In this document: positions 1-64,000 of the stretch, one piece after another
Layout of the letters: each line of letters opens with the position of its first letter
Position numbering within the stretch: the stretch's first letter is position 1
Origin: an uncultured cyanobacterium
GTDB taxonomy: Bacteria > Cyanobacteriota > Cyanobacteriia > Cyanobacteriales > Nostocaceae
NCBI GenBank assembly: GCA_903848645.1
Contig: CAINGU010000083.1
Location: 1-64,000 of the forward strand
Reading direction: 5' to 3'
Length of the DNA stretch: 64,000 bases
The notes under the pieces: model-generated
Databases searched by the model: none
Told to the model about the DNA's origin: nothing
Seen by the model: the letters and a program-made list of their open reading frames with translations, nothing else
Made by a program: the position numbers and the translations under genes

Positions 1-46
1 GAGACTTAGGACATAGGCGAAAGGATATTAATTATTCCCCTATTCC

Positions 47-217
47 CATTGGTGTCAACTTCAGGTAAAACCGACAACCCAACTGGGAATTAATTCCCAG
101 TCTGATAGCAAAAGTCATCTCAAGATGACTAAGTAAGGAAACCAAAAATTATTTAGTAAACTTTAGTTTACTTTAGCTATTAGCCCGGAACTTAAGTTCC
201 GGGCGGGTATGGAAGCC
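47..217. repeat. Dispersed inverted-repeat element, partial copy
   Basis: This stretch contains three successive hairpins: AGTCATCTcaAGATGACT near 113-130, a TAGTAAACT/AGTTTACTTTAG pair near 154-175, and GCCCGGAACTTAAGTTCCGGGC at 183-204. The same order of blocks, starting with CATTGGTGTCAACT and ending in GGGCGGGT.TGGAAGC, occurs at 49448-49613, so it is a dispersed family. The second copy is bounded by matching terminal inverted repeats; this one lacks a recognisable right end. It lies just upstream of the MscS gene. Confidence 0.7.
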
Positions 218-242
218 TTCAATCACACAAGGAGGTATTTTA

Positions 243-1838
243 GTGATACTTCGATTTTTAGCGGTAGCAGGGACAATGGTAATTACCATCGGTTCTGTCA
301 CCAAAGCCACAGCCCAAATTTCTCCTTTACCTTTGCTGCCAACTCCTAGTAGTTTGAGCAATAAGGTAGATGATAAAATGACATCAGGCTGGATTTATTT
401 AGATGGTCGTCCTTTATTTAGCATCACGGCATCAAAAACCAATTTTCCCGAACGTTTTCAAAACATTCAACAGAATTTACAGGATATTACCCATAATTAC
501 TTACGGACATCTGCAACAGAACTTAAAGTGCAGAACCGCACAGTCAAAGGATTACCGACTATTTTTGTTAATGACCAATACCTGATGAGTATTACTTATG
601 AAGATGCTGGACAGGCAAACCCGTTAACATTAGCAAACCAAATTAGTGATGGGTTGCAACAACACCTCCAACAAGCCAAACAAGAACGACAAACACAGTT
701 TTTAGTCCAGCAAGGTGAAATTGCTGCTGTGGGGACACTGGCAATGATCATCATCAGTTGGGGTGTCAAACGTTGGCAAAAGCGTTTAAGTAAGAATGTA
801 GTCAAACCTATCCCGTCTATTTCCACAGATACTCAACCAATCACCAAACTATTAAATCAACAACACCAGCAGCATCTTCAAGAAGTCAAAACCAGACTAT
901 TTCAAATAGCACAAGCAGGAATTTGGGGAAGTGGTAGTTTAATTATTTTAGGACTATTTCCCTATACGCGAGCCTTACAAATTGGGATTCTCACCATTGC
1001 CCAAATTCCCATCAAGTTAACGATTGTCGCTGTGGGAACTTATGTAGCTGTGCGGTTTACCTATGCTTTAATAGATCATTTTACCTCAACGATAGTTAGT
1101 GGTGGGGCTTTATTAACCCCAGAAACATCGGAACGCTTGCAGTTGAGAATATCCACATTTTCCGGCGTAACTAAAAGTATCACTACGATTATTTTTGTTG
1201 GTGCAGGTAGCTTACTAGCTTTGATATCTTTGGGGATAGATATCGTTCCGCTTTTAGCTGGTGCTGGTTTAGTGGGTGTGGCTATATCCCTCGCTTCCCA
1301 AAACTTAATCAAAGATGCAATTAACGGCTTTCTGATTATTTTTGAAGACCAATATGCCCTGGGTGATATGATTACTGTCGGCACTGTGGGCGGTTTGGTA
1401 GAAAAGTTGAATCTGCGAATGACTCAAGTTCGAGATTCGGAAGGACGCTTAATTACTATCCCCAATAGTGAAGTTAAGATTGTGGCTAACCTTTCTAGTC
1501 GCTGGTCACGGGCTGATTTAACTATCCCGGTTTCTTATCAAGCGGATGTAGATGAGGCTTTGAGGTTAATTGAAGATGTCGGTTTGGAGATGAGTCAAGA
1601 TCCCGAATGGAAACATCAAATTCTGGAAAAGCCTAATGTTTTGGGAGTAGAACATTTTAGCGATCGCGGTGTCATGATTCGGATTTTAATTAAAACCCAG
1701 CCTCTCAAGCAATGGGCTGTAGCGCGAGAATATCGTCGGCGGCTAAAAATCACCTTGGACGCAGCCGGAATTCATATTCCCGTACCCCAACAAGCGAATT
1801 GGATTAATGAAGCGCAGTTATTGAGTTCTCAGGACTGA
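243..1838 (+). CDS. MscS-family mechanosensitive channel
   Basis: A 531-residue membrane protein. The GTG start at 243 is supported by a strong AAGGAGG site at 229-235. The N-terminus is a signal-peptide-like hydrophobic segment (about residues 5-24), followed by a roughly 130-residue periplasmic-type region and several membrane helices between about 155 and 360. The last helix (GAGLVGVAISLASQNLIKD) is the Gly/Ala-rich pore helix of MscS, followed by the beta domain with FEDQYALGDMITVG and RDSEGRLITIPNSEV and an alpha/beta C-terminal domain. Members open under membrane tension and release solutes during hypo-osmotic shock. It is longer than E. coli MscS (286 residues) because of the N-terminal domain. 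No operon partner is visible. Confidence 0.88.
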   Translation: MILRFLAVAGTMVITIGSVTKATAQISPLPLLPTPSSLSNKVDDKMTSGWIYLDGRPLFSITASKTNFPERFQNIQQNLQDITHNYLRTSATELKVQNRTVKGLPTIFVNDQYLMSITYEDAGQANPLTLANQISDGLQQHLQQAKQERQTQFLVQQGEIAAVGTLAMIIISWGVKRWQKRLSKNVVKPIPSISTDTQPITKLLNQQHQQHLQEVKTRLFQIAQAGIWGSGSLIILGLFPYTRALQIGILTIAQIPIKLTIVAVGTYVAVRFTYALIDHFTSTIVSGGALLTPETSERLQLRISTFSGVTKSITTIIFVGAGSLLALISLGIDIVPLLAGAGLVGVAISLASQNLIKDAINGFLIIFEDQYALGDMITVGTVGGLVEKLNLRMTQVRDSEGRLITIPNSEVKIVANLSSRWSRADLTIPVSYQADVDEALRLIEDVGLEMSQDPEWKHQILEKPNVLGVEHFSDRGVMIRILIKTQPLKQWAVAREYRRRLKITLDAAGIHIPVPQQANWINEAQLLSSQD

Positions 1839-2073
1839 GTTTTCATTAAGTTCTTTTAGTCACATTACCTTCTTTCATCTCCGTCAAGAAAATCGTAGAG
1901 GCGTTTTATGGAACGTCTTTGCGTTTTTGTATGTTTATCTATAAAGTAGTTACTCTTGATTAAAGGCAATTTTTGATGATTCTCTTGCCATTTTAGTAAA
2001 TTTGTACTATACTATTAAAATAGTCTTCAAACCTGGAAAGACTTATGAAATAAGGATTTTAAGGACTACACCT

Positions 2074-2337
2074 ATGATGAAGCATTATATTCTCAATCTT
2101 AATCCAACCGCCAAGCATGAATGGGATCGTTGTATTATCCGTGATCCTTTAACTGCAAAACGTCCAGATATAGCTAAAATAATTTCTGAAGCTGTAGGTG
2201 CAGATACAGGTAGTTATTTAGTCAGTGTAAATATTGAAGTTACTGTATTGCAAGAAGCGCCAGCACCATCACCAGAACAGCTTTCTCTACCGTTTCCAGA
2301 AGTGTCTGTACCCACCCAATTGCGGGAAGCAGCATAG
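2074..2337 (+). CDS. Small conserved-looking protein of unknown function
   Basis: Reading from ATG 2074 (or the adjacent ATG 2077) gives about 87 residues; an AAGGA box at 2061-2065 supports this start. The frame is open further upstream to a TTG at 2002, but that extension has no ribosome-binding site. The product begins MMKHYILNLNPTAKHEWDR and ends in a Pro/Glu-rich tail. I recognise no domain and no catalytic motif. It stands alone between the channel gene and the convergent PATAN regulator. Confidence 0.5.
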   Translation: MMKHYILNLNPTAKHEWDRCIIRDPLTAKRPDIAKIISEAVGADTGSYLVSVNIEVTVLQEAPAPSPEQLSLPFPEVSVPTQLREAA

Positions 2338-2669
2338 AAGCTGCAAATTATCCGCTTTGATTAACTTTATCGTAGGTTGGGTTGACGCAAGGAAACCCAA
2401 CACCATATATACTTTAAATAAAGCGCAAAAATTAAAAACAGCACAAGCAGATTATATCTACAATAATAGCACAAAAAGTCAAGGGGTATTTATCAATCCT
2501 GTAATCACGTATTTCCGTTAACTTATTGACAACGTTCTCAATAATCTTGAGAATATAGTGAGTTATTCTCAATAAACATCAACTTTATCTTTTTTCTGAA
2601 AATATCTATTTAAAAAACTTATGTAATGGTAGCTGACTGGGCGCAGGCCCTGCGCCCCTACGTTCTGAA
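2338..2669. other. Intergenic region with two hairpin repeats
   Basis: No gene is supported here. It holds a GTTGGGTT/AACCCAAC stem (2376-2401, TAGGTTGGGTTGACGCAAGG type) and a compact GGGCGCAG-GCC-CTGCGCCC palindrome at 2639-2657. The second lies 13 bases beyond the stop of the reverse-strand PATAN gene and could act in its termination, although no clear T-run follows. A third, AT-rich stem around 2535-2573 (TTCTCAATAATCTTGAGAA) is weaker. Confidence 0.55.
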
Positions 2670-4034
2670 TTATGCTAAGTGCATAAAAATCATTTTCAGC
2701 AACTCAGCACGAGTAAAAGGTTTGGTTAAATATCCAGAAGCACCGACAAATCTAGCTTTTACCTTATCTATAATTCCCTTATTGCTAGTCACAAAAATGA
2801 TGGGAATATTTTTAAACATGGAATTATTGCGGATAATGCGACATAGTTCATAACCATCAATTCCTGCCATATTTAAATCAAGTAAAATTAGATCCGGCTT
2901 ATGTCTAATAATTGACATTACTGCTTTCACCGGTTCATTAATAGTCACCAAAGTAAAATTTTCATCTTCTAAATAACGGCTGATTTCCTTGAGAATTGTG
3001 GGACTATCATCTACAGAAATAATTTTGTAAGTTTTTTGTGTAGTTTTGGTATTTACTTTAATTTTTTCCGCTGCAACTGTTTCTGGTTGCAAATCCTCTG
3101 GAGGTAGATCAGAAATATCTGGTACTAGCTGCTGAACCGCTACATTCTCTGGAGAAATAATCGGAGTTTCTCTAGGAGTATCTGTGCTTGGTGCTACGTC
3201 TAAAACAAATAATTTACCCCGAACTAATTCTGTGCTATCTTCAGAAGATAGGAACGAATGTGGATAGGTTTTCGGTAATTTATCAAATGGGGGATCTGGT
3301 TCATGTAATACTATGGAACCTTTAACAATATAGGGGTATAAACTTAAAGCTAGTTGCAATTCATCCTGATTCATAATAATCGCTAGATGACGCAAACTAA
3401 AGCCCTTCATCCAATTGGTGATATTTTCCTGTAGTGGTGGTAGTCTTTTATCATAAAATTTGCTACTAACTAATAAATAGGGACGCTGATAGGGAGAAGA
3501 TATATATCTACCAAGATATCGCCAATTTTGTAACTGATTTTGGCATTCTTCTATAATAGAGTTGACATCTAATTTACAAATTATGGGAATATCATGGAGT
3601 GTTTCTGTTAATTCATAAGTACCTGTTTTAATGAGAATAAATGATTCAATTACTTCTTTGACTAATTCTTGAATGATTAATGCTGCTTGAGTAGGAAGAA
3701 TATGTTTTTCATTAATCAGCCAATTAATTGCTTCATATTCTGGAGGTTGATTAGGTAAATGATGATGATCTTCATTATCAAACATCAAGCGCATTTGTAC
3801 ACGGACTTCATTGTCTACTAGAGGAATTTGTTGATTGAGACGACGCATATGTCGTTCTAATCTATCAAAGGGTTCTACTGAATGAGTCGCATAGATGATT
3901 TTCCCTTGTTCTATATATATTACCCAAGATACAGAGTTACTAAATGCTTGCAAACAGGTAGTTTCCGAACAATTAGTTAATTGTCTTAATAAGCCCTGGG
4001 GAGATAGTTTGGTAAACGTGCCATTATTCTTCAT
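2670..4034 (-). CDS. PATAN-domain response regulator (PatA/PixG-like)
   Basis: A 454-residue protein. Residues 1 to about 240 match the PATAN (DUF4388) architecture, beginning GTFTKLSPQGLLRQL and including the WVIYIEQGKIIYATH strand. A Pro/Glu/Thr-rich linker (about 280-330) leads to a C-terminal receiver domain (335-454) with the acidic pair D342-D343, phosphoacceptor D386 in LILLDLNMAGIDGYEL, T416 and K438 (TKPF). There is no DNA-binding output domain. Family members include PatA of heterocyst patterning and PixG/PilG-type phototaxis regulators; here no CheA/CheW/MCP neighbours are present, so the partner is unknown. ATG start at 4034; it ends convergently with the small gene at 2074. Confidence 0.88.
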   Translation of the reverse strand: MKNNGTFTKLSPQGLLRQLTNCSETTCLQAFSNSVSWVIYIEQGKIIYATHSVEPFDRLERHMRRLNQQIPLVDNEVRVQMRLMFDNEDHHHLPNQPPEYEAINWLINEKHILPTQAALIIQELVKEVIESFILIKTGTYELTETLHDIPIICKLDVNSIIEECQNQLQNWRYLGRYISSPYQRPYLLVSSKFYDKRLPPLQENITNWMKGFSLRHLAIIMNQDELQLALSLYPYIVKGSIVLHEPDPPFDKLPKTYPHSFLSSEDSTELVRGKLFVLDVAPSTDTPRETPIISPENVAVQQLVPDISDLPPEDLQPETVAAEKIKVNTKTTQKTYKIISVDDSPTILKEISRYLEDENFTLVTINEPVKAVMSIIRHKPDLILLDLNMAGIDGYELCRIIRNNSMFKNIPIIFVTSNKGIIDKVKARFVGASGYLTKPFTRAELLKMIFMHLA

Positions 4035-4976
4035 AATTCTTACAATTTTTTTTGCGGATAGATCAACATACTATGGGAAAAGATTAAATATCAGGCTGGA
4101 ATATGATATCATCGAAAAAAATGGTCATAATCAGAGTTATTAAATTATGAATATCAATGACAAACATCTTCTGAAAATTATCCAACTTGAATGTAACAGT
4201 TTTTGTAGTTTTTTATTCTGATTCTTTACCATTTGTCTGTATAAAAATCCTCAGTTTATCATATTTTATCTGGAGAAACTCCATAGTAATAAGTAAGTGG
4301 GCGTTAAAAAATATAATATAAACCTAACCCCCCAACCCCCTTCCCTACCTCTCCCTAACCCTCTCCTAAGAGGAGAGGGAAGCGGAAAGACTTTTGTTAG
4401 CTGGAAGGGGGACTCAAAGCCTCTCCAGTATTAAGAGTTATTCCTTTTCCCTTTCCTTGTAGGAGAGGGTTAGGGAGAGGTAGGGGAGAGGTTTTATATT
4501 TAATTGTGCCAAGTTACTTACTAGCGAGGATGCTGAGATTTTATTGGTAATTTAAATTCATCAAATTTCATAGTAATATTCCTCCTTTGCTTGGATTTAA
4601 CAATGATGAATTTATTGACCTGAAGATAGACAAAATCCCACATAAAATCTTTAAAAATTTATGGAGGTAAATGTATATATTGATTATTACAGCAGATCAT
4701 AAGTCAATAGACTAGAGAATCTAAGTGAAAAAGCTAGGCATCCAGTCTGTTTTCCGCCTGAATTCTCTCATTTTAACTTTGGCTAAGTGCAATTATGGTA
4801 AACACTCTATAAATTACTACTGAGTAAGTAGTGATGGGGAATGGGAGAGATATTTGGCAAACCTGGCCTAAATCAATATCTTTACTGACAAACTAAAGTA
4901 TCTCCCGGAAAATACCATAATTTTAGTCATACTAGTGCCAGAAACTATATACTTTGAGTAAAAGGAAAATAAAGCT
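4035..4976. other. Long intergenic region carrying an inverted-repeat element
   Basis: About 940 bases without a supported gene. The frames open here are short and lack ribosome-binding sites. The main content is the inverted-repeat element at 4314-4500. The remainder is AT-rich and presumably includes promoters for the divergent PATAN and vWA genes; no confident promoter can be assigned. Confidence 0.6.
4314..4500. repeat. MITE-like element with long C/T-rich inverted arms
   Basis: The 26-base segment at 4343-4368 (starting CCCTACCTCTCCC) recurs perfectly inverted at 4460-4485. The outer ends, TATAAACCT and AGGTTTTATA, also pair. The spacer of about 90 bases contains an internal CTCTCCTAAGAGGAGAG palindrome at 4361-4377. 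No coding capacity. This is the AACCTAACCCCC.../CCTCTCC type of non-autonomous repeat seen in Nostocales genomes. Confidence 0.75.
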
Positions 4977-5681
4977 TTGGATTATAACATAACACAAAAC
5001 GTTATGATTGATACATTTAACCTTGATGAAGTTGTAGAATTTGCGGAAAATCCCGAACCCCGTTGTCCATGCGTGCTATTGCTAGATACATCTGGCTCGA
5101 TGCAAGGGGAACGAATCGAAGCTTTAAATCAAGGTTTACTGAGTTTAAAGGATGAACTGGTCAAAAATTCCTTAGCAGCCAGAAGAGTCGAAGTAGCAAT
5201 CGTGACCTTCGACAGTAGTGTCAATGTAGTGCAGGACTTTGTAACTGCTGATCAATTTAACCCTCCCATTCTCACAGCCCAGGGATTGACCATCATGGGT
5301 TCGGCAATTCATAAAGCATTAGATATTATTCAAGAGCGCAAATCCCAATACCGGAATAATGGTATTGCTTACTACCGTCCTTGGGTGTTCATGATTACCG
5401 ATGGTGAACCCCAAGGGGAACTAGATCATGTTGTTGAACAAGCAGCCCAAAGACTACAAGGAGATGAATCGAACAAGCGCGTCGCCTTCTTTACAGTAGG
5501 TGTAGATAATGCGAACATGAGCCGATTAAGTCAAATTGCTGTCAGGAGTCCGCTGAAACTTAAAGGCTTAAACTTTATTGAGATGTTTGTTTGGCTATCT
5601 GCGAGTATGTCAGCGGTATCTCATTCCAAGGTAAGTGATGAACAGGTAGCGCTACCGCCAATTGGTTGGGGATCTGTTTAA
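4977..5681 (+). CDS. vWA-domain protein, TerY-like
   Basis: A 234-residue von Willebrand factor A protein. It carries a complete MIDAS metal site: DTSGS at 37-41, a Thr in LTIMGSA near 105, and D142 in MITDGEPQ. The TTG start at 4977 has an AAAGGA box ten bases upstream; an in-frame ATG at 5004 (MIDTFNLDEVV) is the alternative. Its length and sequence style match TerY of the tellurium/stress-response systems. It heads a three-gene set with a PP2C-like phosphatase and a kinase downstream, the arrangement described as the TerY-phosphorylation triad. The vWA protein is thought to act as a scaffold or target for the kinase/phosphatase pair. Confidence 0.88.
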   Translation: MDYNITQNVMIDTFNLDEVVEFAENPEPRCPCVLLLDTSGSMQGERIEALNQGLLSLKDELVKNSLAARRVEVAIVTFDSSVNVVQDFVTADQFNPPILTAQGLTIMGSAIHKALDIIQERKSQYRNNGIAYYRPWVFMITDGEPQGELDHVVEQAAQRLQGDESNKRVAFFTVGVDNANMSRLSQIAVRSPLKLKGLNFIEMFVWLSASMSAVSHSKVSDEQVALPPIGWGSV

Positions 5682-5702
5682 TTATAGCAACGGATAAGGT
5701 AA

Positions 5703-5813
5703 CTAGTACCGCAGGGCGGAAGTCAACAGTCAAAAATCAAACATCAAAAGTAATATACAGTAGGCTTTTTAGCGATTGAAAATGGTTGCTTTATTTGCGC
5801 CGTGCTGTACTAG
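5703..5813. repeat. MITE-like element, CTAGTACxGCAGGGCG family, copy 1
   Basis: An element of 111 bases ending in imperfect terminal inverted repeats: CTAGTACCGCAGGGCGG on the left and CGCCGTGCTGTACTAG on the right. The interior shares GGCTTTTTAG...AATGGTT with a second copy at 42028-42142. No coding capacity. It separates the vWA and PP2C genes. Confidence 0.75.
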
Positions 5814-5854
5814 AGCATCCAGTAATAATTAAACGCCATCCACAATACAGGTTT

Positions 5855-5904
5855 ACTCCTGACTCCTGACTCCTAACTCCTGACTCCTGACTCCTGACTC
5901 CTGC
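5855..5904. repeat. Tandem 7-base repeat, GACTCCT
   Basis: About seven head-to-tail copies of ACTCCTG with one variant (ACTCCTA). Isolated CTGACTCCTGAATTCT strings of the same kind occur at 54077 and 56243. The repeat lies 54 bases upstream of the PP2C gene and may vary in copy number between strains. Confidence 0.8.
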
Positions 5905-5957
5905 TATAAAATTACAGCTTCATGTTCAAATTGAACTAGCTGTGGCAAAGAAAATAT

Positions 5958-6740
5958 ATGAATATATCAAAACAGATTTCTCAATGGCGCATAGTAGCCG
6001 CTTCTGTCTGTGGAACTAGCCACACAAAAAATCAGCAACTTTGTCAGGATGCTCATCATTGGCAACTATTAGCAAATAATGTGTTGGTGATAGCAGCAGC
6101 CGATGGCGCGGGTTCTGCTAAACTAGGAAAGGTGGGATCAATGATTGCTGTAGAAACGGCAATAGAACATCTTTCTCTCCAAGAGATTACCAATGATAAT
6201 CTTGCTAGTGATGATTTTTTGCGTTATCTGCTAAGTGATACCATGTTAGTAGCCCGCAAAGCCATAGAAACCGAGGCAGAAGCTTGTAACAATCAACCTC
6301 ATGATTTAGCAACTACCTTAATTCTGATGATTGCTACACCACAGGTTGTCGCTGTAGCTCAAATCGGAGATGGCTTGGCTGTAGCAAAGAATAAGATGGG
6401 CAATCTCATCGCCTTAACCATACCCAGCAATGGTGAATACATCAACGAAACCACTTTTTTGACATCTGCTCATGCCTTAGAGACAGCACAAATCAAATTA
6501 TGGCGGGAAGAGATAGTTAATGTCAGTGTTCTCACTGATGGACTACAAATGCTGGCATTGAATATGATTATTGGTGAACCCCACAAACCCTTCTTTCTTC
6601 CTTTGTTCGAGTTTGTCGCTAATGCTGAAGATAGAATATTAGCAAAAGAACAGTTGATCAAGTTTTTAAGCTCCGAGAGGATTAACCAGCGGACTGATGA
6701 TGATTTAACCCTAGTTATTGCTGCATTTAGCAACCCATGA
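5958..6740 (+). CDS. PP2C-like protein phosphatase of the TerY triad
   Basis: A 260-residue protein of the PP2C_2 type. The N-terminal CQDAHHW (D31) and AAADGAGSA (D49, G50) motifs supply metal ligands; QIGDGLAVA in the middle and DDDLTLVIAAF at the C-terminus complete the fold. It would dephosphorylate Ser/Thr residues using two metal ions. The ATG at 5958 has no strong ribosome-binding site. It lies between the TerY-like gene and the kinase gene, all on one strand, so these three probably work on the same targets. Confidence 0.86.
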   Translation: MNISKQISQWRIVAASVCGTSHTKNQQLCQDAHHWQLLANNVLVIAAADGAGSAKLGKVGSMIAVETAIEHLSLQEITNDNLASDDFLRYLLSDTMLVARKAIETEAEACNNQPHDLATTLILMIATPQVVAVAQIGDGLAVAKNKMGNLIALTIPSNGEYINETTFLTSAHALETAQIKLWREEIVNVSVLTDGLQMLALNMIIGEPHKPFFLPLFEFVANAEDRILAKEQLIKFLSSERINQRTDDDLTLVIAAFSNP

Positions 6741-6939
6741 GTTATAGTCATCAGTTATTAAAATAGCAGTGCAGTAATTCTCGAATATTTGCCAAAAGGG
6801 ATTTAAATCCTGCCGTTGACAAAGTGAACTCCTGATAGCACAGCGTGGACTAGGACTCCTAAGTCCTCACGCCAGCTAAAGCGATACTTATGATCACTGT
6901 TGACTGTTTTCAATCACCCCACATAACCTTAATTCTTCC
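6741..6939. other. Spacer with imperfect palindrome between phosphatase and kinase genes
   Basis: A 30-base imperfect palindrome at about 6844-6873 (GCGTGGACTAGGACTCC, then TAAGTCCTCACGC) can form a hairpin. It could attenuate read-through or be a small repeat remnant. Nothing else is recognisable. Confidence 0.45.
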
Positions 6940-9129
6940 ATGCAGGTACTACGTCGTCTTCCCAACCCAGAAATTCTCAACCTCTCTGTCAGTGTGGGAC
7001 ATGGTGGTGAAGCTTGTATCTATGCAGTGCCATCGGATGAAAATTTGGTAGCTAAAGTCTATCATAAACCAAGCATCTCTTATGCCCAAAAACTCCAGGC
7101 CATGCTTGTTAATCCCCCAGCAAATCCGACGGCAAATTTAGGGCATATTTCTATTGCTTGGCCACAGGAATTGTTAGAAGCGGCAGACGGTAGTGGTAAG
7201 ATTGTTGGCTTTGTGATGCCAAGAATTCGGGGAATGCGGCCAATTATGGATTTTTATAATCCAGGGATTCGCCGACAACATTGCCCATTATTCAATTATC
7301 ACTATTTATTACGGACTGCCCGCAATCTAGCGGCGGCTTTTGTGGCTTTACACGCCAGCCGATACTGTATTGGTGATGTGAATGAGTCGAATATCTTGGT
7401 TAGTGATACAGCCTTGGTAACGTTGGTAGATACAGATTCGTTCCAAGTTCCAGAACCATTAGAGAATGTGGTTTATCGTTGTTCTGTAGGTAAACCTGAA
7501 TATACTCCCCCAGAATTACAGAATAAAACGTTTGCTGACTATGACCGCGAAAGTTATCATGATTTATTTGGTTTAGGAGTGCTGATCTTCCAATTGTTAA
7601 TGGAAGGCACTCACCCATTTTCTGGGATATTTCAAGGTGGGATCGAACCTCCTCCCTATGAAGGCCGGATACTTTCTGGTCACTTTACCTATAGCCAAAA
7701 GAAACAAGTACCCTATCTGCCAACTCCTATTTCTCCAGCTTGGGAGCTACTTCATCCCAGCTTACAGGATTTATTTGTGCGTTGTTTTGAAGATGGTCAT
7801 TACAATCCCCAGTCACGCCCTAATGCTCAAACTTGGTTGTCAGCATTAACGGCGGTGGAAGAGAGTTTGGTGACTTGTGCTGCTAATCCTCAGCATCTAT
7901 ATCATGATCATTTGGATAAATGTCCTTGGTGTGAACGGACTAGACGATTAGGTGGCAGAGATCCGTTTCCTTCTTTAGCAGCGATCTCTTCTAAACAACA
8001 TCTCCAACCCCGCCGCAAATCTAAACGCCGCTATACTCCCCGGATTACTCAGCCAGGGGGATCGCCTGCTCCAGTATATCATTGGCAGCCAGGATCTAGT
8101 CAGCAGTTTTATCATATTCCCGCTGCCAAAAAGTTAAACTCGAAGCTATACGGTGTTATTTTCGGGGTGATGGGGTTGAGTATTTTGGGCTATTTGGATG
8201 TAATGATTAAATTTACCCGTCCCTTTGTTTCCCAAAATCCTTACACTCAACAAAGTTTGATCTCTCGTAGAGATAATCAAACTCCTGAGCCGACGAATCT
8301 CTCTTTTATGGATTACTATCAGCGCGGTGATACTGCTTATCAAGAGCAAGATTATCAACAAGCAGTGACCAACTTTACCCAAGCTTTGAAACTGAATCCT
8401 CAAGAAGTTAAAGCTTATGTCAATTTGGGTAATGCTCGCTATAATTTAAATGATTATGAAGGTGCATTAGCTAATTATAACCAAGCTTTGAAACTGAATC
8501 CTCAAGAAGTTAAAGCTTATGTAAATCGCGGTAATGCTTACTATATGCTGGCGGACTATAGTAGTGATCCTGATAAGGAATATAAACAAGCGATCGCAGA
8601 TTTTAATACTGCCATCAACATTGATAAAAATGATGCTGAGGCTTATATTAGAAGAGGTATTGTTAGATTTGAAATTACCAAATACATTAATAATTCTCTT
8701 CAAGAATACCAAAAATCAATTGCCGATTTTACTGAGGCGATTAAGATCAATTCTTCCAAAGTAGATGCTTACTTTCAACGTGGTCTTGTCCGTTATCAAC
8801 TTGCTCAATATAGCAGCAATTACGCAGCAGAATATAAACAAGCAATTGCCGATTTTACAGAAGCATTAAAAATTAATCCGCGCATGGCCAAAGTTTATCT
8901 CAAACGTGGTATGGCTTACTATGAACTAGCACAATATGGGGAAAATGGATCTGAGAAAAACCATATTCAAGCAGTTGCAGATTTACAAACAGCGGCAAAA
9001 GTCTCTCTGGAAAGAGATGATATGGATAATTATCAACAAGCTCTTAGTAGCATTTGTATTGTTGTAGCGAATAAATGTGATAATTTATTACCCCAACCCC
9101 AATCAACTCTCGTGGGACAAAATAACTGA
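6940..9129 (+). CDS. Atypical protein kinase with zinc motif, TM segment and TPR repeats
   Basis: A 729-residue protein, the third member of the TerY-like triad. Residues 1 to about 310 form a kinase-like domain with VGHGGEACIY as the glycine loop and K39 in VAKVYH. The catalytic loop is IGDVNESN (D146, N151) rather than HRDxKxxN, and VDTD (164-166) replaces DFG. A Cys/His cluster (HLYHDHLDKCPWCERT, about 325-340) suggests a small zinc knuckle. One membrane helix lies at about 405-425, followed by five to six TPR units (about 455-715) with NLGNARYNLNDYEGALANY-type signatures. The kinase therefore probably faces the cytosol and the TPRs the other side. Start ATG 6940; ribosome-binding site weak. 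Confidence 0.85.
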   Translation: MQVLRRLPNPEILNLSVSVGHGGEACIYAVPSDENLVAKVYHKPSISYAQKLQAMLVNPPANPTANLGHISIAWPQELLEAADGSGKIVGFVMPRIRGMRPIMDFYNPGIRRQHCPLFNYHYLLRTARNLAAAFVALHASRYCIGDVNESNILVSDTALVTLVDTDSFQVPEPLENVVYRCSVGKPEYTPPELQNKTFADYDRESYHDLFGLGVLIFQLLMEGTHPFSGIFQGGIEPPPYEGRILSGHFTYSQKKQVPYLPTPISPAWELLHPSLQDLFVRCFEDGHYNPQSRPNAQTWLSALTAVEESLVTCAANPQHLYHDHLDKCPWCERTRRLGGRDPFPSLAAISSKQHLQPRRKSKRRYTPRITQPGGSPAPVYHWQPGSSQQFYHIPAAKKLNSKLYGVIFGVMGLSILGYLDVMIKFTRPFVSQNPYTQQSLISRRDNQTPEPTNLSFMDYYQRGDTAYQEQDYQQAVTNFTQALKLNPQEVKAYVNLGNARYNLNDYEGALANYNQALKLNPQEVKAYVNRGNAYYMLADYSSDPDKEYKQAIADFNTAINIDKNDAEAYIRRGIVRFEITKYINNSLQEYQKSIADFTEAIKINSSKVDAYFQRGLVRYQLAQYSSNYAAEYKQAIADFTEALKINPRMAKVYLKRGMAYYELAQYGENGSEKNHIQAVADLQTAAKVSLERDDMDNYQQALSSICIVVANKCDNLLPQPQSTLVGQNN

Positions 9130-9163
9130 GGAGTCACCGAGTTACTGAGTATTTCAAAAGTTT

Positions 9164-9284
9164 CCGGCGACTGTAAGTCGCTACTACACAAACAAAGTCC
9201 GCCTGCGCGGATTAACTGAAAATTAAGGTTTTTAAACCCACGCAGGTGGGTTTCGTCTGTGTAGCCGCGACTTACAGTCGCCGG
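9164..9284. repeat. MITE-like long hairpin, CCGGCGACTGTAAGTCG family
   Basis: The left end CCGGCGACTGTAAGTCG (9164-9180) pairs perfectly with the right end at 9268-9284. Pairing continues inward with mismatches through CTACACA/TGTGTAG and CCGCCTGCGCGG versus CCCACGCAGGTGGG. Only a short AT-rich loop remains. No coding capacity. It lies just after the TPR kinase gene and before the polysaccharide island. Confidence 0.8.
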
Positions 9285-9610
9285 GACTAGTTTCTCTATT
9301 TCCTAACAATTTTAATATTTCAAAAAGATACCTGATTTCTCTGGGAATTCAGGTATTTTGTCTTCAGTATATTTATTATTTTTTGTCACCTGTAATGATT
9401 ATTTTTTCTATATTTATCAATATTTTACAGATAAAATATCTTAATTTACTTTTCCTTCATCCTTTTCTGGAAATTTATAGCTAAATTATGTTTATCTGCC
9501 ATAAGCAAAGAGAAAAAAATAATCGTTCCACTTCATTCATCTCATTGTGCATTCTCTTCATTTGCATCAGTTTAAATTATAACCAACCTGCACATTTTTA
9601 AGGTAATTAT
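9285..9610. other. AT-rich leader of the polysaccharide island
   Basis: About 325 bases without a gene. It is the only upstream region for the first sugar-nucleotide gene, so it should contain that promoter. I could not assign a convincing NtcA site or -35/-10 pair, and no riboswitch-like fold stands out. Confidence 0.4.
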
Positions 9611-10384
9611 ATGAAAGCAGTGATTTTAGCAGGAGGTCTGGGTACAAGGTTAAGCGAAGAAACCAGTATCAGACCCAAACCCATGGTTGAGGTTGGTGGT
9701 AAGCCAATTCTCTGGCATATTATGAAGATCTACTCCGCTCACGGGATTAATGATTTCATTATCTGTTGCGGTTACAAAGGGTACATTATTAAGGAATATT
9801 TTGCTAACTATTTCTTGCATATGTCAGATGTGACATTTGATATGCGATTTAATCAAATGAATGTCCATTCTGGCTATGCTGAACCTTGGCGCGTCACCTT
9901 AGTAAATACAGGTGATCATACAATGACAGGGGGACGTTTAAAACAAGTTCGTGAGCATATTGGCAATGATACCTTTTGTTTTACCTATGGTGATGGTGTT
10001 AGTAATGTAAATATTACAGAGTTAATTAATTTCCATAAAGAACAAAAGACACTAGCTACACTCAGCGCAGTCCAACCAGCAGGAAGATTTGGGGCAATTT
10101 CTCTCGGACACGAACAAACTAAAATAACCAGTTTTCAAGAAAAACCTGAAGGTGATGGTGCTTGGATTAATGGTGGCTATTTTGTCCTAGAACCGCAAGT
10201 AATTGATTTTATTGCTGATAGCTCAACTGTGTGGGAAAAAGAACCATTAGAGAAGTTAGCTAATTTAGAACAATTATCTGCTTACAAACATCATGGTTTT
10301 TGGCAACCAATGGACACATTAAGAGATAAAAACTATCTAGAGGAACTATGGAAAAGTGGTAAAGCTCCTTGGCAAGTTTGGTAG
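9611..10384 (+). CDS. rfbF: Glucose-1-phosphate cytidylyltransferase
   Basis: A 257-residue nucleotidyltransferase. It opens with [18 protein letters not shown] and carries the KP of [17 protein letters not shown], the hallmark of RfbF/DdhA. It also has [10 protein letters not shown] (metal-binding Asp) and [18 protein letters not shown]. It makes CDP-glucose from CTP and glucose-1-phosphate, the first step toward CDP-3,6-dideoxy or branched sugars. It is the first gene of the 26-kb polysaccharide island and is followed 51 bases later by the oxidase gene. Length is normal for the family. Confidence 0.93.
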
Positions 10385-10435
10385 TACCAATTTTGGATTT
10401 TAGAGTTTAGATTTTGGATAGGAGAAAGATTACTA

Positions 10436-11653
10436 ATGTATGATTTTGCGATTATTGGTGGGGGAATAGTAGGACTTTCCACCGCAATGGCTTTAGGAGA
10501 GCGTTATCCTCATGCCAAAATATTAGTCTTAGAAAAAGAGAGTCAATGGGCATTTCATCAAACTGGCAATAATAGCGGTGTAATTCATTCTGGTATTTAC
10601 TATAAACCCGGAAGTTTTAAGGCTAAATTTTCCCGTGATGGTAGTCGTTCCATGGTAGAGTTTTGCCAAAAACACGATATTGATCATGAGGTTTGTGGTA
10701 AAGTAATTGTTGCCACTAATGAACAAGAATTACCACGCCTAGAAAATCTCTATACACGCGGTTTAGAAAACGGTATTCCTGTTAAAAGAATTAGTCCCGA
10801 AGCAGTTAAAGAAATTGAACCTCACGTTAGTTGTGTCGGTGGAGTTCAGGTATTGAGTACAGGGATTGTTAATTATAAGCAAGTTTGTTTAAAATACGCG
10901 GAATTAATTGGTAATCAAGGGGGAGATTTACGTCTCAGTACCCAAGTTTTTAAAATTGTCCGCAGTGGAAAAAATCAGGTATTAGAAACTAACAATGGCA
11001 GTTTTGAAACTCGATTTGTGATCAATTGTGCCGGATTGCATAGCGATCGCATTGCAAGATTAGGTAAGGCTAACCCCCAAGCTAAAATAGTTCCTTTCCG
11101 GGGCGAATACTACGAACTAACCCCAGAAAAACGCTATTTGGTGAAAACTCTCATTTACCCAGTTCCTAACCCAGATTTCCCTTTCCTCGGCGTGCATTTC
11201 ACCCGAATGATTGATAACAGTGTTCATGCAGGACCAAATGCCGTTCTCAGTCTCAAGCGTGAAGGTTACAAAAAAACTGATTTTGACTTCAGAGATTTTG
11301 CCGAAGTTATTACTTATCCCGGATTTTGGAAACTAGCAGCAAAACACGCTGACGAAGGTATTCAAGAAATCATTCGTTCCTTTAGTAAAGCTGCATTTGT
11401 CAGAAGTTTACAAAAACTAATTCCTGAAGTTCAAGCAGAAGATGTAATTCCTACCCATGCAGGAGTTCGCGCTCAAGCATTAATGAATAATGGTTCGCTT
11501 GTTGATGATTTTTTAATCATTGCTGGTGATAATTCTATTCATGTTTGCAATGCACCTTCACCCGCTGCAACTTCTTCCTTAGAAATTGGTAAAGCAATTG
11601 TGGGGCAAATTCCCCAAGAGTCTACTTTCCTAAAAATGGCTGTAAAAAATTAA
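10436..11653 (+). CDS. lhgO: LhgO-like FAD-dependent oxidase
   Basis: A 405-residue flavoprotein. The N-terminal DFAIIGGGIVGLSTAMALGER is a Rossmann FAD-binding motif, followed by GNNSGVIHSGIYYKPGSFKA, characteristic of L-2-hydroxyglutarate oxidases, and VINCAGLHSDRIA. THAGVRAQ near the C-terminus also fits the family. The substrate here could be 2-hydroxyglutarate or a sugar-acid intermediate; its position between rfbF and glycosyltransferase genes argues for a role in the polysaccharide locus, but that is inference. ATG at 10436 with GGAGAAAG upstream. Confidence 0.82.
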   Translation: MYDFAIIGGGIVGLSTAMALGERYPHAKILVLEKESQWAFHQTGNNSGVIHSGIYYKPGSFKAKFSRDGSRSMVEFCQKHDIDHEVCGKVIVATNEQELPRLENLYTRGLENGIPVKRISPEAVKEIEPHVSCVGGVQVLSTGIVNYKQVCLKYAELIGNQGGDLRLSTQVFKIVRSGKNQVLETNNGSFETRFVINCAGLHSDRIARLGKANPQAKIVPFRGEYYELTPEKRYLVKTLIYPVPNPDFPFLGVHFTRMIDNSVHAGPNAVLSLKREGYKKTDFDFRDFAEVITYPGFWKLAAKHADEGIQEIIRSFSKAAFVRSLQKLIPEVQAEDVIPTHAGVRAQALMNNGSLVDDFLIIAGDNSIHVCNAPSPAATSSLEIGKAIVGQIPQESTFLKMAVKN

Positions 11654-11813
11654 CTTTTGATTAATGACCTTACATCTAATCAAGATTGGTCAGGGCTACT
11701 TTTAATTTATTTAAGAATAAGTGAATTTTAAAATTTTGCTGAATCACGTATTCTTGAAATTGCTGTTTGCTGTGATTTAAATTTTTTGTGCTTAACAACG
11801 TTACATTTTTATT

Positions 11814-12755
11814 ATGTCTATTAGCTCCAATCTTCAGCCAATTATACTTGTCTGTGCTGCTGATAATAACTATGCCATGCCCCTAGCGGTTACGGTGCGT
11901 TCTGCACTGGCAAATCTCAAAAGTAATCGCAAGATAGCCTTATTTATTCTTGATGGAGGAATTACTGAATCTAACAAAAATAAAATTACTAAATCACTGC
12001 AATCGGAAAAAGTTGATATTTCATGGATACAAATAGATGAAACACAGTTAACTAATCTGGTATTGACTAGACATCTAACAACTACTGCATATTATCGTCT
12101 CCTAATTACTAAATTTTTACCCCCAGAGTTTGATAAAGCAATTTATCTAGACACCGATATGATAGTTAAGGGAAATTTAGAAGAGTTATGGAATATTCCT
12201 CTAGAAGATAACTATGTATTAGCAGTTCAGGATGATGTGGAACTTTACATATCAATGTCTGAGGGATTAAGAAATTATCAAGATGTGGGAATTTGTCCAG
12301 ATTATAAATATTTTAATTCTGGACTTATAGTGATTAACTTAGAAAAATGGCGCAGGGAAAATATAGGAGAAAAAGTTCTTGAATATATCAGACAAAATCG
12401 AGAATATGTAAGAAATGATCAAGATGGACTCAATGCAGTTCTAGCAGGTAAATGGGGGGAAATTCATCCAAGATGGAATCAGATGCCGAGAATATATGAT
12501 TATTCATCCTGGCAAGAAAGTCCTCACCCAGAAGATATATATAAAGAACTACTACACCAACCTTACATTATTCACTTTACTAATTCTCCTAAACCCTGGT
12601 ATGCAGGATTGCAAACAGAGTGTAAACACCCGAAAAAAGATTTATTCTTTCAATATCTTGACATGACATCTTGGTCAGGATGGCGGGATACTTTTTGGAG
12701 AAGGTTGGGGCGAAAATTCATGAAAATGACATCATTAAGTACCTCAAAACTCTAA
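11814..12755 (+). CDS. Glycosyltransferase family 8
   Basis: A 313-residue retaining GT8 enzyme. It shows the family metal motif YLDTDMIVKGNLEELW (D113, D115), FNSGLIVINLEKWR, DQDGLNAVLAGKW and HFTNSPKPWYAG. It would transfer glucose or galactose from a UDP-sugar to a lipid-linked or saccharide acceptor at the cytoplasmic face. No signal peptide or membrane segment is seen. It is separated from its neighbours by 160 and 50 bases. Confidence 0.9.
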   Translation: MSISSNLQPIILVCAADNNYAMPLAVTVRSALANLKSNRKIALFILDGGITESNKNKITKSLQSEKVDISWIQIDETQLTNLVLTRHLTTTAYYRLLITKFLPPEFDKAIYLDTDMIVKGNLEELWNIPLEDNYVLAVQDDVELYISMSEGLRNYQDVGICPDYKYFNSGLIVINLEKWRRENIGEKVLEYIRQNREYVRNDQDGLNAVLAGKWGEIHPRWNQMPRIYDYSSWQESPHPEDIYKELLHQPYIIHFTNSPKPWYAGLQTECKHPKKDLFFQYLDMTSWSGWRDTFWRRLGRKFMKMTSLSTSKL

Positions 12756-12805
12756 AAATATTTTGGTAGTCAACATCTTAAATCATCAATAAAAGGAATT
12801 GAAAA

Positions 12806-13834
12806 ATGAAAGTTTTAGTCACTGGAACAGAAGGTTATCTAGGTTCTTTATTGCCTTCTTTATTAATGCAAAAAGGACATGAAGTTCTTGGCGTTGATAC
12901 TGGTTTTTATAAAGTTGGTTGGCTATATAACGGCACTAACGTCACAGCTAAAACCCTCAATAAAGATATTCGTGATATTAATCCTGAAGATTTAGCAGGT
13001 GTGGAAGCTATTGTTCACATGGCGGAATTATCTAATGATCCTACTGGACAATTATCACCCACTATTACTTATGATATTAATCATTTAGGTTCAGTTCGTC
13101 TGGCTAATCTAGCAAAAGCAGTGGGTGTTCGTCGCTTTGTTTATATGTCCTCCTGTAGTGTTTACGGTGTGGCTAGTGAAGGTGATATTACAGAAGCATC
13201 ACCAGTTAATCCCCAAACAGCTTACGCAGAATGTAAAACATTAGTAGAAAGAGATGTTCAACCATTAGCTGATGATGACTTTTCTCCTACTTTCATGCGA
13301 AATGCTACCGCTTTTGGTGCTTCCCCCAGAATGCGATTTGATATTGTTTTAAATAACTTAGCGGGGTTAGCTTGGACCACCAAAGAAATTAAAATGACCA
13401 GTGATGGTACACCCTGGCGGCCATTAGTTCACGCTTTAGATATTTGCAAAGCCATTGTTTGTGCCTTAGAAGCGCCCAGAGATATTATTCACAATCAAAT
13501 TTTTAATGTTGGTGATACGGCTAATAACTATCGAGTTAAAGAGATAGCAGAAATCGTTGCTGAAGTTTTTCCTGGTTGTCAATTATCTTTTGGCAATAAC
13601 GGTTCAGATAACCGTAGCTATCGAGTATCTTTTGAGAAAATTAACAGTATTCTTCCCGGATTTAAGTGTGATTGGAATGCTCAACTTGGGGCTGAACAAT
13701 TATTTAATTTATTCAAGCAAATTGACATGAATGAAGATACTTTCTTATTTAGAGGATTCACCCGCTTAAAACAACTAGAATATCTAATTCGCACAGAACA
13801 AATTGATCAAGATTTTTTCTGGAATAAAAAGTAG
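12806..13834 (+). CDS. NAD-dependent sugar epimerase/dehydratase
   Basis: A 342-residue extended SDR protein. VTGTEGYLGSLL is the NAD-binding GxxGxxG motif and SSCSVYG...YAECK gives the Ser/Tyr/Lys catalytic set. The sequence resembles the UDP-glucose 4-epimerase-like branch, but the exact sugar cannot be read from motifs. ATG 12806 is preceded by AAAAGGAATT. It probably alters a CDP- or dTDP-linked sugar together with the rfbF and rfbC products of the same locus. Confidence 0.85.
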   Translation: MKVLVTGTEGYLGSLLPSLLMQKGHEVLGVDTGFYKVGWLYNGTNVTAKTLNKDIRDINPEDLAGVEAIVHMAELSNDPTGQLSPTITYDINHLGSVRLANLAKAVGVRRFVYMSSCSVYGVASEGDITEASPVNPQTAYAECKTLVERDVQPLADDDFSPTFMRNATAFGASPRMRFDIVLNNLAGLAWTTKEIKMTSDGTPWRPLVHALDICKAIVCALEAPRDIIHNQIFNVGDTANNYRVKEIAEIVAEVFPGCQLSFGNNGSDNRSYRVSFEKINSILPGFKCDWNAQLGAEQLFNLFKQIDMNEDTFLFRGFTRLKQLEYLIRTEQIDQDFFWNKK

Positions 13835-13914
13835 ATTTAGTCATGAAGAATGTAAAATTATTAATTTACTCCTAAGAAATTTAGAATGAATTAGTAATAA
13901 TAGTTTTTCACTTT

Positions 13915-13941
13915 GGTGCGTTAAGAGAAAATTAGCGCACC
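13915..13941. repeat. GGTGCG...CGCACC hairpin
   Basis: A six-base stem GGTGCG (13915-13920) pairs with CGCACC (13936-13941), the form of the short GGTGCGTTA-type dispersed repeats in this group. It lies between the epimerase and a GT2 gene and could weaken read-through, though no T-run follows. Confidence 0.45.
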
Positions 13942-14065
13942 CAACTAATCACTCAGGTGGATTAAATCAAATTTTCTCAAGCTAATATGTTCAATTTAAG
14001 AACCTATTGGATATCAAGTCACAGATTTATATCAAGTAATATTCTCATTTCAGGATTACCATATA

Positions 14066-15094
14066 ATGCAAAAACTACTAACTATTGCTATTCCTACTTA
14101 CAATCGCGCCGAGTTACTTGATCAACAATTAGGTTGGGTAACAGAAGCCATTAAAGGCTATGAATCTGACTGTGAGATATTAGTTTCTGATAACTGTTCT
14201 ACTGACCATACTCAGGCAGTTATTAATAAATGGAAAGAAAATCTCAGCCATGTTAAATTTCACAGTAATACTAATAGTGAAAATATTGGAGTAATTAAAA
14301 ACATTACCTATTGCCTAGAAGCAGCAAAAACTAAATATGTATGGACTATTGGCGATGATGATCCAATTCAACATCGAGCAATTACTTATGTTTTAGACAA
14401 AATTAAACAACACGAAAATTTATCATTATTACTGCTGAATTTTTCTGGTAGAAATAAAATTACTGGTGAACCAGTACATCCACCAAAAATAGTTGGTAAT
14501 CGCTGGTTTGATATTGAGAGTGAAGATGGTAATGGTGATGGTAAAGCTATTTTTGAACATAGTTTTGCTAAAAGTGTGGGGGCTGTAATTTTTCTATCAT
14601 CGGCTATTTTTCGCACTGAGACTGTTCAACAGGCCATGCAATTTTGGCCAGAAGGGAAGAATAACTGGATATACTTTGGTTATTTAACGGGATATTGTGC
14701 TGCTCATGGAAATGTTATTGTCACTAAAGATATATATTTGGAATGTATTGTTGGTGTTAGTCATTGGCAAAAAGAGCCAAAAGCTGCACTCTTAATGCAA
14801 TATCAACACATACCAGAAATGATTTTAAAACTGGAGGAAATTGGATACTCTAAAGTATATTGTCGGCGGATGATTGTCCAAAACTTTAAAGAAGTAAACT
14901 TAAAAGTCTTTTTAGGAGCAATGAGAAGATGGCCTGTATCAGCTATAAAAACAGTAGCTCCTTTTCTCGCCTTAGCTAGTGTGGCTGCTTTTGAATTAAT
15001 GCCAATGAAGGAATTTAAAGTAGCAGAAAGAGAACTGGAAAGAACAACTACTTCGGAAATAAGAAACTATAAGGGATCAATTAATAATTTTTAA
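14066..15094 (+). CDS. Glycosyltransferase family 2
   Basis: A 342-residue GT-A enzyme. The N-terminus LTIAIPTYNRAELLDQQL and ILVSDNCSTDHT are typical GT2 signatures and TIGDDDPI supplies the metal-binding acidic motif. A hydrophobic stretch near 295-310 may be a membrane-associated helix. Its stop overlaps the first possible start of the following oxygenase gene (TAATG at 15092-15096), so the two are likely cotranscribed. Confidence 0.88.
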   Translation: MQKLLTIAIPTYNRAELLDQQLGWVTEAIKGYESDCEILVSDNCSTDHTQAVINKWKENLSHVKFHSNTNSENIGVIKNITYCLEAAKTKYVWTIGDDDPIQHRAITYVLDKIKQHENLSLLLLNFSGRNKITGEPVHPPKIVGNRWFDIESEDGNGDGKAIFEHSFAKSVGAVIFLSSAIFRTETVQQAMQFWPEGKNNWIYFGYLTGYCAAHGNVIVTKDIYLECIVGVSHWQKEPKAALLMQYQHIPEMILKLEEIGYSKVYCRRMIVQNFKEVNLKVFLGAMRRWPVSAIKTVAPFLALASVAAFELMPMKEFKVAERELERTTTSEIRNYKGSINNF

Positions 15095-15111
15095 TGGAAG
15101 GCAGGTATTTC

Positions 15112-15948
15112 ATGCTTAACATGATTAAAGAAAAAGTATCTTTGTTCCAGACTGAATTGAATTATAGAGCAAAGCTTTGGCAGCATCAGAGAAATTTACC
15201 TGTTATTAATTCAGGAGATCGCTTGATTGTTGATACTCTCAAAAAAGAAGGTGTTTATATCACATCTTTAGAAGAGTTAGGTTTATCATCTACTCCAAAA
15301 ATGTTAGCTACTGCTAATAATTATGCAGATAGTATGGTAAATCCCAGAGATATCCATGGAGAATATAAGTTACCGCAAATCTATACAGTTACAGACTTAC
15401 CAGAATTCTTTAATTGGGGAATTGAAACCCGGCTACAAAACATCATTGAACATTATATAGGTTTACCTATAGCTTTTCATGGTGTTCATCTGCGGAAAGA
15501 TTTCCCTAATGAGCAGCAACTAGAAACCCTACTATGGCATAAAGATTCTGAAGACAGACGGATGATTAAGGTGATTATGTATTTAGATGATGTCACTGAA
15601 GAACATGGACCATTTGAATATATACCACTACCTGCTAATTTATTAGAACGAGTTAAAAATTATCGAGTTGATTATGAATTATGGCGTTCTAATTTCTTAG
15701 GAATCAATGATGAGAAAATAATGAAAATCATCCCTCAATCAGCTTGGAAATCCTGCCCTGGCAAAGCTGGAACTGTAATTTTTGCAGATGTAAGAAATAT
15801 TTTCCATCACGGTACTGTGAGAAATCAAGAGCGGTCAACAGTATTTTTTACATACACAGCTAACCCTCCTAAAAGACCAGAACTTTGTACACAATATCAC
15901 GATGATACCTTTCCCAAAATAAAGCCACAATTAGGATTAAAGGTATAA
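15112..15948 (+). CDS. Phytanoyl-CoA dioxygenase-like Fe(II)/2-oxoglutarate oxygenase, paralog A
   Basis: A 278-residue protein from ATG 15112; a longer frame starts at 15094, but the shorter start aligns with the paralog at 18031 and has AAGGCAGG upstream. Iron ligands are visible as H143-x-D145 in LLWHKDSEDRR and a distal His in FHHGTVRNQ (232-233), with Arg 237 positioned to bind 2-oxoglutarate. Enzymes of this family hydroxylate or desaturate small molecules. Within a polysaccharide locus it could hydroxylate a sugar or a lipid carrier; the substrate is unknown. Confidence 0.82.
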   Translation: MLNMIKEKVSLFQTELNYRAKLWQHQRNLPVINSGDRLIVDTLKKEGVYITSLEELGLSSTPKMLATANNYADSMVNPRDIHGEYKLPQIYTVTDLPEFFNWGIETRLQNIIEHYIGLPIAFHGVHLRKDFPNEQQLETLLWHKDSEDRRMIKVIMYLDDVTEEHGPFEYIPLPANLLERVKNYRVDYELWRSNFLGINDEKIMKIIPQSAWKSCPGKAGTVIFADVRNIFHHGTVRNQERSTVFFTYTANPPKRPELCTQYHDDTFPKIKPQLGLKV

Positions 15949-16001
15949 GCCCAAAATCAACAATAAATCTGTTATCCTACCTAAAAAATTCCTGAAGATC
16001 T

Positions 16002-16547
16002 ATGATTTTTAAATCCACTAAACTCGCTGGTTCTTTCATTATTGACTTAGAAGAAAAGCCCGATGCTCGCGGTTTTTTTGCTCGGACTTTCTGCGCTGAT
16101 GAATTTATAGCTCATGGCTTAAAACCAACCGTTGCCCAATGTAATCTTTCTTTTAATCATAAAAAAGGCACATTGCGGGGAATGCACTATCAAACTCTCC
16201 CCGCAGCCGAAACAAAATTAATTCGCTGCACTCAAGGAGCTATTTATGACGTAATTATTGATATGCGTCCTGAATCTCCCACTTATTTGGCGCATATTGG
16301 TGTAGAACTAACGGCAGAAAATCGCCGCGCTCTTTATGTCCCAGAAATGTTTGCCCATGGTTATCAAGCTTTAACAGATGGTGCAGAAGTTGTGTATCAA
16401 GTGGGTGAATTTTACACCCCTGGATATGAACGAGGGTTGCGTTATGATGATCCAATTTTACAAATTTCTTGGCCGTTGAGTGCAACAGAAATGTCTGATA
16501 AAGATCGGAATTGGCCTTTACTAGAATCTATTTTAATAGGAGTTTAA
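16002..16547 (+). CDS. rfbC: dTDP-4-dehydrorhamnose 3,5-epimerase-like protein
   Basis: A 181-residue RmlC-type cupin. Motifs include DARGFFARTFC, KGTLRGMHYQ (catalytic His), KLIRCTQGAIYDVIIDMRPESPTY and MFAHGYQALTD, with YTPGYERGLRYDDP. It normally converts dTDP-4-keto-6-deoxyglucose to the rhamno form, but in an rfbF-headed locus it may act on a CDP-sugar. The next gene begins just after its stop. Confidence 0.9.
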   Translation: MIFKSTKLAGSFIIDLEEKPDARGFFARTFCADEFIAHGLKPTVAQCNLSFNHKKGTLRGMHYQTLPAAETKLIRCTQGAIYDVIIDMRPESPTYLAHIGVELTAENRRALYVPEMFAHGYQALTDGAEVVYQVGEFYTPGYERGLRYDDPILQISWPLSATEMSDKDRNWPLLESILIGV

Positions 16548-16549
16548 TC

Positions 16550-17863
16550 ATGATTATTGTTGATAAGGCTTTACAAACACGGGCTGCATTAGGTAAGCCA
16601 GTAAAAGTAGCGATGATTGGTGCTGGTTTTATGGGTAGAGGTATTGCCAATCAAATTATCAATTCTGTACCGGGAATGGAGTTGGTTGCTATTTCTAATC
16701 GTCACATTGATACAGCTAAACGAGCTTATTTAGAAGCAGGAATTGAGAATATCAAAATTGTTGCTAATTTAGCGGATTTAGAAGATGCGATCGCTCAAAA
16801 TGAATATGCAATCACCGAAGATGCCATGCTCCTATGTGAAGCAGATGGCATAGATGCAATCATTGAAGTCACAGGGACAATTGAATACGCGGCTCATTTA
16901 GTTATGAATGCGATCGCTCATCAAAAGCATATCATTTTAATGAATGCCGAACTCGATGGCACAATTGGCCCCATCCTCAAAGTCCATGCAGACAGGGCTG
17001 GGGTGATTCTGAGCGCCTGTGACGGCGACCAACCAGGGGTAGAAATGAACCTGTACCGCTTTGTCAAAAGCATCGGTTTAAAGCCCCTCCTGTGTGGCAA
17101 TATCAAAGGTTTACAAGACCCCTACCGCAACCCCACCACCCAAGCAGGTTTTGCTCAACGCTGGGGACAAAATCCGGCCATGGTGACAAGCTTTGCCGAT
17201 GGTACTAAAATCTCCTTTGAGCAAGCGATAGTAGCCAACTGTACAGGCATGAAAGTAGCCAAGCGGGGGATGTTGGGATATGACTACACCGGTCATGTGG
17301 ATGAAATGACCAAAATGTATGACATTGACCAATTGCAAGAATTAGGCGGTATCGTTGATTACGTTGTTGGCACTAAACCAGGTCCAGGAGTATTTGTTTT
17401 TGCCACCCACGAAGACCCCAAGCAACGCCATTACCTCAACCTTTATAAACTAGGTGAAGGACCTCTGTACAGTTTCTACACCCCCTATCACCTGTGCCAT
17501 TTTGAAGTTCCCTTGTCAGTAGCTCGTGCAGTCCTTTTCCATGATGCTGTACTTGCACCCATCGCCGGTCCTGTTGTTGATGTCGTCACCACCGCCAAAA
17601 TTGACCTCCGAGCCGGAGAAACCCTTGATGGTATTGGTTATTACATGACCTATGGACAATGTGAAAATTCCCCCATTGTTCAACAAGAAAACTTACTACC
17701 AATGGGTATTGCTGAAGGATGTCGTTTAAAGCGCGATATTCCTAAAGATCAAGTTCTCACTTACGATGATGTGGAATTACCTGAAGGCAGACTTTGCGAT
17801 CAATTACGGGCTGAACAATCAGTTTATTTTGCTCCTGTGAAAACTTTAGCACTCACAAAATAG
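16550..17863 (+). CDS. NAD(P)-dependent oxidoreductase with SAF-like domain
   Basis: A 437-residue protein. The upstream in-frame methionines overlap rfbC; ATG 16550 follows a TAGGAG box and starts two bases after the rfbC stop. VAMIGAGFMGRGIANQI is a Rossmann motif and the middle resembles homoserine-dehydrogenase-like oxidoreductases (EVTGTIEYAAH, NAELDGTIGP). The C-terminal 70 residues (ENLLPMGIAEGCRLKRDIPK) look like a SAF domain, as in sialic-acid synthase and antifreeze-like proteins. It probably reduces or oxidises a sugar precursor. Spacing indicates co-translation with rfbC. Confidence 0.85.
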   Translation: MIIVDKALQTRAALGKPVKVAMIGAGFMGRGIANQIINSVPGMELVAISNRHIDTAKRAYLEAGIENIKIVANLADLEDAIAQNEYAITEDAMLLCEADGIDAIIEVTGTIEYAAHLVMNAIAHQKHIILMNAELDGTIGPILKVHADRAGVILSACDGDQPGVEMNLYRFVKSIGLKPLLCGNIKGLQDPYRNPTTQAGFAQRWGQNPAMVTSFADGTKISFEQAIVANCTGMKVAKRGMLGYDYTGHVDEMTKMYDIDQLQELGGIVDYVVGTKPGPGVFVFATHEDPKQRHYLNLYKLGEGPLYSFYTPYHLCHFEVPLSVARAVLFHDAVLAPIAGPVVDVVTTAKIDLRAGETLDGIGYYMTYGQCENSPIVQQENLLPMGIAEGCRLKRDIPKDQVLTYDDVELPEGRLCDQLRAEQSVYFAPVKTLALTK

Positions 17864-18030
17864 TTTTCAAATTAGCATCAAGATAATTCAGAGGTTTCCT
17901 GATATTTTCATTTAACCTCTGAATTTACATATATACAGTAGATAACAGAGATTATTTTCATAAGTTTGTGAAGTTTTGAATGGGTACTCTACGAAACCTT
18001 AAATATAGAAAATTAAAGGCTAGTTATCTC

Positions 18031-18876
18031 ATGATAAAAACCATTAAACGTAAAATAATGACACTGTATTCTGACTTAGGTTATCAAATAGCGCGTTGGC
18101 AGCATCGCAAAAACTTACCATTATTAGAAAAAAGCGATCGCCAAATTGTTGATACTCTTGAACGTGAGGGTGTTTGTGTAACAACATTAACAGATATAGG
18201 ATTAAGCTCCGGCTCGGAAATGCTTAAAGCCGCTCAAAACCTAGTATCTAAGATGGAAAAAGCAAATAATGATCATCTAGACCAAAAGTGGCCACAAATT
18301 TACACGATTACGGGTTTACCAGAGTTTTCTAACTGGGCAAAAGAGACAAGACTACTCAACATAATTGAAAATTATATTGGTCTTCCTATTACTTTTCATG
18401 GTGTACATTTACGTAAAGATTTTGCCAGTGAACATCAATTTGGTACTTTGTTATGGCATAGCGATGCAGAAGACCGTCGCATTATCAAAATTTTTGTTTA
18501 CTTACATGATGTAGAAGAAGAACATGGACCTTTTCAATATATTCCCCGTTCTTTAACCTCTTTATTTAGTTGGCAATATTACCGACTTTATTACAAACTG
18601 TGGAAGTCAAACTATATGGGGATAGATGATCAAGATGTAGAAACAGTCATTCCCCAATCTGCTTGGAAATTCTGTCCAGGTTCAGCAGGGACAATAGTTC
18701 TTGTAGATACTAAAAATGTCTTACATCACGGCACAGTCCGTGAACAAGATCGCACAACATTATTCTTCTGTTATACTGCTAATCCTCCTGAAAGACCAGA
18801 CCTTTGTAGCCAATTTTGGAATGATATTTATCCTCAAGGTGAATTACTTTTGTCAGAGGATTTGATCGAAATTTAG
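18031..18876 (+). CDS. Phytanoyl-CoA dioxygenase-like oxygenase, paralog B
   Basis: A 281-residue protein from ATG 18031; the frame is open to 17980, but the paralog at 15112 supports the shorter start. It is clearly homologous to paralog A along its whole length (WQHRKNLP, LPITFHGVHLRKDF, EEEHGPFQYIP). The HxD pair is in LLWHSDAEDRR and the distal His in LHHGTVREQDR. The pair probably arose by duplication around the rfbC/SAF genes and may act on related substrates. Confidence 0.82.
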   Translation: MIKTIKRKIMTLYSDLGYQIARWQHRKNLPLLEKSDRQIVDTLEREGVCVTTLTDIGLSSGSEMLKAAQNLVSKMEKANNDHLDQKWPQIYTITGLPEFSNWAKETRLLNIIENYIGLPITFHGVHLRKDFASEHQFGTLLWHSDAEDRRIIKIFVYLHDVEEEHGPFQYIPRSLTSLFSWQYYRLYYKLWKSNYMGIDDQDVETVIPQSAWKFCPGSAGTIVLVDTKNVLHHGTVREQDRTTLFFCYTANPPERPDLCSQFWNDIYPQGELLLSEDLIEI

Positions 18877-18903
18877 CAACTACTAACTTATAGGGAATTC
18901 GGT

Positions 18904-19998
18904 ATGAAAATTGCTCTCGTCCATGATTACTTAACCCAGCGCGGTGGGGCAGAGCGCGTATTTGAATTATTGTGTAAACGCTATCCCGAAGCCGACATTT
19001 TTACCTCATTATATGATGCACAGAAAAGTATTGATTTAGGTGAGCGAATTATCAATACCACATTTTTACAAAGAATTCCTGGTGCAACAAAATATTTTCG
19101 GATGTTAGCTCCCCTCTATTTTCCGGCCTTTCGCTCCTTGGATCTCCAAGACTATGATCTAATTATTAGCAGTAGCACCAGTTTTGCCAAAGCAGTACGG
19201 AAAAATCCTCAAGCAAAACATATTTGTTTTTGTCATAATGTTACTCGCTTTTTATGGGATACAGAAACTTATTTACGGGAATACGGAGACTATAGATACT
19301 TTGCTCCCCTCATCGAAAAAATATTTCAAATGATGAGAAATGTAGACCTGAAATATGCTCAAGAACCGGATCTTTACATTGCCAACTCTAGCATTGTTGC
19401 CCGACGTATTCAAAATATTTATCACAAGCAAGCCATTGTTATTAACTATCCAATTGATACAAATAACTTTGTTTTTTCCGATACCAAGGAAGAATATTAC
19501 TTGGCATCGGCGCGGATGATAAGTTATAAACGTCTTGATATAATAGTCGAAGCTTTTAATTGGTTAGGCTGGAACTTATTAATATCAGGTGATGGACCAG
19601 AACAAGAAAGATTAAAAGCTCAGGCATTACCCAATATCCAATTTCTCGGTCATGTCAGTGATAGAGAACGTAAAGACTTATTTTCTAAAGCCAAATCAAT
19701 TATTGTTGCGGCTTTAGAAGATTATGGATTAGTTCCAGTTGAGGCAAACGCTAGTGGTACACCAGTCATTGCCTATGGAGCAGGTGGAGTATTAGATACT
19801 CAAATACCAGGTAAAACAGGTGTTTTTTTTAAAAGACAAACACCATGCTCTTTACAAGCAGCATTACTAGAAGCTGGAGGAATATCTTGGGATTACGAAA
19901 CCATCCGTAATCACGCTGTTAGCAATTTCTCAGAACAGTCATTCTTTAGTAAAGTTGATCAGATTATTCATCAATCTAGTAGGGTAGGGCAGAATTAA
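18904..19998 (+). CDS. Glycosyltransferase family 4
   Basis: A 364-residue GT-B enzyme. It begins MKIALVHDYLTQRGGAERVFELL and carries the C-terminal nucleotide-sugar region EDYGLVPVEANASGTPVIAYGAGG, the E-x7-E motif of GT4. RFLWDTETYLREYGDYR resembles mannosyltransferases of the WbaZ type. It probably adds one sugar of the repeating unit. The ATG at 18904 follows AGGGAATTCGGT. Confidence 0.9.
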   Translation: MKIALVHDYLTQRGGAERVFELLCKRYPEADIFTSLYDAQKSIDLGERIINTTFLQRIPGATKYFRMLAPLYFPAFRSLDLQDYDLIISSSTSFAKAVRKNPQAKHICFCHNVTRFLWDTETYLREYGDYRYFAPLIEKIFQMMRNVDLKYAQEPDLYIANSSIVARRIQNIYHKQAIVINYPIDTNNFVFSDTKEEYYLASARMISYKRLDIIVEAFNWLGWNLLISGDGPEQERLKAQALPNIQFLGHVSDRERKDLFSKAKSIIVAALEDYGLVPVEANASGTPVIAYGAGGVLDTQIPGKTGVFFKRQTPCSLQAALLEAGGISWDYETIRNHAVSNFSEQSFFSKVDQIIHQSSRVGQN

Positions 19999-20122
19999 AA
20001 ATTAAAAAAGCAGATTCTTAGCTCTAGAAAGGTTTTTCCGCCATCAACAATCATGTTCATGCCTCAAAAAAGTCCAATTTTTTAAGTGTTTGCGTAGTGT
20101 ATCGCAGATAAGGATAATAAAA

Positions 20123-22351
20123 GTGGTTCAAACTAGTCTAAATTCACATATAAATTCAGCATCAGAAACAGAACCAGGTTATGGACAAATATTTGCTGTA
20201 ATTCTCCGGCGATTTCCCTGGTTATTATTAGTATTGCTGAGTTCTACAGCTATTGCTGGCATCATCACATTAAGAACAGAACCCAGTTTCAAAAGTACCA
20301 TGCAATTGTTAGTAGAACCTAACTATCAAGGCAAGAAAGAAACTGATAACACCGAAAGTCAATTTACCGATATTACAGTAGAGGTAGATACTGCTACTCA
20401 ATTGAATTTAATGCAGAGTTCTGGAATTATTCAAAAAGCAGTTGATAAACTTAAGACTGAATATCCTAACTTGACAGCAATGGATTTAAAAAGGTCTTTA
20501 ACCTTAACTCAAATTAAAAATCCAGATGATAATGTTGCCACTAAAATCTTTCAAGTTGATTATAAAGATAACGATCCAGAGAAAACCAAAAAAATTCTGA
20601 ATACCATTCAGCAAGTTTATTTAGAATACAACAAACAGCAGCAGGATTCACGCTTACAAAAAGGTCTACAAGTCATCAGAGATCAATTAAGAAAAGCTAC
20701 TGATGAAGTAACTGTTTCCGAAGCAAATTTACAACGGTTTCGGAGAAATCAGAATTTAATTGATCCAGAGACTCAGGCCAAAACAATAGAGACAACTTTA
20801 AATGCTGTTCAACAAGAACGACAAACAACTCGTTCCCAGTATGAAGAAGCTTTAGCAAAGCAAAAATCTTTGCAAACACAACTGAACCGTTCTCCACAAA
20901 ATGCCTTAGTTTCTTCTCGTTTGAGTCAGTCTACCCGCTACCAAGGCTTACTTAACGAAATTCAGAAAACAGAACTAGCTTTAGCACAGGAACGCTTACG
21001 TTTCACTGATGATACTCCTAGTGTTCAAAAATTGAACGAACAATTGCAAAGTCAAAAACAACTTTTGCAAAAAGAAGTTAGTAGAACCTTGGGACAAAGG
21101 TTGAATCCTGTTCTTAGTTCTGGAGACAATCTTTTAGAACAAGGACAACTTGGTCAAATTGACCTCAACCTCACAGGTCAGTTAGTAGAAACGCAAACTA
21201 CTATAGTTGCATTAAGCGCTCGTGATCAAACTTTAGCAGCAAAAGAGAAACAATTACAAACAGACCTGAAGCGTTTTCCTTCTCTGTTAGCTTATTACAA
21301 TCGCATACTCCCCCAACTACAATTTAGCAGAGAAAGATTAGAGCAATTATTAAGAGCAGAACAAAAATTACGTCAGGAACTTTCTAAAGGTGGATTTAAT
21401 TGGGAAGTGGTAGAAGAACCCCAAGAAGGTGTTCAAACTGGTCCCAACCTCAAACAAAACTTATTGTTAGGAGGAGTGATTGGGTTAATGTTAGGAGGAA
21501 TTGCTGCCTTTATTCGTGAAGCATCTGATGACGCGGTACATACTACTGCGGAATTAGAAAAACAGTCCGATCTACCATTATTAGGAACAACTCCTAAATT
21601 GCCACCTGCTAGACCCAGAGAATCAATGATTAAATTGCCATTTGGCAAACCAGAAGTTCTTGCTCCTTGGACAATTCAGGTATTACAATCACCTCCCCGC
21701 TGGGAATCACTTGATCTCATTTACAAAAATATTGAACTGCTCAATAATGTCTCTGATTTGAGATCCTTAATGGTGACATCAGCATTACCAGATGATGGTA
21801 AGTCAGCTTTAGCATTAGGTTTAGCCATGAGTGCGGCTCGCTTACATAAAAAGGTCTTACTAATTGATGCTAACTTACGCGATCCTAATCTACACAAACA
21901 GCTAAATCTTCCCAATGAACAGGGACTTTCAACTCTATTAGAAAGTGAAGTTACTCTACCTAATCAAATCAGTGTTCCCTACTCTGGCTCATCTTACATT
22001 GATATTTTAACCGCCGGACCAGTACCGACCGATCCCGCTCATCTTTTGAGTTCTCCCCGCATGATGCAATTGATGGCTGCATTTGAAGAAAACTATGATT
22101 TGGTACTCATAGATGCCCCCTCTGTTCTTGGTTTGGTTGATGCTATGCTCACAGCATCATCTTGCCGAAGTGTGGTGATGATGGCTAGTATTGGTAAGGT
22201 GACACGCACCCAACTTAATCAAGCTACCAAGATGTTGAGTAAATTAAATTTGATTGGGGTTGTGGCTAATGGTGCATCTTCATCTGACAGCACTTATGTA
22301 CCTTATGTAAAGCCAAAACAATTGGTTCTGCAACAAGCACGGGAAGAGTAA
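20123..22351 (+). CDS. Wzc-like polysaccharide co-polymerase / BY-kinase
   Basis: The best start is GTG 20123, nine bases after AAGG; the frame is open from a TTG at 20090. This gives 742 residues. Residues 15-80 and about 455-475 are membrane segments bracketing a Wzz domain with long coiled coils (about 180-430). The cytoplasmic part has a deviant Walker A (SALPDDGKSALALG), Walker A' (VLLIDANLRDP) and Walker B (YDLVLIDAPS). The C-terminus has only scattered tyrosines (YVPYVKPK) instead of a Tyr cluster, so autophosphorylation may be limited. The protein should set chain length and couple export. It corresponds in position to the Wzc gene just before hepC in PCC 7120. Confidence 0.9.
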   Translation: MVQTSLNSHINSASETEPGYGQIFAVILRRFPWLLLVLLSSTAIAGIITLRTEPSFKSTMQLLVEPNYQGKKETDNTESQFTDITVEVDTATQLNLMQSSGIIQKAVDKLKTEYPNLTAMDLKRSLTLTQIKNPDDNVATKIFQVDYKDNDPEKTKKILNTIQQVYLEYNKQQQDSRLQKGLQVIRDQLRKATDEVTVSEANLQRFRRNQNLIDPETQAKTIETTLNAVQQERQTTRSQYEEALAKQKSLQTQLNRSPQNALVSSRLSQSTRYQGLLNEIQKTELALAQERLRFTDDTPSVQKLNEQLQSQKQLLQKEVSRTLGQRLNPVLSSGDNLLEQGQLGQIDLNLTGQLVETQTTIVALSARDQTLAAKEKQLQTDLKRFPSLLAYYNRILPQLQFSRERLEQLLRAEQKLRQELSKGGFNWEVVEEPQEGVQTGPNLKQNLLLGGVIGLMLGGIAAFIREASDDAVHTTAELEKQSDLPLLGTTPKLPPARPRESMIKLPFGKPEVLAPWTIQVLQSPPRWESLDLIYKNIELLNNVSDLRSLMVTSALPDDGKSALALGLAMSAARLHKKVLLIDANLRDPNLHKQLNLPNEQGLSTLLESEVTLPNQISVPYSGSSYIDILTAGPVPTDPAHLLSSPRMMQLMAAFEENYDLVLIDAPSVLGLVDAMLTASSCRSVVMMASIGKVTRTQLNQATKMLSKLNLIGVVANGASSSDSTYVPYVKPKQLVLQQAREE

Positions 22352-22393
22352 ACCAGAATATTTCATAATTATTCAACCAGATACAATATAGTT

Positions 22394-22419
22394 ACCCCCG
22401 GCAAATACGGGGGTTTTTA
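22394..22419 (+). terminator. Rho-independent terminator after the Wzc-like gene
   Basis: ACCCCCG (22394-22400), a seven-base loop and CGGGGGT (22408-22414) form a perfect stem followed by TTTTAT. It lies 42 bases past the stop and splits the island into two transcription segments before hepC. Confidence 0.85.
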
Positions 22420-23063
22420 TGTTGAATAAAAAATTCAAAAAATTGTCTATTGAATATGTTTTATAAGCAACAAAATATTGGTTATTTTTATTTAGTTACA
22501 ATTAATTCATTTTATCATAGCTTAATATTTTGCGGAAAAAGTAATATCTATTTAAAGAGTAAATAAAGAAGTTGCTTATTCATGATCTATTTATCAAGAT
22601 TCTTATATTCTAGAGATTGAAACACATATTCAAACTCTCAAAGGTCAAAGTAACTTATTTTGTAAGAGTTGTAAAAAATAAGCATCTAGGAGTGAGTTGA
22701 TATGGAAACTGGATATATATATCCCCCTAAATTTTTACTCTTGAAAGGAAAGACTAAGTGTTCTCAATTCCCCGTTATCTTAATTAATTCTTGCTATAGC
22801 AATCCTAAATGATTCATGAACACTTCTGTTCCTTTTTCCCTTTTCCCTTCCCTCACCGATAAGTTCTTAACTCAAATAGGATTACTATATGTATCTTGAC
22901 ATATACAGATATTGCCAGGAAAGGCTGGTTAGTAATAAAAGTTAAATTCACTTGTATGAACTGTCTTGTTTTACCTTGAAGAGAATCATAGGAGAATATT
23001 CATCCCCATTTCCTAGTCGTCGTTATTAAGTCAATCCTGTATTAATTTATCACTGTCAATAAT
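22420..23063. other. Intergenic region upstream of hepC
   Basis: About 640 AT-rich bases after the terminator. No gene is supported. It should carry the promoter of the hepC-hepA segment; TTGACATATACAG at 22896-22908 is a possible -35 region but no convincing -10 was assigned. In PCC 7120 the equivalent genes are induced during heterocyst development. Confidence 0.4.
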
Positions 23064-23804
23064 ATGCCAATTTCAGTCATTTCTAGTCTAAATAATAACT
23101 GTATTGTCCCTCAGCAGGCTGAAAATATTAGCTCCCTATCCTGCACCTTACAATGGCGTATGGGAAAGTTATTAGTGAAAACTTCTGGAAAATTGCCACA
23201 GCCTTATTTAGTTTCATTAGAGAATGAACAATCTTTAATAGAATGCTTAACGCGTTCTTCCGCCACTTTAGTGAGTATAGATCCAAAAATCGGTGCTTCT
23301 TTATTAAAAGTTTGGGCAGATGCTTGTCAAAAGGCTAATAAGCCCATATTTATGAGTCTTGCTGGGTATCGGAAATTGCCGAAAAAAGATCATCAAATTT
23401 TCAGAATTTTACCAAGAATAATTGATTGGACTTTAGCTTTATTTTTGCTGGTATTTATGAGTCCATTTGTTTTAGCAGTATTGATAATTATGCAAATATA
23501 TTCCTCGGATTGGCTATTTAATTACGAGTGGTATGTTGGAGAAAAATGTCAACTTTTTCGGGTCATTAAGTTTAATTCAAATACTTCATGTACTTCATGG
23601 AATCTCACGAATTTACATATTAGCATGGGTAGATATTGCCTAGAGAATTACTTTAATTTGTTGAATGTATTGCAAGGTAAAATCTACTTAATTGGCAGGA
23701 ATTATTTATCTTTAGAGGATGCAATTAGCCTAAATTTAGAAAAACAAAATAAAGTTATTAAATCATTACGGATAAATGCTAAAAATAAACTGCCTACAAC
23801 TTAG
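23064..23804 (+). CDS. hepC: HepC-like bacterial sugar transferase, divergent
   Basis: A 246-residue protein. Residues 1-100 have no clear motif. From about 116 (ILPRIIDWTLALFLLVFMSPFVLAVLIIM) it follows the phosphoglycosyl transferase pattern: a reentrant membrane helix, VGEKCQLFRVIKF (158-170), then GR (189-190) and NLLNVLQGKIYLIGRN (198-213). Where active enzymes have LDELPQ with a catalytic Asp-Glu, this one reads LENYFN (E194-N195), and GPRP is replaced by GRN. Identity as HepC rests on its place between wzc and hepA. It may be non-catalytic or use another mechanism. Confidence 0.75.
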   Translation: MPISVISSLNNNCIVPQQAENISSLSCTLQWRMGKLLVKTSGKLPQPYLVSLENEQSLIECLTRSSATLVSIDPKIGASLLKVWADACQKANKPIFMSLAGYRKLPKKDHQIFRILPRIIDWTLALFLLVFMSPFVLAVLIIMQIYSSDWLFNYEWYVGEKCQLFRVIKFNSNTSCTSWNLTNLHISMGRYCLENYFNLLNVLQGKIYLIGRNYLSLEDAISLNLEKQNKVIKSLRINAKNKLPTT

Positions 23805-24023
23805 AATAATTAGCTTTGCTTTAATTTTGATGAATATTTCCTGTTTTGATATTTGTGATCATGAATTATGTACCTAATTCAAGTGATTTGCACCGTATTT
23901 GAAAAAGACTATCATTTTTGTCCTGCTGCTTTTGTCATTTTATTCGTCGCGCTTCAATGTCAAGCTATTTCTTTTGATTGATGTTTTTGTGCTTAATTAG
24001 CAAAATTATCGTCGGAAATTTTT

Positions 24024-25868
24024 ATGGATTCTAAATTTCTCCCGTCAACTATGAAAATATTACAAGCTACAAGTTTCTGGCAGAATAATCGGTTAATATT
24101 ACGAGAATTTCAACACTTTCGACTTGTAGCAAGTTTAGCATTAGTGTTTTCAATTTTATCTGCAAGTTTTGAAGGGTTTGGTTTAGGATTTTTGTTGGTA
24201 TTTTTGCAAAGCTTAACCACTCCTGGTGCTGAACCTGTGAAAACAGGAATTGAGTGGTTTGATATTTTAATTTTAGGAATTAATGCTTCAGCAACGGAGC
24301 GCTTATATCGAGTATCAGCTTTAATAGTGATCACAACCTGTATGCGAGCATCCTTCAACTACTTAGGACAAATTTGCAGCCAGTTTAGTGAAATAAGTTT
24401 AGTAGACAATCTCCGTAAACGAGTTTTTGAACAATTGGAAGCTCAAACTCTCAGTTATTTTAGTCATAAAAAATCTGGAGAATTAATTAATACACTCACC
24501 AATGAAATGGAGAGAATTAGGCAGATTTTCAGTGGCATAACTTTTTTAATTACTAGAAGCTTTGTCTTGATTGTCTATTCTGTTTCCTTGTTTATGCTTT
24601 CATGGAAACTTTCCATAGTTTCAATTTTGCTATTTAGTCTTTTAGCAGTGGGGTTATCCACACTAAATAAACAAATTAGAGAACGTAGTTTTGGTATTAC
24701 GAAAGCTAATGATTATTTTACTTCTCGAACCCTAGAGTTTATCCAAGGTATCCGCACAATTCATGCTTTTTCTACTCAAGAATTTGAGCGAAAAAGGTAT
24801 TATCAAGCAAGTGAAAAAATAGTTAATACTTTAAAAAGTGTTTATTGGGTTTCTTTAGTAGTTAAGCCACTGGCTGAAAGTATATCTACGTTAATTCTTA
24901 TTACTATGATGATTGTGGCACTAGTCACAGGATTAATGAAAGTTTCTACTTTATTGACCTTCTTTTTCGTGCTATTTCGGATTATGCCAATAACTCAAGA
25001 TATAAATGGAGTCCTAGCATTTTTAACTACCCAGGCAGGATCAGTAGAAAATATCAAAAATCTGTTAAAAACTGATGATAAAGTCTACTTTCAAAATGGC
25101 GCACTTAGATTTCCAGGGTTAAAAAGATCAATTGATTTAGTATCTGTAGATTTTGATTATAATCTTAATCAACGAGTTTTACATAATATTACTCTCTCAA
25201 TTAAACAAGGTGAAATGACGGCTTTAGTTGGTTCATCTGGTGCTGGAAAAACTACACTTGCAGATTTAATTCCTCGCTTTCATGATGCTAGTGATGGCTA
25301 TATTTATATAGATGAGGTTGATATTCGTAAATTTGAAATCAACACTCTTCGTTCTAAGATAGCAGTTGTTAGTCAAGATACATTTATTTTCAATACTTCT
25401 GTTTGGAAAAATATTGCTTACGGTACACCAACAGCTACAGAATCAAAAATTAAAGAAGCTGCTCGACTTGCAAATGCTCTAGAATTTATCCTAGAAATGC
25501 CTGAAGGGTTTAATACAGAATTAGGAGATAGAGGTGTCCGGTTATCGGGAGGACAAAGACAAAGAATTGCTATTGCCCGTGCATTGCTCAGAAATCCAGA
25601 AATCTTGATTTTAGACGAAGCTACAAGTGCTTTAGATTCTGTCTCTGAACGGTTAATTCAAGAATCACTAGAAATGCTATCTGTTGGCCGGACAGTAATT
25701 GCTATTGCTCACCGTCTTTCTACTATTTCTAAAGCAAACAAAGTTGTGGTTTTAGAACAGGGAAGAATCATTGAACAGGGTAAATATCAAGAACTGCTGG
25801 AACTTAAAGGTAAACTTTGGAAATATCACCAAATGCAGTATGAAATTAGTCCTGAACATGATATTTAA
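24024..25868 (+). CDS. hepA: HepA-like ABC exporter of envelope polysaccharide
   Basis: A 614-residue half-transporter. The N-terminal ABC membrane domain spans about 30-345 with six hydrophobic helices and SHKKSGELINTLTNE in a cytoplasmic loop. The ATPase domain (about 370-600) has Walker A GSSGAGKTT, Q-loop VVSQDTF, signature LSGGQRQRIAIARALL and Walker B ILILDEATSALD. HepA of PCC 7120 is needed for the heterocyst envelope polysaccharide layer; the synteny with hepC and the glycosyltransferases supports the name. It likely moves polysaccharide or lipid-linked units across the inner membrane as a homodimer. Confidence 0.88.
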   Translation: MDSKFLPSTMKILQATSFWQNNRLILREFQHFRLVASLALVFSILSASFEGFGLGFLLVFLQSLTTPGAEPVKTGIEWFDILILGINASATERLYRVSALIVITTCMRASFNYLGQICSQFSEISLVDNLRKRVFEQLEAQTLSYFSHKKSGELINTLTNEMERIRQIFSGITFLITRSFVLIVYSVSLFMLSWKLSIVSILLFSLLAVGLSTLNKQIRERSFGITKANDYFTSRTLEFIQGIRTIHAFSTQEFERKRYYQASEKIVNTLKSVYWVSLVVKPLAESISTLILITMMIVALVTGLMKVSTLLTFFFVLFRIMPITQDINGVLAFLTTQAGSVENIKNLLKTDDKVYFQNGALRFPGLKRSIDLVSVDFDYNLNQRVLHNITLSIKQGEMTALVGSSGAGKTTLADLIPRFHDASDGYIYIDEVDIRKFEINTLRSKIAVVSQDTFIFNTSVWKNIAYGTPTATESKIKEAARLANALEFILEMPEGFNTELGDRGVRLSGGQRQRIAIARALLRNPEILILDEATSALDSVSERLIQESLEMLSVGRTVIAIAHRLSTISKANKVVVLEQGRIIEQGKYQELLELKGKLWKYHQMQYEISPEHDI

Positions 25869-26059
25869 TATTATCATTAATCCGGTTTGATGACTGAAAT
25901 TAGTGATAGATATAGGGAATAAGTAAGTTCATGGGTGCTAATTTATCAAGAAATTAAATAGAAGTATTTTATTTATCCTTAATCATAAATATTTGGAAAA
26001 TAAATATTCTTCATAGCTTTAGTTACGAAAGTGTCAAAAACTAAACCAGGCATAGAGAA

Positions 26060-27523
26060 ATGAATAATTCTTTTTTAGGATTCATACCCTTAAGTTTTAC
26101 TAAAGAAAAAAAATCTTCTAATAATAAAAATAAATTGGCAGAAAACTCACTAAATCAACCAAAACTTTTTTGTATAGCCCATTATTTACCACCCTTAAAA
26201 AACCCAATTGCTTATAGGGCTAATAAAATATTAGGAGAATTTCAGAAGGCTTGGAAAATAGATGTATTAACGGCTACAAATGATAGTTGTTTAGCAGAAA
26301 AATGTCATATTCATTATGTCAAGAGTTTGTATCCTCAAGCTTTAATTACATGGATAAAGAAGTTGAGACTTGAGAAAATATTAACATTATTAATTTGGCC
26401 AGATCCAGAGATATTTTGGTTTTTACCCGCAGTATTCAAAGGCTATCAATTAATTAAACAACAAAAACCAGATGCTATTTTTGTGATCATGATGCCCTAT
26501 TCTGCGGGTTTGGTGGGAGTTGCGCTGAAATTCCTAACAGGGTTGCCTTTAGTCGTTAGTTTAGATGATTCACTTAGTTGTACTGATATGCACTCTCATT
26601 CAGTCAGTTGGTTACATCATCATCTCGAACGTTGGCTAGAAAATTTTTATGTCAGACAAGCAAATGCCGTAGTGTATGTTTCTCAATTCAATTTAGATTT
26701 AGTCAAAAATCGTCAACCTGAAGCAGAAAAATCAAAGTTTCATTTAATTCGTTGTGGTGCAGATCCAATAGATTTTGCAACTCCTATTGACTCTAAAAAT
26801 GATAATTCATCTTTAGATATTATTTATACAGGTGGGATGAATGGCTGGTATGATTTCTATCATCTACCTCAAGAGAAAACCTTAGTAAAAAAACTTTATA
26901 AAGCTTGGCTAGAATGGGGATATTATCAACGAACAAAAATTGATTATCGTAGTTCTAGTCCAGTTTTTGTAGGTCAGGCAATCAAAAAAGCTATCTCACA
27001 AAATTCAGAATGGGAAAGTAAAATTAAACTCTCTGTTTATGGTAATGGTTTTCCTGAATCTGTAGTTAATCGGGTGCTAAAAAATCAAAATATTGCAGAT
27101 GTAGTCACTGTATCTGGAGCATTACCTCATTTTCAAGCCATTCAACTAGCTAGACAAGCAGATTTATTATTAATAACTTTACCAAATCGTCCAGATGGGA
27201 CACCAGGAGGAAGAATTTCTTGCAAAACCTATGAATATTTAATGACAGATCGGCCAATTTTAGCAGCAGTACCTTATGGAGAAAACTGGACTTATTTACA
27301 AGATAAACCCGGTGTTTGGTTAGTTGAACCAACTGATATAAAAGCTATCAAAGCAGTAATTATTAACATAGCCATAGCTAAATTTTCTGGTTCTCCTTTG
27401 CGTTTTGATCGCAGTGATTTACACAAGGAATTAAGTTATAAAACCCTAGCACAAGACTACTTAAAAATTTTTGATGCTATTTGCTCAACCTCAACCTTAA
27501 CTAATTATCCATTATGCAAATAA
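26060..27523 (+). CDS. Glycosyltransferase, GT4-like
   Basis: A 487-residue GT-B protein. After a Lys/Asn-rich N-terminus, LFCIAHYLPPLKNPIAYRANKIL begins the first Rossmann domain. PDAIFVIMMPYSAGLVGVALK and the late PDGTPGGRISCKTYEYLMTDRPILAAVP resemble glycosyltransferases of capsule and envelope loci. A typical E-x7-E motif is not clear, so the subclass is uncertain. ATG 26060 follows AGAGAA. It directly follows hepA. Confidence 0.8.
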   Translation: MNNSFLGFIPLSFTKEKKSSNNKNKLAENSLNQPKLFCIAHYLPPLKNPIAYRANKILGEFQKAWKIDVLTATNDSCLAEKCHIHYVKSLYPQALITWIKKLRLEKILTLLIWPDPEIFWFLPAVFKGYQLIKQQKPDAIFVIMMPYSAGLVGVALKFLTGLPLVVSLDDSLSCTDMHSHSVSWLHHHLERWLENFYVRQANAVVYVSQFNLDLVKNRQPEAEKSKFHLIRCGADPIDFATPIDSKNDNSSLDIIYTGGMNGWYDFYHLPQEKTLVKKLYKAWLEWGYYQRTKIDYRSSSPVFVGQAIKKAISQNSEWESKIKLSVYGNGFPESVVNRVLKNQNIADVVTVSGALPHFQAIQLARQADLLLITLPNRPDGTPGGRISCKTYEYLMTDRPILAAVPYGENWTYLQDKPGVWLVEPTDIKAIKAVIINIAIAKFSGSPLRFDRSDLHKELSYKTLAQDYLKIFDAICSTSTLTNYPLCK

Positions 27524-27687
27524 CAATTGCTGGCAATACAGGATGAGATGTTTGCCCTTGCAAAAGGCTAGATTAGGTCAATTATCATGAATTTTAATGG
27601 TGTAATGGCAAAATATAAAAACTTTAAGTACACCATGAGCATCACTGTTTAAATCAACTATTCTTTTGAGGTTATTGGAGAAAAATA

Positions 27688-28557
27688 ATGGTAAATATCG
27701 GCTATCACTCTGCAAAACTTCAAGGACAAATTCATCGGTTTGTATACACAAAAGCAATTAATAATATTGTTAACTTCCCACTTTCTCAACATCGCAAAGT
27801 TAACATCAATATCTATGCTTTTTCTTGTCAACGGGACTTAGCCATACAAGTAGCAAATATTCGCTCTTTTATTCGTTACGTTGGTATTCCTAATAAATTT
27901 ACTGTAATTTCTGACGGTAGCTATTCATCAAATTCCAGTAACATTTTACGTCAAATAAATTCTTGTGTTGATGTTGTTGAATGGCAAGATTTAGTAGTAG
28001 GTGACATACCTAAACCTATTTCAAATTACGCACTAAACTATCCTCACCGTGCCATCATGGCATTTTGGAGAAGATTAGCTGTATTAACTTCAATTCCTAT
28101 CGAACAGCCCACCATTTACACTGATGCTGATATTTTATTTTTTCCAGGTGCTGAAGAAATTGTAAATTTATGTGAATCAGATGATATTTCTTCGTGGTAT
28201 TTACCTGATTGTCTACCTTCATTAGATGAACGCATAATATTACATAATCATGAAAAATTAAATCCAGTAAATGCAGGGTTTTTCTTACTAAAACAGCAAA
28301 TAAACTGGGAAGAACCCCTAGCACGTGTTGCCAAATTAGTAGATTTACCAGTGTATTTTACTGAACAAACTGTGGTGCATTTAGCTATGCACAATAACCA
28401 GGCAAAACCACTTGATAAAGACAAGTTTATTTTAAGTGTTGATGACCAATTTAAATATTTAGACAATTTTAATCAGCAGAAAATTGCTTTAAGACACTAT
28501 GTTAATGATGTCAGACATAAGTTTTGGTTAAATGTTGGTGTTTCTGGCACAATTTGA
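27688..28557 (+). CDS. Putative GT-A glycosyltransferase of unknown family
   Basis: A 289-residue soluble protein. The central TIYTDADILFFPGAEEI contains a DxD-like motif after a beta strand, which is the metal/nucleotide-sugar signature of GT-A enzymes; VNAGFFLLKQ downstream resembles the acceptor region of GT8-like folds. The N-terminus (INIYAFSCQRDLAIQVANIRSF) fits a Rossmann-like start. I cannot place it in a named family with confidence. ATG 27688 has GGAGAAAAATA upstream. Confidence 0.6.
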   Translation: MVNIGYHSAKLQGQIHRFVYTKAINNIVNFPLSQHRKVNINIYAFSCQRDLAIQVANIRSFIRYVGIPNKFTVISDGSYSSNSSNILRQINSCVDVVEWQDLVVGDIPKPISNYALNYPHRAIMAFWRRLAVLTSIPIEQPTIYTDADILFFPGAEEIVNLCESDDISSWYLPDCLPSLDERIILHNHEKLNPVNAGFFLLKQQINWEEPLARVAKLVDLPVYFTEQTVVHLAMHNNQAKPLDKDKFILSVDDQFKYLDNFNQQKIALRHYVNDVRHKFWLNVGVSGTI

Positions 28558-28610
28558 CCAAGTAGTTCAATTCCCATCAATTATTTTACCTAATACTCAA
28601 TAAGTTGAAG

Positions 28611-29771
28611 ATGAATCATACAACAGTTGCTCACAAAATGATCTATCACTGTTCCGGTGCTAATATTCGCGGTGGTGGTGGACTAGAAACTTATATAGCT
28701 TCTTTGGTGAATTCGCAAAATTATGAACTGATTAATACTGGTATTCCCCCAGAGCAATTAGTAATTAGTTCTTTAAAAAATGTGGAACAAAGTCAGTTTC
28801 AATTCTTGCATATTCATGATCCTGATATGCTGGTAGATTTTCGGGAAGAATGTCCAGCAGTCTTCACTATTCATAATCATTCTAGCTATTGCCCTAGTGG
28901 CACAAAATATTTAGCAGATCGTCAACAGAAATGCGATCGCTCTATGCACCCACTAGGATGTACTTGGGGACATTTAATAGATGGTTGTGGTAGTCGTAGA
29001 CCGCAAAATATTCTCAAAAGTTGGCAAAATGCTGCCCATTTTCTCAAGGATGTTAAAAAACTAAATATTACTGTAATTGCTAATAGTAATTATGTCCGGG
29101 AAGAAATTATTTTTAATGGCTTATCACCTGATAAAGTTATTACTTTACTGTGTGCTGTAGAAAGACCTAAACATCCCGTTAGCTCTTTAAATCAAGAAAT
29201 TCATAGCCAGCAACGTATTTTATTTGTGGGTCGAATTGTTCCCTATAAAGGTGTTGAATGGTTAATTCAAGCATTAGCAAAAACTGATCAAAAAATTCAT
29301 TTAGATATTGCCGGTGATGGTTGGGGACAGCCCAAAATGAAAGAATTAGCCGAGAAAATGGGTTTGAGCGATCGCATTACTTGGCATGGTTGGTGCAATG
29401 GTGAAAAATTAGAAGCACTCTATCAACAGTGTTTTACAGTGGTTTTTCCTAGTTTGTGGCCAGAACCTGCCGGCTTAGTAACCTTAGAAGCTTATGCCCA
29501 TTATCGCCCGATAATTGCTAGTGCTATTGGTGGTATTCCTGAATATGTACAAGATGGTAAAACAGGTATTCTTGTAGCACATAATCACGTTTATCAATTG
29601 GCAGATGCTATTACTGAATTAGCCACAAATTATCACAAAAGCCGATTAATGGGTGAACAAGCTCATGCTTGGTTTGAACAAGAATTTACTATTGATATTC
29701 ATATGCAGAGATTGTCAGAAATCTATACTAGAACCATTACTAATTTTAAAGATCAAAAGCAAGAATTTTAA
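28611..29771 (+). CDS. Glycosyltransferase family 4
   Basis: About 386 residues from ATG 28611; TTG 28605 and ATG 28638 are alternatives. IYHCSGANIRGGGGLETY is the glycine-rich N-terminal loop of GT4, and RILFVGRIVPYKGVEWLIQAL with FPSLWPEPAGLVTLEAYAH gives the donor-binding domain. LDIAGDGWGQPKMKELAE is also typical. A cluster of cysteines (around residues 90-130: YCPSGTKYL, KCDR, GCTWG, GCGSRR) is the kind of Cys/His insertion found in some envelope GT4 enzymes. Confidence 0.88.
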   Translation: MNHTTVAHKMIYHCSGANIRGGGGLETYIASLVNSQNYELINTGIPPEQLVISSLKNVEQSQFQFLHIHDPDMLVDFREECPAVFTIHNHSSYCPSGTKYLADRQQKCDRSMHPLGCTWGHLIDGCGSRRPQNILKSWQNAAHFLKDVKKLNITVIANSNYVREEIIFNGLSPDKVITLLCAVERPKHPVSSLNQEIHSQQRILFVGRIVPYKGVEWLIQALAKTDQKIHLDIAGDGWGQPKMKELAEKMGLSDRITWHGWCNGEKLEALYQQCFTVVFPSLWPEPAGLVTLEAYAHYRPIIASAIGGIPEYVQDGKTGILVAHNHVYQLADAITELATNYHKSRLMGEQAHAWFEQEFTIDIHMQRLSEIYTRTITNFKDQKQEF

Positions 29772-29799
29772 TGTTTACTCAATCCTTAGTAATCGGTAT

Positions 29800-30960
29800 A
29801 TGAAATTTCCCCTGAAAATTTACTTTTATTGTGATCCTAGAGAAAATGTTTCTATAGGAGCTAAATTTCAACATTTATTAGTTTGTCTGGGTGAAGGATT
29901 TCACGAATTGGGAATATCATTTTTTTCTAATGTTAATTATTGGCAAAATTCTCTAGAAACATCAGAATATCTCTTTCAATCTGATGACCACATTACCCCT
30001 GATGATTGTTCTATTGTTATACTTACCAACAAGTGGTATAGTGCTAACCAACCATTACCGAAAAATTTATTTCATTCCCAACGTCAATATATAACTGTTT
30101 ATTTGGATGATCAGGATGATGACAAAATCTATACTAGAAGACCAGAATTTAGGCAATTTGATTTGATTTTAAGAACTCATTTTAATAGCAAACTAAACTA
30201 TGGCTATAACTTTTATCCCTGGGTTTTTGGACTTAGTAATCGTATTTTACAAGAACTCAATACAGTACCAAATTTCATTGATAGAAAAAGAGATATTCTT
30301 GTAAATTTTCGACATTGGAAGTCTGGACATCCTGTTAGAAATATTAGCTGTAGTCAACTTATTCCCCAAATTGAAAATATTCTTTCTATTAATAACTTTG
30401 TTGATAATCCCAATCATCACCCACAAGAAGGATATCATTATTTGCAATGGTTACAAACTGGTGGTCGACACTATCCAAATTATTATCAACGTCTGCAAGA
30501 ATCCGTTGCTTGCACTTGCTTTGGTGGTTTTTTTGTCCCTACTTGGCCGAATAATCCTGGTAATATAGTTAATCGCGGGATTAAACAACTTTTAGCCCAG
30601 TTAAAATTACAATCAAATACAATTTTACAATGGGATAGTTGGCGGTTTTGGGAATCTTTAGCCGCAGGATGTGTGACCTTTCATGTAGATTTTGAAAAAT
30701 ATGGAATTGCTTTACCTGTAATGCCCGAAAATTGGCGACATTATATTGGTGTAGATTTGGATAATGTCGAAGCCACAATAGATAGAATTGCAGAAAATCC
30801 CGAAATTCTCGAATATATTTCTCAAGAAGGGAGAACTTGGGCAATTAAACATTACAGTCCTGTGCCTACAGCTTTACGTTTATTAGAGATTATCTCCCAA
30901 ACACAAACAAACATTCCCAATAGTTTATTTTCTCATCCTACAATCAATGTTAAATATTAA
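29800..30960 (+). CDS. Putative glycosyltransferase-like protein, unknown family
   Basis: A 386-residue protein from ATG 29800; the frame extends back into the previous gene but that part is out-of-frame overlap. The C-terminal half (DSWRFWESLAAGCVTFHVDFEKYG...NWRHYIGVD) resembles the donor-binding half of GT-B or exostosin-like glycosyltransferases. The N-terminal half (KIYFYCDPRENVSIGAKFQHLLVCLGEGFHELG) looks like a first GT-B domain. No catalytic motif can be named. It overlaps the next gene by 14 bases, which suggests translational coupling. Confidence 0.6.
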   Translation: MKFPLKIYFYCDPRENVSIGAKFQHLLVCLGEGFHELGISFFSNVNYWQNSLETSEYLFQSDDHITPDDCSIVILTNKWYSANQPLPKNLFHSQRQYITVYLDDQDDDKIYTRRPEFRQFDLILRTHFNSKLNYGYNFYPWVFGLSNRILQELNTVPNFIDRKRDILVNFRHWKSGHPVRNISCSQLIPQIENILSINNFVDNPNHHPQEGYHYLQWLQTGGRHYPNYYQRLQESVACTCFGGFFVPTWPNNPGNIVNRGIKQLLAQLKLQSNTILQWDSWRFWESLAAGCVTFHVDFEKYGIALPVMPENWRHYIGVDLDNVEATIDRIAENPEILEYISQEGRTWAIKHYSPVPTALRLLEIISQTQTNIPNSLFSHPTINVKY

Positions 30961-31933
30961 ATCACTAGAACCTTTGGTAAGTGTCATTATCCCTACCTAT
31001 AATCGCCCAGAATACCTCAAACAAGCAATTACTAGTGCCGTTCAACAAACTTATCAAAATCTAGAAATTATAGTTTCTGATAATTGTAGTTCTGAAAATC
31101 CTCAAGCACTGGTTGAATCATTTCAAGACCCACGCATCAAATTTTGGCGACATGAACAAAATATTGGGATGCTGGGTAATCAATTTCATGGTTTTAAAAT
31201 TGCCACAGGAAAATATGTTGCTAGTCTCCATGATGATGATATGTGGAATCATGATTTTTTATCTAAACTTGTACCACATCTAGAAGCAAATTCTGATTTA
31301 ATTTTGGCATTTTGTGACCAATATATCATAGATGCTCATAGTAAAATTGATGCTGCTGCTACTGAACAAAATACTCGCAGTTATAAACGGGATCAAATCA
31401 CTCCTGGAGTTCATCAAAGTTTCACTCAAATTGGCTTAATTGATAAAAGTATTCCCACTGCGGCTGCTTGTGTAATTCGGAATGGTGTCTTAAATTGGGA
31501 TAGTATTCCTTCAGAAGTTGGAGGAATGTGGGATTTATATTTAACTTACCTTTGTTGTATTTCTGGCTATGGAGTTTACTATGTTCCCGAAAAATTAACC
31601 AAATATCGAGAGCATGAACAAACTGATACTTTGCTCAGTGGTAGTCGCAATATTCAAGCCAAAATCCGTAAAGGTAAAAGTGAGATATTCTGTTATCAAA
31701 CCTTTATGGAAGATCAACAGTTACATGAATTTAACTCCTACTTTAGAAGCAAATGGTTGGCAGCTAATACAACTTTAGGAATTGGGTTATTACGAGATCA
31801 ACAAATCACAGATGCTCGCCGTTATTTTTGGCAAACTTTAAGGGAACAAAAATTCAATTTACGAACTTTATCAGCTTTGATTCTCAGTTTTATTCCCCCG
31901 ACTGTAACGAATAAAATTTTGAAAGTTTCATAA
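30947..31933 (+). CDS. Glycosyltransferase family 2
   Basis: A 328-residue GT2 enzyme. LVSVIIPTYNRPEYLKQAI and LEIIVSDNCSSENPQ are diagnostic, and SLHDDDMWNHDFL supplies the metal-binding DDD. The C-terminus ends in a hydrophobic helix (LRTLSALILSFIPPTV) that may tether it to the membrane. Its ATG overlaps the previous stop. Confidence 0.9.
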   Translation: MLNIKSLEPLVSVIIPTYNRPEYLKQAITSAVQQTYQNLEIIVSDNCSSENPQALVESFQDPRIKFWRHEQNIGMLGNQFHGFKIATGKYVASLHDDDMWNHDFLSKLVPHLEANSDLILAFCDQYIIDAHSKIDAAATEQNTRSYKRDQITPGVHQSFTQIGLIDKSIPTAAACVIRNGVLNWDSIPSEVGGMWDLYLTYLCCISGYGVYYVPEKLTKYREHEQTDTLLSGSRNIQAKIRKGKSEIFCYQTFMEDQQLHEFNSYFRSKWLAANTTLGIGLLRDQQITDARRYFWQTLREQKFNLRTLSALILSFIPPTVTNKILKVS

Positions 31934-31958
31934 TTTATTAAATCACAAGAGGTGATGA

Positions 31959-33161
31959 GTGAAAATTTGCATTGTTACCCACAAAATTAAAAAAGGTGAT
32001 GGTCAAGGCAGAGTTAATTATGAAGTGGCTCAAGAAGTAATTCGTCGTGGTCATCATCTCACATTATTAGCTAGTGAAATTGCCCCAGAATTAGCAGAGA
32101 ATAGTGCTATTAATTGCATTTATATTCCAGTGGCAGGCTATCCTACGGAATTTATTCGCAATTTCATGTTTGCTAAAAAAAGCGCAGATTGGTTGCGTAA
32201 AAATCGGGCAAATTTGGATTTAATTAAAGTCAATGGGGCGATTACTATGGGTGCGGCTGATGTGAATGCTGTACATTTTGTGCATAGTTCATGGTGGCAA
32301 TCACCTGTCCATATTTCCCGCACTCGCAAAGATTTATACGGTTTCTATCAATGGTTATTTACTGCGGTTAATGCCTATTGGGAAAAACAAGCTTTCCGGC
32401 AATCTAAAATCATCATTGCTGTTTCCGAAAAAGTTGCCCAAGAATTAGTAAATATTGGTGTTAGTCGCCAAAAAATTCGCGTAATTGTTAATGGTGTAGA
32501 CTTACAAGAATTTACTCCTGGTGTCAGTTCTCGTACCTCATTAGGATTACCTGAAAATGTCAATTTGGCTTTGTTTGCCGGAGATATTCGCATTCCTCGC
32601 AAGAACTTAGACACCGTACTTCAAGCTTTGGTAAAAGTTCCTGAACTACATTTAGCAGTTGTCGGCGGCACTAAAGATAGCCCTTATCCCGCAATGGCAA
32701 AGGCTCTGAAGATTAGTGAAAGAGTGCATTTTTTAGGTTATCGCCATAATATGCCACAAATTCAACAGGCAGCAGATTTATTTGTATTTCCGTCCCGTTA
32801 TGAACCCTTTGGACTTGTAGTCATTGAAGCGATGGCTTCAGGTTTGCCAGTAATTACTGCCACTACTACCGGGGCTGCTGACTTACTCAATCCTGATTGT
32901 GGCATCGTTTTAGGCGATTGCGACGATATTGATGCTTTAGCCCATGCCCTTCACTTATTAAATAGCGATCGCTCACTGCGTCAACAAATGGGTAAAGTAG
33001 CCCGTACCATTGCCGAACAACATAGTTGGTCAACAATGGCACAAACCTATTTAGATATATTTGAGGAGTTAATCACCAATGAGAAACACAGTTCTCATCC
33101 CCACCTATCGCCGTCACCAAGACCTAGCCCGCTGCCTGAAAGCACTACAACAGCAAACTAA
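31959..33161 (+). CDS. Glycosyltransferase family 4
   Basis: A 400-residue GT4 enzyme with GTG start at 31959 after AAGAGGTGATGA. GDGQGRVNYEVAQEVIRRGHH, LALFAGDIRIPRKNLDTVL and FVFPSRYEPFGLVVIEAMASGLPVITA are the family landmarks, including the E-x7-E motif. The last 26 residues (Ser/Pro/His-rich) are encoded within an 83-base out-of-frame overlap with the next gene and look like read-through rather than conserved domain. A lost upstream stop or small indel near 33090 is possible. Confidence 0.88.
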   Translation: MKICIVTHKIKKGDGQGRVNYEVAQEVIRRGHHLTLLASEIAPELAENSAINCIYIPVAGYPTEFIRNFMFAKKSADWLRKNRANLDLIKVNGAITMGAADVNAVHFVHSSWWQSPVHISRTRKDLYGFYQWLFTAVNAYWEKQAFRQSKIIIAVSEKVAQELVNIGVSRQKIRVIVNGVDLQEFTPGVSSRTSLGLPENVNLALFAGDIRIPRKNLDTVLQALVKVPELHLAVVGGTKDSPYPAMAKALKISERVHFLGYRHNMPQIQQAADLFVFPSRYEPFGLVVIEAMASGLPVITATTTGAADLLNPDCGIVLGDCDDIDALAHALHLLNSDRSLRQQMGKVARTIAEQHSWSTMAQTYLDIFEELITNEKHSSHPHLSPSPRPSPLPESTTTAN

Positions 33162-34041
33162 ATCAGTTGATCAGGCGATCATTGTTGTTAGAGATACAGA
33201 TAAAGAAACTCGGCAGTTCCTCTGTAAATTTCCGTCCCACCTCCTGCCCCTAGAAATTGTCACCGTCACCCAGCCAGGAGTAGTAGCTGCACTCAACGCC
33301 GGACTAGCCCAAGTCCAGGGAGACATTGTTTCCATCACTGATGACGATGCCGCCCCTCACCCTGATTGGTTAGCTAAAATTAATACTCACTTTAGCGTAA
33401 ATAGCTCCATTGGCGGCGTTGGTGGCCGTGATTGGGTTTATCAAGGAGACAAACTAGAAGCTGGTTCTCGCTCCATAGTTGGTAAATTACAATGGTGCGG
33501 GCGCGTCATTGGCAACCATCATCTAGGAGTAGGCGCACCCCGTGAAGTTGATGTTCTCAAAGGTGTGAATATGAGTTTTCGCACCCAAGCCATCGGCAAA
33601 TTACGCTTTGATGAAAGAATGCAAGGAACAGGCGCACAGGTGCATTTTGAAATGTCTTTTACCCTCACCCTCAAACGAGCCGGATGGAAAATAATTTATG
33701 ATCCCAGTATTGCTGTAGATCACTATCCAGCCCAGCGATTTGATGAGGATCAACGTCATAATTTTAACGATACTGCATTAATTAACTTAGTCCATAACGA
33801 AACATTAGTTTTATTAGAACATCTTCCTCCCCTCCGTCAGGTTGTGTTTTTATCCTGGTCAGTTTTAGTCGGGACAAGAGAAAGTTTAGGAATATGTCAA
33901 TGGCTAAGACTATTTCCCAAACAAGGGCAACTTGCTCATAAAAAATTGCAAGCATCCTTACGGGGAAGGTGGTTAGGATATCAAAAATATAGAATTCAAT
34001 CGGCAAGATTTAACCTTGCCAAACACCATTTTGGCTATTAA
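33079..34041 (+). CDS. Glycosyltransferase family 2
   Basis: A 320-residue GT2 enzyme. RNTVLIPTYRRHQDLARCLKAL, the acidic motif SITDDDAAPHPDWL and GGVGGRDWVYQGDK followed by VNMSFRTQAIGKLRFDERMQGTGAQVHFE fit the family. ATG 33079 has GAGGAG upstream and lies inside the end of the GT4 gene. No membrane helix is needed to explain it apart from a short hydrophobic segment near 265-280. Confidence 0.88.
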   Translation: MRNTVLIPTYRRHQDLARCLKALQQQTKSVDQAIIVVRDTDKETRQFLCKFPSHLLPLEIVTVTQPGVVAALNAGLAQVQGDIVSITDDDAAPHPDWLAKINTHFSVNSSIGGVGGRDWVYQGDKLEAGSRSIVGKLQWCGRVIGNHHLGVGAPREVDVLKGVNMSFRTQAIGKLRFDERMQGTGAQVHFEMSFTLTLKRAGWKIIYDPSIAVDHYPAQRFDEDQRHNFNDTALINLVHNETLVLLEHLPPLRQVVFLSWSVLVGTRESLGICQWLRLFPKQGQLAHKKLQASLRGRWLGYQKYRIQSARFNLAKHHFGY

Positions 34042-34087
34042 TTAAGATCTACAAACACCCAAATTTTTAGAGAATATCGAGATCAAA

Positions 34088-35515
34088 GTGATTTCTAAAT
34101 CCATACTTTTCAACACTGTTTTAAAAGAACAATTTTCTCCCGAAGATCGAGCCGCCCAAGGTTGGATAATCATCCTGGGTTTTATCTTCTTAACAACAGC
34201 TTGCTACTTTACCAGTACAGCCAGTTTACGCCTCGTTTTTCCCGCTACGGCTTTGATAGCAGCCGTGTTTTTATACTTGCGGCATCCCATACTCTACATT
34301 GGTTTCACTTGGTGGATATGCTTTCTCACCCCCTTAATCACTCGTTTAGTTGACTATCGAGTTGGCTGGGATCCTACTCGACAAATGTTAATTGCTCCTT
34401 ATTTAGTGGTATTTATTACCATAATCACCTTCTTTAAACATCTACCTAGTGCCTTGCGTCAAGGTGGACTGCCATTTATTTTAGCTTTTATAGGAGTTTC
34501 CTATGGGTTGCTCGTTGGTCTGGTTTATAATCAACCACTCCCGGTAATTCGGAGTTTTTTAGATTGGCTAAGTCCGATAATTTTCGCCTTTCATCTATTT
34601 TCTAATTGGCGAGATTATCCTAGTTATCGTCAGCATCTGCAACGGATATTTGTTTGGTGTGTATTCATTCTTGGAGCTTATGGAGTCTATCAATTTGTTG
34701 TCGCTCCAGAATGGGACAAATATTGGTTACTACAATCTAAAATGTTTACCAGTGCTGGACAACCTATACCTTTTGGAATGCGCGTTTGGAGTACATTACA
34801 CTCACCAGGTCCATTTGGTACTGTGATGCAGGCTGGGTTGCTATTATTATTTACTAGTTCAGGCCCTTTAATTTTCCCCGCTTCTGCTGTTGGTTATTTG
34901 TCATTTTTACTATGCCAAGTCCGTACCAGTTGGGCAGGCTGGTTGTTAGGGATAATTATGATTTTTGGTGCGGTAAAGCCCCAGATTCAAATGCGCTTAA
35001 TTACCATAATTTTAGTGATGACAATATGTGTCGTCCCCTTGGTAACTATCGAACCTCTCTCTAAAGTTATTACCAGTCGGCTGGAAACTTTTTCTAATCT
35101 GGAAAAAGATGGTAGCTTTAAGGATAGATCGGCAGCTTATGACAGAAACCTGAGTTTAGCTCTTTCTAATATTGTTGGTAACGGCTTTGGAAATACCTGG
35201 AAGGTTAATGAAAAAACTGGGCAAATAGAGGTAGTTGTGATTGATAGCGGCATTTTAGATATGTTTTTTACCTTGGGTTGGATTGGTGCTATACCTTATA
35301 TTGGTGGGTTGCTATTAATGCTTATTAGTGTAAGTAAATACACTGAGGGTCGTTTTGATAGTTTTCTCAGTGCTGCGAGTGCTATTGGTATGAGTTCTTG
35401 CGCCCAGTTAATTATCTATAGCGGAATGCTGAGTATTGCAGGTATGATTATGTGGGGATTTTTGGCTATGGCTATGGCAGGACACAAATACTATCAACGT
35501 CCAGAAATTAGATAA
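34088..35515 (+). CDS. O-antigen ligase/polymerase-like membrane protein
   Basis: A 475-residue polytopic membrane protein (about ten to twelve hydrophobic segments), GTG start at 34088. The large loop near residues 215-245 and the later segment with TSRLETFSNLEKDGSFKDRSAAYDRNLSLALSNIVGNGFGNTW resemble the conserved periplasmic loops of the Wzy/WaaL family. It would polymerise or ligate exported sugar units at the periplasmic face. It closes the plus-strand polysaccharide island. Confidence 0.82.
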   Translation: MISKSILFNTVLKEQFSPEDRAAQGWIIILGFIFLTTACYFTSTASLRLVFPATALIAAVFLYLRHPILYIGFTWWICFLTPLITRLVDYRVGWDPTRQMLIAPYLVVFITIITFFKHLPSALRQGGLPFILAFIGVSYGLLVGLVYNQPLPVIRSFLDWLSPIIFAFHLFSNWRDYPSYRQHLQRIFVWCVFILGAYGVYQFVVAPEWDKYWLLQSKMFTSAGQPIPFGMRVWSTLHSPGPFGTVMQAGLLLLFTSSGPLIFPASAVGYLSFLLCQVRTSWAGWLLGIIMIFGAVKPQIQMRLITIILVMTICVVPLVTIEPLSKVITSRLETFSNLEKDGSFKDRSAAYDRNLSLALSNIVGNGFGNTWKVNEKTGQIEVVVIDSGILDMFFTLGWIGAIPYIGGLLLMLISVSKYTEGRFDSFLSAASAIGMSSCAQLIIYSGMLSIAGMIMWGFLAMAMAGHKYYQRPEIR

Positions 35516-35693
35516 ACTGGCGTATTTTTTGACTTTTTTGATGATCAATTACTCCTTGGTAAATTGCTATTAGTTGCTGGTAATTATTTTCAGGAGTATA
35601 ACGTGCTTCATAAGTAGAACGAGCATTTTTACCCATACGAATCATTTCTTCAGGATACTCAAATGCCCATCTTATTTTATTAGCTAAATCTGT
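35508..35693 (-). pseudogene. C-terminal remnant of a GT4 glycosyltransferase
   Basis: Read on the minus strand, this frame gives about 61 residues beginning TDLANKIRWAFEYPEEMIRMG and continuing NARSTYEARYTPENNYQQL before a TAA at 35508-35510. That is the typical C-terminal end of GT4 glycosyltransferases. A TGA at 35694-35696 immediately precedes it in the same frame and the nucleotide-sugar binding domain is absent. The remnant's stop overlaps the end of the ligase-like gene by a few bases. Confidence 0.7.
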
Positions 35694-35924
35694 TCATAGC
35701 AGTGGGTAAATATCTTTAATATGGCTAATTATTTCACCAGGCTGAAGTAATAATTCAGCTAGGTTACGGACTGCATTTATAGAAATACCCATCATTATTT
35801 CATTTCTGTAAAGGAAACAACTACCAAATTTTTGACGGTAAGTAACAGAATAAAGTTTAGCTTCTAAAAACTCCTGTTGAGAATTTTCATTAGTTATGGT
35901 TTGTAGATTCATTGCCAATTTCAT
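35694..35924 (-). CDS. Short open frame of doubtful coding value
   Basis: A 76-residue frame (MKLAMNLQTITNENSQQEFLE...) directly upstream of, and in phase with, the GT4 remnant, separated from it only by one TGA. I recognise no domain. It may be degenerate sequence from the same decayed gene or from a recombination junction. No clear ribosome-binding site. Confidence 0.3.
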   Translation of the reverse strand: MKLAMNLQTITNENSQQEFLEAKLYSVTYRQKFGSCFLYRNEIMMGISINAVRNLAELLLQPGEIISHIKDIYPLL

Positions 35925-36420
35925 AAATAAAAAGATTTATCACTATACTTAAATCAGAAATTATCACTCAATCCTTATAAGCCTTGAAGAGTTGATCAAT
36001 ATTTATCTACTTTGATCAGGATTCTAATTTTTTACTTTTATTTTTAATGTGTTCACATGATTAATATTTAATTATTTCTATAAATTTCACAGTGACAAAA
36101 ATACAATTTTTATGTGATTAATAACACATAAACTCTGTGATCTATGTTCAATACATAATTAATGTAAGTATTGTAATATACTTGTTCTATTGTTAAAAAA
36201 GTGCAATTGCTTTTAACACTACTAGACAAAATTGTACCTGTTGAGAAATCCCTGTATTCTGGAACTGATGCTGGAAATTTTCCCTGATTAATTATCGCGG
36301 TGACTAAAGCTATACAAGTGATATCCCAGAATATTTAATCAGAATCATAAACCGTTGTCATAATAGGTAAGATGCTACAAACTAGTTAATCATCTGCTCA
36401 TTTAAGACTCAAAAAACCCT
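35925..36420. other. AT-rich intergenic region before a Ser/Thr kinase gene
   Basis: About 500 bases without a gene. It contains runs such as TGTGATTAATAACACA (36113-36128), a near-palindrome that could be a CRP/NtcA-like operator, although the GTA-N8-TAC form of NtcA sites is not present there. No hairpin terminator stands out. Confidence 0.35.
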
Positions 36421-38010
36421 ATGTTAGCAGGAACGATTTTGCAGAATGGAAAATATACCATCCTCCAGGAAATAGGGCGAGGCGGATTTGGCGTTACCTT
36501 CAAAGCTATGCACCACTATTTAGGCCAAGAAGTGGTGATGAAAACCATCCATGAACGGTTGCGACAACATCCCGATTTTCCCAAGTTTCAACGCCAATTT
36601 CAAGATGAAGCCAAAAGATTAGCCGCTTGTGTTCATCCTCATATTGTGCGGGTAAGCGACTTTTTTGAGGAAGATAGTCTCCCTTACATGGTAATGGAAT
36701 ACATTCCTGGAGACACTTTAGGTGCTGCATTTGTATTACCAGGAATACCCCTAGCAGAAGCTACAGCCATTCATTACATCCGTCAAATAGGCGCAGCATT
36801 GCAGGTAGTACATAATAATGGCTTATTGCATCGAGATATTAAACCAGATAATATTATTTTGCGTCAAGGAACTCAGGAAGTAGTGCTAATTGATTTTGGC
36901 ATTGCTAGAGAATTTAATAACGGAGCAAAGCAGACACATACAGGTTTAGTCAGTGAAGGATATGCACCCATTGAGCAGTATCTAACTCAAGCACAACGCA
37001 CTACAGCTACAGATGTGTATGGTCTAGCAGCAACTTTATATGCACTATTAACAGCACAAGTTCCCATACCAGCATTGTTGCGAGATCGGGAACAAATGCC
37101 TTCTCCCCGCGAACTACAACCCCATCTCAGTGCGGCTGTTAATCAAGCAATTATCCAGGGAATGGCTGTAGAACCCCAGTTTCGTCCCACCACAGTAGCA
37201 GAATGGCTGCAAATACTACCAGAAAATCAGCTAAATATCACATCACCATTAGCACCTACTATTAATTTATCAGATTTAAGACCAGAAAATTTACTCAAAA
37301 AAGCTACTTCTCATCCCAGTTCTACACCATCATTTATGGAGAACGTCGCCAATATCGGAGAAAAGTCAGGTGTATGGAAAGGAGTTATTGGTATTAGTAT
37401 CGCCTTGGTTGCAGCTACAGCAGGTTTTAGCATGACGCGGATATTCTCAAAACCTGATTTAGAATCATCACCTCAACCACTTGTTGAACAACCTACTAAT
37501 GAATTAAACACACCCAAACCTGTTGTTGAAATCACACCATCATCTGAAAATCACAAGACTGAAACTTCTTCTTTGAGTGAATCTGCACCAGTACCTAGTT
37601 TGAGAAGAAGACGGAAAAATCTTCGGGTTGCTCCAGAACCAACTCCGACTAGCAATAGTAGTTATCAGGAAAAAGCACCGGAAGATAACTCTCAACCTAC
37701 CCCAACTACCAACAGTACAACTAAAAAATCCACACCCGTTGTTACATCTTCACCATCCTTAATGGATACCCTGCGTGACGCTGCTCAAGAATCCCACAAA
37801 GCTACTTCTACCCCACCCCCAGAAAATACCGCACCAGCTTCTCATCAAAATCAGGTATTACCCCCATCTTCACAAGAATCGAATCCCGTAGTTATCCCTC
37901 CCAAGGAATCTCAACCAGGAAATTCTTCCTCTGTGGTAGTTCCCACCCAAGAAACAAACCAAAATCAAGCCCCGGAAAGTCAGCAGCAAAAGCCAGAAAA
38001 GCCGCAATAA
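36421..38010 (+). CDS. Membrane-anchored Ser/Thr protein kinase
   Basis: A 529-residue Hanks-type kinase. The catalytic domain (about 11-270) has [10 protein letters not shown]41, HRDIKPDN (D139, N144), DFG at 158-160 and GYAPIEQY in the activation segment. One membrane helix (about 318-341, [18 protein letters not shown]) follows, then roughly 190 residues rich in Pro, Ser, Thr and Gln that would lie in the periplasm and may bind cell-wall polymers. A second such kinase lies at 62568. No partner phosphatase is adjacent. Confidence 0.92.
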
Positions 38011-38027
38011 TCAGGTGATAAATTCAA

Positions 38028-38112
38028 CGGAGAGGGGGGGATTCGAACCCCCGTTGAGTTGCCCCAAAACGCATTTCGAGTGCGTCACCATCAACCACTC
38101 GGACACCTCTCC
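38028..38112 (-). tRNA. tRNA-Ser (anticodon CGA)
   Basis: On the minus strand the sequence begins GGAGAGGTGTCCGAGTGG and pairs its acceptor stem GGAGAGG with CCTCTCC. The anticodon arm ACGCA-CTCGAAA-TGCGT gives anticodon CGA, reading UCG. A long variable arm (TTTGGGGCAACTCAA) and T-arm GGGGGTTCGAATCCCCC are typical of tRNA-Ser; the discriminator base is G. CCA is not encoded. Confidence 0.95.
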
Positions 38113-38197
38113 ACAACAAACTATGAAGTTTTTGCTTCACTAGTAGCGCTTTCGATTATAACACAATTATAGATACAAATTACATTAGGTCATACTC

Positions 38198-38779
38198 ATG
38201 ATTGCAACTCCCAGTTACGACTATATTTCCCCCACAGAATATCTTGAAGGGGAAGAAACCAGTCCTGTCAAACATGAATACAGACAGGGGGAAGTTTATG
38301 CAATGGCAGGAGCAAGTAATACTCATGTAGTTATTACTCTCAATATTGCTTCACTACTAAGAAATCATCTCCGTGGAAGCGGGTGTCAAGCTTACATTGC
38401 TGATACTAAAGCACATATTGAATTAATAGATACTTATTACTATCCTGATGTGATAGTCAGTTGTGACCAAAAAGATAAAGCCTTTAATAACTTTTTGCGT
38501 TATCCCTGTTTAATTGTCGAGGTGTTATCTCCTACTACAGAAGCTTTTGATAGAGGTGATAAATTTGCTGACTATCGCCAATTAGAATCACTTCAGGAAT
38601 ATGTGTTAGTTAGTCAAACCCGGATAAATGTAGAAGTTTTCCGCCGTAACTCAGAAGGTCAATGGGTGTTTTATAGTTATGGACAAGGAGAAAATATACA
38701 TCTAGCCAGTGTCAATTTTCAGCTTGCTGTTGCAGATGTCTATGAAGATATCAGCTTTGAACCTGTCAACCTACCATAA
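38198..38779 (+). CDS. Uma2-family (DUF820) nuclease-like protein
   Basis: A 193-residue PD-(D/E)XK-fold protein of the Uma2 type, abundant in cyanobacteria. Visible family motifs are PTEYLEGEETSPVKHEYRQGEVYAMAG, YYPDVIVSCD (Asp), PCLIVEVLSPTTEAFDRGDKFADYRQL (the E-x-L core) and EYVLVSQ. Its cellular role is not established. The 3' end overlaps the convergent dipeptidase gene by 40 bases. Confidence 0.9.
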   Translation: MIATPSYDYISPTEYLEGEETSPVKHEYRQGEVYAMAGASNTHVVITLNIASLLRNHLRGSGCQAYIADTKAHIELIDTYYYPDVIVSCDQKDKAFNNFLRYPCLIVEVLSPTTEAFDRGDKFADYRQLESLQEYVLVSQTRINVEVFRRNSEGQWVFYSYGQGENIHLASVNFQLAVADVYEDISFEPVNLP

Positions 38780-39456
38780 CGGGCTGTCATTATAGTTTCG
38801 GGATGAGATTGATTATACAACCAAGCCCACATTTGATCACCAAAGGAAAAATGCCACCATTCTCTAGGATTGCGTTGAAATCCAGCTTTTAACATCACAT
38901 CGCGCAATAGTTGACGGTTAGCATGATAGTCTTGATCAAGATTAACATAATATTCGGGATGCGATCGCTCGGACATTTCATCAATGGGTGAACCCATATC
39001 TACAATTTCTCCAGCATCATTTACTAGAGTAATATCCACCGCAGCCCCCGTACTGTGAGGAGGAGGGGTGTTCATATCCAAACTGGGTACAGCCCAAATT
39101 TCATAAACGGCTTGCCATACTTCTTCCCGTTGTTGGGGTGACAATTCCTTTTCCGTCAAACCCCTCTCGCGCAAAGCTTCCCCAAAGCTGTAATCTACCA
39201 TAAATTGCTGCACAGCTACAGGACGATAAGCATCGAATATTTGAATATACCAATGGGGATGTAGTAATTGTAAATAATTTTGTGCCTGAATCAAATTTTC
39301 AATTACACTTTGGCGGAGATAATAAGGTGAATGTTCCCCATAATTAGCACCTAACTTTTGATAAGGGTGAGGAGATTCCACCGCAAACAATTCTAGAGGA
39401 ATCTTAACTAAAAGTTCACCACATTCAATAATGGGGATTTGATGGTATAGTCGCAT
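38740..39456 (-). CDS. D-Ala-D-Ala dipeptidase (VanX/DdpX family)
   Basis: A 238-residue M15-family metallopeptidase. FDAYRPVAVQQF, HSTGAAVDITLV (zinc-binding His and Asp) and EWWHF (catalytic Glu and third zinc His) are all present. Family members cleave D-Ala-D-Ala, in resistance (VanX) or in peptidoglycan recycling. No vanHA or regulator genes are adjacent, so recycling is the likelier role. No signal peptide is visible. Confidence 0.9.
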   Translation of the reverse strand: MRLYHQIPIIECGELLVKIPLELFAVESPHPYQKLGANYGEHSPYYLRQSVIENLIQAQNYLQLLHPHWYIQIFDAYRPVAVQQFMVDYSFGEALRERGLTEKELSPQQREEVWQAVYEIWAVPSLDMNTPPPHSTGAAVDITLVNDAGEIVDMGSPIDEMSERSHPEYYVNLDQDYHANRQLLRDVMLKAGFQRNPREWWHFSFGDQMWAWLYNQSHPETIMTARYGRLTGSKLISS

Positions 39457-39482
39457 TGTAATGGATAATTTTGAATTCTTTG

Positions 39483-40013
39483 TTAACGCCGATGAAATTC
39501 TATATATTTATCTAAGATTGTTATATCATAATTCTCAAAAAAATCGTGACTAACTAGACCAATTTGCGCTTGGGGAGGAACTGCAACTTGGGGATGATTA
39601 ATAACCAAACCACCAACTCCTATAGATGAAATTATGCCAGTGGGCAATTCTACTATACTACCATCAGCAATGGTGAATTTTATTTTTTCTCTAGGAGTAA
39701 GCTTGAGAAATTTAGCCATTTGTGGAGTAATCAAGATCCCACTTGCACTATTATCAAAAACCATCTCAAAAATTTGATTGCCATTAAATTTAACATCTAT
39801 AATTGGAGTTTGAGCCTCACGACGTTTAATTGGTATCCGAAAAAAAGTTGCGGTTGGTGGTGTGACTTTGCACAGTTCTGATAAATTCATGATTTTACCA
39901 GAAGATGTCACCATAAAACAAAAACCTGGATCATTAGCTTTTGCTAAAGATGGGATTGTAACAAAGATTAACCCAAATATAACTGCAATCCATCTACTTT
40001 TACAAGGTTGCAT
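39483..40013 (-). CDS. Secreted retropepsin-like aspartyl protease, altered active site
   Basis: A 176-residue protein with a signal peptide (about 1-26, ending near SLAKA). Residues 70-176 follow the single-domain aspartyl protease fold: VKFNGNQIFEMVFDNSASGILI, then TPQMAKFLKL and IGLVSHDFFENYDITIL. The active-site triplet normally reads D-T/S-G; here it is D87-N88-S89 followed by AS, so the Gly and Thr/Ser are changed. It may be inactive or specialised. It lies 26 bases upstream of the dipeptidase gene on the same strand, so the two may be cotranscribed. Confidence 0.78.
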   Translation of the reverse strand: MQPCKSRWIAVIFGLIFVTIPSLAKANDPGFCFMVTSSGKIMNLSELCKVTPPTATFFRIPIKRREAQTPIIDVKFNGNQIFEMVFDNSASGILITPQMAKFLKLTPREKIKFTIADGSIVELPTGIISSIGVGGLVINHPQVAVPPQAQIGLVSHDFFENYDITILDKYIEFHRR

Positions 40014-40086
40014 TTTCTTTAGTTATTCCCAATGTTTATAAAATATTAGACAGCTATAAAACTAATATTTGATTTTTGAAATATAC

Positions 40087-40111
40087 GTAGGGTGGGCAAT
40101 GCCCACCCTAC
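40087..40111. repeat. GTAGGGTGGGC palindrome
   Basis: GTAGGGTGGGC-AAT-GCCCACCCTAC is a perfect 11-base stem with a three-base loop. Such hairpins are scattered in cyanobacterial intergenic DNA. It lies in the 247-base gap between yidD and the protease gene and might terminate yidD transcription. Confidence 0.7.
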
Positions 40112-40260
40112 ACTACTTAAAATTTTATGGCTACGCCACGCAAGCTATCAAATATCATTTATGATTCCTATAGAGTCAAAATTTTCTAGTCAACATTACC
40201 AAATTATTAACTAAGAGGTAAATTCTATCCGTGTAATCCAGTAATCCCTTTAATCCGTGT

Positions 40261-40506
40261 TCAGTCTTCATGTTCACAACAAGATTTTTCTTTCACATCT
40301 GGAACAGGATCATAACCTCCTGGATGAAAAGGATGACAGTGTAAAATCCGCATCATACCCAGCCAACTACCACGAAATACCCCAAACCGTTCAATAGCTT
40401 GAATAGCATACAGAGAACAAGTCGGTTGAAAGCGACAAGTGGGGGGAAACAGAGGGGAAATAAATAAACGATAACCCTTAATTAGCCAAATCAATAATAT
40501 TTTCAT
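40261..40506 (-). CDS. yidD: Membrane protein insertion efficiency factor YidD
   Basis: An 81-residue protein with the full YidD pattern: [34 protein letters not shown]-type sequence (here [19 protein letters not shown]) and [14 protein letters not shown], with the three conserved cysteines. It assists YidC-mediated membrane insertion. It is divergent from the phytol-kinase-like gene, which starts 51 bases away. Confidence 0.95.
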
Positions 40507-40557
40507 GTCTAAATCGAATAAAGTAATATCAACCCTTGAAAATTCTTTCTTTGATCA

Positions 40558-41265
40558 TTGTTGAACACATTCCTTGGTTTAGAAATCCTTTCCCCATTGT
40601 CGCTGCAAATTGCCCCTGCTGCGGCTTGGGTAGGATTAATTATCTGCATTGCTTGGGTAGTTAGTCGTTTTACTGATAGCGAACCGGAAATCATTCGTAA
40701 AATCGTGCATATTGGTACAGGTAACGTAATTTTAATCGCTTGGTGGTTAGATATTCCCCCTGATGTGGGAATTACAGCTTCAGTTTTTGCGAGTATTATT
40801 ACTTTATTATCTTATAAATTCCCGATTCTTCCTGGTATTAATAGCATCGGCCGTCACAGTTTAGGCACATTTTTCTATGCTGTGAGTATAGGTGTTTTAG
40901 TGGGGATTTTTTGGCATTTACACCAACCCCAATATGCTGTTTTAGGAATTATGACTATGGCTTGGGGAGATGGATTAGCTGCTTTAATTGGGAAACGCTT
41001 TGGTAAACATAAATATCTAGTTTTTGGTTCTCAAAAAAGCTGGGAAGGTTCTTTAACAGTGACTTTCATTAGTTATTTTATTTGTGTGACTCTTTTACTG
41101 CTTACCCAAGGTAACATTTGGCAAAGTTGGATAGTTTCCTTAATTGTCGCCGTAATCGCTACGATTTTAGAAGCATTTTCTTTTTTGGGGATAGATAATT
41201 TAACCGTTCCTATCGGTAGTGCTACCTGTGCTTATCTGTTAACGCAGCTACTCTCTGGTTACTGA
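40558..41265 (+). CDS. Phytol/polyprenol kinase-like membrane protein
   Basis: A 235-residue integral membrane protein with seven or so helices. RKIVHIGTGNVILIAWW and MAWGDGLAALIGKRFGKHKY...KSWEGSLTVTF are the conserved motifs of the CTP-dependent phytol/dolichol kinase family (plant VTE5, Synechocystis slr1652). It would phosphorylate phytol released from chlorophyll so that it can be reused for tocopherol or chlorophyll. TTG at 40558 or 40561 is the only start near the conserved N-terminus; there is no ATG. Confidence 0.87.
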   Translation: MLNTFLGLEILSPLSLQIAPAAAWVGLIICIAWVVSRFTDSEPEIIRKIVHIGTGNVILIAWWLDIPPDVGITASVFASIITLLSYKFPILPGINSIGRHSLGTFFYAVSIGVLVGIFWHLHQPQYAVLGIMTMAWGDGLAALIGKRFGKHKYLVFGSQKSWEGSLTVTFISYFICVTLLLLTQGNIWQSWIVSLIVAVIATILEAFSFLGIDNLTVPIGSATCAYLLTQLLSGY

Positions 41266-41609
41266 AAAATTCCTGATCTACTTGAACTATAAAAATGAGT
41301 TTTTCTGTGATTAGAGATATCTAAAAATATAGATATTGAATTTTGTATTGAGCGAAAAATTTGAATAAATCCCTATAATCAGAGTTCTCTGTCAAAACCA
41401 AAAATAAATATTTTGTAGATTTTATCGAACTAAGATTAATCTTTTAATAATACTATTCTAGTAATAAAAAACTATTTTGTCTCTACTTTTAGAGGTAAAT
41501 TTACAAACTTTACTTTCTACCCACAGGTTTATGAATTATTAGGCAAGAATGCTTATAGTTGAATTGTTAGGTGGTCAAATACCTAATTACGTAAGTGAGG
41601 CTAATAATT
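41266..41609. other. AT-rich leader of the peptide export cassette
   Basis: About 340 bases, no gene. Apart from GTGAGG at 41595-41600, the ribosome-binding site of the next gene, nothing recurrent was found. The element conserved before the three later precursor genes is not recognisable here. Confidence 0.4.
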
Positions 41610-41981
41610 GTGTCAAATCAAATCAACACATCCGATTTGTTTGTTGCTTTATCTGATCAACAACAAGAGATAGTAACTGGTGGGGCTGACTTTGAACTAG
41701 CTGCTAGTAATTACGCGAATAAAGGATCAGCTTTACTGGGAACAAGTATCTCCGGTCCTCAAGGTAGCAGTGCTACTTCCGCAGGTAAGGCTAATACCAT
41801 CCTGACTGCGGGACAAGATTTCTTAGGTTTAGGTACAGACCTTCCCAACGGTGTCGGTGCTTTAGGTCCAGCGGTGCTACCAGGTGATGGAGGAAATGCA
41901 CCTGCAACTCCACTTGTAACACCTGCAACACCTATAACGCCTATAGCAACTGGAGTGGCCAGTGGAGGAATCCTTCAGTAA
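41610..41981 (+). CDS. Double-glycine-leader secreted peptide (CTB-type), long form
   Basis: The start is reassigned to GTG 41610: it gives MSNQINTSDLFVALSDQQQE with GTGAGG nine bases upstream, and aligns with the other precursors; the longer frame from 41595 would place the ribosome-binding site inside the gene. The 123-residue product has a leader ending IVTGG (about residue 25) and a 98-residue core rich in Gly, Ala, Thr and Pro, without cysteines. The leader/GG form is that recognised by peptidase-containing ABC exporters, and such genes follow downstream. The function of the core is unknown. Confidence 0.78.
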   Translation: MSNQINTSDLFVALSDQQQEIVTGGADFELAASNYANKGSALLGTSISGPQGSSATSAGKANTILTAGQDFLGLGTDLPNGVGALGPAVLPGDGGNAPATPLVTPATPITPIATGVASGGILQ

Positions 41982-42027
41982 GTATGGGCTAAAGCCGATA
42001 AGTTGCCCAATCTTAAAGTAGGATTGA

Positions 42028-42142
42028 ACTAGTACAGCAGGGCGCAATTAAAAATTAAAAATTAAACCCTAAAAAAGCAAATTACGCCAGCTTTTTAGAA
42101 GTTTTTAATGGTTAGTTATTTTTGCGGCTCTGCACTGCTAGT
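42028..42142. repeat. MITE-like element, CTAGTACxGCAGGGCG family, copy 2
   Basis: Begins with ACTAGTACAGCAGGGCGCAA and ends TTTGCGGCTCTGCACTGCTAGT, imperfect terminal inverted repeats of about 20 bases. Shares its interior (GCTTTTTAGAAG...AATGGTTAG) with the 5703-5813 copy. No coding capacity. Confidence 0.75.
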
Positions 42143-42431
42143 CAATACATTTTTTAGAGAATAAAGGGGGTTAGAGGAGATAATAGGAACTCGCTCAACG
42201 TAAGTGAGGACTTTGAGAGAGTTTGAGCCTTCCCCTCAATGTTCTTAACGCTTGATTAGCGTCAAAGATTTGAGAAAGATAATTCCCAATACTAGGGCAT
42301 AACTATCTCTACCCCCTTCACTAAATTATAACCTATGATCAAATTATTTTTCACAATGTGAATAGAGAAATTTGCTGGTTTTTATTTTCGCTAATTTATT
42401 ACCTAAGATAGTTACTTTTTAGTTACATGAT
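42143..42431. other. Spacer with weak inverted repeat before the HlyD gene
   Basis: AAAGGGGGTTAGAGGAGA (42163-42180) and TATCTCTACCCCCTTCA (42304-42320) can pair imperfectly across about 120 bases, so this may be a decayed inverted-repeat element. No gene is supported. Confidence 0.4.
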
Positions 42432-43997
42432 ATGAGTAATTTCTATCTGAGGTCAGACTATTCTAGTCCTAACAGAAGGTGTAATACCGTGAACTCCTTA
42501 CAGAGTCAAGATAGCCATTCTTGGTATAACTTCAACGACCTGAATACAGAGGATTTGCATATACTAGAAACTAATGAGTTTCTTCCCCATATTGGTAAAT
42601 GGATTCATATCGGTGGGGGAGTAATGATTACTATGTTTGTAGTGGCTGTAAGTCTCTCCTCTGTTCTTTATTACAACATTACAGTCAAAGTCCCTGCAAC
42701 TATCCGACCATTGGGAGAATTACGGTTAGTTGAATCTGCAATGACGGGAACTGTGAAAAAAATTGCAGTTAAGGAAGATCAGGTAGTAAATAAAGGAGAA
42801 ATTATTGCTTATATTGATGACTCCCAACTAAAATCTCAAAAAAGACAACTGCAAAATACTATTCAGCAAAGTCAATTACAATTTATTCAAATTGATGCTC
42901 AAATCAATCAAATCAATAATCAAATAATTGCTCAAATTAACTTAAATGACCGCACTATTATAGCTGCACAGGCTGAATTAACTGGAACTGAACGCAACTA
43001 TAAAGATCAGGGAATTAAAGCTAGTGCGGAAATGACACAAGCTCAAATAACTATAAATTTAGCAAAGGAGCAACTAGCAAGATTACAAAAAGAAAGGGTA
43101 TTAATAGCCACTGTCCAAGAAGCAGAAGCAGGTTTAAAACTCGCTATTTTACAGCGTGACCGCTTGCAAAATATAGTTAAATCAGGAGCAATAGCTCGGA
43201 ATTTAGTTGAGGAAAAAGAACAAGCTGTACAATCGGCTCAAGCTAAATTAGAACAAGCAAAATCTAGTGCTAAAAATCTCCGAGAAGAAAAAGAACAAGC
43301 CGTTAAATTAGCTCAAATAAACTTACAAAAAGCGAAAAGTGCCGTTAATCCCAGTCATGCAAATGTAACAGTAGCATTGGAAAGAATTAGCCAAGAAAAA
43401 GCCAGAGGTGAAGGTAATTTAGCAGCTTTAAAAAAAGAACGCGAAATATTAATTCAGCAACGTCTAGAACTGCAAAAACAACAAATTCGCACTCGTCAAG
43501 AACTACAACAGCTAGAAAATGAGTTGAATAAAAGTGTGATTCGTTCACCGGCTACTGGTACAATCATGCAACTTAAACTCCGCAACTCTGGACAGGTTGT
43601 ACAACTTAGTGAAGCACTGGCTCAAATTGCTCCTATTGATGCTCCGTTAATCATTAAAGCTCACGTTTCTGCCAAAGATATTGACAAAGTAAAAACAGGT
43701 CAACCAGTGCAAATGCAGGTTTCAGCTTGTCCCTATCCAGACTATGGAACTCTCAAAGGAATTGTGAAAACAGTGGGAGCAGATGTTTTAGCAACTACAC
43801 AAAATAATTCTATTATCAGTACACCCCAGATTGCTACTTACCAAATCAATATTGAACCACAAAGTTTATTTTTAGGAAAAGGAAATCACTTATGTTATCT
43901 CAAATCTGGTATGGAAGGACGTGCTGATATTATTTCTCGACGGGAAACTGTCATGCAATTTATCCTCAGAAAAAGCAAATTAATCACTAATCCATGA
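42432..43997 (+). CDS. HlyD-family membrane fusion protein
   Basis: A 521-residue adaptor protein. A short cytoplasmic N-terminus is followed by one membrane helix (about 62-80, MITMFVVAVSLSSVLYY). A biotinyl/lipoyl half-motif (VVNKGEIIAYID) leads into a long alpha-helical coiled coil (about 135-365), then the returning half-motif NKSVIRSPATGTIMQLKLRNSGQVV and a beta-barrel. It should connect the inner-membrane exporter to an outer-membrane TolC-type channel. No TolC gene is in the window. The ATG at 42432 has a weak ribosome-binding site. Confidence 0.9.
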   Translation: MSNFYLRSDYSSPNRRCNTVNSLQSQDSHSWYNFNDLNTEDLHILETNEFLPHIGKWIHIGGGVMITMFVVAVSLSSVLYYNITVKVPATIRPLGELRLVESAMTGTVKKIAVKEDQVVNKGEIIAYIDDSQLKSQKRQLQNTIQQSQLQFIQIDAQINQINNQIIAQINLNDRTIIAAQAELTGTERNYKDQGIKASAEMTQAQITINLAKEQLARLQKERVLIATVQEAEAGLKLAILQRDRLQNIVKSGAIARNLVEEKEQAVQSAQAKLEQAKSSAKNLREEKEQAVKLAQINLQKAKSAVNPSHANVTVALERISQEKARGEGNLAALKKEREILIQQRLELQKQQIRTRQELQQLENELNKSVIRSPATGTIMQLKLRNSGQVVQLSEALAQIAPIDAPLIIKAHVSAKDIDKVKTGQPVQMQVSACPYPDYGTLKGIVKTVGADVLATTQNNSIISTPQIATYQINIEPQSLFLGKGNHLCYLKSGMEGRADIISRRETVMQFILRKSKLITNP

Positions 43998-44003
43998 TTA
44001 ATT

Positions 44004-44068
44004 CCGCCCTAAAGGGGCGGGGTTTGTACCGAAAATTCCTAATCCAAAATCTAAAATCCAAAATTTTT
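44004..44068. repeat. Hairpin plus AATCTAAAAT tail repeat, copy 1
   Basis: CCGCC...GGCGG forms a short hairpin, followed by GGGTTTGTACC and a tail of AATCCAAAATCTAAAATCC. The same order occurs at 57860-57922. Lies in the gap between the HlyD and ABC exporter genes. Confidence 0.65.
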
Positions 44069-44085
44069 CACTCTTCTGAGTAATT

Positions 44086-46263
44086 ATGTTCAATATGCTC
44101 AATATCTTTAAAAATAATCAAAATTATCAGTGTACTTTACAGTTAAGTGAAGAAGACTGTGGAGCAGCTTGTCTAGTTTCCATTAGCAAGCATTACGGAC
44201 ATTTTTTAAGCATGATTAAAAGCCGTGAAGCTGTTGGTACTGGACAATTAGGAACAACATTATTAGGTTTAAAACGAGGTTCAGAAAATCTCGGTTTTAA
44301 TGCTAGAGCCGTGAAAGCTTCTCCAGAAATTATAGACAGAATTACAGAAATTACATTACCTGCAATTATCCATTGGCAAGGCTATCATTGGGTTGTTTTA
44401 TATGGTAAAAAAGGCAAAAAATACGTAATTGCTGATCCGGCTGTTGGACTGCGTTATTTGACCAAAGAAGAATTAACCGCTGCTTGGAATGGCGTAATGC
44501 TCTTATTAGAGCCAGATCCAGATCGTTTTTCCGAGCAACCCCAGGAAGTATCAAAAGGTGGAATAACGCGATTTTTTCGCCGCATTTTGCCCTATCGTGG
44601 CTTGCTAACTCAGGTTTTAATGATCAATATTGTCCTGGGTTTACTAGCTCTAGGAACTCCTGTTTTAATTCAATTACTCACAGATGATGTTCTCGTTCGT
44701 GGAGATGTACAGTTACTTACTGTTGTGGTTTCCGCAGTTGTCGTCATGAGTTTATTTGGTGGAGGTTTGCAAGTATTTCAAGCCTTAATGATTTCTCATT
44801 TTGGGCAAAGATTACAATTAGGTTTAGTTCTAGAATTTGGGCGTAAACTTCTGCAATTACCCTTAAATTATTATGAATCTCGTCGCAGTGGTGAAATCAC
44901 CAGCCGACTCCGAGATATTGGGGAAATTAACCAATTAGTATCACAGATTGTGATTGTTTTACCTAGCCAGTTTTTTATCGCTGTGATTTCTTTTGCTTTA
45001 ATGTTGTTTTATAGCTGGCAATTAACAATAGCAGTCTTATTAGTTGCTGGTTCTATGACTTTATCTACCTTACCTTTTTTACCAATTCTTCAACAAAAAA
45101 CCCGCAGTCTCTTAGTCTTAGGTGCAGAAAATCAAGGTGTTTTAGTAGAAACATTTAAAGGCGCACAGGTAATCAAAACTACAAATGCTGCTCCTCAATT
45201 TTGGGATGAATTTCAAAGTCGTTTTGGTCGTCTGGCGAATCTGGCTTTTAGCACAGTTCAAATCGCAATTATCAACGGGACTATTGCTAAAATCATCTCT
45301 ACAATTGGTGGTGTTATCTTGCTAGGATTTGGGAGTATTTTAGTAATTAAAGGCAATTTAAGCATCGGTCAAATGTTAGCTTTTAATGCTTTACAAGTGA
45401 ATGTTTTAGCTTTAATTAACTCATTAGTTGGCTTCGTTGATGAATATTTTCGCTCTCAAACCGCAGTTTCTCGATTATTAGAAGTTATTGATGCCACACC
45501 AGAAGTAGTAGGAGGAAGTCAAAAACCCATTGCCAAAATTTCTGGTGTGGCAGATATTAGTTGTTCCCATCTCAAATTTCATCACCCAGGTAGAGTAGAC
45601 TTGTTAGATGATTTTTCTATTCATATTCCTGGCGGAAAAGTAATTGCTTTAATTGGTAAATCTGGTTGTGGTAAAAGCACTTTAGCTAAATTATTAGCCG
45701 GGTTATATGTCCCAGATTCTGGAAATATCCGCATCGGTTTTTTGAATATCCAAGATATTGCTTTAGACTGTTACCGACAACAAGTAGTTTATGTTCCCCA
45801 AGAACCTCATTTTTGGAGTCGTTCAATTTTGGAAAACTTCCGTTTAGGAATACCTTCTATTTCTTTTGAAGAAGTAGTTCAAGCTTGTGATATTGCTGAT
45901 GCTGATGGTTTTATCAGTCAATTACCTAATAAATATCAAACCGTATTAGGAGAGTTTGGTGCAAATCTTTCCGGTGGACAAAGACAACGATTAGCGATCG
46001 CTCGCGGCATTCTCACAAATCCACCTATACTGATTTTAGATGAAGCTACAGCCGGATTAGATCCCATGAGTGAAGCTCATGTTCTAGATCGTCTTTTAGA
46101 ATATCGCGCAGGTAAAACCACGATTTTAATTACCCATCGTCCTAGCGTTATCCATCGCGCTAATTGGATTGTTCTCATCGAAAAAGGTCAGGTTCAAATT
46201 CAAGGAACTCCTGAGACATTTTTATCAAAATCTGGAGAGCATTTACAATTTTTGGCTGTATAA
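44086..46263 (+). CDS. Peptidase-containing ABC exporter (C39, PCAT)
   Basis: A 725-residue exporter. The N-terminal C39 peptidase (about 15-140) retains the oxyanion Gln (Q19), catalytic Cys in EEDCGAACL (C25), His in QGYHWVVLYG (H101) and Asp in IADPAVG (D117). The membrane domain with six helices spans about 175-450. The ATPase domain has Walker A GKSGCGKST, signature LSGGQRQRLAIARGIL and Walker B ILILDEATAGLD. It should cut leaders after GG and export the cores with the HlyD protein; five GG-leader genes surround it. Confidence 0.94.
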   Translation: MFNMLNIFKNNQNYQCTLQLSEEDCGAACLVSISKHYGHFLSMIKSREAVGTGQLGTTLLGLKRGSENLGFNARAVKASPEIIDRITEITLPAIIHWQGYHWVVLYGKKGKKYVIADPAVGLRYLTKEELTAAWNGVMLLLEPDPDRFSEQPQEVSKGGITRFFRRILPYRGLLTQVLMINIVLGLLALGTPVLIQLLTDDVLVRGDVQLLTVVVSAVVVMSLFGGGLQVFQALMISHFGQRLQLGLVLEFGRKLLQLPLNYYESRRSGEITSRLRDIGEINQLVSQIVIVLPSQFFIAVISFALMLFYSWQLTIAVLLVAGSMTLSTLPFLPILQQKTRSLLVLGAENQGVLVETFKGAQVIKTTNAAPQFWDEFQSRFGRLANLAFSTVQIAIINGTIAKIISTIGGVILLGFGSILVIKGNLSIGQMLAFNALQVNVLALINSLVGFVDEYFRSQTAVSRLLEVIDATPEVVGGSQKPIAKISGVADISCSHLKFHHPGRVDLLDDFSIHIPGGKVIALIGKSGCGKSTLAKLLAGLYVPDSGNIRIGFLNIQDIALDCYRQQVVYVPQEPHFWSRSILENFRLGIPSISFEEVVQACDIADADGFISQLPNKYQTVLGEFGANLSGGQRQRLAIARGILTNPPILILDEATAGLDPMSEAHVLDRLLEYRAGKTTILITHRPSVIHRANWIVLIEKGQVQIQGTPETFLSKSGEHLQFLAV

Positions 46264-46336
46264 ATCAACATTGTCAAAGTTTTTATTGTGCTATCAATTA
46301 ACCTAACTTAGTTACTTGTGCAAGGAGTAAAATAAT

Positions 46337-46672
46337 ATGCCTAAAAATACTCAATTTAATGATTATCAATTATTTAGATATCTTTCTGAACGAGAACAAG
46401 AATCTCTAGTTGGTGGTCAAACATCTCCTGTATTAGATGTATTACATATATTAAGTGAAAGTAAGTTATTCTTGCAAAAAACTGATATCGAAACCGAAGG
46501 GAAAAGCGATTTAACTCTAGCTTCAGGTGATTCTACTTCACAAACCACTAAATATAAATTTTCCCAACTTACCATGGCATTTTCTTTCACATTTGGTTTA
46601 ATAACAATTACCTCCAGTGGAGACAAATTAAGTAATTTATTACCCAACCTTTTCAATAATTTATTTTCATAA
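46337..46672 (+). CDS. Double-glycine-leader protein with hydrophobic tail
   Basis: A 111-residue protein. ATG 46337 has an AAGGAG site. The leader (MPKNTQFNDYQLFRYLSERE and on to LVGG, about residues 1-29) has the LSxxEQ...GG form of its neighbours. The core contains a polar region and a hydrophobic helix (LTMAFSFTFGLITI) followed by LSNLLPNLFNNLFS. It could be a membrane-active secreted peptide or an accessory/immunity-type factor; I cannot tell which. Confidence 0.7.
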   Translation: MPKNTQFNDYQLFRYLSEREQESLVGGQTSPVLDVLHILSESKLFLQKTDIETEGKSDLTLASGDSTSQTTKYKFSQLTMAFSFTFGLITITSSGDKLSNLLPNLFNNLFS

Positions 46673-46903
46673 AATAATGATGCCTAAACGTAACCATTTT
46701 TTTGTAGAGACAAATTTATTTTTTCTCTACATTTTCTAATATCTTATTAAGAAGAAATATTTTTAACATCTAAATATATAATATAATCTTCTATTATCAG
46801 GAATTAGATGAGCAGATAAATTAAATATGAGTCAAAAGAAAGAATTTTATCTAAATATATATAACCTAAGAACAATGATAAATTTTATAAATCTATAACT
46901 ATG

Positions 46904-46938
46904 GAATCATTTATTTTTGATAAAAAATCTTTATAAAA
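46904..46938 (+). promoter_or_regulatory. Shared upstream element of precursor genes, copy 1
   Basis: GAATCATT (46904-46911), 19 bases, then TTATAAA (46931-46937). The same two blocks with the same 19-base gap precede the precursor genes at 47748 and 48251. ACTATGGAATCATT extends the left block. TATAAA resembles a -10 element. It lies about 80 bases upstream of ATG 47016. Confidence 0.65.
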
Positions 46939-47015
46939 GAAGTGTAGGGGTTATTCACCTATTCATAAATATAGGCTAACAATCATGTCATCCCAATAAA
47001 GTGAGGTACATCATT

Positions 47016-47213
47016 ATGTCATTTCAAAATAATCAATCTAACTTGCTTGTAGAACTATCCACAGAAGAACAACAACTTTTATCTGGAGGATGTTACCAGT
47101 CTCCCCCATGCTGTAAACCGAAAAAACAAAAATGTTGTGGAAATTACCAAAAAGATGATCGATATAGACCCTCTGATAGGTATGAAAAGTATCCCGATAA
47201 TGGCGATGATTAA
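47016..47213 (+). CDS. Cys-rich double-glycine-leader peptide (CTB-type)
   Basis: The start is reassigned from GTG 47001 to ATG 47016: GTGAGG at 47001-47006 is then the ribosome-binding site, and MSFQNNQSNLLVELSTEEQQ aligns with the other leaders. The 65-residue product has a leader ending LLSGG (residue 25) and a 40-residue core with five cysteines (CYQSPPCC and KCC) and a Lys/Asp/Tyr/Arg-rich tail. The cysteines could form disulfides after export. No modification enzyme is adjacent. Confidence 0.78.
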   Translation: MSFQNNQSNLLVELSTEEQQLLSGGCYQSPPCCKPKKQKCCGNYQKDDRYRPSDRYEKYPDNGDD

Positions 47214-47238
47214 TATCTTCCTCAATAGGTACATTCTA

Positions 47239-47344
47239 TATAGCGGTATGCACTTGAATGCAATACAGTGATTAAATTGGAAAACCTATAGGGGCGGGGA
47301 AACCCCGCCCTCAATTGTATTGCATCCGAGCGATAACTGCTATA
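47239..47344. repeat. MITE-like element, TATAGCGGT/AACTGCTATA ends
   Basis: Left end TATAGCGGTATGCACTTG and right end CGAGCGATAACTGCTATA pair imperfectly; inside them TGCAATACA (47259-47267) pairs with TGTATTGCA. The centre holds a strong GGGGCGGGG-AAA-CCCCGCCC stem. 106 bases, no coding capacity. Confidence 0.75.
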
Positions 47345-47627
47345 ACCTGGTCTATCTTTGATAGTCTTAGTTTTTCAACCTTGTGGTTATAGAATGAGGA
47401 GAAATTTTCAGACAAATTGCTTGATATCAAGCATCAGCACTATCTTAGTCTCTGAATCTGTAGATATTGATATCTACCGTTGAGAAATAAAACAGAAACC
47501 TGCTAAAATTAGTGCCATAACTTTCTCCTCTTTCCTTTTTAATGGGACGCTTTAAAATTGTAAATCACCTATGGTTGTAATAGTATATATCTAGTTAAAA
47601 ATAAATGAAGCTATGAGTTTAACTACG

Positions 47628-47700
47628 TCAAAAGATAGAAATTATAAATTAATATTTACAACCATAGAATCATTATATTTATTAAAATCAAGCTTATAAA
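47628..47700 (+). promoter_or_regulatory. Shared upstream element of precursor genes, copy 2
   Basis: TCAAAAGATAGAAATTATAA (47628-47647), 19 bases, GAATCATT (47667-47674), 19 bases, TTATAAA (47694-47700). All three blocks and both gaps match the copy before 48251 exactly. The start codon follows 47 bases later. Probably promoter plus upstream binding site. Confidence 0.75.
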
Positions 47701-47747
47701 AAGATAGTAGGTTAACAATAGCTATTAACCAATGGAGGCTAACAATT

Positions 47748-47939
47748 ATGGTTGTTCAAATCAAAAACCTTGAATCAGATTTTCTGGAAGAGTTATCAAC
47801 TGAAAACCAGCAACTTATCTCTGGCGGTCACTGGGGTGGTGGCTGGGGTCGTCCCTGGAGCGGTGGCGGTCACTGGGGCGGTGGCTGGGGTCGTCCCTGG
47901 AGCGGTGGCGGTCACTGGGGACACCGCCGTCGCTGGTGA
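47748..47939 (+). CDS. Double-glycine-leader peptide with 14-residue His/Trp/Gly repeat
   Basis: A 63-residue precursor. ATG 47748 has GGAGG at 47734-47738. The leader (MVVQIKNLESDFLEELSTEN and on to LISGG, 27 residues) is followed directly by two copies of HWGGGWGRPWSGGG and the ending HWGHRRRW. The core is 36 residues with seven Trp, three His in the repeats and a basic tail. His/Trp/Gly repeats could bind metal or membranes; neither is shown. The coding DNA is GC-rich compared with the flanks. Confidence 0.82.
   Translation: MVVQIKNLESDFLEELSTENQQLISGGHWGGGWGRPWSGGGHWGGGWGRPWSGGGHWGHRRRW
47829..47920 (+). repeat. 42-base in-frame tandem repeat
   Basis: Units at 47829-47870 and 47871-47912 differ at only one base (GGT/GGC, synonymous), and a partial third unit (CACTGGGG) follows. 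The repeat encodes 14 residues, so gains or losses keep the frame. Confidence 0.9.
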
Positions 47940-48250
47940 TAAATTAACCTAGCCTAGTTTAACAACACGCGAAAGTCCCCGCCCTCAATGTATTGATATG
48001 GTGGGGATGAATAGCGGGGGTTGAGGATTACATCTGGAATTGATTTTTTACAATCATCAATCATTCAAAGCATTATCAAATAAAGATTTTATATTTTATT
48101 TTGCGGAGAATGAAGATGCTGTAAATCAAAAGATAGAAATTATAACTATTAGTTTCTAACTATAGAATCATTAAATTGATAGAAAAAACCTTTATAAAGT
48201 AAGCATGGGTGTATGACACCCAATAAAACAATTGAGGTCAACAATTATTT
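47940..48250. other. Spacer between precursor genes
   Basis: No gene. TCCCCGCCCTCAA near 47975 and AGCGGGGGTTGAGGA near 48011 can pair and may act as terminator for the 47748 gene. The second half carries the shared upstream element (48126-48198). Confidence 0.45.
48126..48198 (+). promoter_or_regulatory. Shared upstream element of precursor genes, copy 3
   Basis: TCAAAAGATAGAAATTATAA (48126-48145), 19 bases, GAATCATT (48165-48172), 19 bases, TTATAAA (48192-48198). Identical blocks and gaps to 47628-47700. The start codon at 48251 follows 52 bases later. Confidence 0.75.
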
Positions 48251-48445
48251 ATGTCAAATCAAAATATCCCATCTAATTTACTTGTGGAATTATCCATAGA
48301 AGAACAGCAACTTCTAGCTGGCGGATACCGAGGTTATAAAGATGATAGAGATGATAGAGATGATGGATATGGTGGCGGTTATAAACCTAAAAAATTTGGC
48401 AAAAATCGTAAGAAGAAGAAATATGGCAGTTGGTATGGTCGATAA
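48251..48445 (+). CDS. Double-glycine-leader peptide with Asp/Arg/Lys/Tyr/Gly-rich core
   Basis: A 64-residue precursor from ATG 48251, with TTGAGG upstream. The leader MSNQNIPSNLLVELSIEEQQ and on to LLAGG (about 25 residues) closely matches the 47016 leader. The 39-residue core has a KDDRDDRDDGYGGGYK acidic/Gly stretch and a basic NRKKKKYGSWYGR tail, no cysteines. Last gene of the precursor set. Confidence 0.78.
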   Translation: MSNQNIPSNLLVELSIEEQQLLAGGYRGYKDDRDDRDDGYGGGYKPKKFGKNRKKKKYGSWYGR

Positions 48446-48487
48446 CTATCAAAAATGAAGTTCATCTTCCCTCCTATCTCTTCCCTA

Positions 48488-49387
48488 CTACCTTTTGCTT
48501 AGTAACTCACCAATCCAATCAAGTAAAATCGGATTTACTAAATCAGGAGATTCATCTTGAGGACAATGTCCCACACCTTCTAAAGGAATAAAGTTTTGCA
48601 CTTGGGGAAAATTGGCTAACTCTCTACCTAAATTAATAGGTTCCCAAGGGTCAGCCGTTCCCCATAAAATAATCACTGGACAGGATAATATAGGTAATAA
48701 GTCTTCCGGTAAAGGACCACTGGAGTAAGCTGTAAAAGCCAAGAATACAGCCGCAGCCCCAGGATCTTTCGCCGGTGTCATCAAGATATCAACTAACTCA
48801 TCTGTCACCGCTTCCCCGTTAGCATAAGCCTGTAAAAGAATCTTTTTCACAGTTTTTGGTTTCGCTAATTGGCTAAAAAAGAAATCACCTATTGCTTTAA
48901 TCGCCAAAAAGTTTTGCAGAATTGGCGCACCAAATCGCTTCAGCCAAGGCAAATTAACTCGTTTACGATCATGTAATAACCGCAAAGAACAATTTAATAA
49001 AGCCGTTCCTAAAGCCATATCTGGGTTAATTACCGCCGCTTGCATTGCCACAATACAACCAATAGAATTTCCGATTAAAAATGCAGGTTCACCTACCACT
49101 TCCTGACAAAAATCTGCTACTTGTTGTCCCCAAGTTTCCAGCGTATAAGTAATTTTTTCTCCTGGTTTGGGTTTAGCTGAACCGCCAAAACCAATTAAGT
49201 CAATCGCATATACCCGGCAACTTTCTGCTAACGCTGGGATATTTTTGCGCCAGTGTCCCCAGGATGCACCAAAACCATGTATTAAAATTACAGCCGGTCC
49301 GGTATTGCCTTGAGTTTGGTAACAAATAGGAAAACCTTGCCAAATCCAGATTTGTGTAGAGGTAAATGTCTTTGTATCAGATTGCAT
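48488..49387 (-). CDS. Alpha/beta hydrolase
   Basis: A 299-residue protein from ATG 49387; upstream in-frame starts lie inside a repeat element and are unlikely, though ATG at 49402 is possible. Motifs: oxyanion HGFGASWGHW, nucleophile elbow GNSIGC, acid in WGTADPWEP and catalytic His in GVGHCPQDE. It resembles the cyanobacterial and plastid hydrolases near pheophytinase and epoxide-hydrolase-like enzymes; the substrate is unknown. The C-terminus points toward the peptide cassette, but the strands are convergent and no link is implied. Confidence 0.88.
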   Translation of the reverse strand: MQSDTKTFTSTQIWIWQGFPICYQTQGNTGPAVILIHGFGASWGHWRKNIPALAESCRVYAIDLIGFGGSAKPKPGEKITYTLETWGQQVADFCQEVVGEPAFLIGNSIGCIVAMQAAVINPDMALGTALLNCSLRLLHDRKRVNLPWLKRFGAPILQNFLAIKAIGDFFFSQLAKPKTVKKILLQAYANGEAVTDELVDILMTPAKDPGAAAVFLAFTAYSSGPLPEDLLPILSCPVIILWGTADPWEPINLGRELANFPQVQNFIPLEGVGHCPQDESPDLVNPILLDWIGELLSKR

Positions 49388-49424
49388 GGTAAATATTATC
49401 ATGATAAATGATTTTAAAAAAATG

Positions 49425-49446
49425 TAGGGGCGGGGTTTCCCCGCCC
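49425..49446. repeat. GGGGCGGGG hairpin next to an inverted-repeat element
   Basis: GGGGCGGGG-TTT-CCCCGCCC pairs almost perfectly. The same stem in the other orientation of its loop (AAA) is the centre of the 47239-47344 element. Confidence 0.65.
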
Positions 49447-49677
49447 TCATTGGTGTCAACTAAACAATTTTCAGGTTCTTTAGTCATCTAAAGATGACTA
49501 AGTAACCATAAAAATTTTTAAATTCTTTAGTAAACTTCAGTTGACTTTACCTATTAGCCCGGAAATATGGCTTACGCCACGCTACACTATCATTTCCGGG
49601 CGGGTTTGGAAGCTAAACAAATAAGCTATTTGTAGCCTATAGGTAGCGTGACGTAAGCCATATTTGACACCAATGAG
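49446..49677. repeat. Complete inverted-repeat element, CTCATTGGTGTCAA ends
   Basis: CTCATTGGTGTCAA (49446-49459) is repeated perfectly inverted as TTGACACCAATGAG (49664-49677). The interior holds the same hairpins as 47-217. The central CCCGGAA/TTCCGGG stem contains an extra ATGGCTTACGCCACGCTACAC segment (near 49565-49586), and a related GTAGCGTGACGTAAGCCAT lies near the right end. 232 bases, no coding capacity. Confidence 0.82.
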
Positions 49678-49856
49678 CAGTTCCCTCTCTCAACGAGTGA
49701 ATTTAATTTTGTCTCACTACCTATTTTATATTTTCTCAAAAATATTTGTTTCATACGTATATCATGAAATCCTGATTCCGCTAAAGTAAATCTAGGAAGG
49801 TAAAATTTCCATCATTCAAAATATCCAGACCCCGGACTTTAATCGGGTGCATAGTT

Positions 49857-52800
49857 ATGAATACTCGGCGGTCTACCAAGAAATCTCCTAATAATGCTAC
49901 TCCACCAGCATCTCCCCAACAACAGGGAACAGAAAAAGAATTATTTCCCATTGTCGGCATTGGTGCTTCTGCTGGTGGTTTGGAGGCATTTACTCAACTA
50001 TTGAATCATTTACCAATAGATACTGGTATGGGATTTGTGCTGATACAGCATTTAAGTCCGAACCAAAAAAGTATGTTGCCCGATATTCTTTCCCGCACAA
50101 CCCAAATGCCTGTAACTGAGGCACAGGAAGGGATAAAAGTACGACCGAATCATATTTATGTGATTCCACCTAATGTCACCATGACTATACATAAGGGGGT
50201 GCTGCAACTCAACCCCCGTCAGAAAACTCGCGGTTTAGCACTGACTATTGATAGTTTCTTGTTGTCTTTAGCAGATGATTTAAGTAGTAAAGCCATTGGT
50301 GTGGTGCTGTCGGGGGGTAATGAAGATGGTACAAGGGGTTTAGAAAGTATCAAAGGTGCAGGTGGTATTACCTTTGCCCAAGCTGAAGAAGCGGGAATGG
50401 TTAGTACCATGCCAAATACTGCTGTTGCTTCTGGTCATGTAGACTTTATCCTCACCCCCCAACAAATTGCTGAGAAACTAGGAAACATTAGTTGTCATCC
50501 CTATATTAAAGAATCAGAACCAGTTGCAGTAACTGAAGTCGCCATCGAAGCAACAGATCCTTTATTACATCTTTTCCAGATTCTCCGGGCTGCTACTGGT
50601 GTTGATTTTACCTATTACAAGCATACTACTTTGAAACGGCGAATTCAGCGCCGGATGATGTTATATAGATTAGATAATCTAGAAGATTATATTTATTTTC
50701 TCCAAACTCATCCGGTTGAAGTTAACGCATTATATCAAGATGTATTAATTACTGTCACCAGTTTTTTCCGAGATCCAGAAGCATTTGAAGCTTTAAAAAC
50801 TAAAGTATTTCCCATTCTTACTAAGCAGCGTAAAACTGATGATCCTATCCGTGTATGGATAGCAGGATGTTCAACTGGTGAAGAAGCCTACTCTATCGCC
50901 ATCTCCTTAATAGAATTTTTAACGAATCAAGGCATGAATATCCCCATTCAGATTTTTGCGACAGATGTGAATGAGGTAGCTATAGAAAAAGCGAGAATTG
51001 GCATTTACAAACCCAACCAAGTGGCAGATATTTCTCCCGAACGATTGCAACGTTTCTTTGTGCCTCTAGATAATGGCTACCAAATTAGCAAGTTAATCCG
51101 AGAACTGTGTGTTTTTGCCAAACAAAATCTGATTAATGATCCGCCTTTTTCTCGATTGGATCTAATTACTTGCCGGAATGTCATGATTTATTTAGGTTCT
51201 CCTGTCCAGAAGAAAATTGTGCCAATCTTCCATTATGGTCTTAAACCTACAGGCTTTTTGATGTTAGGTACATCAGAAACAGTGGGGGAATTTGCTGATT
51301 TATTTGCTGTGGTGGATAAAAAGTACAAAATATATAATCGAAAAATCACATCTATCATATTACCGATTGAAATCATCCCCAGTCAACAGCCGGTGGAAAG
51401 TCGCAAACCGCAACCATCAGTACCTAATATTTCGTGGAATGATATAGAAATACAGAAACAAGCTGACAGGATTGTGTTAAATCAATTTTCCCCTGTGGGT
51501 GTGGTGATTGATAAGAATTTAGAAATTTTACAATTCCGAGGCCAGACAAGTCTCTATTTAGAACCAGCACCAGGCAAACCCAGTTTTAATTTGCTGAAAA
51601 TGGCTAAGGAAGAATTACGGTTAGATTTACGTACATCTATTCATCAAGCTAAACGGCAACGGGTGGCAGTTAAAAAAGAAGGGATAAAAATTATCAGAAA
51701 TGAGCTAGTTAGGCTGGTGAATATTGAAATAATTCCTTTTCAAATGCCTAATCAACAGACAGAAGATTTGCTTTTAGTTTTGTTTATGGAATCATCGCCA
51801 GCAGTTACTTCTGTGCAAGCATTAAATAGTGATATTGAATCTGTGCAAGAGCAAAACAACAATTATGCCAAAGAAATTGCTGATCTCCGACAGGAATTAA
51901 AAACTAATAAAGAGTATCTGCAATCAATTATTGAAGAACAGCAAGCTTCTAATCAAGATTTGAAAGCAGCGAATGAAGAAATACTTTCTAGTAATGAAGA
52001 GTTGCAAAGTACCAATGAGGAATTACAAACAGCCAAGGAAGAAATTCAGGCTACTAATGAAGAATTAAATACTATTAATGATGAACTACAACGGCGGAAT
52101 CTTGAATCTAATCAGGTGAGTAATGATTTACAAAATCTCCTGACTAGTATTAATATTTCTATCCTGATGTTAGGTAGTAATTTACAGATTCGCCGCTTTA
52201 CTCCGGTAGCGGGGTTAATATTTAATTTGATTCCTTCCGATGTGGGAAGACCATTAAGTGATATTAAACATAAGTTAAATATACCAGATTTAGAAACACA
52301 AATTTTAGAAGTAATTAGTAGTCTAAATTTTAAAACTCAGGAAGTGCAAGACCAGGATGGTCATTGGTATGATTTACGCATTAGACCCTATCGGACGATA
52401 GATAACAAAATTGATGGTGCTGTAGTAGTTTTGGTAGATATTGATGAACTCAAACATAGTACAGATCAACTCAGAGCAGCCCGTCATTATTCAGAAGCGA
52501 TTGTGGATACTGTCCGCCAATCTTTAGTGGTGCTAGATACAGATTTACGCGTGGTTACAGCTAATCGGTTTTTCTACGACACATTTAGGGTGATGCAAGT
52601 AGAAACAGAAAATCGCCTGATTTATGAAATCGGTAATGGACAGTGGGATATTTCTCAATTGCGATCGCTCTTAGAAGATGTTATCACCCACCAAACCCAG
52701 TTTCAAGATGTGGAAGTTGAGCATAATTTTGAGCAAATCGGCATCAAAGTTATGCGTCTCAATGCCCGACAAATGCCGCAAATAGGCGATCAACCACTGA

Positions 52801-54065
52801 TTCTCCTAGTAATTGAGGATATTACTCAATCGAAGCAATTTGAAGCAGAACGGATTCAACTCCTAGAACAAGAACAATCAGCCCGGACTGCCGCAGAAAC
52901 AGCTAACTTTGCCAAAGATGAGTTTTTATCCATTCTCTCTCACGAGTTGCGAAACCCCCTCAATTCCCTGCTAGGGTGGTCAGGCCTGTTGCGCCATAAG
53001 AAGCTTGATGAAGCTAAGACTGAACACGCATTAGAAGCTATTGAACGGGCTGCCCAAGCTCAAAATCTGTTAATTATGGATTTATTGGATGTTTCCCGAA
53101 TTAGCAGTGGTAGTATGCGTTTGGATGCCCAACCAGTGAACCTGATTCCTGTGATTTTAGCAGCTATAGACGTGGTGCATTTGTCCGCAGAGGCAAAAAA
53201 TATTCAAATTCAATCAAGACTAGATCCTAATGCCAAAACTGTACTGGGAGATCCAATTCGCTTACAACAAATAATTTGGAATTTACTTTCTAACTCGATT
53301 AAATTTACTCCCCCAGAAGGCAGAATTGATATTAGTTTAGATTACAGTGATGTTCAAGCTGAAATTCAAGTTCAGGACACGGGACGAGGTATTAGTCCTG
53401 ACTTTCTCCCTTATGTATTTGACCGCTTCCGTCAATCTGATGGCAGTAAAACCAAGTCAAATTCTGGTTTAGGACTAGGGCTGACCATAGTGCGTCATTT
53501 GGTAGAACTTCACGGTGGGACAATCTCAGTCACCAGTCCAGGTGAAGGTCAAGGCTCAACTTTTACCGTTAGGCTACCTCTGCAAACTAACCTGAAAGCC
53601 CCCGATATAGCCATAGAACCCGTTGCTACCCCTACCCCCCCTGCTACCCCTACCCCTACCCCCGATACTTCCTACCCATCCTTAGACGGTGTGCAAGTGC
53701 TGATTGTAGATGATGAACTAGACATCCGCGAATTATTCCGAATAGTCTTGGAGGAATGTGGCGCTGAAGTGACAGAGGCTGTATCTGTCAGAGAGGCTTT
53801 ATCAAAATTCAGGGATAATCCTGGTGGCTACGACGTACTTGTATCTGATATTGGTCTGCCAGAAGAAGATGGTTATATGCTGATTCGTCAGATCCGGCAG
53901 CTAAGTCCCGAAGCCGGTGGACAAATTCCCGCTGCTGCGCTAACTGCCTATACTGGAGAAGCCGAGGAAGCAGCCGCTAAAGCCGCAGGATTTCAAATCC
54001 ATATTGGCAAACCCATAGAACTGGATCAATTAGTATCTGTAGTTGCTGCTTTAGCTGGAAGGTAA
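49857..54065 (+). CDS. CheB-CheR-PAS hybrid histidine kinase with receiver
   Basis: A 1402-residue fusion. CheB methylesterase (about 28-215) shows Ser in GASAGGLEAF (S38), His in LIQHLSP and Asp in GGNEDGTRG. CheR methyltransferase follows (about 235-510) with AGCSTGEEAYS and FFRDPEAF, ending in DLITCRNVMIYL. A coiled coil (about 665-765, NEELQSTNEELQ repeats) leads to PAS-like domains (about 770-1000). The HisKA phosphoacceptor is H1029 (SHELRNPLNSLL) and HATPase motifs NLLSNSIKF, DTGRGIS and GLGLGL follow. After a Pro/Thr linker the receiver has D1331. It probably senses a signal through PAS and relays phosphate internally; no separate output gene is adjacent. Confidence 0.93.
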   Translation: MNTRRSTKKSPNNATPPASPQQQGTEKELFPIVGIGASAGGLEAFTQLLNHLPIDTGMGFVLIQHLSPNQKSMLPDILSRTTQMPVTEAQEGIKVRPNHIYVIPPNVTMTIHKGVLQLNPRQKTRGLALTIDSFLLSLADDLSSKAIGVVLSGGNEDGTRGLESIKGAGGITFAQAEEAGMVSTMPNTAVASGHVDFILTPQQIAEKLGNISCHPYIKESEPVAVTEVAIEATDPLLHLFQILRAATGVDFTYYKHTTLKRRIQRRMMLYRLDNLEDYIYFLQTHPVEVNALYQDVLITVTSFFRDPEAFEALKTKVFPILTKQRKTDDPIRVWIAGCSTGEEAYSIAISLIEFLTNQGMNIPIQIFATDVNEVAIEKARIGIYKPNQVADISPERLQRFFVPLDNGYQISKLIRELCVFAKQNLINDPPFSRLDLITCRNVMIYLGSPVQKKIVPIFHYGLKPTGFLMLGTSETVGEFADLFAVVDKKYKIYNRKITSIILPIEIIPSQQPVESRKPQPSVPNISWNDIEIQKQADRIVLNQFSPVGVVIDKNLEILQFRGQTSLYLEPAPGKPSFNLLKMAKEELRLDLRTSIHQAKRQRVAVKKEGIKIIRNELVRLVNIEIIPFQMPNQQTEDLLLVLFMESSPAVTSVQALNSDIESVQEQNNNYAKEIADLRQELKTNKEYLQSIIEEQQASNQDLKAANEEILSSNEELQSTNEELQTAKEEIQATNEELNTINDELQRRNLESNQVSNDLQNLLTSINISILMLGSNLQIRRFTPVAGLIFNLIPSDVGRPLSDIKHKLNIPDLETQILEVISSLNFKTQEVQDQDGHWYDLRIRPYRTIDNKIDGAVVVLVDIDELKHSTDQLRAARHYSEAIVDTVRQSLVVLDTDLRVVTANRFFYDTFRVMQVETENRLIYEIGNGQWDISQLRSLLEDVITHQTQFQDVEVEHNFEQIGIKVMRLNARQMPQIGDQPLILLVIEDITQSKQFEAERIQLLEQEQSARTAAETANFAKDEFLSILSHELRNPLNSLLGWSGLLRHKKLDEAKTEHALEAIERAAQAQNLLIMDLLDVSRISSGSMRLDAQPVNLIPVILAAIDVVHLSAEAKNIQIQSRLDPNAKTVLGDPIRLQQIIWNLLSNSIKFTPPEGRIDISLDYSDVQAEIQVQDTGRGISPDFLPYVFDRFRQSDGSKTKSNSGLGLGLTIVRHLVELHGGTISVTSPGEGQGSTFTVRLPLQTNLKAPDIAIEPVATPTPPATPTPTPDTSYPSLDGVQVLIVDDELDIRELFRIVLEECGAEVTEAVSVREALSKFRDNPGGYDVLVSDIGLPEEDGYMLIRQIRQLSPEAGGQIPAAALTAYTGEAEEAAAKAAGFQIHIGKPIELDQLVSVVAALAGR

Positions 54066-54272
54066 TCCCCCTGCCCCCTGACTCCTGAATTCTGCTGTAT
54101 GTAAATTTTTCCAGAGGCTAAATTGAATAAAGTAATGATCATAGCTATACTGGTTTAAGAATATTTCCATAGTTTTCATGTAACTAAAAGTTACAAGGAA
54201 AATTCAAACCGCTTTAGAGGTATTGTCTAAAATATCTCGTTAAATTAGTATGTTTATAGCAGTTTACATACA

Positions 54273-54830
54273 ATGAATATAATAGAAATAAGTAATACTC
54301 CAATTGGGAGTTATGCCCCAGATTTTGAATTGCCCGGAATTGACAAAGAAGTACACCATTTAAGTCGCTATCTAGAAAAGTTTCGCTCAGTTTGTGTTGT
54401 TTCTTTATGTAGCCAATGTACTTACACAGAAATGTACATTGACAGGCTGAAAAATATTCAAGCGGAATTTGCTGATAGAGGTTTCACACTCATTGGTTTA
54501 AATGGTAGTAGTAGCGAAGATAATAGTAGAGACAATCTTGAACAGATGAAAATTTTTGCTGATCGTCATCAGCTAAATTTTCCCTATATATGGGACTCAA
54601 CACAAGATGTCACCCGCAGCTTTGGTGTCATTGCTACACCGACAGCTTTTTTAATAGATCATCATGGCATTGTCCGCTATAAAGGACAAATAGATAATCA
54701 CCCTCAAGCAGCATCAGCCCAGGGAGGAGATTATTTAAGAAATGCGATCGCTTGTTTATTTCAAGGGCAAGAAATACAGCCAACAGAAACCGAACAAATT
54801 GGTACTGTATTCAGATGGCAGACAACCTAA
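54273..54830 (+). CDS. Thioredoxin-fold redoxin (AhpC/TSA-like)
   Basis: A 185-residue protein. APDFELPGIDKEVHHLSRY begins a peroxiredoxin/thioredoxin-like fold, and VIATPTAFLIDHHGIVRYKG is the cis-Pro segment. The active-site region reads VSLCSQCTYTEMY, a CxxC in place of the usual peroxiredoxin PVCT, so disulfide exchange fits better than peroxide reduction. No signal peptide. It precedes pyrH on the same strand with a 74-base gap. Confidence 0.8.
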   Translation: MNIIEISNTPIGSYAPDFELPGIDKEVHHLSRYLEKFRSVCVVSLCSQCTYTEMYIDRLKNIQAEFADRGFTLIGLNGSSSEDNSRDNLEQMKIFADRHQLNFPYIWDSTQDVTRSFGVIATPTAFLIDHHGIVRYKGQIDNHPQAASAQGGDYLRNAIACLFQGQEIQPTETEQIGTVFRWQTT

Positions 54831-54904
54831 CTAGACACAGATAGTCACTCTACTGCTATCTTAAATTGGAGGCAATTGCAACTTTTTTGATAAAGCGGAA
54901 CTTC

Positions 54905-55633
54905 ATGGGAACGAATTACCGACGGGTTTTACTTAAACTGAGCGGTGAGGCCTTAATGGGCAACCTGGGCTATGGCATTGACCCGGAAGTGGTCGAGGAA
55001 ATAGCCAAGGAAATAGGAGAGGTGATAGCCACTGGTGTGCAAATAGCCGTCGTTGTTGGCGGTGGTAACATTTTTCGAGGTGTTAAAGCAGCATCGGCAG
55101 GCATGGATCGGGCAACCGCTGACTATATCGGGATGATTGCCACAGTAATGAACGCTATGACCCTGCAAGATTCCCTAGAACGGATGGGAATCCAAACCAG
55201 GGTGCAGACCGCCATTGCTATGCAAGAACTAGCAGAACCATATATTCGCCGTCGTGCCATCCGTCATTTAGAAAAAGGACGGGTGGTAATTTTTGGTGCT
55301 GGTTCAGGTAATCCCTTCTTTACCACAGATACCACTGCGGCCTTAAGAGCCGCAGAAATTGAAGCAGAAGTGATTTTTAAAGCCACGAAAGTAGACGGCA
55401 TTTACGATGCTGACCCCAAACTTTATCCTGATGCCAAGCGTTTTACTACTCTTACTTACGCCCACGTTTTGGCTAAAGATTTGCGAGTCATGGATAGTAC
55501 CGCAATTGCCTTATGTAAAGAAAATAATCTCCCCATTTTAGTATTTGACCTCACGGTGCGAGGTAATATCCACCGGGCAGTCATGGGAGAATCTATTGGC
55601 ACTCTTGTGGGAGGTTCTTGTGAAATTAGCTGA
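54905..55633 (+). CDS. pyrH: UMP kinase
   Basis: A 242-residue kinase from ATG 54905 (the frame is open 39 bases further upstream). [44 protein letters not shown] and [11 protein letters not shown] are the standard PyrH motifs. It phosphorylates UMP to UDP as a hexamer, typically GTP-activated and UTP-inhibited. It overlaps frr by 14 bases, a common cyanobacterial pairing. Confidence 0.97.
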
Positions 55634-56168
55634 AGCTGAGAGTACGATGCAAAAAACCGTTGAGTCCACTCAACGAGCTTTTAATACAATTCGCACTGGC
55701 CGTGCCAGTGGGAGTTTATTGGACAAGGTGCTAGTGGATTATTACGGTTCACCAACACCTTTAAAACAACTGGCAAATATTAGCACACCAGATGCGACAA
55801 CCATCCTGATTCAACCCTACGATAGGGGCAGCTTAAATATCATTGAAAAAGCTATCTCTCTGTCTGATGTGGGCTTAACTCCCAGTAACGACGGTACTGT
55901 GATTCGGTTGAATATTCCGCCCTTAACCAGCGATCGCCGTAAAGAATTTGTCAAAGTAGCGTCCAAGTATGCAGAAGAAGGTCGTGTAGCAATTCGCAAT
56001 ATCCGCCGAGAAGCTATTGATGCCATTCGCAAACAGGAAAAAAGCGCTGAAATCTCCGAAGATGAATCACGGGATCAACAAGACAAACTTCAAAAAATGA
56101 CTAACAAGCACACAGAAAAAATTGACCACTTGTTAGCAGAAAAAGAAAAAGACATTACCACTGTCTAA
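55620..56168 (+). CDS. frr: Ribosome recycling factor
   Basis: A 182-residue RRF from GTG 55620 with GGGAGG upstream; earlier in-frame methionines lie inside pyrH. Landmarks are [51 protein letters not shown] and AIRNIRREA. It releases ribosomes from mRNA after termination together with EF-G. The overlap with pyrH implies translational coupling. Confidence 0.97.
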
Positions 56169-56266
56169 ATTGGTAAAAGGCAAGAGGCAAGAAGCAAAAG
56201 GACAGAAGATAATTATTTCTTTCTGCCTCCGCTTTACCTCTTCCTGACTCCTGAATTCTTACAATT

Positions 56267-57382
56267 TTATTCTTCGTTATTCAGAGGAATTTCTCTAATA
56301 TCAGCATTATTGAGAGCAGGATATTCTTCAACTATCACTAATTCTGGATTATCTTCTTCGTGATTATGCCATTGATCTAATACATCTTTAATCAACACTT
56401 CTTGCAGCCAAATTTTTACAACAACGGTAAGAGGAAGTGCTAAAAATAATCCTAAAAATCCCAAAAATGTCACAAAAAATAACTGAGAAATTAAAGTAAC
56501 TGCTGGTAGTAAAGATACTTGATGCGCCATGACTACAGGTGTAATGAAATTGCTCTCAGCTTGTTGAATAAAAAAATAGAGAATTAAGACAGCAATGGAT
56601 TTCCAAGGGGAATCTAACAGAGCGATCGCCATGGCTGGAACTACACTCATAGTCGGACCCAAATTAGGAATTAAATTCATAAATCCCGCTAACACACCCA
56701 AAGCCAGTGCAGCCTTCACACCTAAAATTGATAAGCCCACAAAACTCATTAGTCCTACTACCAAAACACCAATTCCTGCACCGATAATCCACCCCTCTAG
56801 AGAAACTTCACATTGTCGTAAAATTCCCCGTACCCGTCGCCGATAAAAGGAGGGAAATATGCGAACAAATACTTTTTGATAAGCATCAGGATTAACTAAA
56901 AACATTCCTGTTAAAACCAGGACTAATAAAATTTTGAGAACAACTTCTAATGATCCAGAAACAAAGGCAAAAGAGTTACCTAATAGGCGATTAAATAACG
57001 GTTGTGCTTGTGCAATTAAACTATTCAGATCCGGTATGTAGGGTAATAATTGTGGAGGAATATTATTTCTTTGTTCATCAATCCAACTATTAAAACTTTT
57101 AAATCCTTGGGGAACTCTATAGGTAAGTTCATGAAATTGCTGGACAAAAGGTGGGACAACAAACCAGAAAAAACAAACAACACCCGCAAAGAAAATCCCC
57201 ACAGCTAATAAAACTGCTAATCCCCGTTTTATGCCTAATCTTTGGAAGCGTCGGGCTAGACGGTTTAAAGTCGTTGCTAACACAACAGCAGCAAAAATCA
57301 ATAACAAAACGTCACGAAGTTGCCACAATATATATAAAGATATAACTAAGGCAATTAAACCTATCCATTGACCAAGATTCAC
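56267..57382 (-). CDS. AI-2E family permease
   Basis: A 371-residue membrane protein from GTG 57382; GGGAG eight bases upstream favours it over the TTG at 57397. The family pattern is clear: two N-terminal helices, then a loop region (VPQGFKSFNSWIDEQ), a group of helices and GFMNLIPNLGPTMSVVPA with FIQQAESNFITPVVMAHQVSLLPAVTLI in the pore. Relatives export AI-2 or exchange Na+/H+; the substrate here is unknown. The C-terminus is acidic. Convergent with frr. Confidence 0.9.
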   Translation of the reverse strand: MNLGQWIGLIALVISLYILWQLRDVLLLIFAAVVLATTLNRLARRFQRLGIKRGLAVLLAVGIFFAGVVCFFWFVVPPFVQQFHELTYRVPQGFKSFNSWIDEQRNNIPPQLLPYIPDLNSLIAQAQPLFNRLLGNSFAFVSGSLEVVLKILLVLVLTGMFLVNPDAYQKVFVRIFPSFYRRRVRGILRQCEVSLEGWIIGAGIGVLVVGLMSFVGLSILGVKAALALGVLAGFMNLIPNLGPTMSVVPAMAIALLDSPWKSIAVLILYFFIQQAESNFITPVVMAHQVSLLPAVTLISQLFFVTFLGFLGLFLALPLTVVVKIWLQEVLIKDVLDQWHNHEEDNPELVIVEEYPALNNADIREIPLNNEE

Positions 57383-57473
57383 AAGCGAAACTCCCAAAGC
57401 TTGCTAAGATGCAAATTCTATGATAATGCAGTTAGGTTAACTGGTTTTAGCACCACTGCCTATATTTTTTCTG

Positions 57474-57686
57474 TTAATTTTGTTTTTGTCTTGGTACTCG
57501 CCATAGTAGAACAGTTGCCATAATCACAGTTGGTAACAAAACCATAATTAGCACATTTGTCTCCGTTGCTGGAATCCATACAAAGGGACTACCATACTTA
57601 ATTAATACCGATAGCAAACCCGAAAATAACAGTAGCTTTAATAAAAATCTGATAGCCTCCGTGGCGTAGCCATGTTGATTTTCCAT
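57474..57686 (-). CDS. Small two-helix membrane protein
   Basis: A 70-residue protein from ATG 57686; the longer frame runs into repeat DNA and is not supported. It has two hydrophobic helices (LLKLLLFSGLLSVLIKYG and VLIMVLLPTVIMATVLLW). Residues HGYATEA are encoded by an ATGGCTACGCCACGG segment that is itself a dispersed repeat motif in this window. The function is unknown. It lies 91 bases before the permease gene on the same strand and could be cotranscribed. Confidence 0.6.
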   Translation of the reverse strand: MENQHGYATEAIRFLLKLLLFSGLLSVLIKYGSPFVWIPATETNVLIMVLLPTVIMATVLLWRVPRQKQN

Positions 57687-58649
57687 AACAGTCTGGCACA
57701 CATAATTTGCAGCAGTATAGCACGAGTCACGCCCGTCAACCGATTTTGGATTTACGTTAGCGAAGCGTACGCAGCGCAGCGAGTATTTTGGATTTTGGAT
57801 TGACTCCACCAAACAAGTGTGGAAGCTCGAAAATTTGGGATTTTGGATTGACAATTTTTCCGTCGGAGAAGGACGGGGCTTGTACCAAATTTTTTTAATC
57901 TAAAATCTAAAATCTAAAATTCCCGGTCAGGAGTAAAACCCTGCTGTGGATGCTAATCACCTGAGCGGTTGCTATCTCAACTAATTTAGACTTTACTGTT
58001 CAGTGTTTACAATATTCCTTAGATACATAATTATACCTGTCCTGTTCCTGCTACTGTGATTACTACCACAGATCATGAATATAAGCGATATACTTGCTTT
58101 GATGTTAGTATAAACAAAAATCAGTAGTTTAGTATATATACTGTATCTTTTTTTGTTTTATTTCAGGATACTAACCTTAAGTAACAAAAAGTAATAATCA
58201 CATAAATGCTTAAGTATTTATACTATTACACAAGTTCCAACCTAATATAGTGTTTGTGAGTTGAATGAAAGCATATAGTTATCATAAAACTCCAACAGTC
58301 AAGGAATTTCAAGCCTGTTCCCTAGTCCCTACTATAAATTGTTTTACCACCGAACTATTTCTGAATCCATTGACAAATTTCATCCTCTTAATTGACTGAA
58401 TTTATATGTGAATCCCTCAAACTTTAAACCACTGGTGTTACAGTTACTTTTCGTCGGATTTACATTTTCATTATCCTGAAATTTTGACAGACAAATTACA
58501 TCCTATAAAATTCAGCTTTTTTACTGTAATTAAAAAGCTCAAATTTTCATGTTTTACCCTAAGCCTAAAATTCAAATCTACTTTCCTAAAAACAATCTGT
58601 CATGACGGTATAACCAAATATTTAAATTATTCTACTCAGGAGCTTAATC
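57687..58649. other. Long intergenic region with repeat fragments
   Basis: About 960 bases. Contains GTTAGCGAAGCGTACGCAG near 57757, TTTTGGATT-rich tracts at 57785-57850 and the hairpin-tail repeat at 57860-57922. From 57923 it is AT-rich without recurrent structure. A 60-residue frame at 58484 starts with TTG, has no ribosome-binding site and overlaps the next gene; I do not accept it. Confidence 0.5.
57860..57922. repeat. Hairpin plus AATCTAAAAT tail repeat, copy 2
   Basis: CCGTC-GGAGAAG-GACGG stem, then GGCTTGTACC and three direct copies of AATCTAA. The same arrangement as 44004-44068, where the stem is CCGCC/GGCGG; the stem changed on both sides, so the hairpin appears conserved rather than the sequence. 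Confidence 0.7.
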
Positions 58650-59525
58650 ATGTCTACAACTGGTAATTTAGCAAATTTTTCCTTGCCAGAACTGCTGCAA
58701 TTTTTAGATCAAGGTAAGAAAACAGGATTACTTTCTATTGAATTTATACATGAAACAATCGAAAAAAGTAGCCAGAAATCCTACTATATTTGGCTACATA
58801 AAGGTCGTGTGATTGCGGCATCTGAACGTTCAGATCAACAAGGTTTGATCTTAATGATTACTAAACGTGGTTGGATAAGTCACAGTGAAATATCTCAGGT
58901 AACTCACATTTCTCCATGTTTCATTGACTCACCAATGGGGTTATGTCTGAAATCCCAGGGACTCTTACAAGGAGAACAACTAAAATTGCTATTTAATAGC
59001 CAAGTATTGCGGCCAATATCCGCCTTATTTCAAATTACGGATGGTAGCTTTAAATTTGAGCCGATACCATTTTTACCATTAGGAGAAATGACTGGTTTGA
59101 GTATGCCTGGAATCGAGGTAATATTAATCTGCTTGCGATCGCTCAAAAACTGGAAAGTCTTTGAAGATCAGCTTCCTGATCCCAATTCAGGATTATCTAG
59201 TTTAATGGATAAACAGCCACAGATACTGCTCAATCACCAAGAATTGCAAGTATGGAAATTTGCTAACTCCCAGGCTTGTTTGCAGTCCATCGCTACTGAA
59301 CTGAAAATAAGTGTAGAAAATGTCCAGCAAATTGCCTTTCGACTGATTTTAATCGGTTTAGCAGAAGAAAATTTTCTGGTTGCTGCTTCTGTCCCATCCA
59401 GTGATCCTAAAATTACTCCTGTCCCCAATTTTATACAAGCAGTACCTAATAAAACTCAAGAGCCAGCTATTAGTCAATCGTTTCTCAAAAATTTAGTCGG
59501 TTTTTTGCGGATTAAAGTGTCATGA
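58650..59525 (+). CDS. DUF4388 (PATAN) domain protein
   Basis: A 291-residue soluble protein. STTGNLANFSLPELLQFLDQGKKTGLLSIE is a textbook DUF4388/PATAN start and YYIWLHKGRVIAASER gives the second conserved strand. The remainder includes a helical region with HQELQVWKFANSQACLQSIA, reminiscent of winged-helix packing. There is no receiver domain, unlike the 2670 protein. ATG 58650 has AGGAG upstream. These proteins are thought to mediate protein contacts in signalling networks. Confidence 0.85.
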   Translation: MSTTGNLANFSLPELLQFLDQGKKTGLLSIEFIHETIEKSSQKSYYIWLHKGRVIAASERSDQQGLILMITKRGWISHSEISQVTHISPCFIDSPMGLCLKSQGLLQGEQLKLLFNSQVLRPISALFQITDGSFKFEPIPFLPLGEMTGLSMPGIEVILICLRSLKNWKVFEDQLPDPNSGLSSLMDKQPQILLNHQELQVWKFANSQACLQSIATELKISVENVQQIAFRLILIGLAEENFLVAASVPSSDPKITPVPNFIQAVPNKTQEPAISQSFLKNLVGFLRIKVS

Positions 59526-59708
59526 TTATACACTTAGGAAAATCGAGCTTAAATGGGTTTATAACAGGTTAAGAGTTGATAACAGTCTTTTATGATTCCT
59601 ATCTACTTTCCAATTTATCACCCAAAACACTCTCAATTGTGGCAATCTGAGAAGCAGAACTCCTGACAATCTGATATTTTAGCCACAGAAAATCTATCTG
59701 TTTAGATT

Positions 59709-60935
59709 ATGCAAACTCTACCGACTCTGGAAACTGCCAACACTACATCTAGTCAACCTGCCTTTGATACCACTATCAAACGCCGCAAAACCCGCGCTGT
59801 CAAAGTGGGAGATGTCACCATTGGGGGTGGATACCCAGTGGTGGTTCAGTCAATGATTAATGAGGATACCCTGGATATTGATGGTTCTGTCGCGGGTATT
59901 CGTCGTCTTCATGAAATAGGCTGCGAAATTGTGCGCGTTACTGTCCCCAGCCTTGGACACGCTAAAGCATTGGCGGAAATTAAACAAAAATTAATTCAAA
60001 CTTACCGTGATGTGCCAATTGTCGCCGATGTCCATCACAATGGCATGAAAATCGCCTTGGAAGTCGCCAAACATATCGAAAAAGTGCGAATTAATCCAGG
60101 TTTGTATGTATTTGAAAAACCCAATACCAGCCGTACCGAATATACAAAGGCTGAATTTGATGAAATTGGCGAAAAAATCCGCGAAACCCTAGCCCCGTTG
60201 GTAATTTCCTTGCGTGATCAAGGTAAATCTATGCGAATTGGCGTAAATCATGGTTCTTTAGCCGAAAGAATGCTATTTACCTATGGTGACACCCCTGAAG
60301 GCATGGTGGAATCTGCCATAGAATTTATCCGCATTTGTGAATCTTTGGATTTTCACAATGTGGTAATTTCCATGAAAGCCTCACGAGTTCCTGTTATGGT
60401 GGCTGCATATCGGCTCATGGCTAAACGCATGGATGATTTGGGGATGGATTATCCTTTACATCTGGGCGTGACAGAAGCTGGTGATGGTGAATATGGCAGA
60501 ATTAAATCTACCGCCGGTATTGCCACATTACTAGCTGACGGGATTGGTGATACAATCCGCGTGTCTTTGACAGAAGCACCAGAAAAGGAAATTCCCGTTT
60601 GTTACAGCATTCTGCAAGCTTTAGGTTTGCGGAAAACAATGGTTGAATATGTCGCCTGTCCTTCTTGTGGACGGACTTTATTTAATCTAGAGGAAGTTTT
60701 GCACGTAGTTAGAGAAGCCACTAAACATTTAACAGGGTTAGATATCGCTGTTATGGGTTGTATTGTGAATGGACCCGGAGAAATGGCTGATGCTGACTAT
60801 GGTTATGTTGGTAAAACCCCCGGTTATATTTCTTTATATCGTGGACGGGAAGAAATTAAAAAAGTCCCAGAAACTCAAGGTGTAGAGGAGTTAATTAATT
60901 TGATTAAAGCCGACGGACGTTGGGTAGAACCGTAA
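59709..60935 (+). CDS. ispG: 4-hydroxy-3-methylbut-2-enyl diphosphate synthase
   Basis: A 408-residue IspG/Gcp[43 protein letters not shown] and [12 protein letters not shown] are conserved, and C317, C320 (CPSCGRT) and C351 (GCIVNGPGE) bind the 4Fe-4S cluster. It converts methylerythritol cyclodiphosphate to HMBPP in the plastid/bacterial isoprenoid pathway, which feeds carotenoids and the phytol tail of chlorophyll; in cyanobacteria the electrons come from ferredoxin. Confidence 0.97.
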
Positions 60936-61091
60936 AATAGGAACTGAAGACAGGAAATAGGACTGAGAGGGAAATGGGGAGGCTGTGGGAGAAATTCTTC
61001 CCAATTACCCATTACCTATTACCCATTACCAATCCCTGTGCTAGATTGGGCATACTTGATATATATTTTTTCCTTTGACACAGCCGTCATT

Positions 61092-62375
61092 ATGGTAATT
61101 ACAAAAAGTAAATTGGTTTTAAGTGCTACGGTAGTAACGCTTTCTACAATCGCTATTACTGGTCTGGGCATTCACTCAATTGGTAAAGCTTCATTTAAAG
61201 ATAGTCACAAGGATTTGATAGATGAAGTTTGGCAGATTATTTTCTACCGATATGTAGATGGAACTTTTAATCAGGTAGATTGGCAAGCTGTTCGCAAGGA
61301 ATATTTAAGCAAGTCCTACACTGATGATAAAGCCGCTTATAAGTCCATTCGGGAAATGCTGAAAAAGCTACAAGATCCTTACACCCGATTTATGGATCCA
61401 GAGGAATTCAAAAATATGCAAGTTGATACCTCTGGTGAACTTACAGGTATTGGTATTACCATCAGTCAGGAAGAAAAAACTAAACAACTGGTTGTTATTG
61501 CTCCCATTGAAGATACACCAGCATTTAAAGCCGGGATTTTAGCTAAAGATATCATTCTTGAGATTGATGGCAAAAGCACCAAAGGTATGGATACTAATGA
61601 TGCAGTAGCTTTAATTCGGGGAGAATCAGGCAGCAAGGTAAAACTAACTATTCTCAGAAATGGTGAGAAAAAACAATTTAACATCCAGCGGGCGCGAATT
61701 GAAATTCATCCTGTTCGTTTTTCGGAAAAGAAAACCCCAGCGGGGAATCTTGGCTATATTCGTCTGAATCAATTCAGCGCCAATGCTAGTAAGGAAATGA
61801 AAAATGCTATTCAGAAATTAGAAGCTAAACAGGTTTCTGGATATGTTTTAGATTTGCGCGGTAATCCTGGAGGGCTGCTATACGCTAGTGTAGAAATAGC
61901 TCAGATGTGGATCAATACAGGAACAATCGTCTCTACTATTGACCGTCAAGGTACACAAGATAAACAAATAGCCAATGGTTCAGCTTTAACTAATAAACCT
62001 TTGATGATATTAGTAGATAAAGGTTCGGCTAGTGCTAGTGAAATTCTTTCTGGTGCATTACAAGATAATAAACGGGCGACATTGGTAGGAAATCAAACTT
62101 TTGGTAAAGGTTTAGTCCAATCTGTGCAACCTTTAAAATCTGGGGCTGGTTTGGCTGTAACTATTGCTAAATATCATACTCCTAGCGGGAAAGATATTAA
62201 TAAACATGGTATTGATCCAGATGTGAAGGTAGAATTGACTGATGCCCAACGCCAAGAGTTATGGTTAGGTGGACGGGATAAATTAGCGACTCTTGAAGAT
62301 CCTCAATTTGCCAAAGCTGTGGAATTATTAGGTAAAAAAGCTGCTCAAAATACCAATACAATCAAGAAAAATTAA
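61092..62375 (+). CDS. Carboxyl-terminal processing protease (S41)
   Basis: A 427-residue protein from ATG 61092 (an upstream TTG-type extension is unsupported). A signal-anchor helix (about 5-27, LVLSATVVTLSTIAITGLGI) is followed by the N-terminal helical region (DEVWQIIFYRYVD), a PDZ domain (about 100-185, GIGITISQEEKT) and the S41 core with the catalytic Ser in KGSASASEIL and Lys in TFGKGLVQS. It cuts C-terminal extensions of periplasmic or lumenal proteins, such as pre-D1 in the CtpA case; which Ctp paralog it is cannot be decided. Confidence 0.93.
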   Translation: MVITKSKLVLSATVVTLSTIAITGLGIHSIGKASFKDSHKDLIDEVWQIIFYRYVDGTFNQVDWQAVRKEYLSKSYTDDKAAYKSIREMLKKLQDPYTRFMDPEEFKNMQVDTSGELTGIGITISQEEKTKQLVVIAPIEDTPAFKAGILAKDIILEIDGKSTKGMDTNDAVALIRGESGSKVKLTILRNGEKKQFNIQRARIEIHPVRFSEKKTPAGNLGYIRLNQFSANASKEMKNAIQKLEAKQVSGYVLDLRGNPGGLLYASVEIAQMWINTGTIVSTIDRQGTQDKQIANGSALTNKPLMILVDKGSASASEILSGALQDNKRATLVGNQTFGKGLVQSVQPLKSGAGLAVTIAKYHTPSGKDINKHGIDPDVKVELTDAQRQELWLGGRDKLATLEDPQFAKAVELLGKKAAQNTNTIKKN

Positions 62376-62410
62376 GTGATTTTTAGCAAATCAATTTATT
62401 ATCTCGTTGA

Positions 62411-62539
62411 TCTCGTTCCCAGTCTCTGACTGGGAATGCCTTCGCAGAGGTTATACCTTCCATCTTACAGTTATTTTCATACTAGCAGAAGGCAGAGCCT
62501 TCTAAACTGCATTCCCAGGTAGAACCTGGGAACGAGAGA
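62411..62539. repeat. MITE-like element with TCTCGTTCCCAG ends
   Basis: Left end TCTCGTTCCCAGTCTCTGAC and its continuation TGGGAATGC pair with GCATTCCCAGGTAGAACCTGGGAACGAGA at the right. Each end is itself a CCCAG/CTGGG hairpin. A partial extra copy of the end (CCAGGGAACGAGAG) follows at 62548. No coding capacity. Confidence 0.8.
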
Positions 62540-62567
62540 GAGAGAAACCAGGGAACGAGAGATTTGT

Positions 62568-63668
62568 TTAGCTATTACCAAGAAATTTAGCTTTCATTTC
62601 TTCTAATTCTTTATCTATGGGATTATTGCTAGGAGATTGTGATTGAGAACTAACATTTTGTGGTTGAGGTTTACCACCTGTAAATTGAGTTTTCATTTCC
62701 TGTAATTCCTTCTCCATTTGACTGGAAGTTTTAACTACAGCCGGAGGTTGAGAACTTGGTGGAGTTATGATTGTGAGAGGTGAAGATGATTGTTGAAAAT
62801 TTAAATCTTTGATCACTTCATTAACAGTTTGGTAGCGATGACTGGGAATAGTTTCTACCATTTTGTCAATAATTCGACTCAATTCTTGACTAACAGGAGT
62901 TTTCAGATATTGACCCCATATCCAAGCTGCATTATGAGTATCATAGGAATCAAAAGGCGATCGCTCTGTTAACAGATTAATACAAGTTACCCCTAAACTA
63001 TAGATATCACTGGCAAAAAGTGCCTTTCCTCGCATTTGTTCCGGGGCAACATATTCGGGACTACCTATCCTTGTTCCCGTGCGGTTTAGGGCTGTTCCTG
63101 CGGCGGATTTGGCTGCCCCAAAATCAACTATTACTAATTTGCGATCGCTATGGCGACGAATTATATTTTCTGGTTTAATATCTCGATGTATGACTTGTCT
63201 ACTATGACAAAATTGCAGCACTGGCAATAAATCATTCAGTAATTGCCGAATCTGCGTTTCATTGAAAGCCCCATTTTGTCCTAGTTCTTGGTATAAATTC
63301 AGTCCATCAATAAATTCCTGAACTAAATACTGTCTGTCATCTTGATTACAATATGCCAAAAGGGCAGGGATTTGGGGGTGTTGTCCCAATTCATCTAACT
63401 GTACAGCCTCTTGGTTAAATAACTCTATTGCCTTTTGTACCGTATTTGTCCCTTGGGCTTGGGGGAAAAATTGCTTAATTACACAGGGTGGCTTTGAGGG
63501 TTTATCCTCGTCTACAGCGAGAAAAGTTCTGCCAAAACCACCTTGTCCAATGGGTTTAATAGCGCGGTAGCGTTCTTTTAGAAATAATTTTGTCCCACAA
63601 GTTTGACAAAACTTAATATCATTAGGGTTTTCTGGTTTGGAACAATGGGGGTTAAGACAATAACTCAT
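62568..63668 (-). CDS. Ser/Thr protein kinase with N-terminal zinc ribbon
   Basis: A 366-residue kinase. The first 25 residues carry four cysteines (C4, C9, C21, C24) in a zinc-ribbon pattern common in cyanobacterial kinases. The catalytic domain (about 33-290) has GQGGFGRTF, K65, HRDIKPEN (D163) and DFG (182-184), with GSPEYVAPEQMRGKA. The C-terminus repeats a short acidic motif, KELQEMKTQF and KELEEMKAKF, and has no membrane helix, so it is probably cytosolic. The ATG at 63668 lies 75 bases from the next gene. Confidence 0.92.
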   Translation of the reverse strand: MSYCLNPHCSKPENPNDIKFCQTCGTKLFLKERYRAIKPIGQGGFGRTFLAVDEDKPSKPPCVIKQFFPQAQGTNTVQKAIELFNQEAVQLDELGQHPQIPALLAYCNQDDRQYLVQEFIDGLNLYQELGQNGAFNETQIRQLLNDLLPVLQFCHSRQVIHRDIKPENIIRRHSDRKLVIVDFGAAKSAAGTALNRTGTRIGSPEYVAPEQMRGKALFASDIYSLGVTCINLLTERSPFDSYDTHNAAWIWGQYLKTPVSQELSRIIDKMVETIPSHRYQTVNEVIKDLNFQQSSSPLTIITPPSSQPPAVVKTSSQMEKELQEMKTQFTGGKPQPQNVSSQSQSPSNNPIDKELEEMKAKFLGNS

Positions 63669-63743
63669 AATTAAATAAATGATACTTGTCTTTATTGTGC
63701 CTTATGCTTTGCTAAAGGGTGATTATTAACTTTTATTTTATTT

Positions 63744-64000
63744 TTAAGTAATGTTAAGGGATTTTTTTAATGCCACTTCTACCTGATTAAATAGATCAGA
63801 TGGTAAAATTCCTAATCTTTTGTGAAAAACTAAATTATGGACAGTAGCAATTTTATCAGCCCTAATCAATGATGTTTTCTTCAGTCCTGTTTTTGTAAAG
63901 TCAGTATGTGTCTCTGACATTAATACCCAATTTTCACTTAAATCATCAGTGGGAATTTTGGAAAAAATACCCAATATAATAAATTCTTCTCGATGCACTG
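63744..64000 (-). CDS. MazF/PemK-like protein, 5' end outside the window
   Basis: At least 84 residues are visible. TGLKKTSLIRADKIATVHNLVFHKRLGILP, followed by an EVALKKSL-type C-terminal helix, matches the C-terminal half of MazF/PemK endoribonuclease toxins (SxIRxDKI motif). The frame runs to the window end, and about 25-30 N-terminal residues expected in the family are missing, so the ATG at 63998 is probably internal. An antitoxin gene, if any, would lie beyond 64000. Confidence 0.7.
   Translation of the reverse strand, partial: VHREEFIILGIFSKIPTDDLSENWVLMSETHTDFTKTGLKKTSLIRADKIATVHNLVFHKRLGILPSDLFNQVEVALKKSLNIT

What the first reader, a model, noticed from the sequence alone, without database searches (positions are those of the whole stretch)
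41610..48445. Peptide export cassette with five leader-bearing genes and no visible modification enzyme
Five small proteins share a leader of the form (L/F)xxLSxxxQ(Q/E)...GG next to a HlyD adaptor and a C39-containing ABC exporter with an intact catalytic Cys-His-Asp set. Their cores are unrelated in composition. Cyanobacterial gene clusters of this general type are known (CTB bacteriocins), but I know of no defined activity for cores like these. The cassette lacks LanM, YcaO or radical SAM genes, so the products may be exported unmodified or altered by enzymes coded elsewhere.
Basis: partly seen in the sequence, partly recalled or inferred. Interest (0 to 1): 0.75.

Follow-up and report, generated by a model that had tools for sequence, protein, structure and literature searches.

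The report
Cyanobacterial small-protein export cassette
A cyanobacterium carries a conserved set of genes that looks built to cut and export five very different small proteins sharing one address tag; the machine is a known kind, but many of the small-protein genes, in it and its relatives, also share an apparently undescribed hairpin just in front of the gene, and their job is still unknown.

Summary
Exactly five leader motifs of the stated form occur in the window, all in this cassette, and none in 100 shuffles. They flank a HlyD adaptor and a C39-ABC exporter with Cys25, His101 and Asp117 in place. The cassette fits 'group III' of cyanobacterial bacteriocin clusters (Wang 2011). Precursor 1 passes the CTB-family cut-off; the other four do not. 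The exporter is in 16 of 16 same-genus genomes, own included; LanC-like and YcaO profiles find nothing in the genome. So the machine is ordinary.

(1) In 59 related loci the 'unrelated' cores fall into recurring types; Gly/aromatic/Arg/His-rich cores tend to sit last (31 of 47, against 6 of 94 elsewhere). (2) Two of the five window genes clearly, one weakly and one doubtfully carry an inverted repeat (possible 5'-UTR hairpin) after a -10-like box and 8-10 nt before the Shine-Dalgarno. It recurs in 57 of 59 related loci. I found no description of it.

Best functional guess: leader-cleaving export of mostly unmodified matrix or surface proteins, like EbfG/PteB of Synechococcus. Antimicrobial bacteriocins remain a serious rival.

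The parts
41610..41981 (+). Precursor 1, CTB family (NF038167), 123 aa; leader ...LFVALSDQQQEIVTGG, core ADFELAASNYANKG...
   Evidence: (75.5 bits, cut-off 32)
42432..43997 (+). HlyD-family periplasmic adaptor, 521 aa
   Evidence: (HlyD_3, HlyD_D23)
44086..46263 (+). Peptidase-containing ABC exporter (C39 + transmembrane + ATPase), 725 aa, short type without CAP_ED domain
   Evidence: Cys25 codon 44158-44160, His101 44386-44388, Asp117 44434-44436
46337..46672 (+). Precursor 2, 111 aa, leader ...LFRYLSEREQESLVGG; core type found in 19 of the 59 close loci; predicted long beta-hairpin
   Evidence: (21 sequences aligned)
47016..47213 (+). Precursor 3, 65 aa, Cys/Pro/Lys-rich core (CYQSPPCCKPKKQKCC...)
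47748..47939 (+). Precursor 4, 63 aa, core of 14-aa tandem repeats HWGGGWGRPWSGGG
   Evidence: (42-nt repeat, 98% identical)
48251..48445 (+). Precursor 5, 64 aa, Asp/Gly/Tyr then Lys/Arg-rich core
41558..41609 (+). Inverted repeat / possible 5'-UTR hairpin of precursor 1 (TTAGGT...ACCTAA, then SD GAGG)
   Evidence: seed; 56.6 bits, rank 1 in own genome
46935..46984 (+). Doubtful, degenerate copy upstream of precursor 3, before an abortive ATG at 46985
   Evidence: 19.4 bits, rank 6, within background; does not fold as the consensus hairpin
47698..47747 (+). Weak copy upstream of precursor 4 (GGTTAA...TTAACC)
   Evidence: 26.4 bits, rank 3 in own genome, not a seed; six pairs at -3.8 kcal/mol, no better than shuffles
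48196..48246 (+). Inverted repeat / possible 5'-UTR hairpin of precursor 5 (GGGTGTatgACACCC)
   Evidence: seed; 46.9 bits, rank 2
46886..46951 (+). Promoter-like repeat copy 1 (GAATCATT...CTTTATAAA)
47649..47714 (+). Promoter-like repeat copy 2
48147..48212 (+). Promoter-like repeat copy 3

Best explanation
A three-part, ATP-driven export cassette. The C39 domain cuts each precursor after Gly-Gly; the ABC part with HlyD and an outer-membrane channel coded elsewhere passes the core out of the cell. The five cores leave largely unmodified apart from possible disulphides, and act together as structural components of the cell surface or extracellular matrix, as EbfG proteins do in Synechococcus. 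Shown by sequence: machine, leaders, conservation, no LanC-like or YcaO match in the genome. Inferred: cleavage, export, lack of modification, matrix role. Also inferred: precursor genes have promoters of their own, and their mRNAs begin with a short hairpin just before the ribosome-binding site that sets mRNA stability or translation separately from the exporter (a DNA operator palindrome is the alternative).
For: Machine; one ORF of the OEP channel family elsewhere in the genome. Five leaders, none by chance. Conservation: exporter at 92-96% identity in the 15 other same-genus genomes, one copy matched over 519 residues only. No LanC-like or YcaO match. Core types recur: in 59 orthologous loci Gly/aromatic/Arg/His-rich cores (60% or more) are in the last slot in 31 of 47 and elsewhere in 6 of 94 (Fisher p 9e-14, loci not independent); tandem repeats in precursor 4. 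Precursor 2: two predicted 18-residue antiparallel strands, pLDDT 83-88 over residues 51-80. Precedent: EbfG1-4 and C39 transporter PteB, needed for biofilm, EbfG1-3 amyloid-prone (PMC4997328, PMC9981879). Hairpin: of the top 150 covariance-model hits in 87 loci, 134 lie directly before a GG-leader gene (47 seeds, 87 of 103 others). Folding z-scores without selection: -1.54 for 132 downstream short genes, -0.41 for stretches 100 nt further upstream, -0.21 for 19 precursor-2 genes.
Against: No direct evidence for a matrix role. No core was compared with EbfG sequences (none at hand). AlphaFold models are weak overall (mean pLDDT 54.5 and 62.7), and the precursor-2 model has no significant PDB match. 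The family is annotated as bacteriocin. Cores change fast, which also suits antagonistic peptides. For the hairpin: the reverse complement folds as well as the mRNA strand, so RNA and DNA roles are not separated; G-U against A-C mismatches favour RNA weakly in six core pairs (21 to 9, p 0.04) and not over all eight (40 to 32; the loop-closing pair is 2 to 12); 58 of 133 downstream short genes have no top-150 hit; genome G050, with 11 CTB-family matches, has no hit above 27 bits; the window's own hairpins, taken singly, are no more stable than shuffles.
Confidence: 0.45

Rival explanations
1. True bacteriocins: the cores are antimicrobial or allelopathic peptides against related cyanobacteria, exported by the same machine.
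For: NCBIfam name of precursor 1; Wang 2011 classes such clusters as bacteriocin clusters; a different CTB cluster of Nodularia is induced on phosphate starvation and its authors suggest allelopathy (passages); fast-changing cores.
Against: No obvious immunity gene among the ORFs of the cassette (by eye); five products at once, one a Gly/Trp repeat and others Asp- or Cys-rich low-complexity; the same core types kept in species after species; no activity reported in the passages I saw.
Confidence: 0.3
2. Signalling peptides between cells of a filament or population, read by a receptor, as with C39-exported pheromones of Gram-positive bacteria.
For: C39 exporters also carry pheromones (ComA is among the nearest solved C39 domains); HetC of Nostoc PCC 7120 is a C39 exporter proposed to export a regulatory peptide (passages).
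Against: Cores of 36-98 aa with low-complexity repeats are unlike pheromones; no receptor or kinase within the cassette (the large sensor-like ORF at 49857, judged by eye, was not tested).
Confidence: 0.12
3. The inverted repeat at the hairpin site is a DNA operator (palindrome ATAGGTGnnnnnCACCTAT near +1) for a dimeric regulator, not an RNA structure.
For: Core arms nearly invariant; reverse complement folds equally well; it would sit where repressors often bind.
Against: A few genes have perfect 15-17-bp stems of other sequence: L131, and L104 and L132, whose stems resemble each other (4 stems of 12 or more pairs in 273 stretches against 0.2 expected, one of the 4 lying over the promoter boxes instead; z -6.0, -3.2, -4.3). 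A fixed operator would not keep these. All nine pairs show changes on both sides (alignment fitted to the structure); slight G-U excess in the core.
Confidence: 0.35

Closest known systems
Group III cyanobacterial bacteriocin clusters (Wang, Fewer, Sivonen 2011, PMC3140520)
   Same: HlyD plus short-type C39 ABC exporter, several GG precursors, no LanM, no second ABC transporter; the paper's table lists group III in Nostoc, Anabaena, Nodularia, Cylindrospermopsis and others
   Different: The text I read (parts 1-3 of 5) describes no shared upstream element and no order of core types; it sorts precursors into NHLP, N11P, HetP, DUF37 and 'other'
CTB family bacteriocin, NCBIfam NF038167
   Same: Precursor 1 over the cut-off; leaders of 2, 3 and 5 resemble it weakly; family matched in 118 of 145 sampled genomes of the taxonomic family
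   Different: Precursors 2-5 do not reach the cut-off
EbfG1-4 / PteB, Synechococcus elongatus PCC 7942 (PMC4997328, PMC9981879)
   Same: Array of small GG-motif proteins beside a C39 transporter
   Different: Homology of the cores not tested; mature EbfG proteins are described as without homology to proteins of other cyanobacteria; biofilm role untested for this cassette
HetC of Nostoc PCC 7120 (PMC10986499)
   Same: C39 exporter of a filamentous heterocyst-forming cyanobacterium
   Different: HetC has no membrane-fusion gene and no GG-leader gene nearby (paper's words, passages)

Membership tests
Group III cyanobacterial bacteriocin cluster | Short-type exporter: C39 + ABC membrane + ATPase, no CAP_ED | tested here: met
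   these are the only domains over cut-off, 725 aa
Group III cyanobacterial bacteriocin cluster | HlyD adaptor present; no LanM, no C39-less second ABC transporter in the cluster | tested here: met
   no LANC_like match in the genome
Group III cyanobacterial bacteriocin cluster | Exporter falls in clade III of the C39 tree | not tested
   no tree built
CTB family bacteriocin (NF038167) | Curated score of 32 bits or more, precursor 1 | tested here: met
   75.5 bits
CTB family bacteriocin (NF038167) | Curated score of 32 bits or more, precursors 2-5 | tested here: not met
   14.8, 21.8, no match, 27.3 bits
NHLP / Nif11-type precursors | Match of a precursor to a curated NHLP or Nif11 model | tested here: not met
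   no such match for the five precursors at E 1 in NCBIfam or Pfam; adaptor and exporter match NHLP transport models below cut-off
Peptidase-containing ABC transporter (PCAT) | Catalytic Cys, His, Asp and Gln in the C39 domain | tested here: met
   alignment to PCAT1 structures
Peptidase-containing ABC transporter (PCAT) | Cleaves after GG and exports | not testable with these tools
   needs biochemistry
EbfG/PteB biofilm system | Extracellular products required for biofilm | not testable with these tools
   needs mutants and mass spectrometry
Known Rfam RNA element | Reaches a family's gathering score | tested here: not met
   (window 40500-49000): one sub-threshold match (sraA, 26.8 bits against 56) at an unrelated repeat

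The most novel reading that the evidence does not exclude
The precursors form a regulon marked by a previously undescribed mRNA element: a hairpin at the very 5' end of each precursor mRNA, conserved as a structure (its arms can be wholly different and up to 17 bp long) across Nostocaceae. It is duplicated together with promoter and leader, so that any new core placed behind it is expressed and exported: a plug-in site for evolving secreted small proteins.
Probability: 0.4. Interest if true: 0.6.

Novelty: new member of a known kind. Interest (0 to 1): 0.42.

Why it matters
The passages I read report no tested activity for CTB-type products, although 118 of 145 sampled genomes of this cyanobacterial family match the CTB model. 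Recurring core types and a shared upstream element give concrete handles: which core goes where, where transcripts may start, and how to look for unannotated precursors by DNA. If the products prove structural, many genes now called bacteriocins in bloom-forming cyanobacteria are misnamed.

Tried and rejected
Phosphate-starvation link: Nodularia spumigena CCY9414 has a CTB gene, nsp31980, with a mapped start site among the 50 strongest (PMC3610870, section 7 part 1) that is induced without phosphate (PMC9846622, passages). I located it (L181): it belongs to another type of CTB cluster, its start site is 20 nt before the ATG, and it has no hairpin, so it neither supports nor refutes the element here. 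That the second, non-responsive cluster named in PMC9846622 is the window-type cassette is a guess from locus-tag spacing.

RNA against DNA by strand: folding of the two strands does not differ for downstream genes (p 0.72) or clearly for first upstream genes (p 0.07). G-U against A-C counts are weak and mixed: with the structure model 74 to 43 over nine pairs (biased towards G-U); with the sequence-only model, after dropping seeds and minus-strand shadows (86 distinct rows), 21 to 9 in six core pairs but 40 to 32 in all eight. Window hairpins taken singly have z -1.0, -0.1, +0.5 and -1.5; the case rests on relatives. In one search six of the seven relative stretches lost part of their 5' arm through my coordinates; I repeated them.

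Structure: AlphaFold gave low confidence for precursor 1. The Foldseek hits of precursor 2 are all non-significant (best E 0.41); its resemblance to pore-toxin hairpins at E 0.5-0.6 is what a long hairpin can give, and I reject it. Pfam hits of the small proteins are all below cut-off.

Rows dropped: of the 80 loci, 59 were used for slot and element counts; 21 were left out (exporter 71% identity or less, or, for L136, cut by the contig end); 1 of the 21, L136, has a top-150 element hit. The leader pattern used to collect precursors misses divergent or frameshifted ones. In one search at most 140 upstream stretches were printed. One search counted stems in 273 distinct upstream stretches, 12 duplicates removed. 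Of 216 model matches only the best 150 entered the counts. Genome-wide model searches scored 150 first-look candidates per genome.
Full report
What is there. The window lies in a 5.4-Mb cyanobacterial draft genome; the named strains with the nearest exporter are Anabaena, Dolichospermum, Aphanizomenon and close kin. From 41.6 to 48.4 kb, all on the + strand: precursor 1, HlyD adaptor, C39-ABC exporter, precursor 2, precursors 3-5. The leader pattern matches five places in all six frames of the window, exactly these, and never in 100 dinucleotide shuffles. The C39 domain aligns with PCAT1 structures with Gln19, Cys25, His101 and Asp117 in place (which residues are catalytic is recalled, and one deposited PCAT1 domain carries Ala at the Cys position). 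The genome holds six C39-domain matches in all and one ORF over the cut-off of the OEP outer-membrane channel family elsewhere.

Conservation. All 16 same-genus genomes searched, own included, have the exporter; in the 15 others it is 92-96% identical, over nearly its full length except one match of 519 residues (the 15 neighbourhoods fetched). The order precursor 1 - exporter - precursor 2 - short precursors is seen in all 15, apart from one contig that ends after precursor 2 (the adaptor was not checked there). The CTB family is matched in 118 of 145 genomes sampled from the taxonomic family. Of 80 named loci I took the 59 with close, complete exporters; by the leader pattern they have 0 to 5 downstream precursors, mean 2.6.

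Cores. Within one genome the cores look unrelated, but across the 59 loci they recur as types: the precursor-2 type with FFQKTD...SQTTKY (19 genes); Gly/aromatic/Arg/His-rich (38); Cys-rich (26); a DITVxG...FPVRI type (15); acidic with a basic strand-like tail (13); three smaller types (16); 24 unassigned, some of which look like missed members (hand-made patterns). Gly/aromatic/Arg/His-rich cores (60% or more of residues) are in the last slot in 31 of 47 loci with two or more downstream genes and in 6 of 94 other positions (loci are related, so the p-value of 9e-14 is too good). In the window, precursor 4 is of that type and precursor 5, the last, falls short of it, so the rule is a tendency. 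Precursor 4 is a 42-nt tandem repeat.

Upstream element. The three last genes share an upstream repeat (66 nt in three copies at 61-73% identity, 73 nt in two at 75%) with GAATCATT and CTTTATAAA; that pair of boxes occurs four times in the genome, three of them here (the reversed pattern once). Behind it, and behind a different -10-like box at precursor 1, lies an inverted repeat, then a GAGG-containing Shine-Dalgarno and the start codon. In 87 genes with a stem of six or more pairs ending 15-36 nt before the start, 71 have a -10-like hexamer upstream, and in 65 of these it ends 4-8 nt before the stem, so the stem may begin near +1. Genes were selected here for having a stem and the DNA is A+T-rich; no shuffle control was run for the spacing.

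Tests of the element. Without selection, 25% of 273 upstream stretches have seven or more perfect pairs with a short loop, against 6.5% of shuffles and 12% of control stretches further upstream. A covariance model from 47 seeds chosen for their stems finds 216 matches in 87 loci at E 0.1. Of the best 150, 134 lie directly before a GG-leader gene (all 47 seeds and 87 of 103 others). Of the other 16, by my reading of the printed frames, 12 precede variant or decayed precursors (one of them an intact GG leader that the pattern missed) and 4 (L101, L116, L127, L136) precede short frames without a recognisable leader. By class, counting the best 150: first upstream CTB genes 33 of 39, other upstream genes 4 of 23, downstream short genes 75 of 133, precursor 2 0 of 19; 57 of 59 close loci and 1 of 21 others have one. 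Seeds are 45 of those 112. In four other whole genomes the six matches above 40 bits, in three genomes, lie by position at or within about 8 kb of CTB-family genes (not all read), while matches elsewhere reach 27 bits; the fourth genome, G050, has 11 CTB matches but no strong element. In the window's own genome the four copies rank 1, 2, 3 and 6, at 56.6, 46.9, 26.4 and 19.4 bits, with other matches up to 21.9. The first two are seeds; the fourth is not distinguishable from background.

RNA or DNA. On the fitted alignment 80.4% of 1130 cells pair, all nine pairs have double changes, and slid versions reach 52.8% at most (fitted and seed-selected, so it leans to the structure). With a sequence-only model, non-seed rows show 21 G-U against 9 A-C in the six core pairs (p 0.04), but 2 against 12 at the loop-closing pair and 40 against 32 over all eight. 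Without selection, 132 downstream stretches have mean folding z -1.54, but their reverse complements have -1.62. The better argument for structure is that a few genes keep perfect stems of 15-17 bp of other sequence: L131, and the mutually similar L104 and L132. Rfam has no family over its gathering score here. I found no description in searches of an open-access library; most subscription papers are not in it.

Function. No modification enzyme is seen in the cassette, and LanC-like and YcaO profiles find nothing in the genome. No obvious immunity gene is seen (by eye). The closest functional precedent is EbfG1-4/PteB: small GG proteins, efficiently secreted only with an intact C39 transporter, needed for biofilm, EbfG1-3 amyloid-prone (PMC4997328, part 1 of 5; PMC9981879, passages). 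I therefore favour a matrix or surface role at 0.45, bacteriocin 0.3, signalling 0.12. Of the two precursors modelled, only precursor 2 gives a locally confident long beta-hairpin, with no significant structural match.

Verdict. An ordinary, well-conserved member of a known class of cyanobacterial export cassettes, of unknown function, with an apparently unremarked upstream element that deserves a bench test.

Noticed in passing
window 46985-47016: Upstream of precursor 3 an ATG opens a frame of four codons that stops (ATG TCA TCC CAA TAA), followed by a second SD and ATG. Same-genus loci L068 and L070 show a truncated leader at the matching spot; it looks like deletion of a neighbouring precursor that left its promoter to the next gene.
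   Followed up: partly
window 47227-47344: Inverted repeat with a GGGGCGGGGAAACCCCGCCC centre between precursors 3 and 4, weakly like Rfam sraA below threshold; MITE-like, and by eye a similar piece stands before precursor 2 in L067.
   Followed up: no
L016 (own genome contig 41), 1989-7320: Second, paralogous cassette: exporter 64% identical, HlyD and three short precursors with LF(T/N)xV(S/P)xEQQE...GG leaders, two of them weak CTB matches; a response-regulator-like ORF (by eye) lies at 273-968.
   Followed up: partly
window 30947-35515: Glycosyltransferase-type ORFs and an O-antigen-ligase-like ORF (Wzy_C just below its cut-off), i.e. exopolysaccharide-type genes, about 6 kb upstream of the cassette; whether the neighbourhood is conserved was not tested.
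   Followed up: no
L075 (own genome contig 66, near 56308): The only other place in the genome with the GAATCATT-N-TTATAAA box pair; what lies downstream was not read.
   Followed up: no
L110:10770-10854: Upstream of a last-slot gene two mutually exclusive stems can be drawn by eye, reminiscent of a switch; folding supports only the first.
   Followed up: partly
L181:5915-6183 (genome position 3264182 on the - strand is the mapped start): nsp31980 of N. spumigena CCY9414: a strongly transcribed CTB gene with a 20-nt leader and no hairpin, so CTB genes seem to be of at least two regulatory types.
   Followed up: yes
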